A stretch of DNA of 64,000 nt from Candidatus Kryptoniota bacterium (lineage in GTDB: Bacteria > Bacteroidota > Ignavibacteria > Kryptoniales > JAKASW01): positions 1-64,000 of the forward strand of contig DATCTN010000026.1 in NCBI GenBank assembly GCA_036567965.1, read 5' to 3'. The position numbers and the translations under genes were made by a program. Positions 1-64,000 of the stretch are shown here, in pieces. The number at the start of each line of letters is the position of its first letter. Positions within the stretch are counted from its first letter, which is position 1. The notes under the pieces were generated by a model that ran no database searches, was not told where the DNA came from, and saw only the letters and a list, made by a program, of their open reading frames with translations.

Positions 1-501
1 TAAGAAGAAACCAATAAACTAGGCGCCTTACGGCGCCGTCGAACACTATTCGTTTCTTAGACCCACCCGGGAAATTTCCTAATCGCCATTTTTTCCTGAG
101 GCCGTATCAGAGATTCTTCTATCCTGATACAGATTGAGTCACCGCCAAACTGCATCCCCCCTTGCAAGTCCGTCCGCCGCTCCATAATTTCAACCAATTA
201 CAATCAGGTGGTTTCTCTTGGACGAATCACAAGTGCGAGCTTGCACGCGCTCCGTCGCTGAAGCTCTGGAGCGTAAGCGACCGAAGTGCGTTTCGGCACG
301 TTTACGCGCCGTAGCGTCAGCACGTGCATGCAAGTGCATGTTAATGCGCTTCAACGCGCAGGCACGCAGGCGTGCCGCGCTGTTCGTCTGGCTGGAAAGG
401 GAAAGCGGGCGAAATGGCGGGATATGAATACCTCTGCACATGATGTGTTACACCACATGAGTAGCGGAAGTGTTATATTCTAACCAATACGATGATCCCT
501 G
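1..501. other. Intergenic region with several hairpins, upstream of the methyltransferase operon
   Basis: No convincing gene. Three inverted repeats are visible: GGCGCC-TTAC-GGCGCC at 22-37, GTATCAG/CTGATAC at 104-130, and a cluster of G+C-rich ones at 218-427. In that cluster, 271-285 pairs imperfectly with 292-307, and 356-367 pairs with 370-380 around GGCACGC/GCGTGCC. The 218-427 stretch is rich in GTGC/GCAC/CGCG words and is open in several frames only because of that bias, so I do not call a protein there. Near the end, a palindrome-like GTGTTACAC core (about 439-459) is a possible operator for the operon that starts at 502. Confidence 0.5.
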
Positions 502-1644
502 ATGAAAGTATCTGAAAAAAGTTTGCCGAGAGGTATTCCCTTGCCGCTTGTGCCTGAGGGGCTTCCGAAGACAGCCGTACTGGATGAGAACATTCGGCTT
601 GCGGATTTCCCGAGCACGAGGTATCAGGGAAGCAAGCGCAAGATGCTTGCATGGATATGGGAAAATCTTCGTGAGATCCCGTTTAAAACAGCTCTTGATG
701 GATTCGGAGGTACTGCATCAGTAAGTTATCTCCTAAAGAAGATGGCTAAGAGAGTAACCTATAACGACAAGCTCCGTTTCAACTATTTGATCGGGAGGGC
801 ACTGATCGAGAATAGTAGGATAAAATTGACAATGGAAGATGTTGAATGGTTATTAGCGGAACACGACGATGTTGCCTACTCTAATTTTGTAGTTGATAAT
901 TTCAAAGGAAAGTACTTCCGTGACAGCGAGAATCAATGGTTGGATAAGGTAAATTCAAACCTCATGCAGTTTAAAATGCTGCTGCCAGGGCCTGATCAAT
1001 ACAAAGTTGACTTAGCGTACTACGCCCTTTTTCAGGCATCGTTAATGAAGCGACCGTTTAATTTGTTTCACAGAGAAAATTTGTCAATTAGGACTCGAAG
1101 GGTGAAAAGGACCTTTGGGAACAAGAAGACTTGGGAAACGCCTTTCGACGATTTGTTTAGACGGTTCGCATTGGAAGCAAATAAGTTGGTTATAGACAAT
1201 GATGTTAGTTGTTCTGCTGTCAATTATTCCATTTTCGATATCAATCCCGAAGAATTTGACCTGGTTTATCTCGATCCGCCTTACTTGCGATTAAAGGGGG
1301 GCAACGAAACGTCTAACTATTTCAAATGCTACCATTTTCTGGAAGGGATGAGTAATTATTCTTCCTGGTCTGATGTTTTGAATAGATTTCAAGAAGATGG
1401 GAAATCCGATTTCGGTTTGGATGATATCCATTTGACATTCGAGCGTATGCTGGAACGGTTCAAGGGAAGCAAAATCGTGCTATCATACAAGAAAAGTGGA
1501 GCACCTTCTATTGAGTATATATGTAGACTTTTGAAAAAGTTAGGCAAAAAGGTCTACACGCGGAGCATTCATTATTCATATGCTCTTAATCACCAGAACG
1601 GCGACGCAAAAAAAAATCGTGAATATCTTATCTTTGGTATCTGA
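502..1644 (+). CDS. D12-class DNA N6-adenine methyltransferase
   Basis: Predicted to methylate adenine in DNA. Of 380 residues, the first 40 are variable; then comes the SAM-binding motif region DGFGGTASVSYLL (about residues 66-78), and the catalytic motif DPPY lies at 258-261 inside VYLDPPY. This order (FxGG first, DPPY late) is that of the D12/Dam-like class. The ATG at 502 is the first in frame after a stop at 493; no strong ribosome binding site is visible. It is followed after three bases by the GHKL ATPase gene and then by the AAA ATPase gene, so the three probably form one operon. The DNA is visibly more A+T rich than the region after 15 kb, suggesting transfer. No partner restriction endonuclease is recognisable in the window. 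The enzyme class is fairly sure; a role as the self-marking part of a defence system is inference. Confidence 0.85.
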   Translation: MKVSEKSLPRGIPLPLVPEGLPKTAVLDENIRLADFPSTRYQGSKRKMLAWIWENLREIPFKTALDGFGGTASVSYLLKKMAKRVTYNDKLRFNYLIGRALIENSRIKLTMEDVEWLLAEHDDVAYSNFVVDNFKGKYFRDSENQWLDKVNSNLMQFKMLLPGPDQYKVDLAYYALFQASLMKRPFNLFHRENLSIRTRRVKRTFGNKKTWETPFDDLFRRFALEANKLVIDNDVSCSAVNYSIFDINPEEFDLVYLDPPYLRLKGGNETSNYFKCYHFLEGMSNYSSWSDVLNRFQEDGKSDFGLDDIHLTFERMLERFKGSKIVLSYKKSGAPSIEYICRLLKKLGKKVYTRSIHYSYALNHQNGDAKKNREYLIFGI

Positions 1645-1647
1645 TTA

Positions 1648-3222
1648 ATGATTGAGAATTTTACCTCTTTCCTTAAAGTCGACAAACAAATAGTTCCCCT
1701 ATTAAGCAAATCAACCTACACGCGGAACTTCCCTTACGCTCTTCGAGAACTGGTGAGTAATGCATACGACGCGGATGCTTTGAGTGTTTATATCACAATC
1801 TCGGAAGATCTCAGCAGCATTGAAATAGAAGACGATGGGAATGGAATGTCTAAAGAGGAATTTCAATATTATTGCACGATTGCTGGTCAGAGAAGGGATG
1901 TTAAGCTTTCAAGGAAATACAAACGAAAAAGGATTGGTCAGTTTGGTATCGGATTTCTTTCGATTTTCCCTTTTTGCGAGGCCCTTCAAATTGCGACTTC
2001 TGTCGAAAATTCACCGGAGGTATTGACAGCGAGAATACCAGCTGGAAGATTTTTTGACATCGATTCTCCTGCCGAGATCGCCGACATTCCTATAGAAGGG
2101 ACTATAGTGGAGAATCGTGGTCAAACTACTAAGCATTTTACTAGATTCACGCTAGTCAAGCCAACATACCTCGTAAAACAATACTTCACCGTAAAGAAAA
2201 CCAAAGAGAGAAAAACCATCAAGAATTGGGAGCCCTTGGACAGACTCTCATGGGAACTTCAAGATGACTTACCAATATCCTTGCCTCCGAATTCCCCTCT
2301 AGGTAAAATCTTGAAGTACGAGGAACCTATTGGATTAGATGTTTTCCTTAACAGGAAACAGCTTCAAAGAAATGACCCAGGCAAACACATACTTGATCAT
2401 GGTACTGAGAAAATAGGGGGAATTGAGTACAAGTATGCTATCACCACGGATTGGGACGCAATAAGCCCAGTCGAAGCTCGGGGGCTTAAGATACGGATAA
2501 GCAATGTCGGGATAGGAAAGCGAACCGATTTTGAGCTTAAAAGGTCCCGCGGATTTTCTAGATTGCATCAGCTTTCAGGTGAAGTGATGATTTCAGAAGC
2601 ACTAAAGAATTTCCTAAATATTAGCCGAGATGGTCTGGTTTCAAATGATCTCGTCGATTCGATTCTTGATAGCATCAGTGAAAAATTCAGACTGCAAGCA
2701 TATTACGTTGACCATGTTAACGATGCCCAGAAATCATTAGAAGATATCCTTGGAGAAGAGAGAAAGATTATCCTTGAGCCTAAACAAGATATTATTGGAA
2801 GAAATCTCGACAAGTTAAAGAAACTGGGATTTAAGGTAGTTACGCATCCGAGAGGTTCTGCCGATGCCGGCCGCGAACCTATTAAAATTGACAAGTTCAA
2901 TAAAACTGTCTACATGAAGGAAGAGGTTGATGAAATTGTTGTAGACAGAATTAAAGTGCTTGGTAAGTTCGTAAAAGTAAAATACTCAAAGTGGGATTAT
3001 GAAAAATCAGAATACCCTTCTTGCAGACTAACTCAGGATGATTCAGTAGAAATCAATCAGGGTTATCCGCTCTTTTCATCCAAGCAATATGGTACAGTGT
3101 TTAAAAGGATACATATAATGTTGCTCTTGCTGAATAAGAAGAATGAAAGCTCGGCCGATCTATTGAAGGATTTTATGAATAATTTCTTGAAAGAATTCGA
3201 TGAACAAGAAGAAATAAAATGA
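1648..3222 (+). CDS. GHKL-type ATPase (Hsp90/MutL/MORC-like ATP-binding protein)
   Basis: An ATP-binding protein of 524 residues. The N-terminal 110 residues show the GHKL (Bergerat) fold motifs in order: N-box ELVSNAYDAD (34-43), DDGNGM (62-67) and the lid motif GQFGIGF (97-103). The spacing fits the Hsp90/MORC type rather than histidine kinases, as no His phosphoacceptor domain precedes it. The remaining 400 residues match nothing I recognise; they are charged and have no membrane segment. The gene starts three bases after the methyltransferase stop and ends seven bases before the AAA ATPase start, so the three products probably act together. GHKL ATPases of this type occur in several anti-phage systems; the specific function here is unknown. 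Base composition is A+T rich like its operon partners. Confidence 0.75.
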   Translation: MIENFTSFLKVDKQIVPLLSKSTYTRNFPYALRELVSNAYDADALSVYITISEDLSSIEIEDDGNGMSKEEFQYYCTIAGQRRDVKLSRKYKRKRIGQFGIGFLSIFPFCEALQIATSVENSPEVLTARIPAGRFFDIDSPAEIADIPIEGTIVENRGQTTKHFTRFTLVKPTYLVKQYFTVKKTKERKTIKNWEPLDRLSWELQDDLPISLPPNSPLGKILKYEEPIGLDVFLNRKQLQRNDPGKHILDHGTEKIGGIEYKYAITTDWDAISPVEARGLKIRISNVGIGKRTDFELKRSRGFSRLHQLSGEVMISEALKNFLNISRDGLVSNDLVDSILDSISEKFRLQAYYVDHVNDAQKSLEDILGEERKIILEPKQDIIGRNLDKLKKLGFKVVTHPRGSADAGREPIKIDKFNKTVYMKEEVDEIVVDRIKVLGKFVKVKYSKWDYEKSEYPSCRLTQDDSVEINQGYPLFSSKQYGTVFKRIHIMLLLLNKKNESSADLLKDFMNNFLKEFDEQEEIK

Positions 3223-3229
3223 GGCTGTT

Positions 3230-4474
3230 ATGTTCATTCGCAGGTTTGCAATAACTAACTACCGCAGTTTAGTTGATTTCAAGATTGAACCGATGGAACA
3301 GACCACAATTCTTTTTGGCGATAATAACGCAGGGAAATCTAATGCTCTCTTCGCTCTCTATACCATTTTTCAAAGGAAGAGACAAGTAGACAAAGAAGCG
3401 GGTCTCCGCACGTTTACCTCTCCTAGAAATTTCTATAGCGGCGTGATCGAGAACTTTGCAAACGATTTCCATAACAATATCGCTGCTGATATCGAGTTTC
3501 AGGTAGAGTTCTCTTTATCTGATGCAGAGCTTGACTTAGCGGCGAAGCTCAAGAGACAATTCAGAAGGAGATCCCTGATCGACCATAATGTCATGGTTTT
3601 CGGGGGTTCCCTCGTCAAATCTGATGTAGGCGAAGATACCGCTGAGATAGTACTGAAGGGGGTAACTTTGAACGGCAGGTCTGTATACCAGTTTGATGGA
3701 CAGAAACAATCTTTCACTTATTTCCCTTTGGACGACCCAACCAGAAAACAACAAGGTCGGTTAGGCGAGCCATTCGCTAGGTTGGTAGAACCGTTTAATG
3801 ATTGCGTAGCCTTAATAGAGAGTTCCAGAGATATGGTTCCTGTTCCGTTCAATTATGACGGACAAGTTGAGCCAATCGGCTCTCATAATTTTAAACATTT
3901 TCTTCATACTCTATACCTAAGCGACAAAGGGCATTCTGAGTTCGAACAGATAAACGACGTTTTCAACAAAGACCCATTCAAGCTAGGGATAATCTCATTT
4001 GGGAAGCCGGGGAACCAACTAGAAGTGATGATACAGCAGAATGGTATACGGCTGCCCATTAAACACATGGGGTCAGGTGTTCTCCAATTTCTATATATTA
4101 TTGCAAGAGCAATCCACACAAAAAGCAGGGTGATTTGCATAGAAGAGCTAGAGCAAAACCTTTCTCCAAAGAATCAAGAGCTGGTCCTGGCAAAATTGCA
4201 ATCGATGATCGCGGATAAAGCAAACAACATAGATCAGGTGATAATCTCTTCTCACTCGCCTGTTTATGCTGATGGAAATCTTGGGGCAGTCTACCTTCTA
4301 GAGAAAAAAGGTGATATTACAAGAAATCAATCACGGCTGACGAAAAAGATGAACGAGGGATTTAAGGAACATTTGTTCCCTGCCGCCTTACCTCCAGATA
4401 CATACACAGACGAGGAATTCGAAGAACGAAGGAAGGAACTAGATCGGATCACAGAAGAAATGTTCCGTCGATAA
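3230..4474 (+). CDS. AAA/ABC-type ATPase of the OLD/RecF-like group, no nuclease domain
   Basis: A 414-residue ATPase. Walker A is GDNNAGKSN (about 30-38) in the N-terminal FGDNNAGKSNAL context typical of the AAA_15/AAA_21 (OLD and RecF-like) group. Walker B VICIEELEQNLSP lies near 300, followed by the switch motif IISSHSPVYAD near 338-348. OLD-family nucleases have a C-terminal TOPRIM domain; this protein stops about 65 residues after the switch region, so that nuclease is absent. The gene lies seven bases after the GHKL ATPase gene, and a REP-like repeat follows it at 4535. In systems such as PARIS or Gabija, an ATPase of this type works with a separate effector. The effector here could be the GHKL protein or a gene left of the window. 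The family is clear; the role is inferred. Confidence 0.8.
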   Translation: MFIRRFAITNYRSLVDFKIEPMEQTTILFGDNNAGKSNALFALYTIFQRKRQVDKEAGLRTFTSPRNFYSGVIENFANDFHNNIAADIEFQVEFSLSDAELDLAAKLKRQFRRRSLIDHNVMVFGGSLVKSDVGEDTAEIVLKGVTLNGRSVYQFDGQKQSFTYFPLDDPTRKQQGRLGEPFARLVEPFNDCVALIESSRDMVPVPFNYDGQVEPIGSHNFKHFLHTLYLSDKGHSEFEQINDVFNKDPFKLGIISFGKPGNQLEVMIQQNGIRLPIKHMGSGVLQFLYIIARAIHTKSRVICIEELEQNLSPKNQELVLAKLQSMIADKANNIDQVIISSHSPVYADGNLGAVYLLEKKGDITRNQSRLTKKMNEGFKEHLFPAALPPDTYTDEEFEERRKELDRITEEMFRR

Positions 4475-4534
4475 ATTCGAAGACTTGATTTTCCCCCTAT
4501 AGCTCGGAAGAAGTTCTGCTCATGAGCAAGAGTT

Positions 4535-4580
4535 ACCTTGCGAAGGTTTCAGAGCTAAAGCAAGGTTACCTTCGCAAGCT
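4535..4580. repeat. REP-like inverted repeat, copy 1
   Basis: ACCTTGCGAAGGT (4535-4547) and ACCTTCGCAAGCT (4568-4580) flank a spacer containing TTCAGAGCT. The two arms can pair over at least 11 bp. The same arrangement recurs at 6296, 9073, 9564, 13470, 14151 and 14229, the last ones around a RAYT transposase gene. Confidence 0.85.
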
Positions 4581-4595
4581 TGCTCCGCGTTCCCT

Positions 4596-4875
4596 TCACT
4601 TTATCACATACGTATAAACCTCTCGTATCTCCACAGACCATCCCAAATCTGCGCCCGCCACATTGCCCAGGGCCGGATGCTTTTTTGCCGCTTCGATTGC
4701 CTTTTCCATATTCTTTGCTTCAATTATGAATACGCCGCCTATCTTTTTTCCTCTTTCCGTCTTTGTATTCCCGTCTACTCTTCCTATTCTCCCGTTATGA
4801 TGGCCGAGTGTAACCGATTCGGTTTTTACGCCGATGTCCATCAGGAATTCCGCAGAGCCGTAGAGTCCCTTTCTT
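4596..4875 (-). pseudogene. 5'-truncated copy of a YciI-family gene
   Basis: The reverse strand encodes a C-terminal piece, beginning around GLYGSAEF and ending EVYTYVIK with a TGA stop. It is almost identical to the intact YciI-family protein at 9135-9509. The first 40 or so residues of the family are missing: at about 4875 the sequence switches to an unrelated repeat (4873-5036). The remaining 81-residue frame from the internal Met is open but lacks the N-terminal strand of the fold. It is best read as a recombination fragment; a third, shorter copy lies at 6486-6605. Confidence 0.75.
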
Positions 4876-5036
4876 TCTCCTTCCCAAGCTCCCGCTTGTG
4901 ACGAGTTCTTCTGGAGCTCTGCTTGATTTCATTCCTAGATTGCTTAGCGGACTGCTCATTGAAGGCCTTGGACACCTCGATGCCACGCGACAGGCAAGTG
5001 TTCGCTAGGACAGCTATGCCACCGTTCCGGTAGTAG
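4873..5036. repeat. Dispersed repeat module, copy A
   Basis: About 160 bases, nearly identical over long stretches to 7301-7427 and, in its right part, to 6607-6687. On the reverse strand it reads without stop as CLSRGIEVSKAFNEQSAKQ and onward, but the frame is not kept in all copies and I do not recognise a protein. In copies A and C it is fused to a YciI gene fragment. The remaining stretch to 5280 holds no gene that I can support. Confidence 0.7.
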
Positions 5037-5280
5037 CTATGGGATCGCCACGTCCCGACTTCGTCCGGACTCGCGATGACGTAAGAATTGTAAAGGGCGC
5101 CCCGAACTGCCTGCATGACGTTCCCGAGTTTTTGCATAGCCCTCCGGTCGACCGGCTCCGTCGTGCCGGGTACAAGTTCCTCGCTCCCAACTGCCAGTTC
5201 CGCTGTCCCACCCACCGGACGGAAACGGTTGGGTACTTCAATAACCGAATTGAAATTGTTAAATTGCAGGTGAGGTCGTC

Positions 5281-6273
5281 ATGAGAAAAATTATCATCAC
5301 TTTCTGCTTCTGTGCCACCATATTTTATGACGGAACTGCGTTCAGCCAGCAATCTCATTTCACGGACATGTTCGGCAACGTCAGCGGGTGGGTGAAAGAT
5401 CAGGAAACCGGTGCGCCGATCAAAGGGGCCAGTGTATATGTTCTTACCTCCGGCGATGACCCCGTAGACAGCGCCAGGGCAATCGACAAAGGGATTGCGT
5501 CATACCAGGAGAACTTTGAGCCTAAGCAGATCACAGACCAAAATGGGCGATTCCTCATCAACTCCGTCCCGACTTCAGATGAAGGACCGTTGTATTCGGT
5601 GCTCGTCGAAGCGAATGGATATCGAAGTTATCTCATCAAGAACTTTGCCGTGCCTCCGGGAGCTTCGCTCTCATTTGATTTCAAAATCCTCCTGAAGAAA
5701 GGTGAAGGGAAGATGGAGGTTATCGAGAAAAGCAGGATCAATTCAATCATCTTCGATCGCTACGGGAATAATCCTGAGGAAGACAAAGAAGCTAATATGA
5801 TGGAGCACATCGGGATCTCGCCAAATAAAGATAAAGTTGCTTTTTCTCATCCCGATTGGTCCATGAACCCGGCAAGAGATGGGAATCCAGCATCCTTCAA
5901 CGTTCGATATTCCCTTTGGGTGATTGACCTGACATCGGATCGCGCGCGATGCCTTGCTGGAGAAGACAATGATTTCACGAACCTGTCCAGACCATCGTGG
6001 TCCCCTGACCAAAGCTGGCTCGCGTTCATGGCAAGCATGCCGGGAGGATATTCACTCAGCCTTTGGGTTGTTGACACCAGCGGCGCAAACCTGAAGCAGT
6101 TGGTTATTCCTGTGGGACTCCAGATTATGTATCATTCGCCAATAAAATGGAAGAACGGGCACACTGTAGTTGTCGAGGGATCCAGAAAAGAATTTGAAGA
6201 CAACAAAGTAAAAATCATTGCGAAGATTCTTGACTATGACTGTGAAACTGGAACACTGAAGTCAGAGAATTAG
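5281..6273 (+). CDS. Secreted carboxypeptidase-regulatory-like plus TolB-like beta-propeller protein
   Basis: A 330-residue exported protein. The first 22 residues form a signal peptide ending TAFSQ. Residues about 30-135 resemble a carboxypeptidase regulatory-like (transthyretin-type) domain: GNVSGWVKDQETGAPIKGAS opens it and LVEANGYRSY lies near its end. Residues about 150-325 contain WD40-like/TolB blades: ISPNKDKVAFSHPDW, YSLWVIDLTS, PSWSPDQSWLAFMA and LWVVDTSGANLKQL. A good ribosome binding site (AGGTGAGG) precedes the ATG. It probably sits in the periplasm or on the outer membrane and binds a ligand; the substrate is unknown. It stands alone between repeat-rich stretches, so no operon context helps. 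Confidence 0.7.
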   Translation: MRKIIITFCFCATIFYDGTAFSQQSHFTDMFGNVSGWVKDQETGAPIKGASVYVLTSGDDPVDSARAIDKGIASYQENFEPKQITDQNGRFLINSVPTSDEGPLYSVLVEANGYRSYLIKNFAVPPGASLSFDFKILLKKGEGKMEVIEKSRINSIIFDRYGNNPEEDKEANMMEHIGISPNKDKVAFSHPDWSMNPARDGNPASFNVRYSLWVIDLTSDRARCLAGEDNDFTNLSRPSWSPDQSWLAFMASMPGGYSLSLWVVDTSGANLKQLVIPVGLQIMYHSPIKWKNGHTVVVEGSRKEFEDNKVKIIAKILDYDCETGTLKSEN

Positions 6274-6295
6274 ATGTCAGAACTTATGCACGGTC

Positions 6296-6330
6296 ACCTT
6301 TGCAGGGTTACAAAGCATCTTTCGCAAGCT
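6296..6330. repeat. REP-like inverted repeat, copy 2 (degenerate)
   Basis: ACCTTTGCAGGGT is followed by CTTTCGCAAGCT. Several mismatches to the copies at 4535 and 9073 make this a decayed member. Confidence 0.55.
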
Positions 6331-6485
6331 AACTGCATCTGTATGACCACTTATAGCTCCCAAGGAGTTCTGCTCCTGAGCCGGAGGTTTGCCGGGAGTT
6401 CCTCAGGGGACTCCACTCGGACAACTCCCTCATAGTTTGGGTCGTGGTTGGACAAAGCATTCTTTCTCCTAAAACGTTTTCCCTT

Positions 6486-6605
6486 TCACTTTACCACGTA
6501 CGTATAAACCTCTAGTATCTCGACAGACCATCCCAAATCTGCGCCCGCCACATTGCCCAGGGCCGGATGTCTTTTTGCCGCTTCGATCGCTTCTTCCATA
6601 TTCTG
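6486..6605 (-). pseudogene. Short 3' fragment of the YciI-family gene
   Basis: The reverse strand matches the last 40 or so codons of the gene at 9135-9509, including the stop. It breaks off at about 6605, where it joins repeat module C. It is too short to fold as the family domain. Confidence 0.75.
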
Positions 6606-6606
6606 T

Positions 6607-6687
6607 TAGCTGAAAGTCTTGGATAGCTCGATGCCACGCGACAGGCAAGTGTTCGGAAGGGCAGCCGTGCCACCGTTCCGGCAGTAT
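6607..6687. repeat. Dispersed repeat module, copy C (partial)
   Basis: It shares long matches with 4957-5036 (for example CGATGCCACGCGACAGGCAA). It is directly fused to a YciI fragment, as in copy A but at a different junction. Confidence 0.65.
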
Positions 6688-6756
6688 GTATGGGAGATCT
6701 TCCCGATTGTAAGGCACGATTAGAATTGCTATTTTCAAACGCAGAAAGGAAAAGAT

Positions 6757-6957
6757 ATGGGAAAAGCACTCGTCGTGAAGCCGAAGACAAAATCAGACAT
6801 GAAATTCTTGTCCGACCTTTTGCAGAAACTGGGCATCAAATCGAGTATCATCGATGAAGAGGCTATTGAGGATGCCGGACTTTCAGCCCTGATGAAAGAA
6901 GCGGACAGGACCAGGAAAGTCAGCCGCAAGTCTGTAATGAAAAAGCTGAAGTCGTAA
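6757..6957 (+). CDS. Small antitoxin-like protein upstream of a broken RelE-type toxin gene
   Basis: A 66-residue, lysine-rich protein. An N-terminal strand (ALVVKPKTKSD) is followed by helices (MKFLSDLLQKLGIKSS) and a basic tail, the usual build of short antitoxins paired with RelE/ParE toxins. The ribosome binding site GGAAAAGATATG is adequate. Its TAA stop overlaps the ATG of the downstream toxin frame (TAATG), a typical toxin-antitoxin coupling. The antitoxin role is inferred from this partner; the sequence alone is too short to assign a family. The partner gene carries a stop codon, so this may be an orphan antitoxin. Confidence 0.6.
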   Translation: MGKALVVKPKTKSDMKFLSDLLQKLGIKSSIIDEEAIEDAGLSALMKEADRTRKVSRKSVMKKLKS

Positions 6958-7223
6958 TGCGTGTTGAGTTTCTTGAAAGGTTCAGCAAAGACATAGATAG
7001 GATATCCTTAAGCAGTGTCAAAAAGTCAGTTGAAAGGTTGATTCGCCAGATTGAGAGTGCAGAATCACTTGAGAAGATCCCGCAGGTAAAGAAGCTGACA
7101 GGATTTAAGTCGGAATAAAGAATAAGAATTGCGGATTATCGGGTTGGCATTTTTGTCGAAGGTGATCTGGTCCAGTTTGCGAGAATAGTTCACCGAAAGG
7201 ATATCTACAAAGTCTTTCCTTGA
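6957..7223 (+). pseudogene. RelE/ParE-type toxin gene with one in-frame TAA
   Basis: Read straight through, the 88-residue frame is a RelE/ParE-family toxin: MRVEFLERFSKDIDRI, then PQVKKLTGFK, then RIRIADYRVGIF, then FARIVHRKDIYKVFP to a TGA at 7221. Codon 54 (7116-7118) is TAA where the family normally has a Tyr-type codon (GFKxxYRIRIxDYR). One base change (TAT or TAC to TAA) would explain it. The 53-residue product lacks the C-terminal strands and catalytic surface, so it is very likely inactive. The start overlaps the antitoxin stop. Confidence 0.8.
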
Positions 7224-7300
7224 TCTTACCCTCTTTCCTTACCCATCTCCAACGAAATAATTGTGAAGCCAGGCTGCTTATCCGTTGCGGAGGGGGCTTT

Positions 7301-7427
7301 TTTTCTCCTTCTCAAGCTCCCGCTTGTGACGAGTTCTTCTGGAGCTCTGCTTGATTTCATTCCTAGATTGCTTAGCGGACTGCTCATTGAAGGCCTTGGA
7401 TAGCTCGACGCCACGCGACAGGCAAAT
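7301..7427. repeat. Dispersed repeat module, copy B
   Basis: Near-identical to 4873-5000: CTCCCGCTTGTGACGAGTTC and the bases that follow, through GCCACGCGACAGGCAA. This copy has no YciI fragment next to it. Confidence 0.75.
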
Positions 7428-7521
7428 CCTCGTTTCCACACCGCCGGAATTGCCGCCGGGACAGTAAGACTCCAGTTCCATCTCTCAAATAGCCCCCCGA
7501 GAAGGATAATATTGGTCAATA

Positions 7522-7539
7522 TTACCGCTCCCGCAGTAA
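7522..7539. promoter_or_regulatory. Operator O1 of the hipBST-like operon
   Basis: TTACCGCTCCCGCAGTAA is a partial palindrome (TTACYGC...GCRGTAA) just upstream of the -35 box. It matches O2 at 7593-7610 in all but the central three bases. Confidence 0.8.
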
Positions 7540-7544
7540 ATTGC

Positions 7545-7573
7545 TTGACAAATATGCAATCCTGGTGTATCTT
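7545..7573 (+). promoter_or_regulatory. Sigma-70-like promoter of the hipBST-like operon
   Basis: TTGACA (7545-7550), a 17-base spacer and TATCTT (7568-7573). It is flanked on both sides by the same operator, which fits autorepression by the HTH protein. Confidence 0.8.
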
Positions 7574-7592
7574 AACCTAAAACAACAGACGA

Positions 7593-7610
7593 TTACCGCT
7601 GAAGCAGTAA
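7593..7610. promoter_or_regulatory. Operator O2 of the hipBST-like operon
   Basis: TTACCGCTGAAGCAGTAA lies between the -10 box and the ATG at 7615. O1 and O2 are 71 bp apart centre to centre, close to seven helical turns, so a dimer of dimers could bind both and bend the promoter. Confidence 0.8.
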
Positions 7611-7614
7611 GATC

Positions 7615-7845
7615 ATGATCAAAATCGCCGATATAGCCGAAGCTGTCCGCCGCCACAGGAAGGAAGCCGGCCTGAGCCAGAAACAATTGGCCGATCTCGC
7701 CGGAGTCGGCAAAACAGCCGTCTTCGATATCGAAAAAGGAAAAGAGTCGGTCCGGCTCGACACTCTCGTGAAAGTACTGGACGCGCTCAACATTAAGATG
7801 ACCCTCGATGGCCCTTTGATGAGACCGGAGAATGAGAAGCGCTAA
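7615..7845 (+). CDS. hipB: HipB-like HTH antitoxin/repressor
   Basis: A 76-residue protein with a single Cro/C1-type helix-turn-helix: AVRRHRKEAGLSQKQLADLA, then GVGKTAVFDIEKGK and VRLDTLVKVLDAL (residues about 7-65). This is the HipB pattern. It should bind the two TTACYGC operators that flank its own promoter. The ATG lies five bases after O2, so bound repressor would also cover the start region. The 3' end overlaps the next gene by 14 bases. It is the first of three tightly coupled genes in the order of the HipBST systems (HTH, small HipS, kinase HipT). Confidence 0.9.
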   Translation: MIKIADIAEAVRRHRKEAGLSQKQLADLAGVGKTAVFDIEKGKESVRLDTLVKVLDALNIKMTLDGPLMRPENEKR

Positions 7846-8140
7846 AGTCTCTAACTTCGGCAGGTATGCCGGACAACTCGTCGAAGTCGAAAAGGGGAAA
7901 TCCTACCGGTTCGAGTACGACGAGAAGTATGATGGTACACCAGTTTCCCTGACTATGCCGGTCTCGCAAAAGGTATATGAGTTCGACAGGTTCCCGCCCT
8001 TCTTCGAAGGCCTCCTTCCCGAGGGGATGCAGCTTGAGGCGCTGATCCGTATCACCAAAACCGACAGAGACGATCTGTTCTCCCAGCTCGTAATCGTCGG
8101 CAAAGATCTCGTAGGCTCGGTAACGGTTGAAGGCGAATGA
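7832..8140 (+). CDS. hipS: HipS-like protein (stand-alone HipA N-terminal subdomain)
   Basis: At 102 residues it corresponds to only the N-terminal subdomain of HipA: GQLVEVEKGKSYRFEYDEKY, VSLTMPVSQKVYEF, PPFFEGLLPEG, and DLFSQLVIVGKDLVGSV. In classical HipA this piece is fused to the kinase; here it ends with TGA overlapping the ATG of the kinase gene (ATGA). In the E. coli O127 HipBST system the small HipS protein is the antitoxin that neutralises the HipT kinase; I infer the same role. The start overlaps hipB. Confidence 0.85.
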   Translation: MRSAKVSNFGRYAGQLVEVEKGKSYRFEYDEKYDGTPVSLTMPVSQKVYEFDRFPPFFEGLLPEGMQLEALIRITKTDRDDLFSQLVIVGKDLVGSVTVEGE

Positions 8141-9063
8141 ACTTCTGCCCGATTACATATGAACCGTGCGGCGATGACAAATACTCGAAAGAAGGTCTCA
8201 GGCTGCTGTCGCGTAGCCTGAGTACACTGAACGACATCCCGCTGACACAGGAAGAGCAGTTGAGAGAGGTGGCGGCGAGGGCAACGAAAATGTCTATCCA
8301 GGGAATCCAACCGAAACTGAGCGCGGTTCTGAACGTAAGATCAAGTTCGTTTGAAATCGTTGACAGAGGTGGAAGATTTATACTTAAGCCTCAGAGCAAT
8401 TTGTATGCAGAGCTTCCTGAGAACGAAGACGTCACGATGCGCCTTGCGAAGGAAGCTGGTCTGGATGTTCCATTACATGGCATGGTGTATTCAGTTGACG
8501 GGAGACTGACGTACTTTGTCCAGCGGTTTGACAGGCACGGCAAGGACGGTAAGTATTCTCTGGAAGACTTTGCGCAGTTGGCGGGGAAGTCCAGGGATAC
8601 GAAATATGATTACAGCATGGAGAAGGTGGCGGGGATTGTCGAGACGTACTGCACGTTTCCGCTTGTGGAGAAAGTGAAACTGTTACGGCTGACCCTTTTC
8701 AATTTTTTAGCCGGTAACGAAGATCAGCACTTAAAGAACTTCTCGCTGATCACACGGAACGGCAAAGTTTCCCTGTCGCCGGTTTATGATTTGATCAATA
8801 CGACAATTGCGCTGGTGAATCCTCAGGAGGAAATTGCGCTGCCTCTGAAGGGGAAGAAAAGAAACCTAACGCGGGAGACTCTCATAGATTATTTGGGAAG
8901 AGAGAGGCTCGGCTTGAATGACAGGACGATAGAAAATGTCACGGGCTCGATTCGGCATGCTATTCCACGATGGAACGAGCTTATCGAAAAAAGTTTCCTG
9001 TCAGGTAAGATGAAGGAGAATTATTCTGCACTTCTTGCAGAACGAACCGGGATCCTTTTTTGA
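8137..9063 (+). CDS. hipT: HipT-like Ser/Thr kinase toxin
   Basis: A 308-residue kinase of the HipA family lacking the N-terminal subdomain. An N-terminal Cys pair (CPITYEPC) precedes the Gly-rich ATP loop SIQGIQPKLS (53-62). The catalytic segment GNEDQHLKNF and the metal-binding SPVYDL follow at about 196-220. Family members phosphorylate aminoacyl-tRNA synthetases (HipA: GltX; HipT: TrpS). The target here is not known. It overlaps hipS by four bases and is followed by a REP-like repeat 10 bases after the stop. All key motifs are present, so it is probably active. Confidence 0.88.
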   Translation: MNFCPITYEPCGDDKYSKEGLRLLSRSLSTLNDIPLTQEEQLREVAARATKMSIQGIQPKLSAVLNVRSSSFEIVDRGGRFILKPQSNLYAELPENEDVTMRLAKEAGLDVPLHGMVYSVDGRLTYFVQRFDRHGKDGKYSLEDFAQLAGKSRDTKYDYSMEKVAGIVETYCTFPLVEKVKLLRLTLFNFLAGNEDQHLKNFSLITRNGKVSLSPVYDLINTTIALVNPQEEIALPLKGKKRNLTRETLIDYLGRERLGLNDRTIENVTGSIRHAIPRWNELIEKSFLSGKMKENYSALLAERTGILF

Positions 9064-9072
9064 ATCCGAGCG

Positions 9073-9118
9073 ACCTTGCGAAGGTTCCCGAGCTAACTCA
9101 GAGTCACCTTCGCAAGCT
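9073..9118. repeat. REP-like inverted repeat, copy 3
   Basis: ACCTTGCGAAGGT (9073-9085) and ACCTTCGCAAGCT (9106-9118), between the convergent hipT and YciI genes. A hairpin here could also act as a transcription barrier. Confidence 0.85.
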
Positions 9119-9134
9119 TGCTCCCCGTTCCCTT

Positions 9135-9509
9135 TCACTTTATCACGTACGTATAAATCTCTCGTATCTCGACAGACCATCCCAAGTCTGCGCCTGACAC
9201 ATTGCCCAGGGCTGGATGTCTTTTTGCTGCTTCGATTGCCTCTTCCATATTCTTTGCTTCAATTATGAAAACGCCGCCTATCTTTTTGCCTCTTTCCGTC
9301 TTCGTATTCCCGTCTACTCTTTCTATTCTCCCGTCATGATGGCCGAGTGTAACCGATTCGGTTTTTACGCCGATGTCCATCAGGAATTCCGCAGAGCCGT
9401 AGAGTCCTTTTAGATATGGCTCGCATTCCTTCATGACTTTATCCAATTCACCCTTTGAAAGAGCGTCCATCTTCTCTTGATCAAAATATCCAAAGCATGC
9501 GTATTTCAT
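9135..9509 (-). CDS. YciI-family (YCII/DGPF-like) protein
   Basis: A 124-residue cytoplasmic protein. It starts MKYACFGYFDQEKMDAL, the usual opening of YCII-related proteins, and contains the core GNTKTERGKKIGGVFIIEAK and HPALGNVSGADLGWSVEIRE. I chose the Met at 9509 because GGAGAAC lies just upstream of it; a Met five codons earlier is possible. It is the last gene of a reverse-strand group with VOC and SRPBCC genes, a combination common in bacteria, often beside an ECF sigma factor (none here). The biochemical activity of the family is unsettled. Fragments of this gene at 4596 and 6486 show it has been copied. Confidence 0.8.
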   Translation of the reverse strand: MKYACFGYFDQEKMDALSKGELDKVMKECEPYLKGLYGSAEFLMDIGVKTESVTLGHHDGRIERVDGNTKTERGKKIGGVFIIEAKNMEEAIEAAKRHPALGNVSGADLGWSVEIREIYTYVIK

Positions 9510-9563
9510 GAAGAAGTTCTCCATTTAAGTAGTGGTACAATACGACGAAAGCGGCGCCGGACA

Positions 9564-9604
9564 ACCTTGCGAAGGTCGTCAGAGCCGGCATACCTTCGCA
9601 AGGT
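9564..9604. repeat. REP-like inverted repeat, copy 4
   Basis: ACCTTGCGAAGGT (9564-9576) and its exact complement arm ACCTTCGCAAGGT (9592-9604) with a 15-base spacer containing CAGAGCC. This is the most perfect copy. Confidence 0.88.
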
Positions 9605-9656
9605 GGCTTCACCGAGCTAACGGTGGCATCGGTAGCGGCTGTCCTTTCCCATACCC

Positions 9657-10106
9657 TCAACGGTAATGAACCTCAAGGTCATAGGGGTACGGACGCCCTT
9701 TTCCCCTCTCGAGCAAGTCTTTGAGGCTCAACAAAAAGACAGCCCATCTCATCGAGCAATGACCCTGAAAGTCCGTACTTTCTCTCCAGCCAGAGTGCCG
9801 AAACTGAACGAAGGTCTGCTTCTCATCCGTCGACAAATCGAAGGTGACTTCGGTCTCCTCCCATTCGTCGTTACCTTGCCCCTTCGGTGATTTCCATGCG
9901 ACACGCTTTCCCGGCTTAAGTTCCTTGACATTTAATTTCTGGCAGGAGCCATTATACTAAAATTCAAGAGTGTCCCCGACCTTTGCACCGTTGCCTCTCG
10001 TGTCCGTTGTCCACCACTGAGCGAGCTTCTCGGTCTCGGTTAAAGCCTTGTAGACTTCTTCCGGTGATGCCTTAATGCCCACTTGATGGTTAATTCCGTA
10101 ACTCAT
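9657..10106 (-). pseudogene. SRPBCC/AHSA1-like gene with one in-frame TAG
   Basis: Read through, 149 codons give a complete AHSA1-type START-fold protein: MSYGINHQVGIKASPEEVYK, QWWTTDTRGNGAKVGDTLEF, then TAG, then CQKLNVKELKPGKRVAWK, TFVQFRHSGW, and SLKDLLERGKGRPYP to a TGA stop. The stop is codon 50 (9957-9959). No frameshift is needed. The ATG overlaps the TGA of the upstream VOC gene (ATGA), so the gene was once part of that operon. Either a recent nonsense mutation or a base-call error fits. Confidence 0.82.
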
Positions 10107-10552
10107 TTCTTCATTGCCTCCTTCTTGATGGCCTCTTTTACCTTTGCCACGTCCGGGCCTTCTCCTGCCCCCTCATAAAAGGAGAGGTCCTCGTCGATTC
10201 CGACTAGCCGGAGGCATTGACCTCCCGGAGCCTGGAAGTAAAGGTGATGGTCCGGTACCTCAAGCTTCCTGACAAGACCGGACTCGACAATTTTTCGGCT
10301 CATATCCTCCACGTTGTCGGACTTGATTTCTAGCCAAATAGCTCTCTTACTTCGTAAGAACTCGCTCTCATCAGCGACATCCCCATAGAGAAACCCGATG
10401 TAGAAGTTTTCTCCCAAACGAATGAAGTCCCTTTCGGGATCCGCTTTCATAATTCTGCCACCGAGCACATCACAATAAAATTTGCGAATGCTGTCTCGAT
10501 CTTGCCGCGGAATTAGAACCGACGAATGATTTCCAAAAATTACGTTTGCCAT
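10103..10552 (-). CDS. VOC-superfamily (glyoxalase/bleomycin-resistance fold) protein
   Basis: About 149 residues starting MANVIFGNHSSVLIPRQDRD, preceded by the ribosome binding site AAAGGAG. One VOC domain is visible: FYCDVLGGRI, DFIRLGENFYIGF, IWLEIKSDNVEDM and YFQAPGGQCLRL. The canonical His/Glu metal ligands are not obvious, so it may bind rather than transform a small molecule. It is translationally coupled to the downstream SRPBCC pseudogene and lies in the SRPBCC/VOC/YciI group on the reverse strand. Confidence 0.8.
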   Translation of the reverse strand: MANVIFGNHSSVLIPRQDRDSIRKFYCDVLGGRIMKADPERDFIRLGENFYIGFLYGDVADESEFLRSKRAIWLEIKSDNVEDMSRKIVESGLVRKLEVPDHHLYFQAPGGQCLRLVGIDEDLSFYEGAGEGPDVAKVKEAIKKEAMKK

Positions 10553-10632
10553 GATTACTCCTTTACTTTCTCTTGCGTGAGGCATCCCCAAGGTGTCTAG
10601 GGAAGATATCTAAAAAGTAGTTTCAGCCTTCC

Positions 10633-11085
10633 TCAATCGTGCCGAGGGTTTTCTTTTAAAACGACATCGCCCGTTTCAAGGAGTGACTTCAAATTGGAAA
10701 GGCAAATTGGCCATGCACCGGATACAGATTCGATGAACTTAGAATTCAGAACATCTATTCCGTGCGTAACTGTCAGCTTTACGGCTCCATCCGCCCGTTC
10801 CAAATCAAATGTGCAACGTGAAAATCCTTCTTCCTTCATTTCCGGTTTCCATTCGTTACGCCACTTAATTACCATGCGCTTAGGTGGACTAAATTCAACA
10901 ACTTCTCCTGCGTCAGCGACTCGCCCGTCTGGAAACTTCATCATCCAAGCAGAGCCGATTTTCCAATCGGTTTCAGTGTCCATGCCAATCCAATACTGCT
11001 TCATAAGTTGCGGCGTGGTAAGTGCCTGCCACAATTTCTCTGGTGTCGTTTTGATGTAACTGACGTAAACAAACTTCGATTTCAT
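10633..11085 (-). CDS. SRPBCC/AHSA1-family protein
   Basis: A 150-residue START-fold protein: FVYVSYIKTTPEKLWQALT, PQLMKQYWIGMDTETDWK, GEVVEFSPPKRMVIKW and CTFDLERADGAVKLTVTHG. This is the AHSA1-like pattern. It probably binds a hydrophobic ligand in the cytoplasm; no enzyme activity can be assigned. It starts 10 bases after the end of a second SRPBCC gene and precedes the VOC gene, so these are likely co-transcribed. The paralogues differ considerably in sequence, so they are old duplicates. Confidence 0.82.
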   Translation of the reverse strand: MKSKFVYVSYIKTTPEKLWQALTTPQLMKQYWIGMDTETDWKIGSAWMMKFPDGRVADAGEVVEFSPPKRMVIKWRNEWKPEMKEEGFSRCTFDLERADGAVKLTVTHGIDVLNSKFIESVSGAWPICLSNLKSLLETGDVVLKENPRHD

Positions 11086-11095
11086 TTTCTCCTCA

Positions 11096-11575
11096 TTATT
11101 TCTTCACAGGCGTATGAGCGTCATCCCAGCGGTATTTCTTGCGTGAGCCACTTCCCAATTGCTCACAAAAAATTTCCAAAAAATAGTTCCACCCTTTCTC
11201 GTGTCCCTTTGCCAGCTCATGATCCGGAAGGTCGCAGTGCACGAGGGTCATGAGCATGTCTACTCCCTGTTTCTTAAAGGTCAGGGTAACCATTGACTCT
11301 TGTCCTAACGTACTTGGTGACACCCAGGTATGTTGAATTCGACCCGGTCGCTCGATCTCGGTGAATCGGCCGTAATGGGACGTTCCCTTGAGGGTCCAGT
11401 AAAAGAGCCCGTCTACTTTCGGATCCAACATAAACTTTTCGGCTGCATTCCAAGGATTGCCGGAGATCTTTGGGTTCAGCCACGCATCGTAAACCTCACC
11501 CAGCGGAGCGGGGATTGTTCGTTCAAACTTAAATTCGATTGTCTTCACTGATTTTTTCCTCTCCTCCTGTGCCAT
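11096..11575 (-). CDS. SRPBCC/AHSA1-family protein, first gene of the operon
   Basis: A 159-residue START-fold protein: EFKFERTIPAPLGEVYDAWL, WTLKGTSHYGRFTEIERPGR, MVTLTFKKQGVDMLMTLVHC and GWNYFLEIFCEQL. The ATG at 11575 has little ribosome binding site; a GTG at 11548 (before KTIEFKFERT) follows GGAGGAGAGG and may be the true start. It is the first of four reverse-strand genes with SRPBCC, VOC and (broken) SRPBCC members. An AraC-type regulator gene lies upstream on the same strand. Confidence 0.8.
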   Translation of the reverse strand: MAQEERKKSVKTIEFKFERTIPAPLGEVYDAWLNPKISGNPWNAAEKFMLDPKVDGLFYWTLKGTSHYGRFTEIERPGRIQHTWVSPSTLGQESMVTLTFKKQGVDMLMTLVHCDLPDHELAKGHEKGWNYFLEIFCEQLGSGSRKKYRWDDAHTPVKK

Positions 11576-11683
11576 GATTAATACAAAAATTAATTGTTAA
11601 TAATGATCCCAATAGCTTAGGATCAAAACCTTAAAAATAAGATATGACTCTCTTAGATTAACAAATTGTAAAAATGCGAAATG

Positions 11684-12508
11684 TTAACGGATGGTAAGTT
11701 GGCGCCCAAACTCGTTGGAAACTTCGGTGGCAAAAAACTTAGGTGGGAATCCGGTCATCCTCTTGAATTCCTTCGTAAAATGTGCCTGATCATAATAATA
11801 CTTGTAGAGTTCGTCTTTGAATTCATCGAACGACCGGCCGTAAGCCCATTTCTTATAAAACTTCTGGAAGCGAAAAATTCCTGCCAGTACCTTCGGAGAG
11901 AAACCGACATGATCCCCGAAGAGAATTTCCAGATGGCGGCGCGTGTAGCCGGTCTTGCGTTCTAAATCCGCAATCGTCATGAGACCGTTTGTCGATTTCA
12001 ATGAGTTGATGCAATACTCCACGATAGTATTTCTGAGCCGCCTCTTTCCTAACAGCCTGACGAGTTGGGATTGAATGAAATCTGCCGCTTCCTTTGCGCT
12101 TTTCAGTTCAGGAAGGATGTCGCGTACTTCTAGATGCCACTCAGCGGAAAGAAGTTCGGCAGGCAAAAGCCGATTGGTCATTTCGGCCATCGGTATTCCA
12201 AAAACAGGGTACGCTCCGTGCGGGTAAAACTCTATTCCAATACAACATGCCTTCCCGGATTTTGTGCGAAGGACTGCGGAGCAGTCCCGGGTGCCGGCGA
12301 AATATAGACAGTGTTCTCGACTTTCCTGAACCCGTCCTTCGACAATAGAGGTAATTGAATTTTCATAATTGAAAATTAATTTCGGACAGCCATTCGGTGC
12401 GGCAAGGTTGTTGTCGGACGGGAGCATCCCTACCGGGCTCTCAAATATCCAGATGGATTGAATGTAGGGTCTCAACTCCTCGCGCACCGATATGAATTCG
12501 AATCTCAT
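11684..12508 (-). CDS. AraC-family transcription regulator
   Basis: About 274 residues from the Met at 12508 (MRFEFISVREELRPYIQSIW). The N-terminal part (residues 1-150) is the sensor domain seen in many AraC proteins of this group (GCPKLIFNYEN, GIEFYPHGAYPVFGIP). The C-terminal part has the two HTH motifs: MTIADLERKTGYTRRHLEIL and DQAHFTKEFKRMTGFPPKFF. An upstream Met at 12676 would add 56 residues of low-complexity sequence unlike the family, so I reject that start. It may control the downstream SRPBCC/VOC/YciI genes, from which it is separated by 109 bases, or the DoxX-like gene upstream. Confidence 0.82.
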   Translation of the reverse strand: MRFEFISVREELRPYIQSIWIFESPVGMLPSDNNLAAPNGCPKLIFNYENSITSIVEGRVQESREHCLYFAGTRDCSAVLRTKSGKACCIGIEFYPHGAYPVFGIPMAEMTNRLLPAELLSAEWHLEVRDILPELKSAKEAADFIQSQLVRLLGKRRLRNTIVEYCINSLKSTNGLMTIADLERKTGYTRRHLEILFGDHVGFSPKVLAGIFRFQKFYKKWAYGRSFDEFKDELYKYYYDQAHFTKEFKRMTGFPPKFFATEVSNEFGRQLTIR

Positions 12509-12682
12509 GATTATGGTAACGCTGGCAGCGCTATCCGCGTTCCGGAACGAATCGCAATGTAAGAGGCCGGACAAGACACAGGGAAGTGGTTTGGGAATCT
12601 CGCCTCTATTGATTTTGTAAGGCCCGCTGCTGACAAAGACTATGCACAGTTGCGAAGGAGTTCCACTCCTTAGCATGAGCGT

Positions 12683-13429
12683 TCAAGCAGTCGCTTTAGC
12701 AGAGCGCTTCTTGCTGAGATAGTCGACCACGATCCACGCCGATCCGGCCATTGCAAGATTCGAAGCGTTCTCGACCCAGTTACTCATCTCATGCAGATGG
12801 ATTACGCATGCCGGCACCCATATCAACACACCGAATCCGATCAGCATTGTTGTGAGCAGCCTGGACGCCAAAAGAGCTGAGCGACCTGATAGTATGGCGA
12901 TAGCTGCAAGTGCAAATGCAATTGTCGTAGCTACCGTCCAGAACATCTGACCGGGAGGAATCCACTTCGGAACTAAGCTTGCCGTATAGTTGAGATAAAA
13001 GAGCTGATATAATGAATATGAAATAACGCAAATCCCATAGCTTATGTACGCAGCTCTTTCTATCTTTGCCGCTACTTCCGGATGACTTAGAATAGTGGAT
13101 GCAAAAACAAAGACGCCGCCTAAGAGAATGGAAAATTGCTCACCAAAGTTGCCGTAGTTATCGAAGGACAGAGGCGTCTTAATGATCTGCGGTATCCAGT
13201 AAAGTGAGAATATCAAAAAGATCGCCGCAAGTATCACGGCTCCGAACCTCATCGTTCTCTGCCATTGTATTGCGAAGCCGCCGATAAGTTCGAAGATGCC
13301 CAAAATGTATACCAGGATTTCGGGATTTGAAATATTCCCAAGCGCCTCAATCTGATGCCAGTTCAGAGTTATAACGCCGTAGGCTATGGCAGCCAGGCCA
13401 AACACGTGACGACCTAAATGAAGTCTCAT
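12683..13429 (-). CDS. Polytopic membrane protein, DoxX-like
   Basis: A 248-residue inner-membrane protein with about seven hydrophobic segments (for example VFGLAAIAYGVITL, ILVYILGIFELIGGFAI, FGAVILAAIFLIFSLYWI and FWTVATTIAFALAAIAIL). The GxFELIGGFAI and W-P pattern recalls the DoxX/DoxD-like group, but the match is loose. It ends with a short basic tail (KKRSAKATA), placing the C terminus in the cytoplasm. Function is unknown. It lies just upstream of the AraC gene on the same strand. Confidence 0.65.
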   Translation of the reverse strand: MRLHLGRHVFGLAAIAYGVITLNWHQIEALGNISNPEILVYILGIFELIGGFAIQWQRTMRFGAVILAAIFLIFSLYWIPQIIKTPLSFDNYGNFGEQFSILLGGVFVFASTILSHPEVAAKIERAAYISYGICVISYSLYQLFYLNYTASLVPKWIPPGQMFWTVATTIAFALAAIAILSGRSALLASRLLTTMLIGFGVLIWVPACVIHLHEMSNWVENASNLAMAGSAWIVVDYLSKKRSAKATA

Positions 13430-13469
13430 GTTATCTCAACAGCCATGACGTTTCGTTGAGTTCCTGGAT

Positions 13470-13515
13470 ACCTTGCGAAGGTTTCAGAGCTCAAGCGTCG
13501 TTACCTTCGCAAGGT
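13470..13515. repeat. REP-like inverted repeat, copy 5 (left flank of RAYT)
   Basis: ACCTTGCGAAGGT (13470-13482), spacer with TTCAGAGCT, and ACCTTCGCAAGGT (13503-13515). It lies immediately upstream of the transposase gene. Confidence 0.88.
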
Positions 13516-13552
13516 TGCAAGCTTGTTTCGTTTTCATCGAACAGCCATATTT

Positions 13553-13565
13553 ACCTTCGCAGGGT
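13553..13565. repeat. REP-like half copy 6
   Basis: ACCTTCGCAGGGT, a single arm, overlaps the 5' edge of the transposase reading frame. Confidence 0.6.
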
Positions 13566-13573
13566 TCCAGGCT

Positions 13574-14131
13574 TTGAAATACCAAGACGAAAAATACTAT
13601 CATGTTTACAACCGTGGCGCGAACAGGCAAAACATTTTCATCGGTCCGGCCAGTTATGATTCGTGTCTTCGCCTGCTCAAGAAATATCTTTCCAATTATG
13701 GAGTCTCGATAATGTCGTATTGTCTCATGCCTAACCATTATCATCTTCTTCTTCGTCAAAATGTGCGCGGATCTATTTCCGGCTTTCTCCAAACGGTGTT
13801 CAACGCCTATACTCAGGCGATCAATCTATCGACAGGCCACAGCGGCACGCTATTTCAGGGAAGAGCTAAGGGCCTGGAAATAATATCGGACGAATATGCC
13901 GTTCGATTGTGCAGGTATATACATTACAACCCGGTTGCGGCTGGTCTTGTCTCAAAGCCCGAAGATTGGGAATACTCGGACTATTCGGTATGGCTCGGAA
14001 TCCGAGAGCCGGTTTTGTCCGACCTTAGATTGAGAGACGTGTATTATCGAGACCCGCGAGAGTATAAGACTTTGATGGATGAATATGTTATGGACAGAGA
14101 AATTGCAGAGTTAACGCTTGAGGGTGATTAG
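13574..14131 (+). CDS. RAYT: REP-associated tyrosine transposase (IS200-like Y1 family)
   Basis: About 185 residues with all RAYT marks: YYHVYNRGANRQNIF at the N terminus, the HUH motif in MPNHYHLLLRQ, a candidate catalytic Tyr in NAYTQAINLSTGHSGTLFQG, and the C-terminal RYIHYNPVAAGLV followed by WEYSDYSVW. These enzymes cut and join single-stranded DNA at REP hairpins and are thought to spread REP elements. The start is uncertain: TTG at 13574 fits the family length, while TTG at 13523 would read through a REP half copy. REP-like repeats flank it on both sides (13470-13515, 14151-14197, 14229-14273), so this is a REP/RAYT unit rather than a simple insertion sequence. Confidence 0.9.
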   Translation: MKYQDEKYYHVYNRGANRQNIFIGPASYDSCLRLLKKYLSNYGVSIMSYCLMPNHYHLLLRQNVRGSISGFLQTVFNAYTQAINLSTGHSGTLFQGRAKGLEIISDEYAVRLCRYIHYNPVAAGLVSKPEDWEYSDYSVWLGIREPVLSDLRLRDVYYRDPREYKTLMDEYVMDREIAELTLEGD

Positions 14132-14150
14132 GGAAGCGGCCGGGTCTGAA

Positions 14151-14197
14151 ACCTTGCGAGGGTTTCTTGGAAAAAGGCGGAGCTACCTTCGCGAGGT
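14151..14197. repeat. REP-like inverted repeat, copy 7 (right flank of RAYT)
   Basis: ACCTTGCGAGGGTTTC (14151-14166) and ACCTTCGCGAGGT (14185-14197), 19 bases after the transposase stop. Confidence 0.8.
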
Positions 14198-14228
14198 AAC
14201 AGCATTCGCCAGGCAACTTCTCTTCAGT

Positions 14229-14273
14229 CCTTGCGAACCTTCCATGCAATCACCGTATTTACCTTCGCGAGTT
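14229..14273. repeat. REP-like inverted repeat, copy 8 (degenerate)
   Basis: CCTTGCGAACCTT and ACCTTCGCGAGTT, between RAYT and the aldo/keto reductase gene. Mismatches suggest an older copy. Confidence 0.65.
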
Positions 14274-14296
14274 TCACACACAGGAGAATCAAAGAG

Positions 14297-15295
14297 ATGC
14301 GAACTCATAAACTTGGAACGCTCAGTGTTCCGGCGATCGGACTCGGGTGTATGGGAATGTCGGAAGTCTACGGTCCTGCCGACGAATCGGAAAGCATCGC
14401 CACTATCCATGCCGCGCTCGATGCAGGCATTAATCTTCTCGATACCGGCGACTTCTACGCGATGGGAAGCAATGAGATGCTTCTCAGAAAAGCTCTGCAC
14501 GGCAAAACGCGCAGCGAATACCTTCTCAGCGTCAAGTTCGGCGGTATGCGTGACCCTTCGGGAGCGTACGTCGGTTTCGACGCACGCCCGAACTCCGTGA
14601 AGAATTTCCTCAGCTATTCGCTCAAACGACTTGGCACGGACTATATCGACATTTATCGCCCGTCCCGTATCGATCCGACTGTGCCCATCGAAGAAACGGT
14701 CGGAGCGATTTCAGATATGGTGAAGGCCGGCTATGTCAGGCATATCGGTCTGTCGGAAGTGGGCGCAGACACGATACGGCGCGCGCACTCCGTTCACCCG
14801 GTCGTCGATCTTCAGATAGAATACTCACTCTTCTCACGCGGTATCGAGCCGCAAATTCTTCCCGCCTGTCGCGAACTCGGCGTCGGCGTTACTGCATACG
14901 GCGTACTTTCACGCGGGCTCCTGAGCGGACACTGGTCAAGAGAAAAGTCGGCCGGCAAACGGGACATGCGAAGTCACATGCCGCGCTTCAGCGGCGATAA
15001 TGTCGATCGCAACCTCGCACTCGTCGAGTCGCTGCGGGGCATCGCAACTTCGCACGGCTGCAGCGTGGCACAGTTAGCCGTTGCGTGGGTCCTCTCCCGC
15101 GGCTCCGATATTGTCCCTCTGGTCGGCTCACGCACACGCGAACAACTCAAGGAGGCACTCGGAGCTCTCGAAGTCAGACTTTCTCATGATGACATTGCAG
15201 ATATCGAGCAGATGGTTCCTCCCGGATCCGTCGCCGGTGACCGGTATGCACCCCAGCAAATGGGGACGCTCGACAGCGAGAAATATGAAAAATAA
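14297..15295 (+). CDS. Aldo/keto reductase
   Basis: A 332-residue NAD(P)H-dependent oxidoreductase of the AKR superfamily. It opens MRTHKLGTLSVPAIGLGCMG and shows the catalytic Asp/Tyr region LLDTGDFYAMGSNEMLL, Lys in LLSVKFGGMRDPSGAY, LKRLGTDYIDIYRPSRIDP, and the cofactor-binding VAWVLSRGSDIVPLVGSRTR. Note that the family usually has H in the DxYxxxH stretch and L/YxxHxxD; here the substrate-side His is replaced (YRPSRID). It most resembles the IolS/YghZ-like group. The start at 14297 follows CAGGAGAATC. An earlier in-frame start would run through REP sequence. Its substrate is not predictable. Confidence 0.88.
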   Translation: MRTHKLGTLSVPAIGLGCMGMSEVYGPADESESIATIHAALDAGINLLDTGDFYAMGSNEMLLRKALHGKTRSEYLLSVKFGGMRDPSGAYVGFDARPNSVKNFLSYSLKRLGTDYIDIYRPSRIDPTVPIEETVGAISDMVKAGYVRHIGLSEVGADTIRRAHSVHPVVDLQIEYSLFSRGIEPQILPACRELGVGVTAYGVLSRGLLSGHWSREKSAGKRDMRSHMPRFSGDNVDRNLALVESLRGIATSHGCSVAQLAVAWVLSRGSDIVPLVGSRTREQLKEALGALEVRLSHDDIADIEQMVPPGSVAGDRYAPQQMGTLDSEKYEK

Positions 15296-15311
15296 TTCCG
15301 AGGTAGGATAA

Positions 15312-15490
15312 CTACCTGCTCAACACCACTCTCACGCGCTCGGCCAAATCTTCCTGCTTCAAAGGCTTCAGCAGAAACTGGGACATGTCCTGGAGTACGC
15401 CCTGCGGTGCTAACATGCCGGCGGTGTAACCCGACATGAAGAGTGTCTTTAGATTCGGCTTGAGTTTCCTCAACCTGCCGCCTGATCCAG
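15312..15490 (-). pseudogene. Remnant of a response-regulator receiver domain (C-terminal part)
   Basis: The reverse strand encodes LRKLKPNLKTLFMSGYTAGM, then FLLKPLKQEDLAERVRVVLS and a TAG stop at 15312. This is the last third of a receiver domain, with the conserved Thr/Ser (SGYT) and Lys-Pro (LLKP) positions, as found at the end of hybrid kinases. The phospho-acceptor Asp and everything upstream are missing, and a stop lies in frame shortly before. The remaining bases of 15296-15683 hold no gene. Confidence 0.7.
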
Positions 15491-15683
15491 ACGATCATAC
15501 AACTTCGATTCCCTCCGCGTGTATATCAGGGAGGTGACGCAGGGCAAATGTCATTGAGAATTCGTAACAATTCTGTTTTATCTCCCTCTTGATTATTCTA
15601 GATATGTCTGCAGGATGCTGCCTAAAAGTTTATTTTGCGGCAAGCGGCACGTGTGCTATCTTTTCATTGTACCGGAGGCAACC

Positions 15684-17687
15684 ATGACGATTTCTACACG
15701 AATACCCGAACTGATTCGGAAGAAGATCTATATTGCAGGACTCCTTCTCCTTTTAGTTCCCTCACTGTTGTCAGCACAAACTTCGTTCGATCTAAAATCT
15801 CCGAACGGTAATATCAATATGAAAATCGATGTGGGAATTAAGATCGAATGGTCAGTTCAGGAGAATGGCCAACAGTTAATTTCGCCGTCTACGATTTCAT
15901 TGCAGCTTGATGATGGCGAAGTGCTCGGAGACAGCGCCAGGCTAATCTCATCGAGGAGGGAAGAGAAAGACTCTTCGTTTCCTGCGATTAACTATTTCAA
16001 GTCGATAATTCCTGACAGGTACAACCAGCTCACATTGAACTGCGCCGACGACTTCGGTGTCATCTTCAGAGTGTATGACGATGCTGTGGCGTATCGATTC
16101 TTCACGAAGAAGGAAGGCGAGATCGTCGTGAAGAATGAAGAAGCGACCTTCAATTTTTCCGACGACTACAAAGCTTTCGTTCCATATATGAACGATTACA
16201 GGAACGGTAAGATCTTCAATTCATCATTCGAGGCGCTCTACAGGGAAATCAAGACTTCCCAGTTCGCAAAGGATTCGCTGGCGTTTCTGCCGCTCTTAGT
16301 CGATCCGGGAAACGGGAAGAAACTAGTGATCCTCGAGGCTGACCTGCAGGACTATCCTGGAATGTATCTCGGGCTTAATCAAACCGGTAAAGGTTTCATG
16401 GGCGTTTATGCGCCGTATCCGCTCGAAGCGGAACTCCACGGCATAAATTATATCCCCACGAAAAGAGCCGACTACATCGCAAAGACAAACGGCACCAGGA
16501 GTTTCCCGTGGCGCATCGTCGCAATCGGTAACCGCGACAAAGATTTGCTGAACAACGATGTAGTGCAAAAGCTGGCTGCGCCTCCTAAAATTTCGGATAT
16601 CTCGTGGATCAAGCCGGGGCAGGTGTCGTGGGATTGGTGGAACGACTGGAATATTTCTAACGTCAACTTCAGATCCGGCATCAACACACAGACTTGTAAA
16701 TACTACGTCGACTTCGCGTCCGCATACAAAATCAAATACATCATTATAGATGCGGGCTGGTCACCGGCAATGGACCTCACAAAAATAATACCCGCTCTGG
16801 ATCTCCGGGAAGTTGTCGACTACGGCAAGAAGAAAAATGTGGGAGTAATTCTCTGGGCAACCTGGCACGCGACGGCGGTTCAGATGGACACGGTGTTTCC
16901 ACTCTATTCAAAAATGGGAGTGAAAGGTTTCAAGATTGATTTTACAGACCGTGACGACCAGGTCGCTGTAAGTTCTCTCTACCAAATCGCCGCGAAGGCG
17001 GCTGAGTATCATCTCCTCGTCGATTACCACGGAGTGTTCAAGCCTGCAGGGATTCATCGGACATACCCGAATGTGGTCGGCAACGAAGGCGTCAGGGGAA
17101 TGGAGTATCTCAAATGGTCTGCAGACGATGCGTCGAGGGAGCTCGTGAGCATTCCTTACATTCGCATGCTCTCCGGTCCGATGGATTACACACCGGGCGC
17201 GATGAGAAATGCCACGAGAGATGCGTTCAGACCGGTGAACTCGATGCCGATGAGCCAGGGTACTCGCTGCCAGCAGCTGGCTATGTATGTCATGTATTTC
17301 GTGCCGCTCCAGATGCTTTCGGACAATCCGACTATTTACATGAGAGAGAAGGAGTGCACCGAGTTCATAACGAAAGTGCCGACAATATTCGAAGAGACAG
17401 TCCCTCTCGATGGTGAAGTTGGAGAATATGCTGCCGTCGCCCGGCGCAAGGGAACTACATGGTATGTCGGAGCGATGACAAACTGGACGCCGAGAGATCT
17501 CGCTCTCGATTTTTCATTTCTCGCAAAGGGGAAATACCGGGCCGTTATTTTTGAAGACGGGATAAACGCCGATCGCGATGCGACAGACTATAACAAGAGA
17601 GAAATGGAGATCTCGTCAGGTGAGAAGTTGAATGTTCATCTTGCCCCGGGTGGCGGATGGGCGGCGAGAATTGAGAAGATGAAATAA
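15684..17687 (+). CDS. Glycoside hydrolase family 97 (alpha-galactosidase/alpha-glucosidase)
   Basis: A 667-residue exported enzyme. A signal peptide (IYIAGLLLLLVPSLLSAQ) is followed by the N-terminal beta-sandwich (SFDLKSPNGNINMKIDVG, about 35-290) and a TIM barrel with VSWDWWNDWN (about 315), YIIIDAGWS, GVILWATWH and GVKGFKIDF (Asp near 418). It ends in a C-terminal beta domain. In family GH97, retaining members use an Asp at the KxDF position while inverting SusB-type members use Glu residues. The KIDF motif therefore points to the retaining, alpha-galactosidase-like branch (inference). The start at 15684 follows CGGAGGC. It should act in the periplasm on alpha-linked oligosaccharides. No Sus transporter genes are adjacent. 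Confidence 0.9.
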   Translation: MTISTRIPELIRKKIYIAGLLLLLVPSLLSAQTSFDLKSPNGNINMKIDVGIKIEWSVQENGQQLISPSTISLQLDDGEVLGDSARLISSRREEKDSSFPAINYFKSIIPDRYNQLTLNCADDFGVIFRVYDDAVAYRFFTKKEGEIVVKNEEATFNFSDDYKAFVPYMNDYRNGKIFNSSFEALYREIKTSQFAKDSLAFLPLLVDPGNGKKLVILEADLQDYPGMYLGLNQTGKGFMGVYAPYPLEAELHGINYIPTKRADYIAKTNGTRSFPWRIVAIGNRDKDLLNNDVVQKLAAPPKISDISWIKPGQVSWDWWNDWNISNVNFRSGINTQTCKYYVDFASAYKIKYIIIDAGWSPAMDLTKIIPALDLREVVDYGKKKNVGVILWATWHATAVQMDTVFPLYSKMGVKGFKIDFTDRDDQVAVSSLYQIAAKAAEYHLLVDYHGVFKPAGIHRTYPNVVGNEGVRGMEYLKWSADDASRELVSIPYIRMLSGPMDYTPGAMRNATRDAFRPVNSMPMSQGTRCQQLAMYVMYFVPLQMLSDNPTIYMREKECTEFITKVPTIFEETVPLDGEVGEYAAVARRKGTTWYVGAMTNWTPRDLALDFSFLAKGKYRAVIFEDGINADRDATDYNKREMEISSGEKLNVHLAPGGGWAARIEKMK

Positions 17688-18091
17688 TCTTGACTCGACA
17701 GCCATGATTCCATGAATTTCTCCTGTCGCACCGGGTTTAGAAGGATGAGATAGGGTCATCACTTTAAGTTCCAGCAGCACCATAGACAATCTGATCGGTG
17801 TGACAACAGTGAGACCGCTGCTATAACCGCCGTCTCGTGGGGGAAACACATCATTCCGCGGGCGTGTCAAGAGATAGAGAAAGATTTCAATGTGTAACTA
17901 AGTAGTAAAGTAATTGGCTCACCTCGACTAGTCGGGGAATGCCAATTCTTCGATTAGCCTTTTCTTGCGAAGCGCTTCCTCCATTCTGTATCACACCAAA
18001 GTCCCCCAACCGATTAAACTGCTCCCTGGTTCTCAGAGTCAAATATTTGACACATGAGTAGATTAAAAATATTTGAAGTGGGGATAGAATA
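17688..18091. other. Intergenic region with promoter for the 18092 gene
   Basis: No gene is supported. TTGACA at 18047-18052, a 17-base spacer and TATTTG at 18070-18075 form a plausible promoter 17 bases before the next ATG; TATTTG also resembles the -7 box used in Bacteroidota. The rest shows nothing I can name. Confidence 0.5.
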
Positions 18092-18682
18092 ATGAACAGC
18101 ATTCGAAATTCAACTTTTCGCGCCGCCATTTTCTCAGCGGTTGTAGTGATGTTGGCACTCTCGATTTCTCCCGAGGCGAGCGCACAGAGAAGGCGCGTCA
18201 TCGTCGAGGGAAGCAGAGGCACGCGCGTAGTTAGACCTGTGCGCAACCCGTATCCTGTAATCGTAGGCGGACGCAGGTATTTCTACAGCGGTGGGTATTT
18301 TTATAGAGGCGGGGGACATGGATATGTCCTGATTCCGGCACCGATCGGCGCACGGATAAGAGTTCTTCCTTTTGGATTCATGACTTTTCATGTCGGACCG
18401 CTCGCATATTACTACTATGATGGGACCTACTACAATTATCTCCCGGACCAAAATGTTTACGTCGTTGTCGAGAAGCCGAGCGGCGCGACGCCCCCTGCTT
18501 CGGGTGATACACAAGACAAGCTCATCCTCACGGACGGGACCACGCTTTCGGGTATTTTTGTAGGCGCAAGTGCGGACAGCGTGGCATTCCAGGTGAACAA
18601 CGAAGTCCGAAGCATACCGATCACGGGGATCACTTCGGTCACATTCGCTCCCTCTACGTTCAATAACAACGGGCAGAAATAA
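18092..18682 (+). CDS. Exported Tyr/Gly-rich protein, DUF6515-like
   Basis: A 196-residue protein with a signal peptide (AAIFSAVVVMLALSISPEASA) followed by RRRVIVEGSRG. The middle (about 55-125) is rich in Tyr and Gly: GGRRYFYSGGYFYRGG and YYYYDGTYYNYLPD, then VYVVVEKPSGATPP. This resembles the DUF6515 group of envelope proteins. The last 50 residues (KLILTDGTTLSGIFVGASAD) look like a small beta-barrel of SH3 type. Cell-surface or periplasmic location is likely; the role is unknown. A promoter lies immediately upstream. It is a single-gene unit. Confidence 0.6.
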   Translation: MNSIRNSTFRAAIFSAVVVMLALSISPEASAQRRRVIVEGSRGTRVVRPVRNPYPVIVGGRRYFYSGGYFYRGGGHGYVLIPAPIGARIRVLPFGFMTFHVGPLAYYYYDGTYYNYLPDQNVYVVVEKPSGATPPASGDTQDKLILTDGTTLSGIFVGASADSVAFQVNNEVRSIPITGITSVTFAPSTFNNNGQK

Positions 18683-19134
18683 TTGCGGATGAACATTCAA
18701 AAATTCTGGCCGGAAAACGTCAGGCTATCCGGCCTATATCTATACATCCCCGGTCTGATTTGGTATATGATGGCACTAAAAGACAGGATTTCAAGATTGC
18801 TGTCCTGAGCCTGCGAGCGTAATTCATGAGTGCCGCTACATGCGTTCCAACGCTCACAAGCCGTACCAGCATCTCTCCCGCATCAGTCAGCGGATGTCAA
18901 TGAGAAGCTGAACTTAAGGGATAACGGAGAATCTGGGAGCCAACAGCCAGATCGGAAGAGGTTGCCGCGCTGATTTCCCGGTAATATTCCTGACGGTCGA
19001 CTGCAAGATTGCCAATACCAGTTTCGATAGTTAACTTTCTTGCGTCAGGGGATTCGCATGATTCACTTGATGGGTTGGATCATCGACGCTGCAATGGAGA
19101 ATGTTCCAACCAAATGACGACGAGATAATTTCAA
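18683..19134. other. Intergenic region with one hairpin
   Basis: An inverted repeat GGCCGGA (18708-18714)/TCCGGCC (18728-18734) lies shortly after the preceding gene and may be a weak terminator, although no T run follows. I see no gene in the remaining bases. Confidence 0.4.
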
Positions 19135-19974
19135 ATGAAATCGTATATGTCCGCTTCGAAAACTGCTGCATTGATAATCCTGATCTCGGTACTCAATGTC
19201 GATGCTCAGAATTACTTTCTCAGGACATCCGGCGACAGGCCGTACGGTATCGCGTTCGATGGCAAAGGCGGCATGTACATGGTGACCGCGCCCACAAACG
19301 GAGACGGTACGCTTTCTCTCGTCGCACCTGATGGAGGCATCACCAGACTTACGACCCTCCATGGCACTTTCATCGGTCCGGGCATCACTGTTGACGACAG
19401 CGGCAACGCGCTTGTGACTACCGGCGACAAGCTTTTGAAAATCGCGCCCGACGGCACTAGTAAGATAATCGCTGACGGATTCACGAGATCATTTGACGTC
19501 AAGCTCGACAGGAACGGGAGCATCTTTGTCGCCGATGATATCAAGAACATCGTTTACAAGATTACTCCCCGTGGGAATAAGGAAATCATATACTCGGTCG
19601 GCTCAAAGGGTGACTTTGCATTGACCGCAATTTGCATCGACCATCTCGGGAAAAATATTTACATCCGCGACAGGAATCGGATAGTGAAACTCCCCTTGAT
19701 AGCGAATGCGAATTATGTTAGGCCGGAGGTATTATGTGAGAATCCGGAAATGTTCTACATGTGCATGGACAGCAGCGAAGTGTTATATGTCAGCACAATC
19801 AAGAACGTCGTAAGAATTGATTCGACCGGCAAGAAGGAAAGTCTTTCAAAGAACGATCTGAAGACATCCATCGGACTCGCGCCCGGAGGGATAGGGTTTA
19901 AAGAGGCTTGTATTTACGTCGCGGTCGAAGATGGGATCGTAGAAATTCCGATCTTGCCTGCGAGGGTGAAATGA
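19135..19974 (+). CDS. Secreted SMP-30/NHL-type beta-propeller protein
   Basis: A 279-residue protein with a signal peptide (KTAALIILISVLNVDAQ). The rest consists of propeller blades of the SMP-30/NHL type: RPYGIAFDGKGGMYMVT, LVAPDGGITRLTTLHGTFIG, GITVDDSGNALVTTGDKLLK and FDVKLDRNGSIFVADDIKN, followed by ICIDHLGKNIYIRDRNRIVK. About five blades are visible. The protein probably lies in the periplasm or is surface-attached; calcium-dependent lactonase activity is known for SMP-30, but the catalytic Glu/Asn/Asp set cannot be verified by eye. No sorting domain is present. Monocistronic. Confidence 0.6.
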   Translation: MKSYMSASKTAALIILISVLNVDAQNYFLRTSGDRPYGIAFDGKGGMYMVTAPTNGDGTLSLVAPDGGITRLTTLHGTFIGPGITVDDSGNALVTTGDKLLKIAPDGTSKIIADGFTRSFDVKLDRNGSIFVADDIKNIVYKITPRGNKEIIYSVGSKGDFALTAICIDHLGKNIYIRDRNRIVKLPLIANANYVRPEVLCENPEMFYMCMDSSEVLYVSTIKNVVRIDSTGKKESLSKNDLKTSIGLAPGGIGFKEACIYVAVEDGIVEIPILPARVK

Positions 19975-20194
19975 CGCCATCCTATTTCAAGTGTTCTGCG
20001 AATTCAACGGCTATGACCGCAAAATTCTTTCCGGATGGTGGGCAAGCCATGTGAGCGGTCACGATTAAATTTGACATTCCACCTGCCGCCCAATAAATTT
20101 TCATTTGAATGACAGCCAGGGCGGTGAGATCAAACCTAGACAAGTTATTCTAAGGTGGGCGAAAGATTGAGTATTAATCTTCAATGGAGGATTC

Positions 20195-21049
20195 ATGCTG
20201 ATTAGAATCGGTCTTCTTATGACTCTGATTTCTTGCTCTACTCTGGCGCAGGTGAGTAAACCGACTGCCGAGCAGGTTATCGAGCGCATAAAGAAGAATG
20301 TCGGTGTATCATGGTTTGAGCCGACGGTCGATACCTTCAAGGCCGGCGATTCGAGCGATACGGTAAGGGGAATTGCCGTGACGATGATGTCCACACTCGA
20401 TGTACTTCAGCGCGCAGCGGCTGATGGTGACAACCTCATCATAACTCACGAACCCACATTCTATGGTCACGAGGACCAGACCACGAAACTGTTGAACGAT
20501 CCGGTGTACGTGGCAAAGCAGGCTTTCATTAAGGAACATCATCTCATAATATGGCGGTTTCACGATCACTGGCACGCCCGACGGCCTGATGGAATACATA
20601 CCGGGATGATCCACGCACTCGGCTGGGAAGAGTTCAAAGACAAGGATAATGACTACGTCTTCCATCTCCAGCCCACCACATTAAAAGAACTTGCATTGTC
20701 GTTGAAGCAAAAACTTGGAATACACACACTCCGTGTCATCGGGGACTCAAGCGCGAAAGTTTCAACTGTCAGTCTTTCCGAGGGATTCCCGGGATTCGAT
20801 TCGAACCGGCGCTACTTTCAGTTCCCTGGAGTAGATGTCATGATCATGGGTGAAGGACACGAATGGGAAACGATCGAGTATGCCGCCGACGCAGTAACCG
20901 AGAATAACAAGAAAGGTCTTATCGTTCTCGGCCACATACCGTCGGAGCAGGCAGGAATGGAGGAATGCGCGCGGTGGCTCAGGACTTTTGTAAATGAAGT
21001 GCCGGTTGAGTTTGTGCCGGCGAAGGAGCCATTCTGGGTGGCCGAATGA
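20195..21049 (+). CDS. Nif3-like dinuclear-metal protein with a signal peptide
   Basis: A 284-residue protein. After an N-terminal signal peptide (MLIRIGLLMTLISCSTLAQ) comes a NIF3/YbgI-like fold: VRGIAVTMMSTLDVLQRA, NLIITHEPTFYGHEDQTT (HEP with metal-binding His), IIWRFHDHWH, and HEWETIEYAADAV near the end (HE pair). The canonical family is cytoplasmic, so the signal peptide is notable. Members bind two metal ions; some act as GTP cyclohydrolase-like or unknown hydrolases. A good GGAGG precedes the ATG. No operon partner. Confidence 0.8.
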   Translation: MLIRIGLLMTLISCSTLAQVSKPTAEQVIERIKKNVGVSWFEPTVDTFKAGDSSDTVRGIAVTMMSTLDVLQRAAADGDNLIITHEPTFYGHEDQTTKLLNDPVYVAKQAFIKEHHLIIWRFHDHWHARRPDGIHTGMIHALGWEEFKDKDNDYVFHLQPTTLKELALSLKQKLGIHTLRVIGDSSAKVSTVSLSEGFPGFDSNRRYFQFPGVDVMIMGEGHEWETIEYAADAVTENNKKGLIVLGHIPSEQAGMEECARWLRTFVNEVPVEFVPAKEPFWVAE

Positions 21050-21241
21050 ATAGAGATCTCATGAACGCGGGCCCGTCGCATTATGCTGGTTTACGCGACG
21101 ATACGGCAGTCCCTTCATGGAAGACGTGACCGAAGCTCGAATTGATTTAATGATTGATATAAATATTCCGATGAGACATTGCCGGCGATTGGCGATTTCA
21201 GATCACTCCTCACGAAATACTCAACTAAACCTGCGATTCAT

Positions 21242-21910
21242 ATGAAACAATCAGACAGAAACATCACTTTGATTCACTCTTACCTGTCGATGCGACGCAT
21301 CGTCGGAATTCTTGCAATCGGATTACCATTCATCATTGTGCTGGGCGGACTTGTTGAGACCGGCTCGATCCTCCAGGGTTCCCTCAGCAGCTACTATTAT
21401 ACGAACATGCGCGACTTCCTCGTCGGACTTTTGTTCGCTGTGGCAATTTTCTTAATCTCATACAAGGGTTATGAACTAATCGACGACATCGTCACAAATC
21501 TGAGCGGTGTGTTCGCTTTGGGAATCATCGCTTACCCGACTTCTCCGTTCTCGGGTCAAGCGGTGAGAGTGGGTGTTTTCCTCACGCCTGATGATGTGTC
21601 GCAGTATGTCCATCTCGCATTTTCTGTACTATTCCTTTTGTTTCTTTCATTTAATTCCATCTTTCTGTTTACCAGGCACCGCGGTATCCTCGGCAAAGAG
21701 AAGAAGAAACGTAACATGATTTACATCGGCTGCGGACTCGTCATGCTGTTGTCTGTAATCGCAATGATTGTGCAAATCGCTTTCTACCCACATACGATTC
21801 TCGCACAGGGGAGACCGGTACTTGTGTTCGAGTCGATTGCGCTTATTTCGTTCGGGGTGTCATGGCTCGTGAAAGGGCACACGCTGTTCAGAGATAAGCA
21901 GGCGGCATAA
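21242..21910 (+). CDS. Polytopic membrane protein of unknown function (DUF998-like)
   Basis: About 222 residues from MKQSDRNITLIHSYLSMRR. Six hydrophobic segments are visible: VGILAIGLPFIIVLGGLV, DFLVGLLFAVAIFLISY, LSGVFALGIIAYPTS, VHLAFSVLFLLFLSFNSI, MIYIGCGLVMLLSVIAMI and LVFESIALISFGVSWLV. The motif SLSSYYYTNMRDFLVG recalls DUF998-type membrane proteins, but the assignment is loose. A Met at 21179 would add 21 residues with no membrane character, so I prefer 21242. It is convergent with the hybrid kinase gene that follows. Confidence 0.6.
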   Translation: MKQSDRNITLIHSYLSMRRIVGILAIGLPFIIVLGGLVETGSILQGSLSSYYYTNMRDFLVGLLFAVAIFLISYKGYELIDDIVTNLSGVFALGIIAYPTSPFSGQAVRVGVFLTPDDVSQYVHLAFSVLFLLFLSFNSIFLFTRHRGILGKEKKKRNMIYIGCGLVMLLSVIAMIVQIAFYPHTILAQGRPVLVFESIALISFGVSWLVKGHTLFRDKQAA

Positions 21911-21922
21911 TCACATGGCTTC

Positions 21923-24109
21923 TCAGCGCGACCCCGCAATCACCTGATGCAGTGTCTGGAGAAGCTGCTGCTCTGTAAAAGGCTTTGGCAGGAAAACAGA
22001 TCCTGTCGGTGAAGACTCGCTCTTGTCGGAACTAGGAAGGCCGCTCTGCATAATGATCCTGCAGTTCGGATCGATCTTCCTTATTTCATTGGCTGCCTCA
22101 AATCCATCCATCCCTGGCATTGAATTGTCCATCACTACTGCCGCGATGCGTTCTGTGTTCTTTCTGAAAAGCTCGACGCCCTCTAATCCATTTTCGGCCA
22201 GTAACGTTTTATACCCCCTTGATTCCAGGACAAACTGGGTGACGCTTCGGACCGACGGTTCGTCGTCGACAATAAGAATATATTCGCCTTTGCCCGGCGG
22301 CCTTTGCGCGGCGACCAGCTTGACATCGGCTTTCGCTCCGGATGCCGGCAAATACACCTTGAACGATGACCCTTTCCCCGGCTCACTGTATATGTTTACG
22401 AATCCGTTGTGCGTCTTTAATATCCTTGCGACCGTAGACAGACCGATACCGGTTCCCTTGCCGATTTCTTTCGTGGTGAAGAACGGATCAAATATTTTGT
22501 CGATGATCTCCGGCGCAATGCCTGTCCCGGAATCGGAGACGGTAATGGCCGCGTAAGAACCGGATTTCGCATCCGGGTTTAATTTGATGAATCCTTCGTC
22601 TGCCTCGACTCTTTCCACTCCTATACTTAACAACCCGCCGGAGGGCATCGCGTCGCGCGCGTTAACCGCGAGATTCAACACCACCTGGCTGAGTTGGGTC
22701 TCATCACCGTGTACAATAATAGGCTCGGCTGGAAGATCGAGGACTATCTGAATTGATTTTGGAAAAGTCTCCTCCATTATATCGCAAGTCGCTTTTATCA
22801 AATCATTAATTCTTACGTCCTTAGCTTCGCCCATAGTGCCCCTTGAGAACGTCAGGATTTGTTTTACGAGTGCTGCTCCTCTGCGCGTGTTCGCCTCCAG
22901 GATGTCGACAAGTCTTCCGTTCAGCTCGTCACCCGAATTGGCCTTCAGTCTCTCGACAGCGAGTAAAATGGGAGTGAGAACATTATTCAGGTCATGCGCT
23001 ATCCCACTGGCGAGCGTTCCGAGACTATCGAGCCGCTGGGATCGAAACGCGGACGCTTCAAGCCGCTTCTTCTCGGTGATATCTTGCACAAGGAATACCA
23101 AACCTATTGTCTCGCCGCGGTCTTCAACACCGGAAACAGATATCAAAGCCTCAAACGTCTTCCCGTTAGCCCGGCGGCATTTTTTTTCAAATAAAATAGT
23201 CCTTCCTGCGGAGGCCGTAGAGTCGCGCAACGATTCGACAAAGTTTCCGCCTTCCTCAATAAAATCCCGAATGTGCATTCCGCGAGGAAGGAAGTCGGAG
23301 ACTTCTCTTCTGAATGAAATATTAGAGAACAGCACGTATCCGTCCATATCGGTCACGACCACTATGTCCTGCATTGCGTCGATGATGAATCTTGCGGTCG
23401 TCGCGGGCGTGAGCGACATTAACTGGAACTTGTGGACCGCGTAGGTGACCACCGCTGCGGTGGCGGTGCTCGCTACTGTACCGAGCCGCAGCGTCTGTAT
23501 ACCGAGAAACGGAAGAAACACATCTACGACACCTGCGAGGACGATTGGGATCAACACCCCGATCAGGAGGAACAGCGCCTGATAGCGCTCTTGTTTCAAC
23601 TTCATCGATCTGAATCTCTCATAACACAGGTACAATCCCCAGGTAAACCATATCTCGACCCAGCATATATAAATGAAATAGTAGCGATAGGGCGTGGGAC
23701 AGAAACCCGTCGGGAGATAGATCGCGGTTGTAATGAATCCCACAAACTGCAGGATGGAGAAAACGATGCCGGGGAAGAAGATCAGGAGATACATCCATTT
23801 ATTTCCGCGGGGACTGTGTCCGCTGAACTCGAGAGTGAAGTTGAGGAAGAACGACGGCAGGATTGTGTATCCCACTCCACAGATGCTGTTCACCACCAGC
23901 GCAGTCTGCACATCAGGCGTCACGCGCATTATGAACTCGCCTATTCCCCAGAGAACGAGACACGCTATCGAGAGGGACCACAACCGGTTCACGGTTCCGT
24001 GAGGGTTCTTCAACAGTACAAACAAGGCAAACGCGGAGTTGAGAAGCGTTGCCGCCAGCGACATCGCCGCAAAAATACTCACCCCTAAAACAGGGATGCC
24101 CGCATGCAT
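21923..24109 (-). CDS. Hybrid sensor histidine kinase with seven-helix membrane sensor
   Basis: A 728-residue protein. Residues about 1-230 carry seven membrane helices typical of the histidine-kinase 7TM N-terminal region. A PAS domain follows (FIIDAMQDIVVVTDMDGYVL, about 240-350), then HisKA with the phospho-acceptor His in GIAHDLNNVLTPIL, the HATPase domain (NLAVNARDAMPSGG, VSDSGTGIAPEI, GKGTGIGLSTV), and a C-terminal receiver domain (ILIVDDEPSVRSV, VVMDNSMPGMDGFEA, FLPKPFTEQQLL). The phospho-acceptor Asp is the D of VVMDNSMPG. It senses an unknown signal in or near the membrane. No DNA-binding output domain is present, so it must pass phosphate on or act on other partners. Confidence 0.9.
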   Translation of the reverse strand: MHAGIPVLGVSIFAAMSLAATLLNSAFALFVLLKNPHGTVNRLWSLSIACLVLWGIGEFIMRVTPDVQTALVVNSICGVGYTILPSFFLNFTLEFSGHSPRGNKWMYLLIFFPGIVFSILQFVGFITTAIYLPTGFCPTPYRYYFIYICWVEIWFTWGLYLCYERFRSMKLKQERYQALFLLIGVLIPIVLAGVVDVFLPFLGIQTLRLGTVASTATAAVVTYAVHKFQLMSLTPATTARFIIDAMQDIVVVTDMDGYVLFSNISFRREVSDFLPRGMHIRDFIEEGGNFVESLRDSTASAGRTILFEKKCRRANGKTFEALISVSGVEDRGETIGLVFLVQDITEKKRLEASAFRSQRLDSLGTLASGIAHDLNNVLTPILLAVERLKANSGDELNGRLVDILEANTRRGAALVKQILTFSRGTMGEAKDVRINDLIKATCDIMEETFPKSIQIVLDLPAEPIIVHGDETQLSQVVLNLAVNARDAMPSGGLLSIGVERVEADEGFIKLNPDAKSGSYAAITVSDSGTGIAPEIIDKIFDPFFTTKEIGKGTGIGLSTVARILKTHNGFVNIYSEPGKGSSFKVYLPASGAKADVKLVAAQRPPGKGEYILIVDDEPSVRSVTQFVLESRGYKTLLAENGLEGVELFRKNTERIAAVVMDNSMPGMDGFEAANEIRKIDPNCRIIMQSGLPSSDKSESSPTGSVFLPKPFTEQQLLQTLHQVIAGSR

Positions 24110-24594
24110 CAGTGACTCCCGTCTGATCTAGTCATGGTCTCGATTTGCGGTCTTCCTCAACATGTACGAGCTCCTGCGATTGTATCTCAGCGTTAATGCG
24201 TCCGCGGAAATCTAATAAACGGACACGATTCAGAAACACAAGGTTCGCAACTTCGGACTTCGCAATCCCGATGATCAAGGTACGACCTGATTCTATCATT
24301 GGAAATGCTCTTCGTTGAGAGAGTAATTCAGTAAAGAAACTAAATAGCTACTTAATGAGGGTGAATGTCTACCTGAAACCGAGTTTATATTAGTAAGTTC
24401 GACGTTTGAAGTCAAGAAGGACCGGCCGATCACGAAATCCCTTGTTAATCCACCATCCAGGGGATAAATTTTCATCCGTAAGCAACTCAGGGCATGTTGA
24501 TAAATTCAATCCGAATTCGGGACCTCTCATCACCACTACCCAAGCTGTTGCCATATTCAATTTTATTATTCGACAAATCCCAGAGGTGACGCAA
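24110..24594. other. Intergenic region without recognisable features
   Basis: Between the divergent hybrid kinase and peptidase genes. An open frame precedes the peptidase Met at 24595, but its sequence has no family resemblance and the signal peptide begins at 24595. Nothing else is evident. Confidence 0.4.
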
Positions 24595-25824
24595 ATGAAG
24601 ACAATTAGTCTTGTCATATTCGCGATTCTAATTTCAGTTTCCGGAAATACTTTTTCCCAGATCGTCCAACATGATAGTGCGATCTTTGTTCAACCCAAAA
24701 ATGAATTTTATGACTCCATTAGCTCTTCGCTGGATAAGTTCTATACTCCGAAGAGCGTGGCGCAGGAAAAGTCGATTTCCCTTGACTTCACGAGATTTGA
24801 TCCGCCGAAGTCCGTCGGGGAGTTCACGGAGATGTGGCACAATCCTCCGGTTTCACAGGGAAATACGGGCACTTGCTGGTGCTTCTCAACAACCTCCTTT
24901 CTTGAATCGGAAGTCTACCGGCTGTCGGGGAAGAAAATGAAGTTTTCTGAAATGTTTACGGTCTATTGGGAGTACGTCGAAAAGGCGCTCGGCTATGTGA
25001 AATCGAGAGGCGACCAGACGTTCGGAGAGGGCTCGCAGGCGACGGCCGTGCTCCGAGCGTGGAGAAAACACGGAGTGGTTCCTGAAAATGATTACACGGG
25101 CCTGTTAAACGGACAGCCGTTCCATGATCATTCTAAACTTTTCGCGGAACTCGATTCGTATTTGAAGGGCGTCAGGGCTTCGAATGCATGGAATGAATCC
25201 GATGTAGAGTCGACTGTCAAATCCATTTTGAATCACTTTCTCGGAGTTCCACCTGAAAAAGTGGAGGTCAACGGTAAGGTGATGTCACCGATAGAGTACT
25301 TCCAGAATGTTGTGAAGCTCGATTTGGATGAGTATGTCCCTCTGGTTTCGTTTTCGGACCGGCCGTACGACACTTGGGTCGAATACAACGTCCCCGACAA
25401 TTGGTGGCATGGAAAGGAGTACTTCAACGTCAGGCTTGATGAATTCATGAAGGCGATAGACGGCGCGGTCCGTTCAGGATACACGATGGAAATTTTCGGC
25501 GATGTCTCCGAACCGGGGATCGAGGGCCATGCGGGGATCGCAGTGGTGCCGTCGTTCGACATCCCGTCTCAATACATAGATGAAAATTCCAGAATATTCA
25601 GATTTTATAATCACACAACCGGTGACGATCACGGGATCCATCTTGTCGGTTATACTCAGAAAGACGGAAAGAAATGGTACTTGATTAAGGACTCCGGATC
25701 AGGATCGAGAAATAATACTCACCCCGGTTACTATTTTTATAACGAAGATTACGTCAAGTTGAAAATGCTGGGAGTCCTGATTCCGAAGAGTGCAATACCG
25801 GATATAGCGGGAAGGATCAAATAG
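24595..25824 (+). CDS. Exported C1-family (papain/PepC-like) cysteine peptidase
   Basis: A 409-residue protein starting MKTISLVIFAILISVSGNTF, a signal peptide, with AGAGGTG just upstream. The active-site Cys region is VSQGNTGTCWCFSTTSFLES (Gln of the oxyanion hole and Cys of TCWCFS). The His region is DDHGIHLVGYTQKDGKKWYL. The third catalytic position reads LIKDSGSG, where papain-type enzymes have N (KNSWG), so Asn is replaced by Asp. The layout is that of bleomycin hydrolase/aminopeptidase C (C1B), common as exported enzymes in Bacteroidota. It probably acts in the periplasm. The Asn-to-Asp change may reduce activity. Confidence 0.85.
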   Translation: MKTISLVIFAILISVSGNTFSQIVQHDSAIFVQPKNEFYDSISSSLDKFYTPKSVAQEKSISLDFTRFDPPKSVGEFTEMWHNPPVSQGNTGTCWCFSTTSFLESEVYRLSGKKMKFSEMFTVYWEYVEKALGYVKSRGDQTFGEGSQATAVLRAWRKHGVVPENDYTGLLNGQPFHDHSKLFAELDSYLKGVRASNAWNESDVESTVKSILNHFLGVPPEKVEVNGKVMSPIEYFQNVVKLDLDEYVPLVSFSDRPYDTWVEYNVPDNWWHGKEYFNVRLDEFMKAIDGAVRSGYTMEIFGDVSEPGIEGHAGIAVVPSFDIPSQYIDENSRIFRFYNHTTGDDHGIHLVGYTQKDGKKWYLIKDSGSGSRNNTHPGYYFYNEDYVKLKMLGVLIPKSAIPDIAGRIK

Positions 25825-25866
25825 CCGACGAATGTATTGCCCGGTACGGCGGGCACGGAGGCATTA

Positions 25867-26271
25867 TTACTTCTGACCCATCCGGGCTTCGGGTATTGTC
25901 GGTTGGAAGAGCTCAACCGGGTTGCCCGACGGATCGTCGACGATGACTTGCTTTCCGCCGACACCTGTGACTATTTCATTCCTGAAATGTGCTCCCGCCG
26001 ACCTTAGCGACTCAACCATGGCGGCGATGTCGTCGACTTGTATCGCAAACCGGTTCCATCCTCCCGGCTCCGGTTTCGTGCCGTCAGGCAAGGACTGGCC
26101 TCCGCCTCCTGAGGGGCTCGGTGCACTCAGGACGAGTCTGAGATCTCCCCGCGACAGCATCGCGAACGGCGGTGCCGGATGCATTTCAAGAGTGAATCCC
26201 AGATGCCCGCAGTAAAACGAAATGGCCGCGTCGACATCGTGGACGATATAGCGGACCTGAACTGTTGCCAT
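25867..26271 (-). CDS. VOC-superfamily protein, divergent from a MarR regulator
   Basis: A 134-residue glyoxalase-fold protein: VRYIVHDVDAAISFYCGHLG, FAMLSRGDLRLVLSAPSPSG, WNRFAIQVDDIAAMVESL and VIVDDPSGNPVELFQP. The Glu of PVELFQP and residues near the start are the usual metal-site positions. It resembles bleomycin-resistance or ring-cleavage type VOC proteins. It is transcribed away from the MarR gene at 26342 with a shared 70-base promoter region that contains a palindrome, so the MarR protein probably represses both. Confidence 0.85.
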   Translation of the reverse strand: MATVQVRYIVHDVDAAISFYCGHLGFTLEMHPAPPFAMLSRGDLRLVLSAPSPSGGGGQSLPDGTKPEPGGWNRFAIQVDDIAAMVESLRSAGAHFRNEIVTGVGGKQVIVDDPSGNPVELFQPTIPEARMGQK

Positions 26272-26303
26272 TATGGCCCCTTTCCGTTATCTTTATGATG
26301 ATG

Positions 26304-26322
26304 TTACTTGATTTTCAAGATA
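26304..26322. promoter_or_regulatory. Likely MarR operator between the VOC and MarR genes
   Basis: TTACTTGATTTTCAAGATAA contains CTTGA-TTT-TCAAG as a perfect inverted repeat, of the size and type bound by MarR dimers. It lies midway between the two divergent starts. Confidence 0.65.
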
Positions 26323-26341
26323 AAGTCAACGACTGCGTCGC

Positions 26342-26818
26342 ATGAATTCGGTGAGAAAAAAAGATCTTATGAGAGAGTTAATCGTGGGGACGAGGGAAAA
26401 CTCTATCGGTGCAGTCCTCTTTCACCAGGCGGCAGGCCAGATTCTCGGTCTAAACGTCAGCGACATGAAGTGCCTTGACGCGATCGTGATCAGGGGGCCG
26501 TCGACCCCATCCAGGCTTGCGTCAATTACCGGACTCACAACCGGAGCAACCACAACGATGATCGACAGGCTGGAAAAAGCGGGGCTTGTCGAGAGGCAGC
26601 GTAACCCTGATGACCGGAGGGGTACTGTCGTTGTCCTCTCGAAACAGGCCGCGAAGAAACTCCCTCCGTTGTTTGACTCTATGTCACGCGCCATGGAACG
26701 GCTGGCTTCGGGGTACACGGAAAACGAGTTGAAGCTGCTCTCTGAGTATTTTCGAAAGCTTGCCGTCATTTGGAAAGAGGAACGGTACAAACTCCTCGCG
26801 CGCGTGCAGGATCGATGA
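26342..26818 (+). CDS. MarR-family transcription regulator
   Basis: A 158-residue winged-helix protein: CLDAIVIRGPSTPSRLASIT, GLTTGATTTMIDRLEKAGLV (recognition helix), ERQRNPDDRRGTVVVLS (wing), then a C-terminal dimerisation helix pair. The DxRxxxV wing motif is intact. Expected to bind the palindrome at 26304-26322 and respond to a small aromatic or lipophilic ligand. Divergent from the VOC gene. Confidence 0.88.
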   Translation: MNSVRKKDLMRELIVGTRENSIGAVLFHQAAGQILGLNVSDMKCLDAIVIRGPSTPSRLASITGLTTGATTTMIDRLEKAGLVERQRNPDDRRGTVVVLSKQAAKKLPPLFDSMSRAMERLASGYTENELKLLSEYFRKLAVIWKEERYKLLARVQDR

Positions 26819-27100
26819 CACAGATCTGCATGAACCTCATTTTATTTTTGGATCAAGTTTATTAATTTCTGTTGTAGTTGTTGTGGCAGCAGGCAAAATT
26901 CGTGTAGTCAGGGAAGCCTCTTAGTCGCCGCTACCCATTTGAAAGCCGGCACTTCCAGTTTGATCTCTCTTCTCAGTGCCGGTAATGATTTTGAATTAGA
27001 ATATCTTTCACTCTGATCCGATAATCGTGCATTGCTAATTCCCTCCTTCCGCGTTTTGTCTGAAAGGAATCTGTCTCTCAAATGAGGAAGGTGTATTGCG

Positions 27101-27667
27101 TTGGCATTGCATGTTCTTGAGAGTGAATCTCTCGCGGCCCTTGTAAATCGGTCGACGGGTATTTCCGCACAGAAGTGCTACCAGTGCGGGAAATGTTCGG
27201 CAGGTTGCCCGGCCGCCGTGGGTATGGACATCGCTCCTAACGTCGTCATGCGTCTCCTTCAGGTCGGTACTGAATCAGCGGATCAGAAACTGCTTTGCAG
27301 CTACAGCATCTGGCTTTGCCTCGCGTGCCACACCTGTGACATGCGCTGCCCTATGGAAATCGATCTACCCGGAATCATAGATGTACTCCGCTCGGAATCA
27401 CTCCGCCGAGGAGCGGTCAACCCGAGGGCAAGGGATATCGTAGCATTTCATAAATCATTTATCGATAACGTCCGCCTTTTCGGCAGGATGTGGGAAATAG
27501 GGTTGATCGGCGAGTACAAGGTCCGTACGCGGCATTTTCTTCAGGACATTTTGCTTGCACCTTCGATGTTGGTGAAACGAAAACTCTCTCTATGGCCCGG
27601 ATTGCACGGGCGTCTTGTCTCACGGATCTTTTCCCGCGGACCAGGCAGGTTGGAGAAAACCAGATGA
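27101..27667 (+). CDS. hdrC: HdrC-like iron-sulfur subunit
   Basis: A 188-residue ferredoxin-type protein with two [4Fe-4S] motifs: CYQCGKCSAGCP (about 26-37) and CLACHTCDMRCP (about 74-85). It is the small subunit of a heterodisulfide-reductase-like complex that passes electrons between HdrA and HdrB. The start is TTG at 27101, preceded by GAGGAAGG. Its stop overlaps the ATG of hdrB (ATGA). First of seven co-directional genes through 33734, all in the order hdrC-hdrB-hdrA-flxD-flxC-flxB-flxA. Confidence 0.88.
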   Translation: MALHVLESESLAALVNRSTGISAQKCYQCGKCSAGCPAAVGMDIAPNVVMRLLQVGTESADQKLLCSYSIWLCLACHTCDMRCPMEIDLPGIIDVLRSESLRRGAVNPRARDIVAFHKSFIDNVRLFGRMWEIGLIGEYKVRTRHFLQDILLAPSMLVKRKLSLWPGLHGRLVSRIFSRGPGRLEKTR

Positions 27668-28557
27668 AGATGGGATTATATCCCGGTTGTTCTCTAGAGG
27701 GATCGGCCCGGGAGTATGCCGAATCTCTTCGCGCAATCGCACCGCTTCTTAATCTGGACCTGAGAGAAGTGGAAGGCTGGAATTGTTGCGGTGCGAGTTC
27801 GGCTCACATAATTGACCATGCTGTCTCCCTCGCGCTTCCGGCCCGCATCCTGGCACAGGCCGTCAAGCAGGAAATGGATGAAGTCCTCGTTCCGTGCGCA
27901 GCGTGCTTTAACCGGCTTGCGTCCGCGAAGCACGAGCTTGCCGCCGACCCTGGCGTGAGGGAAGAGGTGTCCGCCATGATCGGCATGAATCTCGACGACA
28001 ACACTGAGATCAGGAATATTCTTGAAGTTCTGGACAAAGTACTCACTCCTGATATTATCAAATCGATTCCGAATACTTTTCCCCACAAAGTCGCTTGCTA
28101 TTATGGCTGCCTCCTCGTCCGGCCGCCTGATGTTGTCCGGTCTGACAAACCTGAGGACCCGGTAGTAATGGACGGACTTATGAAAAAAATTGGCGCGACC
28201 ACTATCGACTGGGGAATGAAAACAGAATGCTGTGGTGCGAGTCTGTCGATCCCGAGGACGGACATAGTCGGGATTCTATGCGGGCGGATTCTGGAAGACG
28301 CCTTCATCCGCGGCGCGGAGGCGATCGTGGTTGCTTGCCCGATGTGCCATTCGAATCTCGACATGCGCAGATCGGAAGTTGAAAGGACAACCGGGAAGAA
28401 ATTTTCTCTCCCGGTCATATATATAACTCAGGCTATCGGTCTGGCGTTCGGTCTTAGCCCGGATGTGCTCGGCATTCAAAGGCATTTTGTGAGAATGGGA
28501 CTTGAAGCGAGGAACAAGGTCCCGCAGAAACCGCTGGCCAAAGAAGCAGGATCATAG
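27664..28557 (+). CDS. hdrB: HdrB-like subunit with two CCG domains
   Basis: A 297-residue protein starting MKMGLYPGCSLEGSAREYAE. Two CCG (cysteine-rich) motifs are visible: NCCGASSAH with the later PCAACFNRL, and YYGCLLVRPP, ECCGASLSIP, ACPMCHSNLD. In methanogen HdrB these bind the two non-cubane [4Fe-4S] clusters that cleave a disulfide. The substrate in bacteria with Flx-Hdr is thought to be DsrC-like or another small disulfide; no dsrC gene is in the window. An upstream in-frame start at 27490 would overlap most of hdrC and is rejected. Confidence 0.9.
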   Translation: MKMGLYPGCSLEGSAREYAESLRAIAPLLNLDLREVEGWNCCGASSAHIIDHAVSLALPARILAQAVKQEMDEVLVPCAACFNRLASAKHELAADPGVREEVSAMIGMNLDDNTEIRNILEVLDKVLTPDIIKSIPNTFPHKVACYYGCLLVRPPDVVRSDKPEDPVVMDGLMKKIGATTIDWGMKTECCGASLSIPRTDIVGILCGRILEDAFIRGAEAIVVACPMCHSNLDMRRSEVERTTGKKFSLPVIYITQAIGLAFGLSPDVLGIQRHFVRMGLEARNKVPQKPLAKEAGS

Positions 28558-28568
28558 GAATACTCTCC

Positions 28569-30566
28569 ATGTCACGAATCGGTGTGTTCGTCTGTCATTG
28601 CGGCGAGAATATCAACTCGACTGTCGACTGCGGCCGTGTCGCGAAGGAATGCGCCGCAATTCCCGGTGTGGCGCACAGCGTAGACTATAAATACATGTGC
28701 TCCGACCCCGGACAGGCTCTCATCCGCGACTCGATACGTGATAAGAACTTAACCGGAGTAGTGGTCGCTGCGTGTTCGCCCCGGATGCACGAACCGACAT
28801 TCAGACGGGCCTGTGCCGACTCCGGCATGAATCCTTTCCTTTGCGAGATGGCAAATCTCCGTGAGCACTGCTCCTGGGTGCATGCAAAATCGGATTCCAC
28901 CACCGAGAAAGCGATCGACATTGTCTCGATGATGGTGGAAAAAGTGAAACGCAACAAGCCGCTCTTTCCTATAAAAGTGCCGGTCACTAAGACCGCGCTG
29001 GTGATTGGCGGTGGGATCGCTGGAATACAAGCGGCTCTCGATATCGCCAACGCGGGGAAACAGGTCGTGTTGATCGAACGTGATCCGTCGATTGGCGGTC
29101 ACATGTCGCAGTTGTCCGAGACATTTCCGACACTCGATTGTTCGCAGTGCATTCTCACACCACGTATGGTTGAGATCGCCCAGCACCCGAACATCACGCT
29201 CTATTCTTACGCTGAGCTTGAAAGTCTTACGGGATTTGTAGGAAACTTCACCGCCCGAATTCGCAAGAAAGCGAAAAGCATAGACGAAAAAGCATGTACC
29301 GGCTGCGGGGACTGCGCGACCGCGTGTCCGATCAAGAAGATACCCAGCGAGTTTAATACAGGCCTCGGTTTGAGAAGCGCCATCTACATCCCGTTCCCTC
29401 AGGCTATTCCAAACAAACCGGTGGTCGACAGGAAACATTGCTCTTATTTCAAAAACGGCAAATGCAAATTCTGTGTGACGAAATGTCCGGCAAACGCTAT
29501 AAAACTCGATCAACAAGACGAGCTTATTGATATTCCGGTCGGCTCGGTGGTAGTCGCGACAGGATTCAGCGTCGTGGATTCAACGTTCTTTCCGGAGTAT
29601 GGATACGGAAAATACAAGGATGTGATATCAGGATTGCAATTCGAGCGGCTGCTTTCGGCGTCAGGTCCGACTCTTGGCGAAATGAAACGCCCGTCGGACG
29701 GATCGCTCCCGAAAAAAATCGTTTTCATCGCGTGTGCAGGTTCGCGCGATCCGGCAAAGGGTATCGAGTACTGCTCGAAGATCTGCTGTATGTATACGGC
29801 AAAACATGCCATGCTTTATAAGCACAAGGTGCATGACGGAGAAGCTTACGTCTTCTACATGGACATACGAGCGGGCGGGAAGGGTTATGACGAATTTGTC
29901 AGAAGGGCGATTGAGGAAGACGATGTGAAGTATATCCGTGGAAGGGTGTCGCGCGTTTACGAGCGCAATGGCAAGTTGATCGTTCGCGGCGCGGATACTC
30001 TGCTTGCAGGCGAGCAGGTGGAGATAGAAGCCGACATGGTCGTGCTCGCAACAGCCGCAGTTGCCAATCAAGGTGCTGAAGACCTCGCACAGAAACTTCA
30101 TGTGAGTTATGACGCGCATGACTTCTTCTCCGAAGCTCATCCGAAGTTGAGGCCTGTCGAGACGAATACTGCGGGAATATTTCTGGCGGGCGCGTGCCAG
30201 GCACCGAAGGACATTCCTGAAAGTGTCGGCCAGGCATCAGCCGCAGCGAGCAAGGTCGTCGGAATGTTTTCAGCCGACGAACTAACCCGGGAGCCGATCA
30301 TAGCCGTCGTGAATCGTTCCGCCCCGCCGGTCTTTTCCACCTGCGCAGGCTGCTTCATGTGCCAGTCCGCATGCCCGTTCAGCGCGATCGAACGTGAGGA
30401 AATCAGAACGAGAGACGGCCAACTAATCAAGACCGTAGCAAGAGTCAATCCTGGTTTATGCCAGGGGTGCGGGACATGTGTCGCGTTCTGCAGATCCAAG
30501 TCGATCGATCTGCAAGGGTACACTGATGACCAGGTCTATGCCGAAGTCGTGGAGCTATTTGCCTGA
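28569..30566 (+). CDS. hdrA: HdrA-like flavoprotein (electron-bifurcating subunit)
   Basis: A 665-residue protein: N-terminal Cys segment VFVCHCGENI and VAACSPRMHEPTFRRAC, then the FAD-binding fold VIGGGIAGIQAALDIANAG (about 143-161) and IERDPSIGGHMSQLSETFPT. Ferredoxin-like clusters follow: CTGCGDCATACP, CSYFKNGKCKFCVTKCP and, near the C terminus, CAGCFMCQSACP and CQGCGTCVAFCR. HdrA is the flavin site where electrons from the Flx/Mvh side are split toward ferredoxin and HdrB. All these motifs are intact. The stop overlaps the next ATG (TGATG). Confidence 0.92.
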   Translation: MSRIGVFVCHCGENINSTVDCGRVAKECAAIPGVAHSVDYKYMCSDPGQALIRDSIRDKNLTGVVVAACSPRMHEPTFRRACADSGMNPFLCEMANLREHCSWVHAKSDSTTEKAIDIVSMMVEKVKRNKPLFPIKVPVTKTALVIGGGIAGIQAALDIANAGKQVVLIERDPSIGGHMSQLSETFPTLDCSQCILTPRMVEIAQHPNITLYSYAELESLTGFVGNFTARIRKKAKSIDEKACTGCGDCATACPIKKIPSEFNTGLGLRSAIYIPFPQAIPNKPVVDRKHCSYFKNGKCKFCVTKCPANAIKLDQQDELIDIPVGSVVVATGFSVVDSTFFPEYGYGKYKDVISGLQFERLLSASGPTLGEMKRPSDGSLPKKIVFIACAGSRDPAKGIEYCSKICCMYTAKHAMLYKHKVHDGEAYVFYMDIRAGGKGYDEFVRRAIEEDDVKYIRGRVSRVYERNGKLIVRGADTLLAGEQVEIEADMVVLATAAVANQGAEDLAQKLHVSYDAHDFFSEAHPKLRPVETNTAGIFLAGACQAPKDIPESVGQASAAASKVVGMFSADELTREPIIAVVNRSAPPVFSTCAGCFMCQSACPFSAIEREEIRTRDGQLIKTVARVNPGLCQGCGTCVAFCRSKSIDLQGYTDDQVYAEVVELFA

Positions 30567-31003
30567 TGAATGAAATCTTCGATCCAAAAATAGTCGCTTT
30601 CGTTTGTAATTGGTGCACATATGCCGGAGCCGACTTGACCGGAACGAGCAGGATCAAGTACGCGCCGAACGTCCGCATAATGCGCTTCCCCTGCACGGGA
30701 CGAATCGATTACAATTTGGTGCTGAATGCTTTCGCGCAGGGTGCGGACGGAGTGATCGTGTCGGGCTGCCATCCGAACGACTGTCACTATACATCGGGTA
30801 ATTTCCACGCGCGACGCAGATGGATAGTCTTTCGTGAACTTATGGAGTTCATGGGAATTGATATGCGTCGGGTAAGATTCTCATGGGTCTCCGCGGCCGA
30901 GGGCGCAAAATGGGCGGAGGTCGTCAACTCGACGGTTGAAGAGGTCCGCGCGCTCGGACCATCTAAAGATTTTTCTGTCATGAAGAACGAGTTGGTAGCG
31001 TGA
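30566..31003 (+). CDS. flxD: MvhD/FlxD-like iron-sulfur subunit
   Basis: A 145-residue protein of the MvhD family: VAFVCNWCTYAGADLTGTSR, MRFPCTGRIDYNLVLNAFAQ, GVIVSGCHPNDCHYTSGN. The Cys residues bind a [2Fe-2S] cluster in methanogen MvhD. It links the NAD(P)H-oxidising Flx part to HdrA. It follows hdrA with overlapping stop and start and precedes the three other flx genes. Confidence 0.9.
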   Translation: MNEIFDPKIVAFVCNWCTYAGADLTGTSRIKYAPNVRIMRFPCTGRIDYNLVLNAFAQGADGVIVSGCHPNDCHYTSGNFHARRRWIVFRELMEFMGIDMRRVRFSWVSAAEGAKWAEVVNSTVEEVRALGPSKDFSVMKNELVA

Positions 31004-31045
31004 TGAACATCCTGGCTGTGACAGTTAATCCATGAAAGAGTGCGA

Positions 31046-31858
31046 ATGAATCCACAGACGGAGGTACTTCAGAAGAAGGCAGGGGATCTCCTCGGGTCAG
31101 GAAAAGTGGGCGTCGTTATCGGCTATGGCGAGGGAAGCGCCGGACGCGTAAGACCTGTCTTCGTACGAGATACATCGCACATATCATCCCTGGTGTGGGA
31201 TGAAAGATGCAGGCAAAACCTTGCGGTCTACCTTCTCAAACCGGAAATCAGGAAGCTTGGAATCCCTGCCGTAACTGCCGCACCTGCCGTCGTCATGACT
31301 ATCATACAATTGATTTCCGAGAACCAGATCAAGTCCGCCGATCTCGTTACTCTCGCTTTTGACAACGACTCGATTGTTGAACTTAAGGACAACTCCGGGC
31401 TCGAGGCATACGCGCTGGGTCATCAGCTGGTTGTCCCTGAGTCGGTGGGCAAGGAGATAAAAACCATTTCAGATTTGGACACGCAGGGGCGGTTTAATTA
31501 TTGGAACGATGAATTATCACGTTGTATAAAATGCTACGCCTGTCGCGCGGCGTGCCCCCTGTGCTATTGCGAGAAGTGCATCACTGACGACAACCAGCCG
31601 CAATGGGTCTGCGTCGCGTCCCACGCATTAGGGAACTTTGAGTGGCACATCAACCGTGCAATGCACCTTGCGGGAAGGTGCGTTGAGTGCGGCTCGTGCA
31701 GCGCCGCGTGTCCGGTCGGGATACGTGTCGGCCTGATGACGACGGAGGCGGCGAACATCGTGAAGCAAAACTTCGGGTACAGGCCGGGCTTGCGATGCGA
31801 CTCGCAGGCGCCCATGGCAACGTTCAAAGTGGAAGACGCGGAAGATTTTATTAAATGA
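31046..31858 (+). CDS. flxC: FlxC-like ferredoxin subunit
   Basis: About 270 residues. The N-terminal half (GKVGVVIGYGEGSAGRVRPV, LKPEIRKLGIPAVTAAPAVV) resembles the F420-hydrogenase/dehydrogenase beta-like fold. The C-terminal half has two clusters, CIKCYACRAACP with CYCEKC, and CVECGSCSAACP. ATG 31046 is preceded by AAAGAG; GTG 31040 is an alternative. The stop overlaps the next ATG (ATGA). In Flx-Hdr complexes this subunit carries electrons between FlxA/B and FlxD. Confidence 0.75.
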   Translation: MNPQTEVLQKKAGDLLGSGKVGVVIGYGEGSAGRVRPVFVRDTSHISSLVWDERCRQNLAVYLLKPEIRKLGIPAVTAAPAVVMTIIQLISENQIKSADLVTLAFDNDSIVELKDNSGLEAYALGHQLVVPESVGKEIKTISDLDTQGRFNYWNDELSRCIKCYACRAACPLCYCEKCITDDNQPQWVCVASHALGNFEWHINRAMHLAGRCVECGSCSAACPVGIRVGLMTTEAANIVKQNFGYRPGLRCDSQAPMATFKVEDAEDFIK

Positions 31859-32886
31859 ATACCATTCAAAAGAATATCACTCACGAAAATCTCCTGAAGT
31901 TCCTCGAAGCCGTCCGGTCTGACGGCAGGATTCTATATGGGCCCCAAGAAGTGAAGCATAAGACCTTTTTTAAGAAAGTAGAAGACGTCGAATCGATCAC
32001 CTTCGATTATGTGCAGACTACTGAGTCACCGAAAGCTGTCCTTTTCCCGAGAGTCGAGAGGCTCATTTCTTACGAGAAGGTGAACGGCGAGGTCAAGATT
32101 GTTGATCACGCCGTCGAGATTGACGGGACTGAATTGGTCCTTTTCGGCAGCCGGCCCTGTGACGCTGTTGCTATGAAGCTGCTTGCCGACTTTTTCGAAC
32201 GTGACACGCCCGACACGTTCGTCAAGCGGAGAAGAGGAAATCTGACTATCATCAGTATGAGCTGTGTGAATTCAGATGAATACTGTTTTTGTACTTCGGC
32301 GAAGACATCACCGGGCGATACCTCGGGGAGCGATATACTCTTAACACCGGTCGGTGATAATTCGTATTACGCGGAGATCTTAACTGAGAAAGGGAACGCG
32401 CTACATAATGCTCACGGCGGTCTCTTCACGGACAGTGAGACAATTGAAAAAGAGAAGTTTCTGGCGAAAGTCGAAAACAATTTCTCCACAGGCGAAGTAA
32501 CCAGGCGTCTTTCAAAAGCGTTCAGCCATCCATTATGGAACGATGCGGCATTGAGGTGCATCGGGTGCGGCACATGCGCTTACGTTTGTCCGGTCTGTTC
32601 ATGTTTTGACATCCAGGACGAGGGAAATTATAAAAACGGCGTCCGCCTGCGATGCTGGGATTCGTGTGGGTTCGCGAATTTCACGCTTCACACATCGGGG
32701 CACAATCCGCGTCCGACTCAATCGGCACGGTGGCGTCAGCGGGTGATGCATAAATTTTCATACTGGCCGGAGGATTACGGAACCGCCGGATGTGTCGGCT
32801 GCGGCAGGTGCTCGCGGGCTTGTCCGGCAGATATGAACCTAAAAGAACAGCTCAAGGAAATAGTCGAAAAGATCGAGGTGTCGTGA
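31855..32886 (+). CDS. flxB: FlxB-like 4Fe-4S dicluster subunit (sulfhydrogenase beta/AsrA-like)
   Basis: A 343-residue protein resembling the beta subunit of sulfhydrogenase and AsrA. The N-terminal part has VLFGSRPCDAVAMKLLADFF and SVNSDEYCFCTS-type Cys (MSCVNSDEYCFCTS). Two C-terminal clusters are CIGCGTCAYVCPVCSC and CVGCGRCSRACP. It passes electrons from the FAD/NAD(P)H subunit encoded next. Start overlaps flxC; end overlaps flxA. Confidence 0.85.
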   Translation: MNTIQKNITHENLLKFLEAVRSDGRILYGPQEVKHKTFFKKVEDVESITFDYVQTTESPKAVLFPRVERLISYEKVNGEVKIVDHAVEIDGTELVLFGSRPCDAVAMKLLADFFERDTPDTFVKRRRGNLTIISMSCVNSDEYCFCTSAKTSPGDTSGSDILLTPVGDNSYYAEILTEKGNALHNAHGGLFTDSETIEKEKFLAKVENNFSTGEVTRRLSKAFSHPLWNDAALRCIGCGTCAYVCPVCSCFDIQDEGNYKNGVRLRCWDSCGFANFTLHTSGHNPRPTQSARWRQRVMHKFSYWPEDYGTAGCVGCGRCSRACPADMNLKEQLKEIVEKIEVS

Positions 32887-33734
32887 CACTTGGAATGAGC
32901 ATCGGCAATAACTACAATCCATACTTGATGCGAATTGAGAAGATCACTGATGAAGCTCCCGGCGTGAAGACGTTCCGTCTCAATTTCATCGACGACAGCG
33001 CCAGGAAAAATTTTGAGTTCCGTGCGGGCCAGTTCGGTGAGTATTCGATTTTCGGCGAAGGCGAATCGACGTTTTGTATTGCTTCTCCTCCAACTCGCAA
33101 GGATTACATCGAATGCACGTTCCGCCAGACCGGTCGGGTGACGTCCGCACTGGCAAGGAGTGAAGAGGGAGACATGATCGGATTTCGCGGACCGTATGGA
33201 AATATTTTTCCCCTCGAAAAGTGGAAAGGAAAGAACCTCCTCTTTGTCGCCGGCGGGATTGCACTTCCCCCGATGCGATGCGTCATCTGGAACGCGCTCG
33301 ATCTGCGCGACTGGTTCAAGGATATTACCGTCCTCTACGGCGCCCGTACCGTTTCTGATCTCGTCTATAAGCACGAGCTTCAGGAATGGAGCAACCGGTC
33401 CGACATGAAATTAGTTACAACGGTTGATCCGGGAGGAGAGACTTCAGACTGGAAAGGGAAAGTCGGATTCGTCCCCACCGTACTGGAACAATTGGCACCT
33501 ACGGGCGACAACACTACGGCAATTGTCTGTGGTCCCCCGATAATGATTAAGCTCGCGTTTCCGGTTCTCGAAAAATCCGGCTTCTCACCGGACAATATCT
33601 TCACTACTCTTGAGAACAAGATGAAGTGCGGGATAGGGAAATGCGGTCGCTGCAATGTTGGCCCCGCGTATGTGTGCAAGGACGGGCCTGTCTTTACATA
33701 CTCTCAGTTACAGCGTCTCCCTGCCGAGTATTAG
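32883..33734 (+). CDS. flxA: FlxA-like FAD/NAD(P)H-binding subunit
   Basis: About 283 residues related to sulfhydrogenase gamma and dihydroorotate dehydrogenase electron-transfer subunits: YLMRIEKITDEAPGVKTFRL, RAGQFGEYSIFGEGESTFCI (FAD), GRVTSALARSEEGDMIGFRG and NLLFVAGGIALPPMRCVI (NAD). At the C terminus is a [2Fe-2S] motif CGIGKCGRCNVGPAYVC. The start may be GTG 32883, overlapping the flxB stop (GTGA), or ATG 32895. It closes the seven-gene operon; NAD(P)H is the likely electron source of the complex. Confidence 0.88.
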   Translation: MTLGMSIGNNYNPYLMRIEKITDEAPGVKTFRLNFIDDSARKNFEFRAGQFGEYSIFGEGESTFCIASPPTRKDYIECTFRQTGRVTSALARSEEGDMIGFRGPYGNIFPLEKWKGKNLLFVAGGIALPPMRCVIWNALDLRDWFKDITVLYGARTVSDLVYKHELQEWSNRSDMKLVTTVDPGGETSDWKGKVGFVPTVLEQLAPTGDNTTAIVCGPPIMIKLAFPVLEKSGFSPDNIFTTLENKMKCGIGKCGRCNVGPAYVCKDGPVFTYSQLQRLPAEY

Positions 33735-33840
33735 TTCTCATCTCGTGAGATTGTTCCCGCACTAATGTCGTTTCGGGAGTGATCTGTCCGCAATGGTCTC
33801 ATGATATCTAGAAGAGCGAGGCAAGCGTCCTGCTGATCGC

Positions 33841-36228
33841 TCAGCCAACTACCTTTGCCAATTCTTCTCGTCTTCGTTTCCATGTAACGATGAAACCGAT
33901 CACCATTATGATCACGCCGCCCCAAACGAGGTTGATGAAAGGCTTGATGCTCGCTTCTATTATCAGTGTCTCGGTCCCGGCATTTGGCGACGCAGCGGAA
34001 TTATTTGAAAGAAGAGCCGCGTCCTGGGAATTTTTCACCGGAAGATAACTCAACAATATACCTGCCTGCTTTGTTTTATCGTCAACGTGGATTTGTGCAA
34101 CTGTGAATTGATCTCCGGACCTGGTCGTAATTGTGTTCTGACGGTTTTCACCTGCCGGGTTGATCTCGTTCGTTAGAGTCAGCGTCTGCTTCAAGCCGTC
34201 TCTCGATACCAGGTCGACAGTGGAACTCAACTCAAATGCCTGCCCGTTCATCATTGCCTGCTTCTGATTGTCTGCTACGTTAAATCCTCTGAATGTGAGA
34301 GTGTATTTCCCGACAGTCGAAGGAACATTCATCGTCAGTGGTACAGTGATTCCTCCCTCCGACGTTTGCATCCCTGAGGAGCCTTCGCTTCCTTCTTCAA
34401 TGTTTTGAGGAGAAAGGTACAGGTCGCGCGTGAGCATGTTCTTGCCGATGAACGCCAGAAGTGACGGATGAGTGAACGCGTCATAGTTCACAAGACTGAA
34501 AATGTACGGGTTCCGCATGACTGCCCCGTCGTTATATGAGCTGGCGTACATGATGAGAGGGGCGTCGAAAGAACTCGTTCCGTTTCCTACAACGACGTCG
34601 TATGCAGTCTTCTCGCCGCCTGCCTGCGAAGTACCGATGTATGTAAGCTTATAACCGAAAGCGTCCACAGACTGATTCCTCGGAAGCGACAGCGTCACCT
34701 TCTCATCGTAGCGGGTGGACGCGATTATTCCGATAAACAATACCGCTATCCCGACATGGGCCAGAGACGCGCCGAGAAACTTCGGGTTTCCTTTCGCAAT
34801 CTTGTATGCGATTTCCAGATTTACAAAAAGGGCAAAGGCGCTGCACAGGAAAAACAATGCTATAGGTATGTCATGCATTCCGGCGAAAACTACGATTGCA
34901 GTCAACAGTACGGCGGCCGTGGCCGGCATTCTTATCGTCTTGAGCAAAGTCTGCGAATTGGATTTCTTCCACCAAAAGAGTTGTCCCAACCCGATCATCG
35001 CTGCCATGAATATCGCGAGTGGCAAATTCGTCTTGACGTAATAGCTCGTGTCTATTGCGCTCGGTTTGCCCTGGATAATGTTCGACAGCAGCGGCGCGCT
35101 CGTGCCCAGGAGCGTGAACGATGCGACGACTGCGAGGGCCGCGGCACCTAGGAACAGGGCGAATTCCCTCGAGGTGTAGGAGTAACGTATCTTAAGGTGC
35201 GGTATTTCCTTCACCCGCTTGAAGAACAACCCGAAGCCGAGCACACAGAAAAATGCGATAAGAAGCACGAGGTAAATGTAAACCCACATTCCAGGTTTTT
35301 CAAAACTATGAACTGATGTGTCACCAAGTACTCCGCTCCGCGTGAGGAACGTGCTGTATAGTACGAGCAAAAAGGGCATCATCCCCATGATCAGGTTCGC
35401 GCGTTTGAAGCCGCCCGTGCGGCGCTGCACCAGTAGTGTGTGTACTGACGCCACCGCGAATAGCCATGGGATGAAAGATGAATTTTCTACAGGATCCCAT
35501 CCCCAGAATCCTCCCCAGCCGAGGGTCTCATAGGCCCAAAATCCTCCGAGCGTGATCCCGAACCCGAGTATCGCCGACGTGAAGAGCGTCCATGGTACAG
35601 CGATCTTTATCCACCCGTCGTACTCCCTTCGAAGTAATGCAGAGATCGCATTTGCGAACGGCACGGCAGTGGACGCGAACCCGAGAAAAAGAATCGGAGG
35701 ATGAATTACTATCCACAGGTTTTCGAGGAGCGGGTTGAGTCCCCTGCCATTGTCGGGCATGAAACCGGACTGGACATTCGAAGGCCATGTCTGCCAGACA
35801 TATTCGAACGGGCTCTTCACAATTGCGAGCAATATCAGGAAAGTCGCGATCGCGGAATAAACTCCCATCACCGACGCTTCGTAGTGATGCTTGCGCGCGT
35901 ACGTCATGAGGATCAACCCGATGATGCAAGTGTACATTGTCCATAGCATGAAGCTCCCTTCCTGGCCCACATAAAAAGTGGAGATGAGAAGAGGGGAATG
36001 AAGCTCGTATGAACTGTAACTCCAGACGTAAGTGTACTGGAACTGGTGTGTGAGAAGGAGATTCATGAAATAGCCAGCCGTAAGGATTACCGAGACCGCT
36101 CCGACATGAAAACCGATTCTTGCCGCCTTCAGATACCGTTCGTCATTCTTCAGAAAAGAATAAACGTATCCAAACGTCGCCGTCAACATCCCTCCGAATG
36201 CGGCTATGATCAAGACTTGACCCAACAT
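33841..36228 (-). CDS. ccmF: CcmF/CcsA-type cytochrome c haem lyase
   Basis: A 795-residue membrane protein with about 14 helices. The tryptophan-rich haem-handling segment reads WAYETLGWGGFWGWDPVENS (about residues 233-252) and conserved His residues lie in IHPPILFLGF and nearby. A periplasmic C-terminal domain (about 510-760) is followed by a last helix (LVWGGVIIMVIGFIVTW). It attaches haem to apocytochromes c in the periplasm. It would serve the nine-haem cytochrome encoded at 40767. No other ccm genes are adjacent. Confidence 0.9.
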   Translation of the reverse strand: MLGQVLIIAAFGGMLTATFGYVYSFLKNDERYLKAARIGFHVGAVSVILTAGYFMNLLLTHQFQYTYVWSYSSYELHSPLLISTFYVGQEGSFMLWTMYTCIIGLILMTYARKHHYEASVMGVYSAIATFLILLAIVKSPFEYVWQTWPSNVQSGFMPDNGRGLNPLLENLWIVIHPPILFLGFASTAVPFANAISALLRREYDGWIKIAVPWTLFTSAILGFGITLGGFWAYETLGWGGFWGWDPVENSSFIPWLFAVASVHTLLVQRRTGGFKRANLIMGMMPFLLVLYSTFLTRSGVLGDTSVHSFEKPGMWVYIYLVLLIAFFCVLGFGLFFKRVKEIPHLKIRYSYTSREFALFLGAAALAVVASFTLLGTSAPLLSNIIQGKPSAIDTSYYVKTNLPLAIFMAAMIGLGQLFWWKKSNSQTLLKTIRMPATAAVLLTAIVVFAGMHDIPIALFFLCSAFALFVNLEIAYKIAKGNPKFLGASLAHVGIAVLFIGIIASTRYDEKVTLSLPRNQSVDAFGYKLTYIGTSQAGGEKTAYDVVVGNGTSSFDAPLIMYASSYNDGAVMRNPYIFSLVNYDAFTHPSLLAFIGKNMLTRDLYLSPQNIEEGSEGSSGMQTSEGGITVPLTMNVPSTVGKYTLTFRGFNVADNQKQAMMNGQAFELSSTVDLVSRDGLKQTLTLTNEINPAGENRQNTITTRSGDQFTVAQIHVDDKTKQAGILLSYLPVKNSQDAALLSNNSAASPNAGTETLIIEASIKPFINLVWGGVIIMVIGFIVTWKRRREELAKVVG

Positions 36229-36454
36229 CTATTTCTCCTCTTGGTTATCCCTGGCCCTCACACGATTCCATCAGTGCCAGTTACAAGTAAATATGTGGAA
36301 CCGCACACGGTAGAACCAACAATAATGTGAATTTATCTGTTCCTGTCACGATCGTAACTCTTTTCGTCTCCGATCTTATCCCATTGATGCTTCGGATGCG
36401 ACTTCTATTCACTGTTGAAAAAGATTCAAACGATGACAATACACCTTCATTTCG

Positions 36455-37882
36455 TCAGAAACGAGCGTTAATCCCACCCATGAGGGAGCCGTAACTGGTC
36501 GCACCGTTGAAGGTACCCTGGTAATATAAATTCATAAATAAATTCCCGGGAAGTCTCGTGGTGAGGCTTGCGTTGGGCTGGTTTTGGACGAGATGGCCGG
36601 CGCCGTTTCCAAATCCATAATTGACTCTCGAAAATCCCACAGCGATTGTGGATGAGTTGAAGGAGACATACTTCGTCAGCGTAATGCCGTACACTGAGCC
36701 ATTCAGGAAATTGCTGATGATCCTGCTGTAGGTCAATGTACCGGTGATTTGCAAGTACGGTATTTCCGACTGAGTCAGAGTCACTTGCACGTCTCTTGTC
36801 GGATCTATATCGCCCTGTTGAAAACTGTAGCCGGTCCCCAGCAGTACGAACGTCGAAGAGAAAGGCCTGATGTTCAAATCGAGTCTCACGGTGTGCCTTA
36901 ACTGGTTCACGCTTTCCAGTATGCTGTCGAGGGTCGTTCCGAATGTCTGATAATAAATAATATTTCTCTGACCGCTGTAAGATAGGTTGACTGCGAATAG
37001 ATTAATTGGGGCGATCTGAGCGGACGCGTATAGATTTGTCAGCGAGAAATCGTTCGTCACAACTTTTTTGTTGAGACGAAATATGTCCACCTGCCCGGTG
37101 ATATAAATGTTCAGGATTCTTGTGGGGCTGCTGTTATGCTGGAAGTAAACGAATCGTCGATCGGTTCGCAATTCGTTGAACTGTTGGAAGACCCCGATCG
37201 TATTCACCATTAATCCGTTTACCATCGAATCGAGGCGAGAAACGTATCCGCCGATCTGCGGGTATCTCGGATTGAAACTGAGATTGTAGAAATCCGGCCT
37301 CGAACCGGCCACCGCTCCTGCTGTGAAGCTTCCGAGCCGCATTTCTCCCTGGAACCCGTCGATCGGCCCGACTCCGGCAACATTGTTGTTGATGTATCGA
37401 CCCGCCCAGAGATTAATGTCGTCCGACTTGTACGACAGCGCGAGATCGTAGACCCTCAGGTTTGAAAGAGGATTAGATGTTACCTGGCTCCACTCATTTC
37501 CGAGGTAGGAATAATTCATATAATCCGTGAAAAAAAATTGTGAGCCGTTGATATGGTCCGCGTTGAGATTGAGCGAATAATTCCACCTCTGCAAGTCGGG
37601 GACATTCGTGTAATTCGAAAAGTTGGATGACGAATTCACGGTCACTCCACCGTATAATCTCGATTCAGGCAAGCGTGAACGATTACTTGACACTGCGACC
37701 GGTTTGCTCTCAATCTCCGTGCGCACCATACTCGTGTCTTTCTCGTCTCCTGCCGTCATAATATTTGATGTCATCTTTTCCTCACCTTCAACCAGCGCAT
37801 AAGCTTTGTCGCCGACATTCACGGGAATCTTGCCGATTACCGGTCCCGCACATGATCCTGACGAAAGATATTTTGCACTCAT
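36455..37882 (-). CDS. Outer-membrane beta-barrel protein with a decayed 5' end
   Basis: A 475-residue frame. From about residue 75 it consists of alternating amphipathic strands and ends in Phe (GINARF), the mark of a beta-barrel. The N-terminal 60 residues, opening MSAKYLSSGSCAGPVIGKIP then VNVGDKAYALVEGEE, look like the end of a small periplasmic domain, but no signal peptide is in frame. Just upstream, in another frame, the reverse strand (about 37890-38000) reads LLTFAIRFLFSYCLSGSSYT then LNVTGEV, very like a signal peptide and mature start. A deletion plus frameshift has probably removed the join. The product may therefore not be exported. Ligand and role are unknown. Confidence 0.6.
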   Translation of the reverse strand: MSAKYLSSGSCAGPVIGKIPVNVGDKAYALVEGEEKMTSNIMTAGDEKDTSMVRTEIESKPVAVSSNRSRLPESRLYGGVTVNSSSNFSNYTNVPDLQRWNYSLNLNADHINGSQFFFTDYMNYSYLGNEWSQVTSNPLSNLRVYDLALSYKSDDINLWAGRYINNNVAGVGPIDGFQGEMRLGSFTAGAVAGSRPDFYNLSFNPRYPQIGGYVSRLDSMVNGLMVNTIGVFQQFNELRTDRRFVYFQHNSSPTRILNIYITGQVDIFRLNKKVVTNDFSLTNLYASAQIAPINLFAVNLSYSGQRNIIYYQTFGTTLDSILESVNQLRHTVRLDLNIRPFSSTFVLLGTGYSFQQGDIDPTRDVQVTLTQSEIPYLQITGTLTYSRIISNFLNGSVYGITLTKYVSFNSSTIAVGFSRVNYGFGNGAGHLVQNQPNASLTTRLPGNLFMNLYYQGTFNGATSYGSLMGGINARF

Positions 37883-38492
37883 GAGTGGTTGACTTCGCCC
37901 GTCACGTTCAACGTATAACTACTACCCGATAAACAATAGGAAAACAGAAATCGAATTGCAAAAGTAAGTAGACAATAAAATTGATTAATAAACCAATATC
38001 TGGATAGGGGTAGCTGTCCTGTGTTCTCGGAGGGCTCCGGATTGTTCAACGAGTCGATTGGGCCACCTCCCGGATGAACGATTTTTTGATGTCGACGCTG
38101 CTCCAACCTCATTTGAAGTAGTCCTGCTTTACCTCGGCGTGCAGATCATATCATCTATAAGAGAAAAAATCTGTAGGTTTATTGAGACAAATGCAGAACG
38201 ACAGGTTCGCCAAATGTCGACCGGATTGATTATTGATTTTACGGTTGAGACAGTGCGAATGAAAAAGATGGATCTTCTAAAGCTTTGCCGGTGTCCCCAC
38301 ATCCAAATCGCAATCGAAACATGCCGTGACTTCGGTTGTGGTTACTTATTGATATTGCGCCGCGGGAGTGTTAACCTTTCGAAGGCTGAGGCCGAGGTTT
38401 TTTATTCTCGTTCTGTTTTACGTTCGGTTTAATTTGTGTCTCGCGCCGAAAGAAACGGCAAGAGCCGCAGGGAAACCGGGAGACAGGTAACA
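37883..38492. other. Intergenic region with a signal-peptide-like remnant
   Basis: The reverse strand at about 37883-38000 encodes the signal-peptide-like stretch described for the barrel gene. On the forward strand an open frame from 38058 to 38432 has no recognisable domain and poor start context, so I do not call it. Nothing else is supported. Confidence 0.4.
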
Positions 38493-39071
38493 ATGGACCA
38501 TAAAAGCAAGTTGTCGCGCAGGGAGTTTGTGAAGATCGCCGCGCTAGGTGCGGGGACCATTGCGCTGGCCGGAGGGGGTATCGGCTTCATCGAGGGTTGT
38601 TCCGGACCGGCGCGTTCAGGCAGAAGTTTCCTCTCACAAGATGAATACCGACTTGTCGAGGAAATCGCGGAACAGATAATTCCCACGGATGATTGGCCCG
38701 GTGGACGCGACGCGGGTGTTGCGAACTTTATTGACATCCAGCTTGCAGGCCCGTACCGCCGCTTCCAGCAGGATTATCGCCGCGGCCTCGCAGCAATTGA
38801 GAACTCGTGTTTGACCGCGTACAAGAAAAGTTTCGGGGAACTAGCCTGGGACACTCAAACGAAATTTCTGTCGGATATGGAGGCGGGTAGTCTGACTGAA
38901 GAAACCTGGAAGAGTGTGTCGTCAAAATATTTCTTTGAGCTCATGAGGTCGCATTGTCTTCAGGGATATTACGGGAGTCCGCGTCATGGCGGCAACAAGA
39001 ATTTCGTAAGCTACAGGATGATCGACCTTGATCCGCTTCAGACTGTCGGAGAAAACCGCCATGGAATCTGA
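38493..39071 (+). CDS. Tat-exported gluconate-2-dehydrogenase-subunit-3-like protein
   Basis: A 192-residue protein beginning MDHKSKLSRREFVKIAALGA, a twin-arginine signal (SRREFVK). The mature part has the subunit-3 pattern: LSQDEYRLVEEIAEQIIPTD near the start and SHCLQGYYGSPRHGGN near the end. Such subunits help fold and export the GMC-type catalytic subunit, which has no signal of its own. The catalytic gene follows after three bases. ATG at 38493 is preceded by GGAGACAGG. Confidence 0.88.
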   Translation: MDHKSKLSRREFVKIAALGAGTIALAGGGIGFIEGCSGPARSGRSFLSQDEYRLVEEIAEQIIPTDDWPGGRDAGVANFIDIQLAGPYRRFQQDYRRGLAAIENSCLTAYKKSFGELAWDTQTKFLSDMEAGSLTEETWKSVSSKYFFELMRSHCLQGYYGSPRHGGNKNFVSYRMIDLDPLQTVGENRHGI

Positions 39072-39074
39072 CCG

Positions 39075-40730
39075 GTGAGTGAGAAGCATGTGAACGCGGT
39101 CGTCATCGGCGCGGGAGCCGGAGGCGGTGTGGTGGCAAAGGAGCTGAGCGAGGGCGGATTGTCCGTGATCCTACTTGAACGCGGTGATTGGACGTCGTAC
39201 GATGCTCATGACACCGATGAACTTGTTTCCCAACGTACCACGGTTCTCGGGAACGCTTTTGGTCCGGACGACGAAAGGTATCGCAGGGTGGTTGTGCGTG
39301 ATGATGGCACGGATGAGATCGTCCTTCCCAGTGAAAACGACTATAATAACGTCGCTGCATGTGTCGGATCGGGAACTGTAAGCTACGGCGCGATGGCATG
39401 GCGGTTCATGCCTGAAGATTTCCGAATGAGATCGACTTACGGCAGTATCGCAGGATCGACGCTGGACGATTGGCCGCTCAGCTACGACGATCTTGAACAC
39501 TGTTACGAAAGAGCCGAATGGGAAATTGGAGTCGCCGGTGATGCAACACTGAATCCTTTTGCCGCTCCAAGGAAGAAGCCGTATCCCATGCCGCCGTTCG
39601 TATACAACAAGGAAGCCAAGCTTCTTGATTCCACGATGAAGCGAATGGGGCTGCATCCTTTTCCGATTCCCATGCTGAGGAACTCCATCCCGTACAATCA
39701 GCGCCCGGCTTGCGTCAGAAGACGGTCGTGCTGCGGATTTGCCTGTCCGTTGAATGCTAAATCAGGGACCCATAATACCGTAATCCCTGCGGCTATATCG
39801 ACAGGGAATTGCGAGCTGAGGACGAATTGTGTTGTGAGCGAAGTGCCCGTTAACGAATCGGGGAGAGCAACAGGTATAGTGTATTTTGACGGCGAAATGC
39901 GGAGGCATGAGCAGAGTGCGGATATCGTGGTTGTTTCCGCATCGGCAACTGAAACTCCCAGACTTCTTCTCAATTCCAAATCGAAATCTTACCCCTCCGG
40001 AATCGGGAATCGGTTCGATTGGGTCGGCAGGAATTTGCAGGGGCACGCTTACACAGGCGCGTTCGGACTGTTTGAAAATGACATATATGATGACGTGGGG
40101 CCGGGCGCTTCGATCGCGATAAGCGATTTCAGCCATCATAATAAGGGAATCGTGGGTGGAGGTATTCTTGCAAACGAGTTCACAAGGCTTCCATACTACT
40201 TCACGGCGATTCGACCGCCGGGCGCACCCACGTGGGGAAAAGCTCACAAAGAATTTCAGCGGAAATATTTCCGGCGTAACATACAAGTTGTCGGGCCAAT
40301 CCAGGAAATGCCCATGTTCGATTCCCGCGTCCAGGTCGATCCCTCGGTGAAGGATTCCTGGGGAATACCCGTTGTCCGTCTCTCCGGCCATCGTCACACG
40401 AAAGACGTCGATGGCTGCGAGTTCCTTTCAGCGCAGGCGGAGCGGATCCTAAAAGAGGCGGGCGCCTCTTACACGTGGCAGGCTGTCGGAGGGAAGGGTT
40501 TGAGCGGCGGCCAGCACCAGGCCGGCACATGTCGTATGGGTGATGATCCTCGAACTTCAGTCACTGACAGGCATGGACGAGTGCATGAAACTCCGAATGT
40601 CTTCGTCGCAGACGCAAGCCTCCACGTGAATAACGGCGGCTTCAACCCTGCGCTCACGATAATGGCACTTGGATTCTGGGTCGGCGAGTATATCACAAAA
40701 GAATGGAATGCGGGAAACCATTTTGCGTAG
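39075..40730 (+). CDS. GMC-family FAD-dependent dehydrogenase
   Basis: A 551-residue flavoprotein. The N terminus has the FAD-binding motif VVIGAGAGGGVVAKELSEGG, then LLERGDW. The Cys cluster RRSCCGFACPLNAKSGT is typical of the gluconate/alcohol dehydrogenase GMC group. The C-terminal active-site region is QHQAGTCRMGDDP and VNNGGFNPALTIMALG. It starts with GTG. It oxidises a sugar, polyol or alcohol in the periplasm and passes electrons to a cytochrome. It is flanked by its Tat-signal subunit and a nine-haem cytochrome gene. Substrate cannot be told from sequence. Confidence 0.88.
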   Translation: MSEKHVNAVVIGAGAGGGVVAKELSEGGLSVILLERGDWTSYDAHDTDELVSQRTTVLGNAFGPDDERYRRVVVRDDGTDEIVLPSENDYNNVAACVGSGTVSYGAMAWRFMPEDFRMRSTYGSIAGSTLDDWPLSYDDLEHCYERAEWEIGVAGDATLNPFAAPRKKPYPMPPFVYNKEAKLLDSTMKRMGLHPFPIPMLRNSIPYNQRPACVRRRSCCGFACPLNAKSGTHNTVIPAAISTGNCELRTNCVVSEVPVNESGRATGIVYFDGEMRRHEQSADIVVVSASATETPRLLLNSKSKSYPSGIGNRFDWVGRNLQGHAYTGAFGLFENDIYDDVGPGASIAISDFSHHNKGIVGGGILANEFTRLPYYFTAIRPPGAPTWGKAHKEFQRKYFRRNIQVVGPIQEMPMFDSRVQVDPSVKDSWGIPVVRLSGHRHTKDVDGCEFLSAQAERILKEAGASYTWQAVGGKGLSGGQHQAGTCRMGDDPRTSVTDRHGRVHETPNVFVADASLHVNNGGFNPALTIMALGFWVGEYITKEWNAGNHFA

Positions 40731-40766
40731 ACAATGCATCAACGGGAGCATGAAAAGGGAATTCGA

Positions 40767-41834
40767 ATGAGTTTTGCTCGAAGAGTACTCAAGCGGATAA
40801 CAATTCCAGTCGGCTCGCTCTTGCTTCTCTTCATCGGATTCAACGTTTTTTGGGATACGGCTCCTCCTCAGGTAACTTGCGCATCGTGTCATGAGATTGA
40901 GAGCTCGTCTTCGTCATGGGCTCACAGCGGTCACAGGGCTTTGAGCTGCAGAGACTGTCATGGTACGGCATTCACAAACGGGATCCACAGCGTATCTGAA
41001 AAGATTCAAATGGTCGTCAGGCATTTCAATGGTTCTGACTTACGGGAAATAAAGATGAATGAGACTCAGGTTGTGGAAATGATAGACAACTGTCGCCGAT
41101 GCCACGCCGCGGAGTATTCAGGCTGGACATCAAGCGGACACTCGGCGACTTATGCGGCGATCTTTCTCAATGAGAATCATAACTCAACCGAGCAGTTGAA
41201 CCCCGATTGCTTAAGATGCCATGGAATGTACTATGACGGCACAATTCAGAGTTTGGTTACGCCGTTGAGTGTCAAAGGTCCCTGGAGGTTGAAAGACGTG
41301 GTTGAGGCAGAGCGGCCCGCAATCCCTTGCCTCTCCTGTCATCAGATGCACCGAACGGGGACACCGTCTCAGCCTCCGGACTATTCCAATCCTCAAAGAA
41401 TTTTCTACGAGACTAAAGTTGATTCCCTGGATGTTCTATTCTACGACCGCTATGAGAAAATTCACCTGGACCTGAATGAATTGCCGCCGGTGCAGCTCAA
41501 GGCTGGCGGTAGAACTGTAAAAGTCTCGGGCGATCCTGTCCAACGATTGTGCACACAGTGTCATTCGCCAAACTCGTTCCACGTCGCCGGCACAAGCGAC
41601 GACAGGACTCTACGGGGAGTTCATGAGGGACTTCCCTGCGAGGCGTGCCATGACGTACACAGCAACGAAGCGCGACAGAGTTGCGTGCACTGTCACCCGG
41701 CGATATCGAACTGCGGTCTGGATGTCAAAACTATGAATACGACGTATGCCGATAGAGGTAGCCGGCACAATATCCATTTTGTAGCGTGTAAGGACTGCCA
41801 CGCAAAGGGAATTCCAAAGAAGAAAGTGTCCTGA
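40767..41834 (+). CDS. Nine-haem membrane-anchored cytochrome c
   Basis: A 355-residue protein from MSFARRVLKRI, with one N-terminal membrane anchor (IPVGSLLLLFIGFNVFW). Nine CxxCH haem sites are visible: CASCH, CRDCH, CRRCH, CLRCH, CLSCH, CTQCH, CEACH, CVHCH, CKDCH. The ATG at 40767 follows AAAAGGGA; an upstream ATG at 40734 is less likely. It directly follows the GMC dehydrogenase gene and probably takes its electrons to the quinone pool or an outer acceptor. Usual GMC dehydrogenases have a three-haem cytochrome, so this larger one is unusual. Confidence 0.88.
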   Translation: MSFARRVLKRITIPVGSLLLLFIGFNVFWDTAPPQVTCASCHEIESSSSSWAHSGHRALSCRDCHGTAFTNGIHSVSEKIQMVVRHFNGSDLREIKMNETQVVEMIDNCRRCHAAEYSGWTSSGHSATYAAIFLNENHNSTEQLNPDCLRCHGMYYDGTIQSLVTPLSVKGPWRLKDVVEAERPAIPCLSCHQMHRTGTPSQPPDYSNPQRIFYETKVDSLDVLFYDRYEKIHLDLNELPPVQLKAGGRTVKVSGDPVQRLCTQCHSPNSFHVAGTSDDRTLRGVHEGLPCEACHDVHSNEARQSCVHCHPAISNCGLDVKTMNTTYADRGSRHNIHFVACKDCHAKGIPKKKVS

Positions 41835-42125
41835 GCTTCAGAAGGCGTTACCCCGTCAGACGAATTCTCGTAGTTGCGTCTGGACGGTGACACGATCATG
41901 CGTCTTTTTATTGAAATATCGATAAGCAATCGCACAAGAACGGGTTCTTTATAGACTCAAGATTCACAATCGCACTTGTTTGATACTGAGGGGATTTTAT
42001 TGTGATATCAAACTGTTCCACTATTTATACGGTCAAATATGCATGCTGTTTTTTTCTGTGATTCTTAGAATCTTCCATAATTCTGGATTGTTCCGATTTT
42101 TGGATGAGATATGTGAGCGACTCTG

Positions 42126-43019
42126 GTGAGGCGAGGCGTCAGAAGAGATATTGTCGTCAAATCCATCCTGGGATTACTTGTGCTCATTATTTTGGCTCTC
42201 GTATTGAGATCTGTTTACGCGTACGCATTCTTCCGGATTACGTCTACGACATTGGGCGAGAACGGCTGGTCCCCGGCAGGCTCGAATCCTGCGGTTCAAA
42301 TAGATGAGGACATGACTTTCGAGGCAAGTTATCTCGTATTCAAAGTCGGTTCGGTGCGATTTCAGGTTCTGGGAAAAACAAAATACGATAGCCTCCCTTC
42401 GTACAGACTTCGAGCTTACATTGACTCCTACAGCGGGTTCCCATTTGTAGACTTCCATTCCGTATACGACACGTATGCCGATGAGAACACTCTCTATTGC
42501 CTGTACAACTCGCGAAGTCAAAAGGATGGACAAAGCTGGGTTTACACAACGACGAGGTTCCAACCGGATCACGGGATTATCATTTGGGACCAAACGAGGG
42601 ATGGCAAGTTCATAAGGGAAGTGGAGTTGCCCCTTGAAACAAATTATACGAATGGTGTCAGCTTCATTTATTATTTACGAAACATGTGCCTGCGAGCTGA
42701 AGGAAGACAGACCGCTCTCGATATTCCCATTATAGATGATACAGTACGATCCTCGGTGAAACTGGTTATTGACGAAAAGAGAGAGCCGTGCACCGTCGCC
42801 GCGTTCGGTTATCCTGTGGATTCATACAGGCTGTCGGGTCACATTAATTTTATCGGCACCTTCGGGATAACAGGAGACTTTGTCGGATGGATGGCTGCAG
42901 ACTCTACCGCGCTTCCTTTGCGCGCTGACGTGAAAGTGTTCCTCGGCAAGGTAGTGGTACAACTAAAGGAAGTGAAACGTGCCGGTGGGATACCACCAAG
43001 GCAGGCGGGAAATGAATAG
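42126..43019 (+). CDS. DUF3108-domain protein with N-terminal membrane anchor
   Basis: About 297 residues starting at a GTG. One membrane helix (SILGLLVLIILALVLRSVYA) is followed by a beta-rich periplasmic domain of the DUF3108 type: MTFEASYLVFKVGSVRFQVL, YDSLPSYRLRAYIDSYSGFP, and at the end GDFVGWMAADSTALPLRADV. The family is found in the envelope of Gram-negative bacteria; its function is unknown. The end overlaps the glycosyltransferase start by eight bases, suggesting a joint role in surface polysaccharide or lipid A-core handling. Confidence 0.75.
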   Translation: MRRGVRRDIVVKSILGLLVLIILALVLRSVYAYAFFRITSTTLGENGWSPAGSNPAVQIDEDMTFEASYLVFKVGSVRFQVLGKTKYDSLPSYRLRAYIDSYSGFPFVDFHSVYDTYADENTLYCLYNSRSQKDGQSWVYTTTRFQPDHGIIIWDQTRDGKFIREVELPLETNYTNGVSFIYYLRNMCLRAEGRQTALDIPIIDDTVRSSVKLVIDEKREPCTVAAFGYPVDSYRLSGHINFIGTFGITGDFVGWMAADSTALPLRADVKVFLGKVVVQLKEVKRAGGIPPRQAGNE

Positions 43020-44349
43020 GATCGAATTGGTCTCTCGCCTCTTCAGGACAGCGAGTTCCATCACCGATGCTTTCCCGCGTGCAGGATCGAAATTTCTCGA
43101 TATGACTCTCCTGCCAGTTGCTGGAAGCGACATGTTGTCGAAAATGAAATTGGATGGAGCGAGGCGGATCGTTGGCAGGATTCAGCGCTTCGAGAAGATC
43201 CTGATAGTGTCGGACCTGAACATCGGTGATGCGTTGTTTTCGCAGGCGGCAGTGTCCGGTCTGCGGGATTACTTTCCTGATTCGCAGATGGATCTTGCGA
43301 TCAGCAAGAAAGCCGAACGAATTGTCGGAGGGAATCCAGAGATAAACAACGTGCTCCCTGTCTTTGCCGGAACGCCGATTCCTTCGGCAAACGATCTCGC
43401 TGCCCTCGCGAAGATTGCCACTCGCGGCAAGTATGATTTTCTCCTCAGCCTATGTCCGTACTTCGGAACCAAAGATTTTTCCTTGTCAACAAGGAATGTC
43501 GTTCCATTCGACTCGTTCGCGGCTGTACTTGTTAATGCGATGAGGAAGCCGCTCGAAATGAGTCACGTCGTTTATCAACTTCATCGGTATATCCACCTTC
43601 TTTTAGGCGGAATTGCTCCTCAAAAAAGAAAGATGGAATTCAAGGGTCTGACGGCGACAATTCCAGAAAGCTCGATGGACGACGCACGCAAGTACCTCCG
43701 GAAGGTCGGCATCGGCGGGAATGACAAAATAATAATGTTAAATCCTGACGCGTCGACACGATTCACGAGGATTCCGCACGATATAGTGGTTCAGATAATC
43801 AAAAGACTCCTGAGACTCAAATGTCCGATACTACTCGGGTCTGGATTCGGTGACGGACAACTTGGGAAAATGATAATGGAATCTCTTTCACTCGAGGAAA
43901 GGAAAGGAGTCATCTCGCTCAAGTCGAATATTTCACTTGAAGAGTTTTCGGCGCTCATCGATTTCAGTGATGTATATATCTGTGGCGACTCGGGTCCGAT
44001 GCACATCGCTGCCGCGAGAAGACGTTCGGATATGATCGGTGCCCCCCTCAGGAACAGGACGGCTGTATATTCTATTTTTGGTGCGACACCGGCGAAGACG
44101 TACGCGTACGATAGTTACCACCCGGGTTACTTTCCTTCTAATCAGCACGCTGATTCCCGCACGTATGTCGCCACTAGTCCTTGCAGAAATATCACATGCA
44201 TCAACAAAAACGCAAAGACCTGCCGGACGACTCGTTGTTTCGAATTTGTAGACGTGGACTCGATCGTCGACGATATTGAGAACTCCCTGACTCACGAATG
44301 GGAACGCGACCGCATGCCTCGGAACATCGAAATGGAAAATCGTACCTAG
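43012..44349 (+). CDS. Glycosyltransferase family 9 (heptosyltransferase-like)
   Basis: A 445-residue protein: ILIVSDLNIGDALFSQAAVS (N-terminal, the GDxLF motif of GT9), PDSQMDLAISKKAERIVGGN, then the donor-binding C-terminal half with IIMLNPDASTRFTRIPHDI and DVYICGDSGPMHIAAA. GT9 enzymes add heptose or similar sugars to lipopolysaccharide core from a nucleotide donor. It would act on the cytoplasmic face of the inner membrane. It overlaps the DUF3108 gene. Confidence 0.85.
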   Translation: MNRIELVSRLFRTASSITDAFPRAGSKFLDMTLLPVAGSDMLSKMKLDGARRIVGRIQRFEKILIVSDLNIGDALFSQAAVSGLRDYFPDSQMDLAISKKAERIVGGNPEINNVLPVFAGTPIPSANDLAALAKIATRGKYDFLLSLCPYFGTKDFSLSTRNVVPFDSFAAVLVNAMRKPLEMSHVVYQLHRYIHLLLGGIAPQKRKMEFKGLTATIPESSMDDARKYLRKVGIGGNDKIIMLNPDASTRFTRIPHDIVVQIIKRLLRLKCPILLGSGFGDGQLGKMIMESLSLEERKGVISLKSNISLEEFSALIDFSDVYICGDSGPMHIAAARRRSDMIGAPLRNRTAVYSIFGATPAKTYAYDSYHPGYFPSNQHADSRTYVATSPCRNITCINKNAKTCRTTRCFEFVDVDSIVDDIENSLTHEWERDRMPRNIEMENRT

Positions 44350-44529
44350 CTCCGCAGAGTGGCAATTTCCAAAGTCGATTTCTTGGATGGTCACTCTCGA
44401 TCGATCTACTCGGATGGTGGCGAAGATAGAGTAGTTTGTGTGTTTATTTCCCCCCAAGGCGCTGGAAGTTGGTCGGATGTTCGTGTTGAGAATTTCTGAG
44501 GGCGGGGTTAACTTGAAGAGATAAGACAG

Positions 44530-45813
44530 GTGAGGGTTGTGCAGATTCCAGAGGGTCTACAAAGGGTTTTGGGACGCAGAAGAAGAGGCAAGCGAAATGT
44601 GTCGCCATCTTTAACTGCCGAAGAGTTTCTTCGATCAATTACTTTAATTCCTGATATCGATCAGCTGCTGGGTCATTTTACGTCTAAATTTGCTGAAATG
44701 TTCGCGGCGGATTCTATATACCTTGTTTTGCTTGAGCCTGTAACAAATCGATACGTGATCAGGAGAACGAAGGGAGGAAAGCCGAGCCTTGTCGGGCGGT
44801 TCGGGTTCCTTCGCACAGATAATCTCATCAAGTGGCTTAATGTCAACAGGCGGCCGTTGAATGTCGGCATTCAGGGTGAAGTTGTCTCGTTTCTCGACGC
44901 GGCGGAACAGAAGCTTCTTGCGGACGCGTCAATCCAGGTAGTCATTCCTCTGATCGTGATAAATCGGCTGACGGGGGTCCTTTTCGTAGGCAGGGACAAC
45001 AACAAAAGGAGGTATTCAAGCGAGGAGGAGAGCATGATGCAGAGCCTTGTTTCGCAAAGTGCGCTCGCCATCGAATATGCTATGATATACCAGTTCCAGG
45101 AAGATAAACTGAAACGTCTATTCCACGCTGACAAGATGATGACGGTAGGTGAACTTGCCGCAGGAGCAGCACACGAGATACGCAATCCGCTCGCCGCAAT
45201 CCGAAGTACGGTTCAGTATTTGAAGAAGGATCTTGCGGGCGAAAAGAGTAAGCTTGCCGATGGAATAATCGAAGAAGTTGATCGCATCGACAAAATTATA
45301 AAAGGGCTCCTGTCTTTCAGCCGGATATCTGAGCTGCACATGGAACCGCTGGAACTCAATTTAGTGTTGGAGCAGACGATTTCACTTTTGGATTTGGAGA
45401 TCAAGAAGCACAATATAGAGCTTGTGAGAGACTTCAGGCTCGCGGATTCGCGGATTAAGGGAGACGGCGCTCAATTGAAGCAGGTATTCCTGAACATACT
45501 TCTCAACGGCATACAGGCCATGGAAAGCAGCGGATGCCTGAGCATAATAACGGCGGAGTCGGCCGATCAGAGTGGTGCGATAGAGGTCTCGGTACTCGAC
45601 ACCGGCCCCGGAATTCCGCAGGCAGAGCTAGCGAGGGTGTTTGATCCTTTTTACACGACTAAAGAAAACGGAACCGGCCTCGGCCTTTCAATATCATACG
45701 GGATAATCAGCAGGCATGGCGGAGAGATTCAGATCAAGAACGGAGCGGATCAAAAGAAGCGCGGCACATGCGTGACCATCACGCTTCCAAGAGATTCGAC
45801 GAAAGGACAATGA
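44530..45813 (+). CDS. NtrB-like sensor histidine kinase with GAF domain
   Basis: A 427-residue cytoplasmic kinase. Residues about 25-190 form a GAF domain (LLGHFTSKFAEMFAADSIYL, VVIPLIVINRLTGVLFVGRD). HisKA follows with phospho-acceptor His in GAAHEIRNPLAAIRSTVQYL, then HATPase (NILLNGIQAM, DTGPGIP, GTGLGLSI). The start is GTG 44530 or GTG 44539. Its stop overlaps the ATG of an NtrC-like regulator (ATGA), so the two form a two-component pair. The signal is unknown. Confidence 0.9.
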   Translation: MRVVQIPEGLQRVLGRRRRGKRNVSPSLTAEEFLRSITLIPDIDQLLGHFTSKFAEMFAADSIYLVLLEPVTNRYVIRRTKGGKPSLVGRFGFLRTDNLIKWLNVNRRPLNVGIQGEVVSFLDAAEQKLLADASIQVVIPLIVINRLTGVLFVGRDNNKRRYSSEEESMMQSLVSQSALAIEYAMIYQFQEDKLKRLFHADKMMTVGELAAGAAHEIRNPLAAIRSTVQYLKKDLAGEKSKLADGIIEEVDRIDKIIKGLLSFSRISELHMEPLELNLVLEQTISLLDLEIKKHNIELVRDFRLADSRIKGDGAQLKQVFLNILLNGIQAMESSGCLSIITAESADQSGAIEVSVLDTGPGIPQAELARVFDPFYTTKENGTGLGLSISYGIISRHGGEIQIKNGADQKKRGTCVTITLPRDSTKGQ

Positions 45814-47210
45814 CAGAAATACCGACAGGCAAGAAGCGCGTTCTGGTCGTCGATGACGAAAAGCGTATACGCCAGATATTGACCACAATTCTATCCGACG
45901 AGAATTACGATGTCGCCAGCGCGAGCGATGGGCTCGAAGCACTTAATATCATACAGGACTTCATGCCGCAGGTAATAATTGTCGATCTTCAGATGCCTCG
46001 CATGCACGGAATTGAAGTGATAGATCAGGTGACGAAGATGGATAAGCACATTGTGCCGATAATTCTCACTGCTCACGGGTCGATCGAATCGGCAGTGCAA
46101 GCGACGAAACACGGCGTGTACGATTACCTGACGAAGCCGTTCGATAACGAGCAGATGCTTCTAGTGGTCGGCCGCGCGATGGAACACCACCGGCTCACTG
46201 CGGAGGTAGATGAACTAAAGAAAAAGCTCGGCAGTAAGTACGGGCTCGATTCGATAATCGGGGATAGCAAGCCGATGCAGAAGGTGCGCGCAGAAATAAA
46301 GAGGATCGCGGGTGCGGACGCCGTGGTACTTATCGAGGGCGAAAGCGGGACAGGGAAAGAATTGGCCGCCCGGGCGATCCACTATGAAAGCAGCAGAAAG
46401 AATTCTCCTCTCGTGATCGTGGACTGCGGATCCATTCCAATGACCATTATTGAAAGCGAGTTTTTCGGACATGAAAGGGGCGCATTCACGGACGCGCGCG
46501 AGCAGAGAATAGGGAAGTTCGAAGAGGCTGATACCGGCTCAATTTTTCTGGACGAGATCGGGGAACTTCCGCTCAATGCTCAGACTAAGCTTCTCAGGGT
46601 TCTCCAGGAAAAAGAATTTACGCGAGTCGGGGGAACGGGCCCTTTGAAAGTTGACGTTCGCGTGATCGCGGCGACCAACAAGAATCTCGAACAACGAGTG
46701 AAGGCCGGGAAATTCAGGGAAGACCTTTTCTATCGGCTGAACGTGCTCCGGCTTCGCCTTCCTCCCTTGCGTGAACACAAAGAAGACATTCCCCTGTACG
46801 CCCGGCATTTCGTCGAGAAACACCGCGGGACGATTCGCCGCGGAGCTTGTGAGTTTTCCCCTAAGGCCATCGAACTCCTTGCGGCTGATGAGTGGGGCGG
46901 CAATATCCGCCAGCTCGAGAATGCAATCCAGCGCGCAATGCTCTCGATGCAGGGCGAGCGGATAGAGGTTTCTGACTTCTCTTTCCTGACTACTGAGCGT
47001 GTGAGCGCTCCGCTTCGGTACGATCCGGAACTGGGACTGATAAAATACATCGCATCGCTCGCAAAGGTCGCGGAAAGAAAAATCATTCTGGATACTCTTG
47101 AAGAAGAAGATTGGAACAGGACCGCCGCTGCCTCGAAGCTGAAGCTTAGCAGGCGAAGACTATTTGATAAAATGCAGGAGTATAATATAGAAGCGCCGCC
47201 GGATACCTGA
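45810..47210 (+). CDS. NtrC-family sigma-54-dependent response regulator
   Basis: A 466-residue regulator. Receiver domain: VLVVDDEKRIRQILTTIL, VIIVDLQMPRMHGIEVI (phospho-acceptor Asp in IVDLQMP), LTKPFDN. AAA+ domain: GESGTGKELAARAIHYES (Walker A), HERGAFTDAREQRIGKFEEA (the sigma-54 contact loop reads GAFTDA instead of GAFTGA), SIFLDEIGELPLNAQTKLLR. Fis-type HTH at the end: RTAAASKLKLSRRRLFDKM. It activates sigma-54 promoters when phosphorylated by the adjacent kinase. Targets could include the sigma-54 promoters at 47411 and 53701 (inference). Confidence 0.9.
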   Translation: MTEIPTGKKRVLVVDDEKRIRQILTTILSDENYDVASASDGLEALNIIQDFMPQVIIVDLQMPRMHGIEVIDQVTKMDKHIVPIILTAHGSIESAVQATKHGVYDYLTKPFDNEQMLLVVGRAMEHHRLTAEVDELKKKLGSKYGLDSIIGDSKPMQKVRAEIKRIAGADAVVLIEGESGTGKELAARAIHYESSRKNSPLVIVDCGSIPMTIIESEFFGHERGAFTDAREQRIGKFEEADTGSIFLDEIGELPLNAQTKLLRVLQEKEFTRVGGTGPLKVDVRVIAATNKNLEQRVKAGKFREDLFYRLNVLRLRLPPLREHKEDIPLYARHFVEKHRGTIRRGACEFSPKAIELLAADEWGGNIRQLENAIQRAMLSMQGERIEVSDFSFLTTERVSAPLRYDPELGLIKYIASLAKVAERKIILDTLEEEDWNRTAAASKLKLSRRRLFDKMQEYNIEAPPDT

Positions 47211-47234
47211 GCTTCTGTGAAGAGCAGGCATCCG
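47200..47234 (+). terminator. Possible terminator hairpin of the kinase/regulator operon
   Basis: CGGAT-a-CCTG pairs with CAGG-c-ATCCG around an inner TTC/GAA stem. The regulator stop codon lies in the left arm and a T-rich stretch follows. Confidence 0.5.
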
Positions 47235-47321
47235 TTGTTCTGAAATACTTTTCCCCTCTTAGTTTTTCGTCGTGAAGTTCTCGTCGTGATGCAATTAAGC
47301 CTGTCGGAATGGTTCTCCGGC

Positions 47322-47366
47322 AAGTGGGCAATAGATTTCCCAAAAAAACGATAAATCCGCCCACTT
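47322..47366. promoter_or_regulatory. Inverted half-sites, putative sigma-54 activator site 1
   Basis: AAGTGGGC (47322-47329) and GCCCACTT (47359-47366), outer G to outer G 40 bp. The right arm read on the other strand is AAGTGGGCGGATTT, matching AGTGGGCGGTTT at 53608. It lies 49 bp upstream of the sigma-54 promoter at 47411, the usual place of an upstream activating site. Confidence 0.7.
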
Positions 47367-47410
47367 TGGATTAGCCGCTATCGAATTCATTCAAAAATTG
47401 AGGTTTTGCT

Positions 47411-47428
47411 ACGGCATTGGTCTTGCAC
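47411..47428 (+). promoter_or_regulatory. Sigma-54-like promoter P1
   Basis: GG (47413-47414), ten bases, GC (47425-47426) within CGGCATTGGTCTTGCACA. It keeps GGCAT and TTGCA of the consensus TGGCAC-N5-TTGC. It drives toward the small ORF at 47615 and the activator gene at 47842. Confidence 0.65.
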
Positions 47429-47614
47429 ACATTTTCAGTATGGCGTTGGAACCAAGCGCAAGGCTTGCACAAGCCGGGCGTTTCCGCACTCGAAGAGCTG
47501 AAGGGCGTGTCGCGCACGTTGTTTACTAAACAAAGAGCATACCCTTCCGACGTACTCTTTTCCACGTCGTGCGGAACTGTCCCCTTCCAAATGAGAACCG
47601 CGGGTGATCACAAC

Positions 47615-47839
47615 ATGAAGCACAGCAATCCATTCATCGGAGCAGCGTCCGCTATGCTTCATGAAGCAAGAAAGAATGCCTTAATCGGAAAACCGGGACC
47701 GAACCATTTGAACGGTGGTGGAGAAGAGCGTCCATCTTCTCTTTGCGGACCCGGTGTCGTTGTCCCCGGGTTGCTGAAGTGGATGGAGAATTCTCTTGGT
47801 TCCAACAGCTTCTGGTTCGAAAAAATGTTAAACAGATAG
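47615..47839 (+). CDS. Candidate small peptide gene (second precursor-like ORF)
   Basis: Seventy-four residues, located between sigma-54 promoter P1 and the activator gene. The start reads MKHSNPFIGAASAMLHEARK; compare MFNPLGFASLSTLEAN in the Cys-rich peptide at 51353: both have NP(L/F), then A-S, then L and E-A. The remainder is Gly/Pro-rich with one Cys (SSLCGPGVVVPG) and a Trp/Phe-rich end. A weak ribosome binding site (GGGTGA) precedes the ATG. It ends two bases before the activator start. It could be a precursor or a regulatory leader peptide; I cannot exclude a chance ORF. Confidence 0.4.
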   Translation: MKHSNPFIGAASAMLHEARKNALIGKPGPNHLNGGGEERPSSLCGPGVVVPGLLKWMENSLGSNSFWFEKMLNR

Positions 47840-47841
47840 GG

Positions 47842-48786
47842 ATGGTCCAAATGAAGAGCGATCCAAGAGAAATAGTGGTCGGCAGCCAGGAAATGCGGCA
47901 GGTAATGTCGCTGGCCGAGAGAGCTGTCCGTAATGACTTTGCGGTTCTCCTGCTGGGAGAAAGCGGAGTAGGGAAGGAAGTTATCGCCAGGTACATTCAT
48001 CAGCGAAGCGCCAGGAGCGATGGCCCATTCGTTGCTGTGAATTGCGGGGCGATTCCTGAAACTCTATTCGAAGCCGAACTCTTCGGCTTCGAGCGAGGGG
48101 CGTTCACAAATGCTTTCGCTTCCCACCGGGGGCATTTCGAACAGGCACATCATGGTACAATTCTTCTCGACGAGGTTTCAGAGCTCCAGCTTGCATTGCA
48201 GGTGAAACTTCTTCGCGTACTGGAAGAGAAATCTGTCACGCGAATCGGCGCGGAGAGAGAAATCCAGGTAGACGCCCGAATCATTGCTGCGAGCAACGTC
48301 AATCTCCAGAATCTCGTAAGAGAAGGAAAATTCCGGAAGGACTTGTATTACAGGCTTGCCGTATCGATTATCTTCATCCCACCTCTCCGGGAGCGTAAAG
48401 GAGATATTGAGTCCCTTTCAAATTGCTTCCTGAGAAAGTACACTACGATGAAGAAAACACTCAGCCGTGAAGCGCTGCTGAAACTCACCCACTATGAGTG
48501 GCCGGGAAATGTCCGTGAATTGGAATACTGCATCGTCCGATCGATCATCGACAGCGACGGGAGGGAAATCATCAAGGCGGATGAAATTCATTTCCTGGAG
48601 GATGATATCCATTCGGGGAGTACGATCGAACGCAGAGCATACGAGGAGGCATTGAGAAACGCGAGTGGCAACATCAACAGCGTCTCTCGTCAGCTTGGTG
48701 TGCACCGCAACACTGTTTATAACAGGATTAGAAGGCTGAACATCGACCTCTTCCGATACAGGAACGGTCATACTGTACCCCAGTAA
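47842..48786 (+). CDS. PspF-like sigma-54-dependent activator without sensor domain
   Basis: About 314 residues. It begins directly with the AAA+ domain (GESGVGKEVIARYIHQRSAR, Walker A; TILLDEVSELQLALQVKLLR, Walker B) and ends in a Fis HTH (SVSRQLGVHRNTVYNRIRRL). The sigma-54 contact loop reads ERGAFTNAFA instead of GAFTGA. No receiver or ligand domain is present, as in PspF, so activity must be controlled by another protein or by its own promoter. ATG 47842 or 47851 are possible starts. It is the local regulator of the peptide locus by position, and would bind the GTGGGC half-sites (inference). Confidence 0.85.
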   Translation: MVQMKSDPREIVVGSQEMRQVMSLAERAVRNDFAVLLLGESGVGKEVIARYIHQRSARSDGPFVAVNCGAIPETLFEAELFGFERGAFTNAFASHRGHFEQAHHGTILLDEVSELQLALQVKLLRVLEEKSVTRIGAEREIQVDARIIAASNVNLQNLVREGKFRKDLYYRLAVSIIFIPPLRERKGDIESLSNCFLRKYTTMKKTLSREALLKLTHYEWPGNVRELEYCIVRSIIDSDGREIIKADEIHFLEDDIHSGSTIERRAYEEALRNASGNINSVSRQLGVHRNTVYNRIRRLNIDLFRYRNGHTVPQ

Positions 48787-48804
48787 CGCGATCAGTTGAA
48801 CATT

Positions 48805-48846
48805 GCGGGCGGGCCCGGGCCGGCGAAAAGCTCGGGCCGCCGCCCC
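48805..48846. terminator. G+C-rich hairpin between convergent genes
   Basis: GCGGGCGGGCCCGGGC (48805-48820) can pair with GCTCGGGCCGCCGCCC (48830-48845), with an AAAA-containing loop. It lies between the activator gene and the convergent operon and probably stops transcription from both sides. Confidence 0.6.
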
Positions 48847-48856
48847 CGGAAGGCTC

Positions 48857-49714
48857 CTAGTCTCTCCTCAATACCAGGTCGCCTAACTTTGCCTGCATCA
48901 CGATGCGCTGGGCCACATCCACCCAGTATGTGATCACGTTTGTATTCCCTGAGCTCTTGTTTGTTACCCGGGCGACGTAGCATTCATGGCCCTGAACGTT
49001 CTCGACACCGGTTACATTGATTTCATTCGCCGTATCTCCATCACTTGCACACTTCCACTCAAAACCTTTCTGCAAAGCCAGCATCCAGGTTCCGAAAAAA
49101 TAATCGAGCGTCGAGTAGTCTGGGAGATCACTCAATTGGCTTACGCTCACACTCGTGCTCGTTCCTTGCTTTGTAGTCAACGTACTTTCGGTAAAAACAA
49201 CTTTTCCTTTCTCATTGACGTATGAGTTGGTAACCAGTTCGGCCACCTTTTCTGAACTGTCCGAGCCCGCATCATACAACGGATTCTTCACTTTTGCCGC
49301 CTGTCGAACGACATAACAATTCTCTTTGTTGTACTCTTTTTTTGAAATGATCGTTATCGTCTGGTTTATAGGGACCGGTTCTCCACGCAGGATGACCTTC
49401 TGTCCGGACTGGACAGCCTTTAGCTCAAACTTGGCCGTTTCAGCATCTCTTGAGATAAAAGAATTGAAGGAAAACTTCTCTCCGGTTTTGAATTGCGGGG
49501 GCTTAACCGCAGCGATGTCAGCCGTTTCGCAAGGCCTGACATCGCAAGTGTTCTGGTGCAAGGAGCTCTTCTCGAGAAATGACAGATTTGGTCCCACAAA
49601 CAATCCGAAAGCGCCGATCAGAATGGTAGTCAGCGCCTCTTTTCGTGACACCGTGGCTCGAGTCCTTGTCGAATCGTGACCCGATCCTTTCTCACCGACA
49701 TTTTCAGTGGACAT
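48857..49714 (-). CDS. Membrane-anchored protein of unknown function in the peptide locus
   Basis: A 285-residue protein with a cytoplasmic N-terminal tail of about 25 residues, one membrane helix (EALTTILIGAFGLFVGPNLS) and a periplasmic beta-rich domain. Motifs include CDVRPCETADIAAVKPPQFK, NCYVVRQAAKVKNPLYDAGS and GHECYVARVTNKSSGNTN, then VITYWVDVAQRIVMQAKLG. The last part loosely resembles DUF3108 or LolA-like folds. Its start overlaps the radical SAM stop by 11 bases, so translation is coupled. It might hold, process or receive the modified peptide outside the cytoplasm, or give immunity; none of this can be shown from sequence. Confidence 0.65.
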   Translation of the reverse strand: MSTENVGEKGSGHDSTRTRATVSRKEALTTILIGAFGLFVGPNLSFLEKSSLHQNTCDVRPCETADIAAVKPPQFKTGEKFSFNSFISRDAETAKFELKAVQSGQKVILRGEPVPINQTITIISKKEYNKENCYVVRQAAKVKNPLYDAGSDSSEKVAELVTNSYVNEKGKVVFTESTLTTKQGTSTSVSVSQLSDLPDYSTLDYFFGTWMLALQKGFEWKCASDGDTANEINVTGVENVQGHECYVARVTNKSSGNTNVITYWVDVAQRIVMQAKLGDLVLRRD

Positions 49715-51227
49715 CGGAAGTCTCCTTTACTTTGTTCTTTTCCATTTCATCGATTTCTTCAAGTTTGCGTTCGTATTCTGCTGATGCAGCCTGCATTTTG
49801 TCGAGCGGTATCTTCGCATCCAGCCACATACTGTCGATGGCTGACTTTCTCAGAACAGGGCAAAGCTCTTTATGGTACGCAGTAAGGCTGCCGTATTTTT
49901 CGTAAGCGGTCGCCCTACAGCCGCCCGCGCAAAGATACTTGACCAAGCATCCGTCGCACTCCTTAATCTTATCCACCGTTGCTTCCCTGCACTTGTTCAT
50001 CGCTTCTGATTCCCTGTATATCTTCACGATATCATCCTCAAGTATGTTCCCGGCTCTGAATTCATCTTTGAACATCATAACGCACGGATAAATGTCTCCG
50101 TTGGACACCATGTGAATATCTCCGCTTGCGAAACCACATTGTATCCGCCGTATCCCTTTTTTGATGATCAATTTGTCCCTGCTGTTCACTTCGAGCGGCG
50201 GGAGCTCGTCGCCTCCTAGTTCAAGCCTCAACCCGGCATTGTACATGACATCGCGGTATTGGCGTTCTGTTACTATTGTCTCGATTGGTTTGTGTTCCTT
50301 GTCGTATTCTATCGTTCTCGCAGGCATATACGCGCTCATCCTGTGTATGTCCACACCTATCTCATCTATCAATATCCTGTGAGTCTCCGGCATGCTCCTG
50401 ACATTAGACTTTGCCACGACTGAATTCACCACGAAGTGTTTCGGCCTGTTCTTCGCGAGCAATTTTATTGCGGTCAATGTGCGGTCGTATGACCCTTTTC
50501 CTCTGAAAGCCTCATGCTCCTCCTTGACAATGCTGTCAAAGCTGACCCACACGAAGTCGAATAGCCTGGTAACATCATTGACATTCTGATCATTGATAAG
50601 AGTCCCGTTTGTAACCAAAGCTGTGAAGAAGCCTCTCTGTTTTGCATGAGCGGCCACTTCGAACAGATCCTCTCTGAACATCGGCTCGCCGCCGCAGAAG
50701 GCGACGATTGAAACTCCAAAGTCCCTCAGCCGGTCGAGGGCGAAAATCGATTCCTCCGTCGTCATTTCACGGGCCGATTTTCCATTTCGTTTCCTGCTAT
50801 CCGCATTATAACAGTAGCTGCACGAGAGGTTGCACTTCTCTGTATTTGAAAAATAGACGGCGATCGGGTGATCGGCCGCGAGAGTAGTTGATTGCTTATG
50901 GAAGACGTATTTGTCGACATGCACCATATGAGCTTCCACCATTCCCTTTATGAACACGAGAACCTTATCACGAATGTCGACCGGATTGAGGTCGAATCTT
51001 TCGGCAAGGTCTTGCACAACTTCTTCGAGACGCGTGTGCGTCTCGAGGGACTCCATCACTTCTTTTCCCGATTCGTTCAATCTCACCCAGACATGGTTCT
51101 CGGGATCGAAGAAGAGATGCCAGCCTTCTTCGCCGGGGAAGTGTACCATCCTGGGCGGAAGGAGAAGTCTTCCGTTTTCCAGGTCGTGATATGAGTCCTC
51201 ATTTAAGTTCATCGTGTCAGCGTCCAT
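49704..51227 (-). CDS. Radical SAM/SPASM peptide maturase with PqqD-like recognition domain
   Basis: About 507 residues from MDADTMNLNEDSYHD (AAAGGAAT upstream). Residues about 20-95 are a PqqD-like RiPP recognition element: VHFPGEEGWHLFFDPENHVW and RFDLNPVDIRDKVLVFIKGM. The radical SAM cluster motif CNLSCSYCY (CX3CX2C) follows at about 130, with FCGGEPMFREDLFE next. The C-terminal SPASM region has CGFASGDIHMVSNGDIYPC and CDGCLVKYLCAGGCRATAYE, then HKELCP, for extra [4Fe-4S] clusters. This layout is that of sactipeptide/ranthipeptide and PqqE-like maturases. Its substrate is probably the 42-residue Cys-rich peptide encoded just upstream on the same strand. Confidence 0.9.
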   Translation of the reverse strand: MDADTMNLNEDSYHDLENGRLLLPPRMVHFPGEEGWHLFFDPENHVWVRLNESGKEVMESLETHTRLEEVVQDLAERFDLNPVDIRDKVLVFIKGMVEAHMVHVDKYVFHKQSTTLAADHPIAVYFSNTEKCNLSCSYCYNADSRKRNGKSAREMTTEESIFALDRLRDFGVSIVAFCGGEPMFREDLFEVAAHAKQRGFFTALVTNGTLINDQNVNDVTRLFDFVWVSFDSIVKEEHEAFRGKGSYDRTLTAIKLLAKNRPKHFVVNSVVAKSNVRSMPETHRILIDEIGVDIHRMSAYMPARTIEYDKEHKPIETIVTERQYRDVMYNAGLRLELGGDELPPLEVNSRDKLIIKKGIRRIQCGFASGDIHMVSNGDIYPCVMMFKDEFRAGNILEDDIVKIYRESEAMNKCREATVDKIKECDGCLVKYLCAGGCRATAYEKYGSLTAYHKELCPVLRKSAIDSMWLDAKIPLDKMQAASAEYERKLEEIDEMEKNKVKETSDVH

Positions 51228-51281
51228 CAGGTCTCTATTCCTTTCGGTCGATTCATTCTCAAGTTCGGTGCCCTCCCATCG

Positions 51282-51312
51282 TTGGGCACCCCGCAATCGG
51301 CGGAGTGCCCAA
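51282..51312. promoter_or_regulatory. Hairpin between the peptide gene and the maturase gene
   Basis: TTGGGCAC (51282-51289) pairs with GTGCCCAA (51305-51312), with a further CCG/CGG inside. It lies in the only sizeable gap of the operon. No T run follows on the reverse strand, so it is more likely an mRNA-protecting or processing hairpin than a terminator, which would let peptide exceed maturase. Confidence 0.6.
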
Positions 51313-51352
51313 AAATGGCAAGGGTATATCCTCCCGGTACGTTATACTGGGC

Positions 51353-51481
51353 TCAGTTTGTGGCAATGAATATGGTCACCGTGACGGGGACGGAGCAAAC
51401 GCATGTGCAGTTGCATCCTGGATTGGTTGTCATGTTTGCCTCTAATGTGGAGAGGCTGGCAAACCCGAGCGGATTGAACAT
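51353..51481 (-). CDS. Cys-rich 42-residue RiPP precursor peptide
   Basis: A short gene on the reverse strand with ribosome binding site AAAGGAGGTG (51490-51499) at ideal distance from the ATG. The leader is MFNPLGFASLSTLEANMTTN; the core has NPGCNCTCVCS, with Cys at 23, 25, 27 and 29, then VPVTVTIFIATN, with Val/Ile at 31, 33, 35, 37, 39. The reading was checked codon by codon to the TGA at 51353. It sits between the exporter and the radical SAM/SPASM gene, the usual precursor position. The four alternating Cys followed by alternating aliphatic residues suit nested thioether cross-links of the sactipeptide/ranthipeptide type (inference). I do not recognise a described family with this CxCxCxC pattern. 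Overlooked easily because of its size. Confidence 0.75.
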   Translation of the reverse strand: MFNPLGFASLSTLEANMTTNPGCNCTCVCSVPVTVTIFIATN

Positions 51482-51535
51482 TTGCTTTTCACCTCCTTTG
51501 GGTAGTGATATTAATTGTCAGAATGTTTTGTGAGG

Positions 51536-53362
51536 TCATAATTCGACTGTTACTACTCTTTCTCCCTTTGCGCCACGGTTCACGATTACTTTTGGCTGAC
51601 CGGGAAGAAGGGCGTCTGTTTGTCTTTCATCCCCGTGGGAAGAGAATTGCCCGTCGAAGAGCCGTCGGTATGTCAGGCAGTTCACGTACAACTCTTCATG
51701 TGTCCCCGAGCCGATAATGGCACCTTTTTCGATAACCATTATCCTGCTCGCCGACATGACCGTTGAAAACCTATGCGCGATTACGAACGTCGTTCTGCCC
51801 TTCATTAAGTTCGCAAGGGCGTCGTGTATGAGATTCTCAGATCGTGAATCGACGGAAGAGGTCGCCTCGTCAAGGATAAGTATCCTCGGATTCCTCAAGA
51901 TTGCTCTCGCGATCGCGATACGCTGCCTTTCGCCTCCCGAAAGCTGGCTGCCTCTTTCTCCCACTTCAGTGTCGTAACCCATAGGGAGCCGCAAAATGAA
52001 CTCATGCGCATTCGCCGCCTTTGCCGCCCGAACGATTTCCTCCTCGCTGGCCTCCAGCTTTCCATATTTGATGTTTTCTTTTACTGATGCGCTGAAGAGA
52101 AACGTGTCTTGCATTACGATCCCGAACTGCTTAAGGAAGGTATCTCGTTTGAGTTGCTTTATGTCGATTCCATCAATGAAGATTCCACCGTCGTAAGAAT
52201 CGTAAAATCCCGAAAGGAGGCTGAGCAACGTGCTCTTGCCCGCCCCGCTTTCTCCGACAAGCGCGATTACATCTCCCGGTCTCACATCAAAACTGATATC
52301 ACGGAGGACCGGGACGTCAGGCTTATATGAGAACGAGACATTCCGGAACTTGACGTTCCCCCTAAACACTATGTCAATGGCATCGGCATCGTTCCTGTCC
52401 TCCGCGCATTCGTCCATAAGTCCGAAGACTCTCTCCGCAGCCGCAAGCGAGGTCTGTACCCCTAAGTTTATTCCGATAAGATTTCGGATTGGTCCGAAAA
52501 TGTTCACAGTGTAAGCGGAGAACGCCATCAATTGTCCAAGCGTGAGCATGCCACCGATGACCTGGTAGCTGCCATACCAGAGTATCGAGACGCCGGCAAA
52601 GGTGGTGCAGAGGAGTGCGATCGCAACGCTCATGGACGAGAGTACACCGAGGCGGATGTTGAGGTCTTTGTTCCTTTCGATTCCCGATTCGACCGTCCGA
52701 GAACGGAACTTCTCCAGCCCGAATGTTCTTATGAGGCGGATGCCGGCAAAACTCTCCTGGACATCCCCGTAGACTTTTGATTTTTCCTCCTGGACTTTGT
52801 GCGCGACGTCTTTTATGTGCTTGTTGAAAACCTGAACGCCTATCGCAAAAACCGGAGCGACAGATATCGCGATGAGAGTCAGACGCCAGTTAATTGCGAA
52901 TGCGATCAGGACCGTACCCGAAACAATAATGAGGTTTATGAGTGCGACTATGACTGTGTCACCGACAAGCGTGCTCGCAGCAGTCGTGTCCGCCAGGATT
53001 CTGCTTGCCAGATATCCAGTCTTTGTTTCGTCGAATATGGCGACGGGGAGTCGCTGGATTTTCTCATACAATCCCTTCTGCATCGTGCAGACAACCTCTT
53101 CGCGGAACCCGACGAGAAGCCTTCCCCTGACAAAGTCGATTAATGATCGCAGGAAATACAACCCGAGGAAGCCCGCGCCGAACTTTGAGAGTAGTACGGG
53201 GTCTTTCCGCGGGATGACGACATCGATGAGAAGAAGCAGGACGAGGGGCGTCGCGAGATCGATCGCCGCGCTGACCACGGTCAGTATCCCTGCTGCGATA
53301 AATGACCTGGCGTGCGGCTTGGCGAATGGAAGTATCCGTTTTATTATCGTCCTGTTCTGCAT
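51536..53362 (-). CDS. ABC exporter (fused membrane and ATPase domains), no peptidase domain
   Basis: A 608-residue half-transporter. Six membrane helices (about 20-310; e.g. SFIAAGILTVVSAAIDLATP) are followed by an ATPase domain: GESGAGKSTLLSLLSGF (Walker A), LSGGERQRIAIARAIL (signature), ILILDEATSSVD (Walker B), then the H-loop VIAHRFSTVMSA. It resembles MsbA-type and RiPP exporters. The N-terminal C39 leader peptidase found in many peptide exporters is absent, so the leader must be removed by another protease. It is the first gene of the reverse-strand operon exporter-peptide-maturase-membrane protein. A 54-base gap separates it from the peptide gene. Confidence 0.9.
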   Translation of the reverse strand: MQNRTIIKRILPFAKPHARSFIAAGILTVVSAAIDLATPLVLLLLIDVVIPRKDPVLLSKFGAGFLGLYFLRSLIDFVRGRLLVGFREEVVCTMQKGLYEKIQRLPVAIFDETKTGYLASRILADTTAASTLVGDTVIVALINLIIVSGTVLIAFAINWRLTLIAISVAPVFAIGVQVFNKHIKDVAHKVQEEKSKVYGDVQESFAGIRLIRTFGLEKFRSRTVESGIERNKDLNIRLGVLSSMSVAIALLCTTFAGVSILWYGSYQVIGGMLTLGQLMAFSAYTVNIFGPIRNLIGINLGVQTSLAAAERVFGLMDECAEDRNDADAIDIVFRGNVKFRNVSFSYKPDVPVLRDISFDVRPGDVIALVGESGAGKSTLLSLLSGFYDSYDGGIFIDGIDIKQLKRDTFLKQFGIVMQDTFLFSASVKENIKYGKLEASEEEIVRAAKAANAHEFILRLPMGYDTEVGERGSQLSGGERQRIAIARAILRNPRILILDEATSSVDSRSENLIHDALANLMKGRTTFVIAHRFSTVMSASRIMVIEKGAIIGSGTHEELYVNCLTYRRLFDGQFSSHGDERQTDALLPGQPKVIVNRGAKGERVVTVEL

Positions 53363-53446
53363 TTCACTCTCGCCTGGTTCTCAGCTGTGCGCCGGTGCAT
53401 CCATAGTGACGCCTCACCTGCGTGGATGAATTATGCTAGTGTAGAG

Positions 53447-53461
53447 TCAACAGGTGTGCCA
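53447..53461 (-). promoter_or_regulatory. Imperfect sigma-54-like promoter for the exporter operon
   Basis: On the reverse strand TGGCACACCTGTTGAC: a perfect TGGCAC -24 element, then TTGA where TTGC is expected at -12. It is 85 bp before the exporter start and shares the half-sites at 53608-53653 with the divergent promoter. Confidence 0.4.
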
Positions 53462-53588
53462 TGATGTGAGTGCGAATTCGCAAAGTTAATGCGGCACCGG
53501 ATCTGTTTTCCACGCCCGGCTGCACATCGCGCGCCGACTCATCGTGGATGTCCTGATCCCGCTGGAGATTAACTGCACATGCGGCCCC

Positions 53589-53602
53589 TTGTGCATGCAC
53601 AA
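53589..53602. promoter_or_regulatory. Perfect 14-bp palindrome TTGTGCATGCACAA
   Basis: An exact palindrome in the divergent promoter region, six bases from the sigma-54 activator half-sites. Suits a dimeric regulator; not found beside promoter P1. Confidence 0.5.
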
Positions 53603-53607
53603 TACAT

Positions 53608-53653
53608 AGTGGGCGGTTTCCTTCTCAAAAGGTGGGAAGCAAACCGCCCACCT
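53608..53653. promoter_or_regulatory. Inverted half-sites, putative sigma-54 activator site 2
   Basis: AGTGGGCGGTTT (53608-53619) and AAACCGCCCACCT (53641-53653), outer G to outer G 42 bp. The half-site matches that at 47322-47366, and the distance to the -24 box (51 bp) is nearly the same as there (49 bp). Confidence 0.75.
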
Positions 53654-53700
53654 AAAAAGGCAAATTCCCCGAAATCGAACTGAAAAAAGCGATTTGCCAA

Positions 53701-53716
53701 TGGCATAGCGATTGCA
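53701..53716 (+). promoter_or_regulatory. Sigma-54 promoter P2 of the permease operon
   Basis: TGGCATAGCGATTGCA: GG at 53702-53703, ten bases, GC at 53714-53715. A close match to the sigma-54 consensus, about 77 bp before the permease start. Confidence 0.8.
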
Positions 53717-53791
53717 CAAATATTGTAGCGATGAAAAGCCGGATGAATGGAAAACGGATGATGCCATGAAGAAAGCTGAGGTAACTACAGA

Positions 53792-55231
53792 ATGCTGATT
53801 ACGATAGTGAAGAAAGAGATAATGGAGAGCATATTCAGCCTTCGCTTCCCACTCTTTCTACTCGTGGGAGTGATCCTCATACCGATGGGATTCTACGTCA
53901 ATGAAGTGAATTATTCGAAGAGACTCAGCGACTATAACGAGCAGGTGAGATTGCAGGACAAAGCTCTTACTTCCTCCCAGATGTGGGATGTACTTTCGGG
54001 GAGCGTCCCCCTAAAGGGCTTTCTTCCGCCCGCACCCCTCTCTGCATTCGCAGAGGGCCTGGAAAATTCACTTCCGCGGTTCTATACATTCGGCCGCGAC
54101 GGTTTTCAACCCGGTGAGGTACCCCTGGGCGAACGGTCCGTGTTGTCCGAACTTGGAGACCTCGATTTCGCATTCATAGTGCAAATGGTACTCAGTCTTA
54201 TCGTGCTCATGTTCGGGGCGGATGTCATCTCGGGAGAAAAGGAGCTTGGAACACTCCGAGGCATCCTCTCGAACAGCGTGCCCAGGGATGTTGTCCTGTT
54301 CGGAAAGCTGATCGGTGGTTACATCTCAATCTGGCTCCCTTTCACGCTGGCGTTTCTCGCAGGCATACTCTTGCTGAGTTTTACGTCTTTTCCCCTGGGC
54401 AACCCCGATATGCTCTCAAGAGTCCTCATGGTGTTTCTCGCTTCGTCTGTCTTCATGCTTGTCTATTTTTCAATCGGCATCATGATATCTACCAGTACGT
54501 TCAGGACGAGGACATCGCTGGTTGCTATACTAGTCCTTTGGGCATTCTTCCAACTCGTGATACCTAAAGCCAGTAACATGATCGCGGACCTTGTTTATCC
54601 TGTAAGGACAGAGGCGGTGGTGTCGATGCAGAAATCGCTTGCCGCCAACACTCTCGAGAGCGAAAAATCGTCGGTCCTCGGTAAGAAATACGAAGAACTC
54701 TTCGGCGGCGGAAGTTCGCCAATCTCAGCTTCTGCAGCGGCCCAGGACGATTGGAATAAGTACCGCGAGGAGACCGACCGCAAGTACTCCGATGACGTGG
54801 CGGCGCAGCTCAACGCCATCGACGAGGGGTACGACAGGGAACGCGAGTCCCAGGCCCGGATCGGAACCGCAGTCTCCCTCATTTCGCCCGGAGCGGTATT
54901 CAGCAATTTCATAACGGACTTGTGCGGAACCGGTGAATGCGAAAGGCTAGAATACATGGACGCGGTACGCGCGCACCAACAGGTGTTGAACAAGGAGCTC
55001 TTCAGCGCCGTAAAGCAATCACCAATCACAATCCCCGGGCAATCTATGGGTACTAGCGTTTCCGTCCAACGGGTGGTGGATCTGAAATCCCTTCCCGGCT
55101 TTGAAGTGACCACAGCAGGATTTTCTGAAATATTTTCGCGGAATTTTAACGGATTCATGACGCTGGCGTTCTGGCTTATTGTTCCTTTTGCAATAGCATA
55201 CACGAGGTTCATGAGATATGACGTACGATAG
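53792..55231 (+). CDS. ABC-2-type transporter permease
   Basis: A 479-residue membrane protein. Helix 1 (FPLFLLVGVILIPMGFYV) is followed by a long periplasmic loop (about 35-125), then helices at VQMVLSLIVLMFGADVI, YISIWLPFTLAFLAGILLL and VFMLVYFSIGIMI, and LVAILVLWAFFQLVIP. A second long loop (about 265-445, with EKSSVLGKKYEELFGG) precedes the last helix (LAFWLIVPFAIAY). This matches ABC-2 permeases of the NosY/DUF3526 kind. It pairs with the ATPase encoded with a 14-base overlap. It is driven by sigma-54 promoter P2 and may export the peptide or give self-protection. Confidence 0.8.
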   Translation: MLITIVKKEIMESIFSLRFPLFLLVGVILIPMGFYVNEVNYSKRLSDYNEQVRLQDKALTSSQMWDVLSGSVPLKGFLPPAPLSAFAEGLENSLPRFYTFGRDGFQPGEVPLGERSVLSELGDLDFAFIVQMVLSLIVLMFGADVISGEKELGTLRGILSNSVPRDVVLFGKLIGGYISIWLPFTLAFLAGILLLSFTSFPLGNPDMLSRVLMVFLASSVFMLVYFSIGIMISTSTFRTRTSLVAILVLWAFFQLVIPKASNMIADLVYPVRTEAVVSMQKSLAANTLESEKSSVLGKKYEELFGGGSSPISASAAAQDDWNKYREETDRKYSDDVAAQLNAIDEGYDRERESQARIGTAVSLISPGAVFSNFITDLCGTGECERLEYMDAVRAHQQVLNKELFSAVKQSPITIPGQSMGTSVSVQRVVDLKSLPGFEVTTAGFSEIFSRNFNGFMTLAFWLIVPFAIAYTRFMRYDVR

Positions 55232-56009
55232 CCAATTAGTCGTAGAGCAAGCGTCGTCAAGTCCAGCGACGACAGCGGCCGCAGGACCCGTACGTGCAAT
55301 GATCCAGGCGGTCGATCTCACAAAGAGATACGAGGACAATCTACTCGCGCTCGATCACCTCAATCTCGAAATCAAAACCGGCCAAATTTATTGCCTCCTT
55401 GGGGCGAATGGCGCCGGGAAAACCACAGTGATAAACACGTTCTTTAATTTCATCGAGCCGACCAGCGGAACAGCGAAGATCAACGGCTTCGACTGCACGC
55501 TTGAGCCGTTGCAGGCTAAGAAATACGCCGCTTACGTCTCGGAGAATGTAATGCTCTATGGAAATTTCACTGCGAGACAGAACCTCGATTTCTTCACGAG
55601 ACTCGGGTATGGAAAAGAGGTCAGTCGCGAAAGTTGTCATATGGTGATGAGGCAGGTCGGTCTCCCTGAATCGGCATTCGAGAAACGAGTAAAGACATTC
55701 TCGAAAGGTATGCGACAGAAGCTCGGTATCGCTATCGCAATCCTCAAACAGGCGCCAGCACTCATTCTGGATGAACCGACGTCCGGGCTTGATCCGAAAG
55801 CTGCGTCGGATTTCATCGAGCTTTTGTTCAACCTGCGAATGAGTGGCAAGGCGATACTGATGTCGACACATGACGTTTTCAGGGCGAAGGAGATCGCTGA
55901 CACAATTGGAATCATGAAGGAAGGCGTTCTGATCACTGAGAAGAGCAGGGCAGAGTTTCAAGATGAAGACCTTGAGAAACTCTATTTGAAATACATGGAA
56001 GTGGAATGA
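55218..56009 (+). CDS. ABC transporter ATPase
   Basis: A 263-residue ATPase: GANGAGKTTVINTFFNFIEP (Walker A), TFSKGMRQKLGIAIAIL (signature, SKGMRQK as in CcmA/NosF-type ATPases), ALILDEPTSGLDP (Walker B), ILMSTHDVFRAKE (H-loop). The first 27 residues before MIQAVDLTKRYE are extra and may not be translated; ATG 55299 is an alternative start. It powers the permease encoded just upstream. Such ATPases act in export or in immunity to membrane-active peptides. Confidence 0.88.
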   Translation: MTYDSQLVVEQASSSPATTAAAGPVRAMIQAVDLTKRYEDNLLALDHLNLEIKTGQIYCLLGANGAGKTTVINTFFNFIEPTSGTAKINGFDCTLEPLQAKKYAAYVSENVMLYGNFTARQNLDFFTRLGYGKEVSRESCHMVMRQVGLPESAFEKRVKTFSKGMRQKLGIAIAILKQAPALILDEPTSGLDPKAASDFIELLFNLRMSGKAILMSTHDVFRAKEIADTIGIMKEGVLITEKSRAEFQDEDLEKLYLKYMEVE

Positions 56010-56122
56010 GCACTGCATTCTTCCGCAAGATGCTAAGACGGCACAGGAATCCGGTCTCTGGATTCGAGGGCGGAAAAAATGCGGGAAATATTGTGAATGT
56101 GCAAGACACAAGGAGGCGTCCA

Positions 56123-57601
56123 ATGAAAAAGCTATCGATCGTTCTCATACTGATGCTCCTGAGACCGGCAATCGGACAGGTGCTCTACAATCCGAACGAT
56201 GAAAGGTTCAAGTCTCTATACCTTGAGAAAGCCCAGAGCGATTACAAGCTTCAGAAAGATACTTTCGACAGGCAGAAGATCCTGTATGACAAAGGATTGA
56301 TCTCTCAGCAGGAGTTTGAACAATCCGAGGCGGGATTCAAGACGGCGCAGGTAACCTACCAGCAGGCGATACTTTCTCTGGCGTTTGAGCAGCCGCACGT
56401 AACGATCGACAAAGCCATCAAGTACCAGTCAAAGGATGGCTTGATTTACGTCAAGTTGACGCTGAGAAATACGACAAGCGGAATCATCGCCAATGGCGAG
56501 AAGAATGTGGAATCGTTCGGCGATATCCGGACTGACCAGCTTGCTAACATTTATGTATCTCTCCTGAACGATAATCACGCTGTCGTCAGCCAGCCATACG
56601 AAGCCAAGATCGGCATGATGAAATTCAATGAACCTGTTACAGTTGATTTTGTTCTCCTCCAGGATCTCGATTACGTCACGGTCAAGGACGTGTACGGCGA
56701 TAAGTCTGAAGAAAGGAAGATCCTCCTTCAGATGGATGAGAGCGCGAACCGGGTTCTTATCACACCGGACCAGTTTTCACAGGAGGCAGACCTCGGTTCA
56801 CAGGCGAATTACACTATGACTCTCGCGCTGTTCTCCAGCCGCAGCGACATCTACCGTTTGAGCGTCGTGAATCTTCCCAGACAGATAAGCTGGGATTTTG
56901 TGGACGCGCAGAATTCTGAAGGCCGCAATACGAGATTGTCACAGGTGAAGTTCTCTCAGGATGTGAATTCGCGGCAGCTGTCCCTGGCTTTGTACCTTCC
57001 AGATCGATATGACGGGACGACATTCAATGTCGATCAGGCAGTCGAATTCTTTGTCGTCGCGGTTCCGCGTAACGCCGAAGGGCAGACATTTGACGACACG
57101 AAGAAGTATTCCGCATCCGATCTCGACAAGATGCATGTAAGTTACGCGCGACTCGAGCTCGTGCCCAGAGGAGTGGGCAAAATTGTGGTGCAGGCGACCA
57201 ATTATTACCAGGAAATAAGACCCGGCGACAAAGTGACGATGAACCTGACGGTTCTCAATGATGGGACAAGACCGCTGGATAACATTCGCCCGCATGTGGA
57301 CGCGCCGGTAAACTGGACGCCAGTAGTCACACCGGATCTTATTGAGTCTCTTCAGCCGGGCAAAGACCAGAATGTGGTTGTCACATTAATCCCTCCGTCC
57401 GGACTGGAAGTGGGCGACTATGAAGCTACCGTAAAGACTTCAGCGTTCTCCAGCAACAGGCGGGTCGACGGCGAGAACAAGAGCATACGTATACACATAA
57501 GTTCGAAATCGAACGTCCTCGGGACGGTGATACCCGTAATGATGATACTCGGAATCGTTGCCGGAGCCGTGGTTCTCGGTGTGAAAACCGGGAGGAAGTG
57601 A
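56123..57601 (+). CDS. Exported coiled-coil/NEW3-domain protein with C-terminal anchor
   Basis: About 492 residues from MKKLSIVLILMLLRPAIGQV, a signal peptide preceded by AAGGAGG. Residues about 35-90 (LEKAQSDYKLQKDTFDRQKI, then LYDKGLISQQEFEQSEAGFK) form a helical hairpin like the coiled coil of HlyD-type adaptor proteins. The middle is beta-rich. Residues about 380-460 match a NEW3 (alpha-galactosidase-associated) domain: IRPGDKVTMNLTVLNDGTRP and QPGKDQNVVVTLIPPSGLEV. A C-terminal helix (VIPVMMILGIVAGAVVLGV) anchors it in the inner membrane. It could be the periplasmic partner of the ABC permease. An upstream Met at 56006 precedes sequence without a signal peptide and is rejected. Confidence 0.75.
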   Translation: MKKLSIVLILMLLRPAIGQVLYNPNDERFKSLYLEKAQSDYKLQKDTFDRQKILYDKGLISQQEFEQSEAGFKTAQVTYQQAILSLAFEQPHVTIDKAIKYQSKDGLIYVKLTLRNTTSGIIANGEKNVESFGDIRTDQLANIYVSLLNDNHAVVSQPYEAKIGMMKFNEPVTVDFVLLQDLDYVTVKDVYGDKSEERKILLQMDESANRVLITPDQFSQEADLGSQANYTMTLALFSSRSDIYRLSVVNLPRQISWDFVDAQNSEGRNTRLSQVKFSQDVNSRQLSLALYLPDRYDGTTFNVDQAVEFFVVAVPRNAEGQTFDDTKKYSASDLDKMHVSYARLELVPRGVGKIVVQATNYYQEIRPGDKVTMNLTVLNDGTRPLDNIRPHVDAPVNWTPVVTPDLIESLQPGKDQNVVVTLIPPSGLEVGDYEATVKTSAFSSNRRVDGENKSIRIHISSKSNVLGTVIPVMMILGIVAGAVVLGVKTGRK

Positions 57602-57736
57602 GAAAATGCCGCTCAGCAGCCGTATTTCCGGAATTTCGATTCAGGTAGTATCGCGAAACGCTTTCACCCCGAAAGCAGCGGTCTCGTCGGTTCGGAATTC
57701 ACCGCTCTGTCGGAGGTTTTGGTGAGAGAGGACTCG

Positions 57737-60361
57737 ATGCCGTCGTTCAAGCGTAACCGGGAGGAAGTCGTGACTGATGAAAATCTTCATCGGTCGATCT
57801 TCGAGCAAAATCCCCTTCCGATGCTAATACATGATCCCGACTCACAGATGTTCATCGGAGTGAACGACGCGGCCATAAGGAAATATGGATACTCCCGCGA
57901 GGAATTTCTGAAGATGTCGATCGAGGATCTCGGGACCGATGAGAAGGAATCCGATATCGATCGCGAGGACGGGCAATCGAGCAATGGCGAAAAGATCGGA
58001 CATCACAGGCTGAAGAGCGGCGAGTTAATAGATGTCGAGCTGACTTCTCATGGGCTTGAGTTCAGCGGACACAAGGCGGTGTTTACGGTGGTACACCAGA
58101 TAAACAGCCGGACTAAGGCCGCTCCGAAAACACGACGCGACATACTGGAAGAGATACCTGTCGGCTATTACAGGACCGTGCCCCAGCGATCTTTCGTCGA
58201 GGTCAATCATGCGTTCGCGCAGATGCTGGGTTATACAACCGAGGAGATGCTCTCACTCGATGTCCCGGACGAGCTCTGCTTCAATCGGGACGAGACGATG
58301 GTGGGGAAAGTCGGCCAGGACTTTCCGTTCAAGCCGAAAATTTTCCGGCTCCGAACCAGAGAAGGGAACGAGGTATACATTGAAGATTTTTCAAGATATG
58401 TCAGAGACAACGAGGGAAAGGTCGTTTTCAGGGAAGGCATTTGCAGGCGTGTCACGGATGTCGAAGCGGCGGAAGAGAAATCGATCGAGCTGGAAGAGGG
58501 ACATCGCGCACTTGTGGATCAGATGCCGGTCGCCGTTGCCGTCCACACCGACTGGAAACTCGCTTACCTCAACAGAGCAGCGGAGAAGTTAACAGGTACC
58601 GCTGAACCCGGGGGGGCTGTCGGCAGGTCGTTTCTCGAATTTGTACATCCGGAATCATTGGCAGCAGCACTAGAACATGTCGAGGCCATTATGAATAATA
58701 TTGAGAACATTGACACTGCGGAGCTGAAAATGCTCCGCCAGGACGGATCCACCGCGTCAGTCGAAGTGACGAGTATGCATGCGACTTATCACGGGAAACC
58801 TTCTATTCAAAGCGCGTTCCGGGACGTAACCGAACAGAGGCAGCTTGAAGATCGGATGCATCTTCAGAGTGCCGCCCTGAATGCCGTGACCAACGCCGTG
58901 GTCATTACGGACCGGAGCGGAAAGGTCGAATGGATCAATCCTGCCTTTGAGAAACTAACCGGCTACAACGCCCTTCAGGCGGTCGGTGCGGATATCGGAG
59001 ACCTTGTCGGGTCTGGAAAACAGGATGAGAGCTTCTACAAAGAAATGTGGAATACGATACTTACCGGCAAACCTTGGCGGGGTCAGCTTGTAAATAGGCG
59101 CCGCGATGGAGGTCTTTACAATGAATGGATGACTGTCACCCCTGTGGCGGGCGACGACGGGCAGATAGCGCATTTCATCGCGACTAAGGAAGATATAACT
59201 GAGCGCAAATCGTTGGAAGATGAGCTCACCCAAGCGCAGAAACTCGACGCGATCGGGAGACTGGCAGGCGGTATCGCGCATGACTACAATAATATACTCG
59301 GCGTGATTCTCGGATATGGAGAGCTCATCAAGGGACGGCTGCAGGAAGAGGAATCGGTCCGTAAACAGCTCGACGCCATAATTGCTGCGGCGCGAAGAGG
59401 GTCTGACCTTACTAAACAACTTCTCTCGTTTGCACGGCGGGAAGCTGTATCTCCCAAGGTGCTGGATGTGAATTCATCTATAACATCGATCATGGAAATG
59501 CTTCATCAACTTATAGGCGAGAACATTTCGCTCGTGTTCAATCCAGGAAGGAACCTGTGGAACGTTGAAGCCGATCCGTCCCAGCTTGACCAGATACTGG
59601 TTAATCTTGTGACTAACGCCCGGGACGCAATTGATGATGTAGGAACGATCACCATAGAGACCGCGAACGTCCTCCCCGGCGAAGATCGTTTAGTCGGTCT
59701 TACTGACCGTATGCGCGGCGGATCGATAAGGATCTCGGTTACCGATACCGGCAAAGGGATTGAGCGAGGAATGTTGAAAGAAATATTCGAGCCGTTCTTT
59801 ACCACGAAGGTGAAAGGGCACGGCACGGGTCTCGGCCTCTCGATGGTATACGGGATAGTGAAGCAGAACGATGGATCGATAGAAGTAAAGAGTGAGCCGG
59901 GGATGGGGACAACGTTCGACATATACTTTCCGTCCGCGGCGGGGGAACCGGAAAAGTCGGCAGAATCGTCGGCAGACGCGATACAGAAGGGAAACGCGAC
60001 GGTTCTGATAGTCGAGGATCAGTCGGACCTGCTCGAATCGGCGAAGAAGAGTCTCGAAGAATACGGGTACAGGGTGTTCGCTGCTCTGGATCCGCATGAC
60101 GCGATCGCAATGTGCAAAGAGTTCAGCGGGAGCATCGACCTTCTTCTCGCGGACGTGATAATGCCGGCGATGAACGGCAGCGAGCTGAGTCGCAGGATCG
60201 GTAAGATAAAGCCGGGAATTAAGACACTGTTCATGTCGGGGTACGCTGCAGACATGCTCGAGCCTCCGCGCGGAGTCGGCAAAGGAGTGGATTTCATACA
60301 GAAGCCCTTCACACCCCACGACCTCGCCGGCAAGGTGCAGAAAGTGTTGGAGAAAGGATGA
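57737..60361 (+). CDS. Cytoplasmic four-PAS hybrid histidine kinase
   Basis: About 874 residues, no membrane helix. Four PAS domains run from 10 to 490 (FEQNPLPMLIHDPDSQMFIG; VGYYRTVPQRSFVEVNHAFA; LVDQMPVAVAVHTDWKLAYL; NAVTNAVVITDRSGKVEWIN). HisKA has the phospho-acceptor His in GGIAHDYNNILGVIL. HATPase: NLVTNARDAIDD, VTDTGKGIERGM, GHGTGLGLSMVYG. Receiver domain: VLIVEDQSDLLESAKKSLEE, LLADVIMPAMNGSELS, FIQKPFTPHDLA. ATG 57737 follows AGAGGAC. It lies downstream of the NEW3 gene on the same strand after 135 bases, so a link with the peptide locus is possible but not shown. Confidence 0.9.
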   Translation: MPSFKRNREEVVTDENLHRSIFEQNPLPMLIHDPDSQMFIGVNDAAIRKYGYSREEFLKMSIEDLGTDEKESDIDREDGQSSNGEKIGHHRLKSGELIDVELTSHGLEFSGHKAVFTVVHQINSRTKAAPKTRRDILEEIPVGYYRTVPQRSFVEVNHAFAQMLGYTTEEMLSLDVPDELCFNRDETMVGKVGQDFPFKPKIFRLRTREGNEVYIEDFSRYVRDNEGKVVFREGICRRVTDVEAAEEKSIELEEGHRALVDQMPVAVAVHTDWKLAYLNRAAEKLTGTAEPGGAVGRSFLEFVHPESLAAALEHVEAIMNNIENIDTAELKMLRQDGSTASVEVTSMHATYHGKPSIQSAFRDVTEQRQLEDRMHLQSAALNAVTNAVVITDRSGKVEWINPAFEKLTGYNALQAVGADIGDLVGSGKQDESFYKEMWNTILTGKPWRGQLVNRRRDGGLYNEWMTVTPVAGDDGQIAHFIATKEDITERKSLEDELTQAQKLDAIGRLAGGIAHDYNNILGVILGYGELIKGRLQEEESVRKQLDAIIAAARRGSDLTKQLLSFARREAVSPKVLDVNSSITSIMEMLHQLIGENISLVFNPGRNLWNVEADPSQLDQILVNLVTNARDAIDDVGTITIETANVLPGEDRLVGLTDRMRGGSIRISVTDTGKGIERGMLKEIFEPFFTTKVKGHGTGLGLSMVYGIVKQNDGSIEVKSEPGMGTTFDIYFPSAAGEPEKSAESSADAIQKGNATVLIVEDQSDLLESAKKSLEEYGYRVFAALDPHDAIAMCKEFSGSIDLLLADVIMPAMNGSELSRRIGKIKPGIKTLFMSGYAADMLEPPRGVGKGVDFIQKPFTPHDLAGKVQKVLEKG

Positions 60362-60751
60362 CTTGAGTCGAACCGGTTATAAAGTCTAGTCGCAATCTCA
60401 GTCATTCTTAGTCCCGAAGGATCCATTCCCATCTTTCATCGTGGACGCCGACGGTCCGCAGGCATGGTGAAAGATTTCAGTCGGTCTAATCAAGCATTAT
60501 CGAGTGACATTATCGTGATCGCTGCCTGGTGTGGAAGTCTCCGAGTTCTCGATGGGGTATGAAAGTAAGGCGGAGACTTTGACTATCATCACCGAGTGGT
60601 TCGCTCTCTTGACTCGAATAAAGAGGTTAAGCATATTTCAGCAGTGTCGGGCGGGTGCTTGGTCGCATAAAATTGCGCACACCCTGAATTAAGGAAGCGA
60701 ATCATATCCAATGTCGTGCGATGTTTTTCCATAGTTGGGAGAATCAAAGTC
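60362..60751. other. Intergenic region without recognisable features
   Basis: No gene, repeat or clear promoter found between the hybrid kinase and the beta-propeller gene. Confidence 0.4.
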
Positions 60752-63700
60752 ATGAAGACAAAGTATTTCCTCATGTCGGTTACCTATGTCTTGTTATTCG
60801 GGAATCCAAACGTTTTCGGGCAGTGGGTTCGGCTGACGCCCCAGTACAGTCCTGATATTTGGGCACTTGCCCAGCAGGGACCGGTGATTTACGCGGGAAT
60901 GGACAACGGTATTTTCAAATCGACCGATTACGGTTCTACCTGGAGCGCTTCAGGACTGACAGGAACGAACGTGCGCGCAATCTTCATAGGCGATGAGGTG
61001 GTCTACGCAGGAACTGACAGCGGAGTTTACAGTTCCACAAACAACGGTTCGACCTGGTTGTCCGACGGCCTACTCGACACGTCTATCTCCTCGCTGTGCC
61101 GCCTGGGAGACCTCATGTTCGCAGGCACCGCTGGCAGAGGTGTATTCTTCACGTCCGACAACGGCGTGACCTGGAATTTGGCGGGACTGAGCCAAAGTGC
61201 AGTTAAATCCGTCGCCTCGATTGGCACGAAGGTTCTAGCCACGGTTCCGTCCGTGGGAGTATTCGCCTCCGCAGATAGCGGCAGAAGCTGGAATGATTTT
61301 GATATCGGACTGTCCACGACAAACGTCGGACCTCTCCTTGTCGATAGTCTCGCGGTCTATCTCGGCACAATCAATGGCGTCTACACATCGTTGGACAGTG
61401 GGAGAAGTTGGGCCCCAAAAAATTCCGGATGGACATACGGAATGGTCACAGCATTAGCTGGAGCCGGAGCTGATCTGGCGGCTGGTACATCGGTGAATGG
61501 AATACTGTATTCCGCGGATACAGGAACTACCTGGAAATGTTCCAACCTTACATCATGGACAAATTACATAGTCTCACTTGCTATCAATGCTATTGCACTT
61601 ACTGGCTCAGACACTTCCATGTTTGCCGGGACATCATCGTTCGGTGTATTTCATTCGACAAACGCAGGAATAACCTGGACTCCGCAGGGCCTTACGTCGA
61701 CGCCTGTACGCGCTCTGGCTGCCGACAATTGAAATTTGTTTGAGGGCACAAATGGTGGAATATTTCTTTCGAACGACAATGGAATTACCTGGAGATCAGT
61801 TAATCTCGGACTAACATGGCCCGAAGTATCTTCGATGGTGATAAAAGACTCCAGTATATATGCGGGCACATTCGCGGATTCAGGCGGCGTGTTCCACTCG
61901 TTAAACAACGGGAGAAGCTGGACGCTAACAAATTTGAGAGGCCGACAGGTATACTGCCTTGCGATGCACGATTCCATTTTGCTCGCAGGCGGTCCGGCTG
62001 GACCAAGTTATTCCGGAGGACTTTTCATTTCTACAGATGGAGGCCAGTCGTGGACTCAGTCTATCAATCGTGGAGTACTTGGAATCAATTCTGTTGCCAT
62101 AGGTGACACCAACCTGTTTGCTACGGACTTAAACAACCAGGGAATATTCGTATCTACCAACCGCGGTGAAAGCTGGTCGTCCCAGCTTGGTGGAAGTTCG
62201 ATCGCTGTAATGGGGACGTCCATTTTCGTGGGAGCGTTTTATAATTCGATCGGGTTCTTCTCGAGGGATAACGGCAAAACCTGGACAGAAACCATGACCC
62301 CTGGAGATATCTTCTCCGTTTTAGTCAACAACGATACAATATTTGCAGCAACAGATCACGGCATATTTGCATCGGCTGACTCAGGCTTCACTTGGGCAAA
62401 TATTGGGTCGGGACTGAACAGCGCTTGGTTCTACAGTTTGACAATTTCGAACGGATTTTTGTACGCCGGATCAGCTGCAGGCCAAGTATGGCAACGACCG
62501 CTTTCCGGAATTTTGATCAACGTTCTCCGCGCGCCCACATTGCTGAGTCCGAAGAATGACTCTACCGTCAATTGCGACTCTGTAGAATGTGTTTGGGCAT
62601 CCGTCCCGGGAGCGGCGAGCTACAGGCTTCAAGTAGCACTCAACCCTGACTTTACAAACCTCCTATGCGATGTGTACCCAATTGCCAATACAATATTCAA
62701 TTTCAGGAACATTGCCCGCGGTGAAGAATATTACTGGAGGGTTAGCGCCGCCGATTCATCAGCTATGAGCAATTGGTCGTTTGTGTGGGAGTTTCATGGT
62801 GCGGTGGACACCAACCGGCGGAGTGTAAAGTGGTCACAGACGGACTTTTCAGCTTCGCGCGTGCAAGCGCTAACGGTACTAGACAGCGCGATTCTTGTCG
62901 GAACAAGTTCGAGCGGAGTATTCCGTTCTAGTGATAACGGACTAACATGGATGCCATTGGATTCTGGCCTGACATGTACAAATATTTCTTCGTTAGCAAC
63001 GAACGGTGAAGATCTTTATGCGGGGACTTATTCTGATAGCGGAGGTGTGTTCAGATGGGTAAGAGAATCTGGAAAATGGTCCCTCACCACTCTTGCTTCT
63101 CGGCAGATCTATACGATTGCTGCCTCTGGGACCTACACACTGGCCGGCGGGCCATCCGGGTCAGATTATACGGGAGGGTTGTTCCTCTCGACTAATCAGG
63201 GTTCGTCTTGGACCCAATCTATTAACAGAGGATCATCAGGGATCAGCTCTCTTGTCATCTCAGGAAATGATGTGTACGCGACAGACTTGAATGACCAGGG
63301 GATATTCGTTTCAACGGACCACGGGTCCACTTGGAATTCCCAATACGGAGGAAGCTGTATCGCTGTCATGGGGAACAGCATATTTGTGGGAGCTTTCTAT
63401 CGGGACGGTGGCTATCGTTCGACTGACAACGGGGCGACATGGTCGTACATCGGGAATAGTCCTCTCCCTGAAACTAGTACGCTTTTCCCCATAGGAAGTA
63501 GTTTGATAGCGGCTGGCGAGCACGGTGGTGTCTTCACAAGCTATGATGCAGGACTGACGTGGACGGAAGTAGACAGCGGATTGACGGAAGCTGTCACATC
63601 TTTCACAATGAACAGAGGGTATCTGTTTGCAGGTACAGCAAACGGTCATGTTTGGAAAGGGATCCTCTCGGACATACCTACAATTACACGCAGTGGAGCC

Positions 63701-63991
63701 CAGCAGGTCCCCTTGAGCTATCAACTCAGGCAGAATTACCCCAACCCATTCAACCCTTCGACAACCGTCAGCTTCGACTTGTGGCAGACTTCGAGAGTTA
63801 AGCTTGAGATATTCAACTTGCTCGGACAGCAAGTGAGGATTATGGACCTCGGACTTATGGGTGCTGGAAGTTATGCGGACACCGTTGATATGTCGCATTA
63901 CGCAAGCGGAGTTTATTTCTATCGAATTGAAGCGGTGGGAGTGGACGGGCAGCAGTTCATCGCAACTAAGAAGATGGTCCTAATGAAATAA
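60752..63991 (+). pseudogene. Secreted Asp-box beta-propeller protein with T9SS-type sorting domain, broken by one TGA
   Basis: Read through, about 1,079 residues: signal peptide (MSVTYVLLFGNPNVFGQ), then at least 17 Asp-box-like repeats of the type STDYGSTW or SADSGRSW, a fibronectin type III-like domain (about 590-690, APTLLSPKNDSTVNCDSVEC), more Asp-box repeats and a C-terminal sorting domain (LRQNYPNPFNPSTTVSFDL, then ASGVYFYRIEA). A single TGA at 61730-61732 (AADN-stop-NLFEGTNGG) interrupts the frame after about 326 residues without a shift. Downstream of it a TTG could restart the frame but would lack a signal peptide. It is either a recent nonsense mutation or a sequence error. Two blocks, about 61840-62280 and 62990-63440, are internal duplicates. 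Confidence 0.8.
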
Positions 63992-64000
63992 TTCTTGAAG

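Follow-up and report, generated by a model that had tools for sequence, protein, structure and literature searches.

The window (the whole stretch of 64,000 nucleotides that was analysed) contains a cassette of about 16 kb (44530-60361), in which a peptide of 42 amino acids with a CxCxCxC core is encoded beside a radical SAM/SPASM maturase. With a probability of roughly two in three, this locus specifies a sactipeptide-type RiPP pathway with its own leader, in which a maturase fused to a recognition element (RRE) would act on the 42-aa precursor, thioether rings would be formed, the product would be exported, and expression would be under sigma-54 control. The locus most likely belongs to the CxC (StsA/StsB-like) kind of sactipeptides as a divergent form with its own leader, a fused recognition domain, and a regulatory cassette. 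The features of the cassette and their state in a congeneric genome (G006) are as follows.

44530-45813, plus strand: GAF histidine kinase, left cassette end; collinear in G006
45768-47210, plus strand: NtrC-type response regulator; collinear in G006
47411-47427, plus strand: sigma-54-promoter-like site before the activator gene; G006 counterpart 14.7 of 15.7
47851-48786, plus strand: sigma-54 activator without a receiver domain; collinear in G006
48857-49714, minus strand: DUF3108/LolA-like protein, start overlapping the maturase stop; window genome only
49704-51227, minus strand: maturase with an N-terminal PqqD-like RRE, a radical SAM core (CNLSCSYC), and a full SPASM domain (Pfam, NCBIfam); homologue in G006
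51272-51352, minus strand: stable RNA hairpin separating the precursor from the maturase, stem GGGCACUCCGC...GCGGGGUGCCC, no T run after it; -42.1 kcal/mol, z -5.1
51353-51481, minus strand: predicted precursor peptide gene, 42 aa; leader MFNPLGFASLS(T/S)LEA conserved, core CxCxCxC (CxCxC in the G006 homologue)
51536-53362, minus strand: MsbA-like ABC exporter, transmembrane and ATPase parts, without a C39 peptidase domain; 62% syntenic homologue in G006 only
53446-53462, minus strand: weaker sigma-54-promoter-like site ATGGCACACCTGTTGAC before the exporter-precursor-maturase operon; aligned G006 site AAGGCACGCCGATTGCG
53609-53651, no strand: paired TGGGC...CCCA elements forming a 19-nt inverted repeat, candidate sites for activator binding; similar pairs in G006
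53700-53716, plus strand: sigma-54-promoter-like site ATGGCATAGCGATTGCA before the ABC-2 operon; aligned, weaker site in G006
53792-55231, plus strand: ABC-2 type permease that may serve in self-protection or as a second export pump; 56% homologue, within the genus in G006 only
55218-56009, plus strand: ABC ATPase, partner of the permease; 73% in G006
56006-57601, plus strand: membrane-anchored protein with a NEW3 domain (Pfam); collinear in G006
57719-60361, plus strand: PAS hybrid histidine kinase with a receiver domain, right cassette end; collinear in G006

The cassettes of the window and G006 were collinear with 55-74% identity, in the order kinase, regulators, maturase, precursor, exporter, ABC-2 genes, NEW3 protein, and PAS kinase, and the genes flanking them differed on either side. 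Orthologue-level copies of the maturase, exporter, ABC-2 permease, first kinase, and NEW3 protein were found together in two of the 13 genus genomes and in none of the other 11; the cassette behaves as a unit that is gained and lost. The DUF3108/LolA-like gene was absent from all 12 other congeneric genomes, the G006 cassette included, and is therefore accessory at most. To the right of the cassette, two same-frame ORFs (60716-61732 and 61736-63991) give, taken together, a single BNR-repeat protein whose C-terminal sorting domain is of the YPNPFNPST type; the in-frame TGA that splits it (61730-61732) is likely a nonsense mutation or an assembly error.

The peptide encoded at 51353-51481 is MFNPLGFASLSTLEANMTTNPGCNCTCVCSVPVTVTIFIATN, and its ORF is preceded by a strong ribosome binding site, CAAAGGAGGTGAAAAGCAAATG. 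The 42 codons, the well-placed ribosome binding site, the CxCxCxC core, and the location with an ABC exporter on one side and a PqqD/radical SAM/SPASM protein on the other were all as given in the preliminary description, with the neighbours confirmed by Pfam matches above cutoffs. Among the 672 window ORFs of 25-80 aa, this was the only one with CxCxCxC, compared with 0 of 18,809 in Markov sequence of the same dinucleotide make-up. Beside the G006 maturase, a 42-codon ORF at the corresponding position and with the same orientation encodes MFNPLGFASLSSLEAQAALQPDSCSCFCSYPVTIAINFEPPK; the motif there is CxCxC. In its PDSCSCFCS stretch, three of the four window cysteines are kept, and the first, N-terminal one has no counterpart. 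The four-cysteine run is a new form seen in the window peptide, the conserved core being only CxCxC, and all four cysteines were rejected as a group-defining feature because the G006 homologue has three. The core common to both peptides reads CxCxCSxPVT, with Cys, Ser, Pro, Val, and Thr conserved between the two.

In the maturase, PF04055, PF13186, and PF05402 each scored above the cutoff, so that the domains of the sactipeptide class (radical SAM, SPASM/Twitch, and RRE) are all present; CNLSCSYC and the complete SPASM cysteine set were kept in the G006 homologue. The start was taken at the ATG at 51227, with further in-frame starts upstream. The best NCBIfam model was StsB, aligned over nearly the full length, with 204 bits for the window and 211 for G006, both below the 625-bit membership cutoff of NF045574; the next families reached 137 and 143 bits. 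A search of 60 related genomes returned exactly one further copy, that of G006, with 57% identity, and the maturase profile matched two of 395 phylum-wide and two of 294 class-wide genomes. Two scans of genome contigs, in which the maturase and the two-sequence alignment served as queries, found no relative, which is weak evidence of absence since the peptide patterns were exact and narrow. A scan of viral contigs found no relative either. Among annotated plasmids, the best relative was a protein of Streptantibioticus cattleyicolor (28% identity, E 4e-31).

Links of the C-C, ether, and non-alpha thioether kinds are likewise made by radical SAM/SPASM enzymes, and two alternative chemistries were weighed against the sactipeptide reading. 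In a pathway of the ranthipeptide type, cysteine sulphurs would be joined to beta or gamma carbons nearby in small local or un-nested rings, as in SCIFF, freyrasin, and NxxcA. The SCIFF maturase CteB (5wgg) was the best match among solved structures (E 1.9e-22), and CteA is reported with Cys32-Thr37 or Cys32-Thr34 links (PMC8326336); a Cys-to-Thr link over five residues has the spacing of the conserved CSxPVT, where Thr stands five residues after the last Cys. However, 204 bits with the StsB sactisynthase model stood against 82 with the SCIFF maturase model (TIGR03974, cutoff 425) and 95 with PapB, and the cysteine run follows neither the SCIFF nor the CX3D pattern; this alternative was considered rather unlikely. 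Still less probable is a cysteine run that binds a metal or cofactor, or serves as a chaperoned redox element, while the enzyme modifies another residue by a C-C or ether link or in making a PQQ/mycofactocin-like cofactor. CxCxC is able to bind metals in general, several radical SAM/SPASM enzymes with PqqD form non-thioether links, and the mycofactocin maturase model gave 123 bits; however, the conserved Tyr, Glu, Trp, or Lys used by such enzymes is missing from both cores, and the nearest enzyme family works on CxC precursors.

The ORF itself is, on comparative evidence, a true gene. In codons 1-15, the window and G006 DNA differed at 11 third positions, one first position, and no second position, and amino-acid changes accumulated in the rest of the gene (NG86 dN 0.59, dS 0.74); this codon-change pattern is that of a constrained leader and a faster-changing core. 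The ribosome binding site was conserved in G006, and the precursor was the sole short intergenic ORF of the cassette kept in both genomes (blastp-short E 8e-16; runner-up 0.008 or worse). Four grounds support the status of the gene: this codon-position pattern, synteny, a ribosome binding site kept in both genomes, and the fact that no other short intergenic ORF is conserved. Since the precursor is known from two loci only, its conservation rests on a single comparison. A chance reading frame beside a maturase acting on something else, which might be argued from an ORF of 42 codons in no family and in two copies, is very improbable on these same four grounds, as the codon pattern and a G006 copy that is not near-identical (57% maturase identity) refute it.

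The defining elements of a RiPP, namely, an encoded precursor, a conserved leader, a variable core, and a co-occurring modifying enzyme, were found at two loci. The earlier reading of the pair as RiPP precursor and maturase is thus well supported by the kept leader, the faster-changing core, synteny, and the all-or-none occurrence with the maturase and exporter. No NCBIfam family matched the 42-codon peptide, and the precursor profile gave nothing credible elsewhere in the phylum-wide genomes. Weak profile matches in three other genomes of the phylum were rejected, being located within other reading frames or on the strand opposite to them, or containing a stop. A scan for the motif TTYAAYCCNYTNGGNTTY matched 69 of the 294 class genomes, so the leader was not separable from chance by this means.

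In the proposed sactipeptide mechanism, the leader MFNPLGFASLS(T/S)LEA would be bound by the PqqD-like domain at the maturase N-terminus, and the enzyme would take hydrogens from acceptor residues downstream of the cysteine run and join them to the cysteine sulphurs, so that three or four thioether rings would lie nested in one another. The register predicted for the window peptide is C29-T34, C27-T36, C25-F38, and C23-A40, with the CxCxCxC strand folding back on the VTVTIFIA strand, and that for G006 is C28-T33, C26-A35, and C24-N37. This register, drawn by the constant-sum rule of thurincin H, was preferred because in both homologues its acceptors are of types that sactipeptides are known to use, the neighbouring one offering only Val and Ile in the window; as there are two sequences only, covariation cannot test it. 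AlphaFold models (pLDDT 42 for the maturase and 51 for the peptide) were too poor for a fold search or for the hairpin register. Nested pairing is known from thurincin H, in which four cysteines pair with acceptors at a constant sum of 32 (4-28, 7-25, 10-22, and 13-19), and from ruminococcin C, in which a CxC donor pair has nested acceptors (PMC8172795). For the innermost link of the register, which spans the conserved CSxPVT from Cys to a Thr five positions further, the SCIFF peptides offer a precedent (PMC8326336). A compact beta-hairpin ladder, in which alternate residues of a CxCxCxC strand are joined by thioethers to alternate residues of a facing TxTxFxA strand by a self-contained, RRE-fused StsB-like enzyme in a sigma-54-switched Bacteroidota sactipeptide, is a tentative proposal with the odds against it; such a topology is not described in the reviews consulted. 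Against the sactipeptide reading as a whole stand the maturase score far under the StsB cutoff, the precursor that matches no StsA model, and the first cysteine that is not conserved.

The peptide would then be secreted by the ABC exporter. No gene for a leader protease was found within the cassette, and the leader may be cut by a protease encoded outside it or be retained. The ABC-2 pump may protect the producer or act in the response, and the sensor kinases may switch expression via the sigma-54 activators. By the usual reading of such a gene set, the peptide would be exported as an antagonist or signal, with the ABC-2 pump providing self-protection or a stress response.

RpoN is encoded in the source genome. 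A consensus sigma-54 scan of the whole window was not above chance alone, and the promoters of the cassette are predicted from the position of the sites and their conservation with G006, whose corresponding sites in front of the activator gene and the biosynthetic operon come close to the consensus. From the paired TGGGC...CCCA elements to the plus-strand sigma-54-like sites downstream of them, the distance is about 90 bp. Similar tandem elements (TGGGnA...TTnCCCA, with a distance of 24 bp in G006) were observed in both regulatory regions of the cassette, at 7206-7250 and 12731-12773 of the G006 locus (L005) and at 47325 and 53609-53651 of the window. Their similarity in both regions suggests that a single activator may control the two. 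The gap of about 640 bp between the response regulator and activator genes (47211-47850) holds a sigma-54-like site, a TGGGC/CCCA element, and an ORF (47417-47839) without a G006 counterpart. G006 has an RNA hairpin at the corresponding position (z -2.9), and a strong hairpin likewise separates precursor and maturase at the S. cattleyicolor StsB locus (z -4.6); these hairpins plausibly set a high precursor-to-enzyme ratio.

The S. cattleyicolor maturase is a true StsB (738 bits against NF045574). Directly upstream of its gene, a 36-codon ORF with a good ribosome binding site encodes MVSSWIKPDITSAEPQMLPPACSCGCGSGGGGGAGS, which contains CxCxC; the maturase is followed by a stand-alone PqqD protein and an ABC-2 transporter. 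The ORF lies at 3741-3851 of the locus (L041) on plasmid pSCAT (NC_016113.1), where the plasmid gene table has no feature. Its peptide matched the StsA model NF045558 with E 2.8e-5, below the cutoff, and was also brought up by the model NF045559, "StsA-related sacti_RiPP_CxC". The window and G006 peptides did not match NF045558 or NF045559 at E up to 10, and the window peptide did not align with that of S. cattleyicolor beyond the motif. Precord et al. (2023) are said to have described the StsA/StsB/StsC pathway experimentally, and StsB reportedly forms sactionine links. Given the S. cattleyicolor StsB locus and the NCBIfam models, the pairing of a CxCxC precursor with an StsB-like maturase is of a kind already described. 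The initial claim of a probable new RiPP, of which no such precursor had been described, was therefore overstated: StsB is the nearest family, an StsB locus has a CxCxC precursor, and StsA and sacti_RiPP_CxC families exist. New here are the CxCxCxC form with its four cysteines, the leader, and the gene context.

The locus would carry the CxC type of sactipeptide beyond actinomycetes into a Bacteroidota-type lineage, where the leader is another one, the recognition domain is fused to the maturase, and control would be by sigma-54. The term Bacteroidota-type is based on the YPNPFNPST-type sorting domains in secreted proteins of the genome. The two precursor/maturase pairs, which have diverged in nature and carry three and four cysteines, would allow a direct test of the ring order. 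Both the precursor and the family were missed by standard genome annotation and existing family models.

Among known systems, SCIFF (CteA/CteB) shares with the locus an RRE-SPASM maturase and the reported Cys-to-Thr link at i+5; however, SCIFF has six dispersed cysteines in 45 residues, compared with four in the window and three in G006 peptide, and the window maturase falls outside its family by score. Ruminococcin C (RumC/RumMC) is similar in its CxC donor pair and nested downstream acceptors, and differs in its two separate hairpins, longer precursor, and different cysteine spacing in the second hairpin. In thurincin H and subtilosin A, a run of donor cysteines likewise precedes acceptors that pair in reverse order, the cysteine plus acceptor sum staying constant; unlike here, their cysteines have a spacing of i, i+3 or more within a hairpin of helical type, and the leaders and maturase families are other ones. 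The window maturase differs from that of StsA/StsB/StsC by its 28% identity, well under the family cutoff, and by the fused RRE (PF05402), whereas the S. cattleyicolor maturase lacks PF05402 and its PqqD protein is separate. StsC, the recognition element of the actinomycete pathway, binds a WxxP motif of StsA (PMC12710340), whereas the window leader is unrelated and has no WxxP. A Val/Ile/Thr strand follows the window core in place of Gly/Ser, and the context is one of sigma-54 and sensor-kinase genes in a Bacteroidota-type genome. The two systems are alike in a radical SAM/SPASM maturase alignable over nearly its full length, in a short precursor, encoded immediately before the maturase, whose CxCxC run is C-terminal, in an RNA hairpin between the two, and in the transporter genes alongside.
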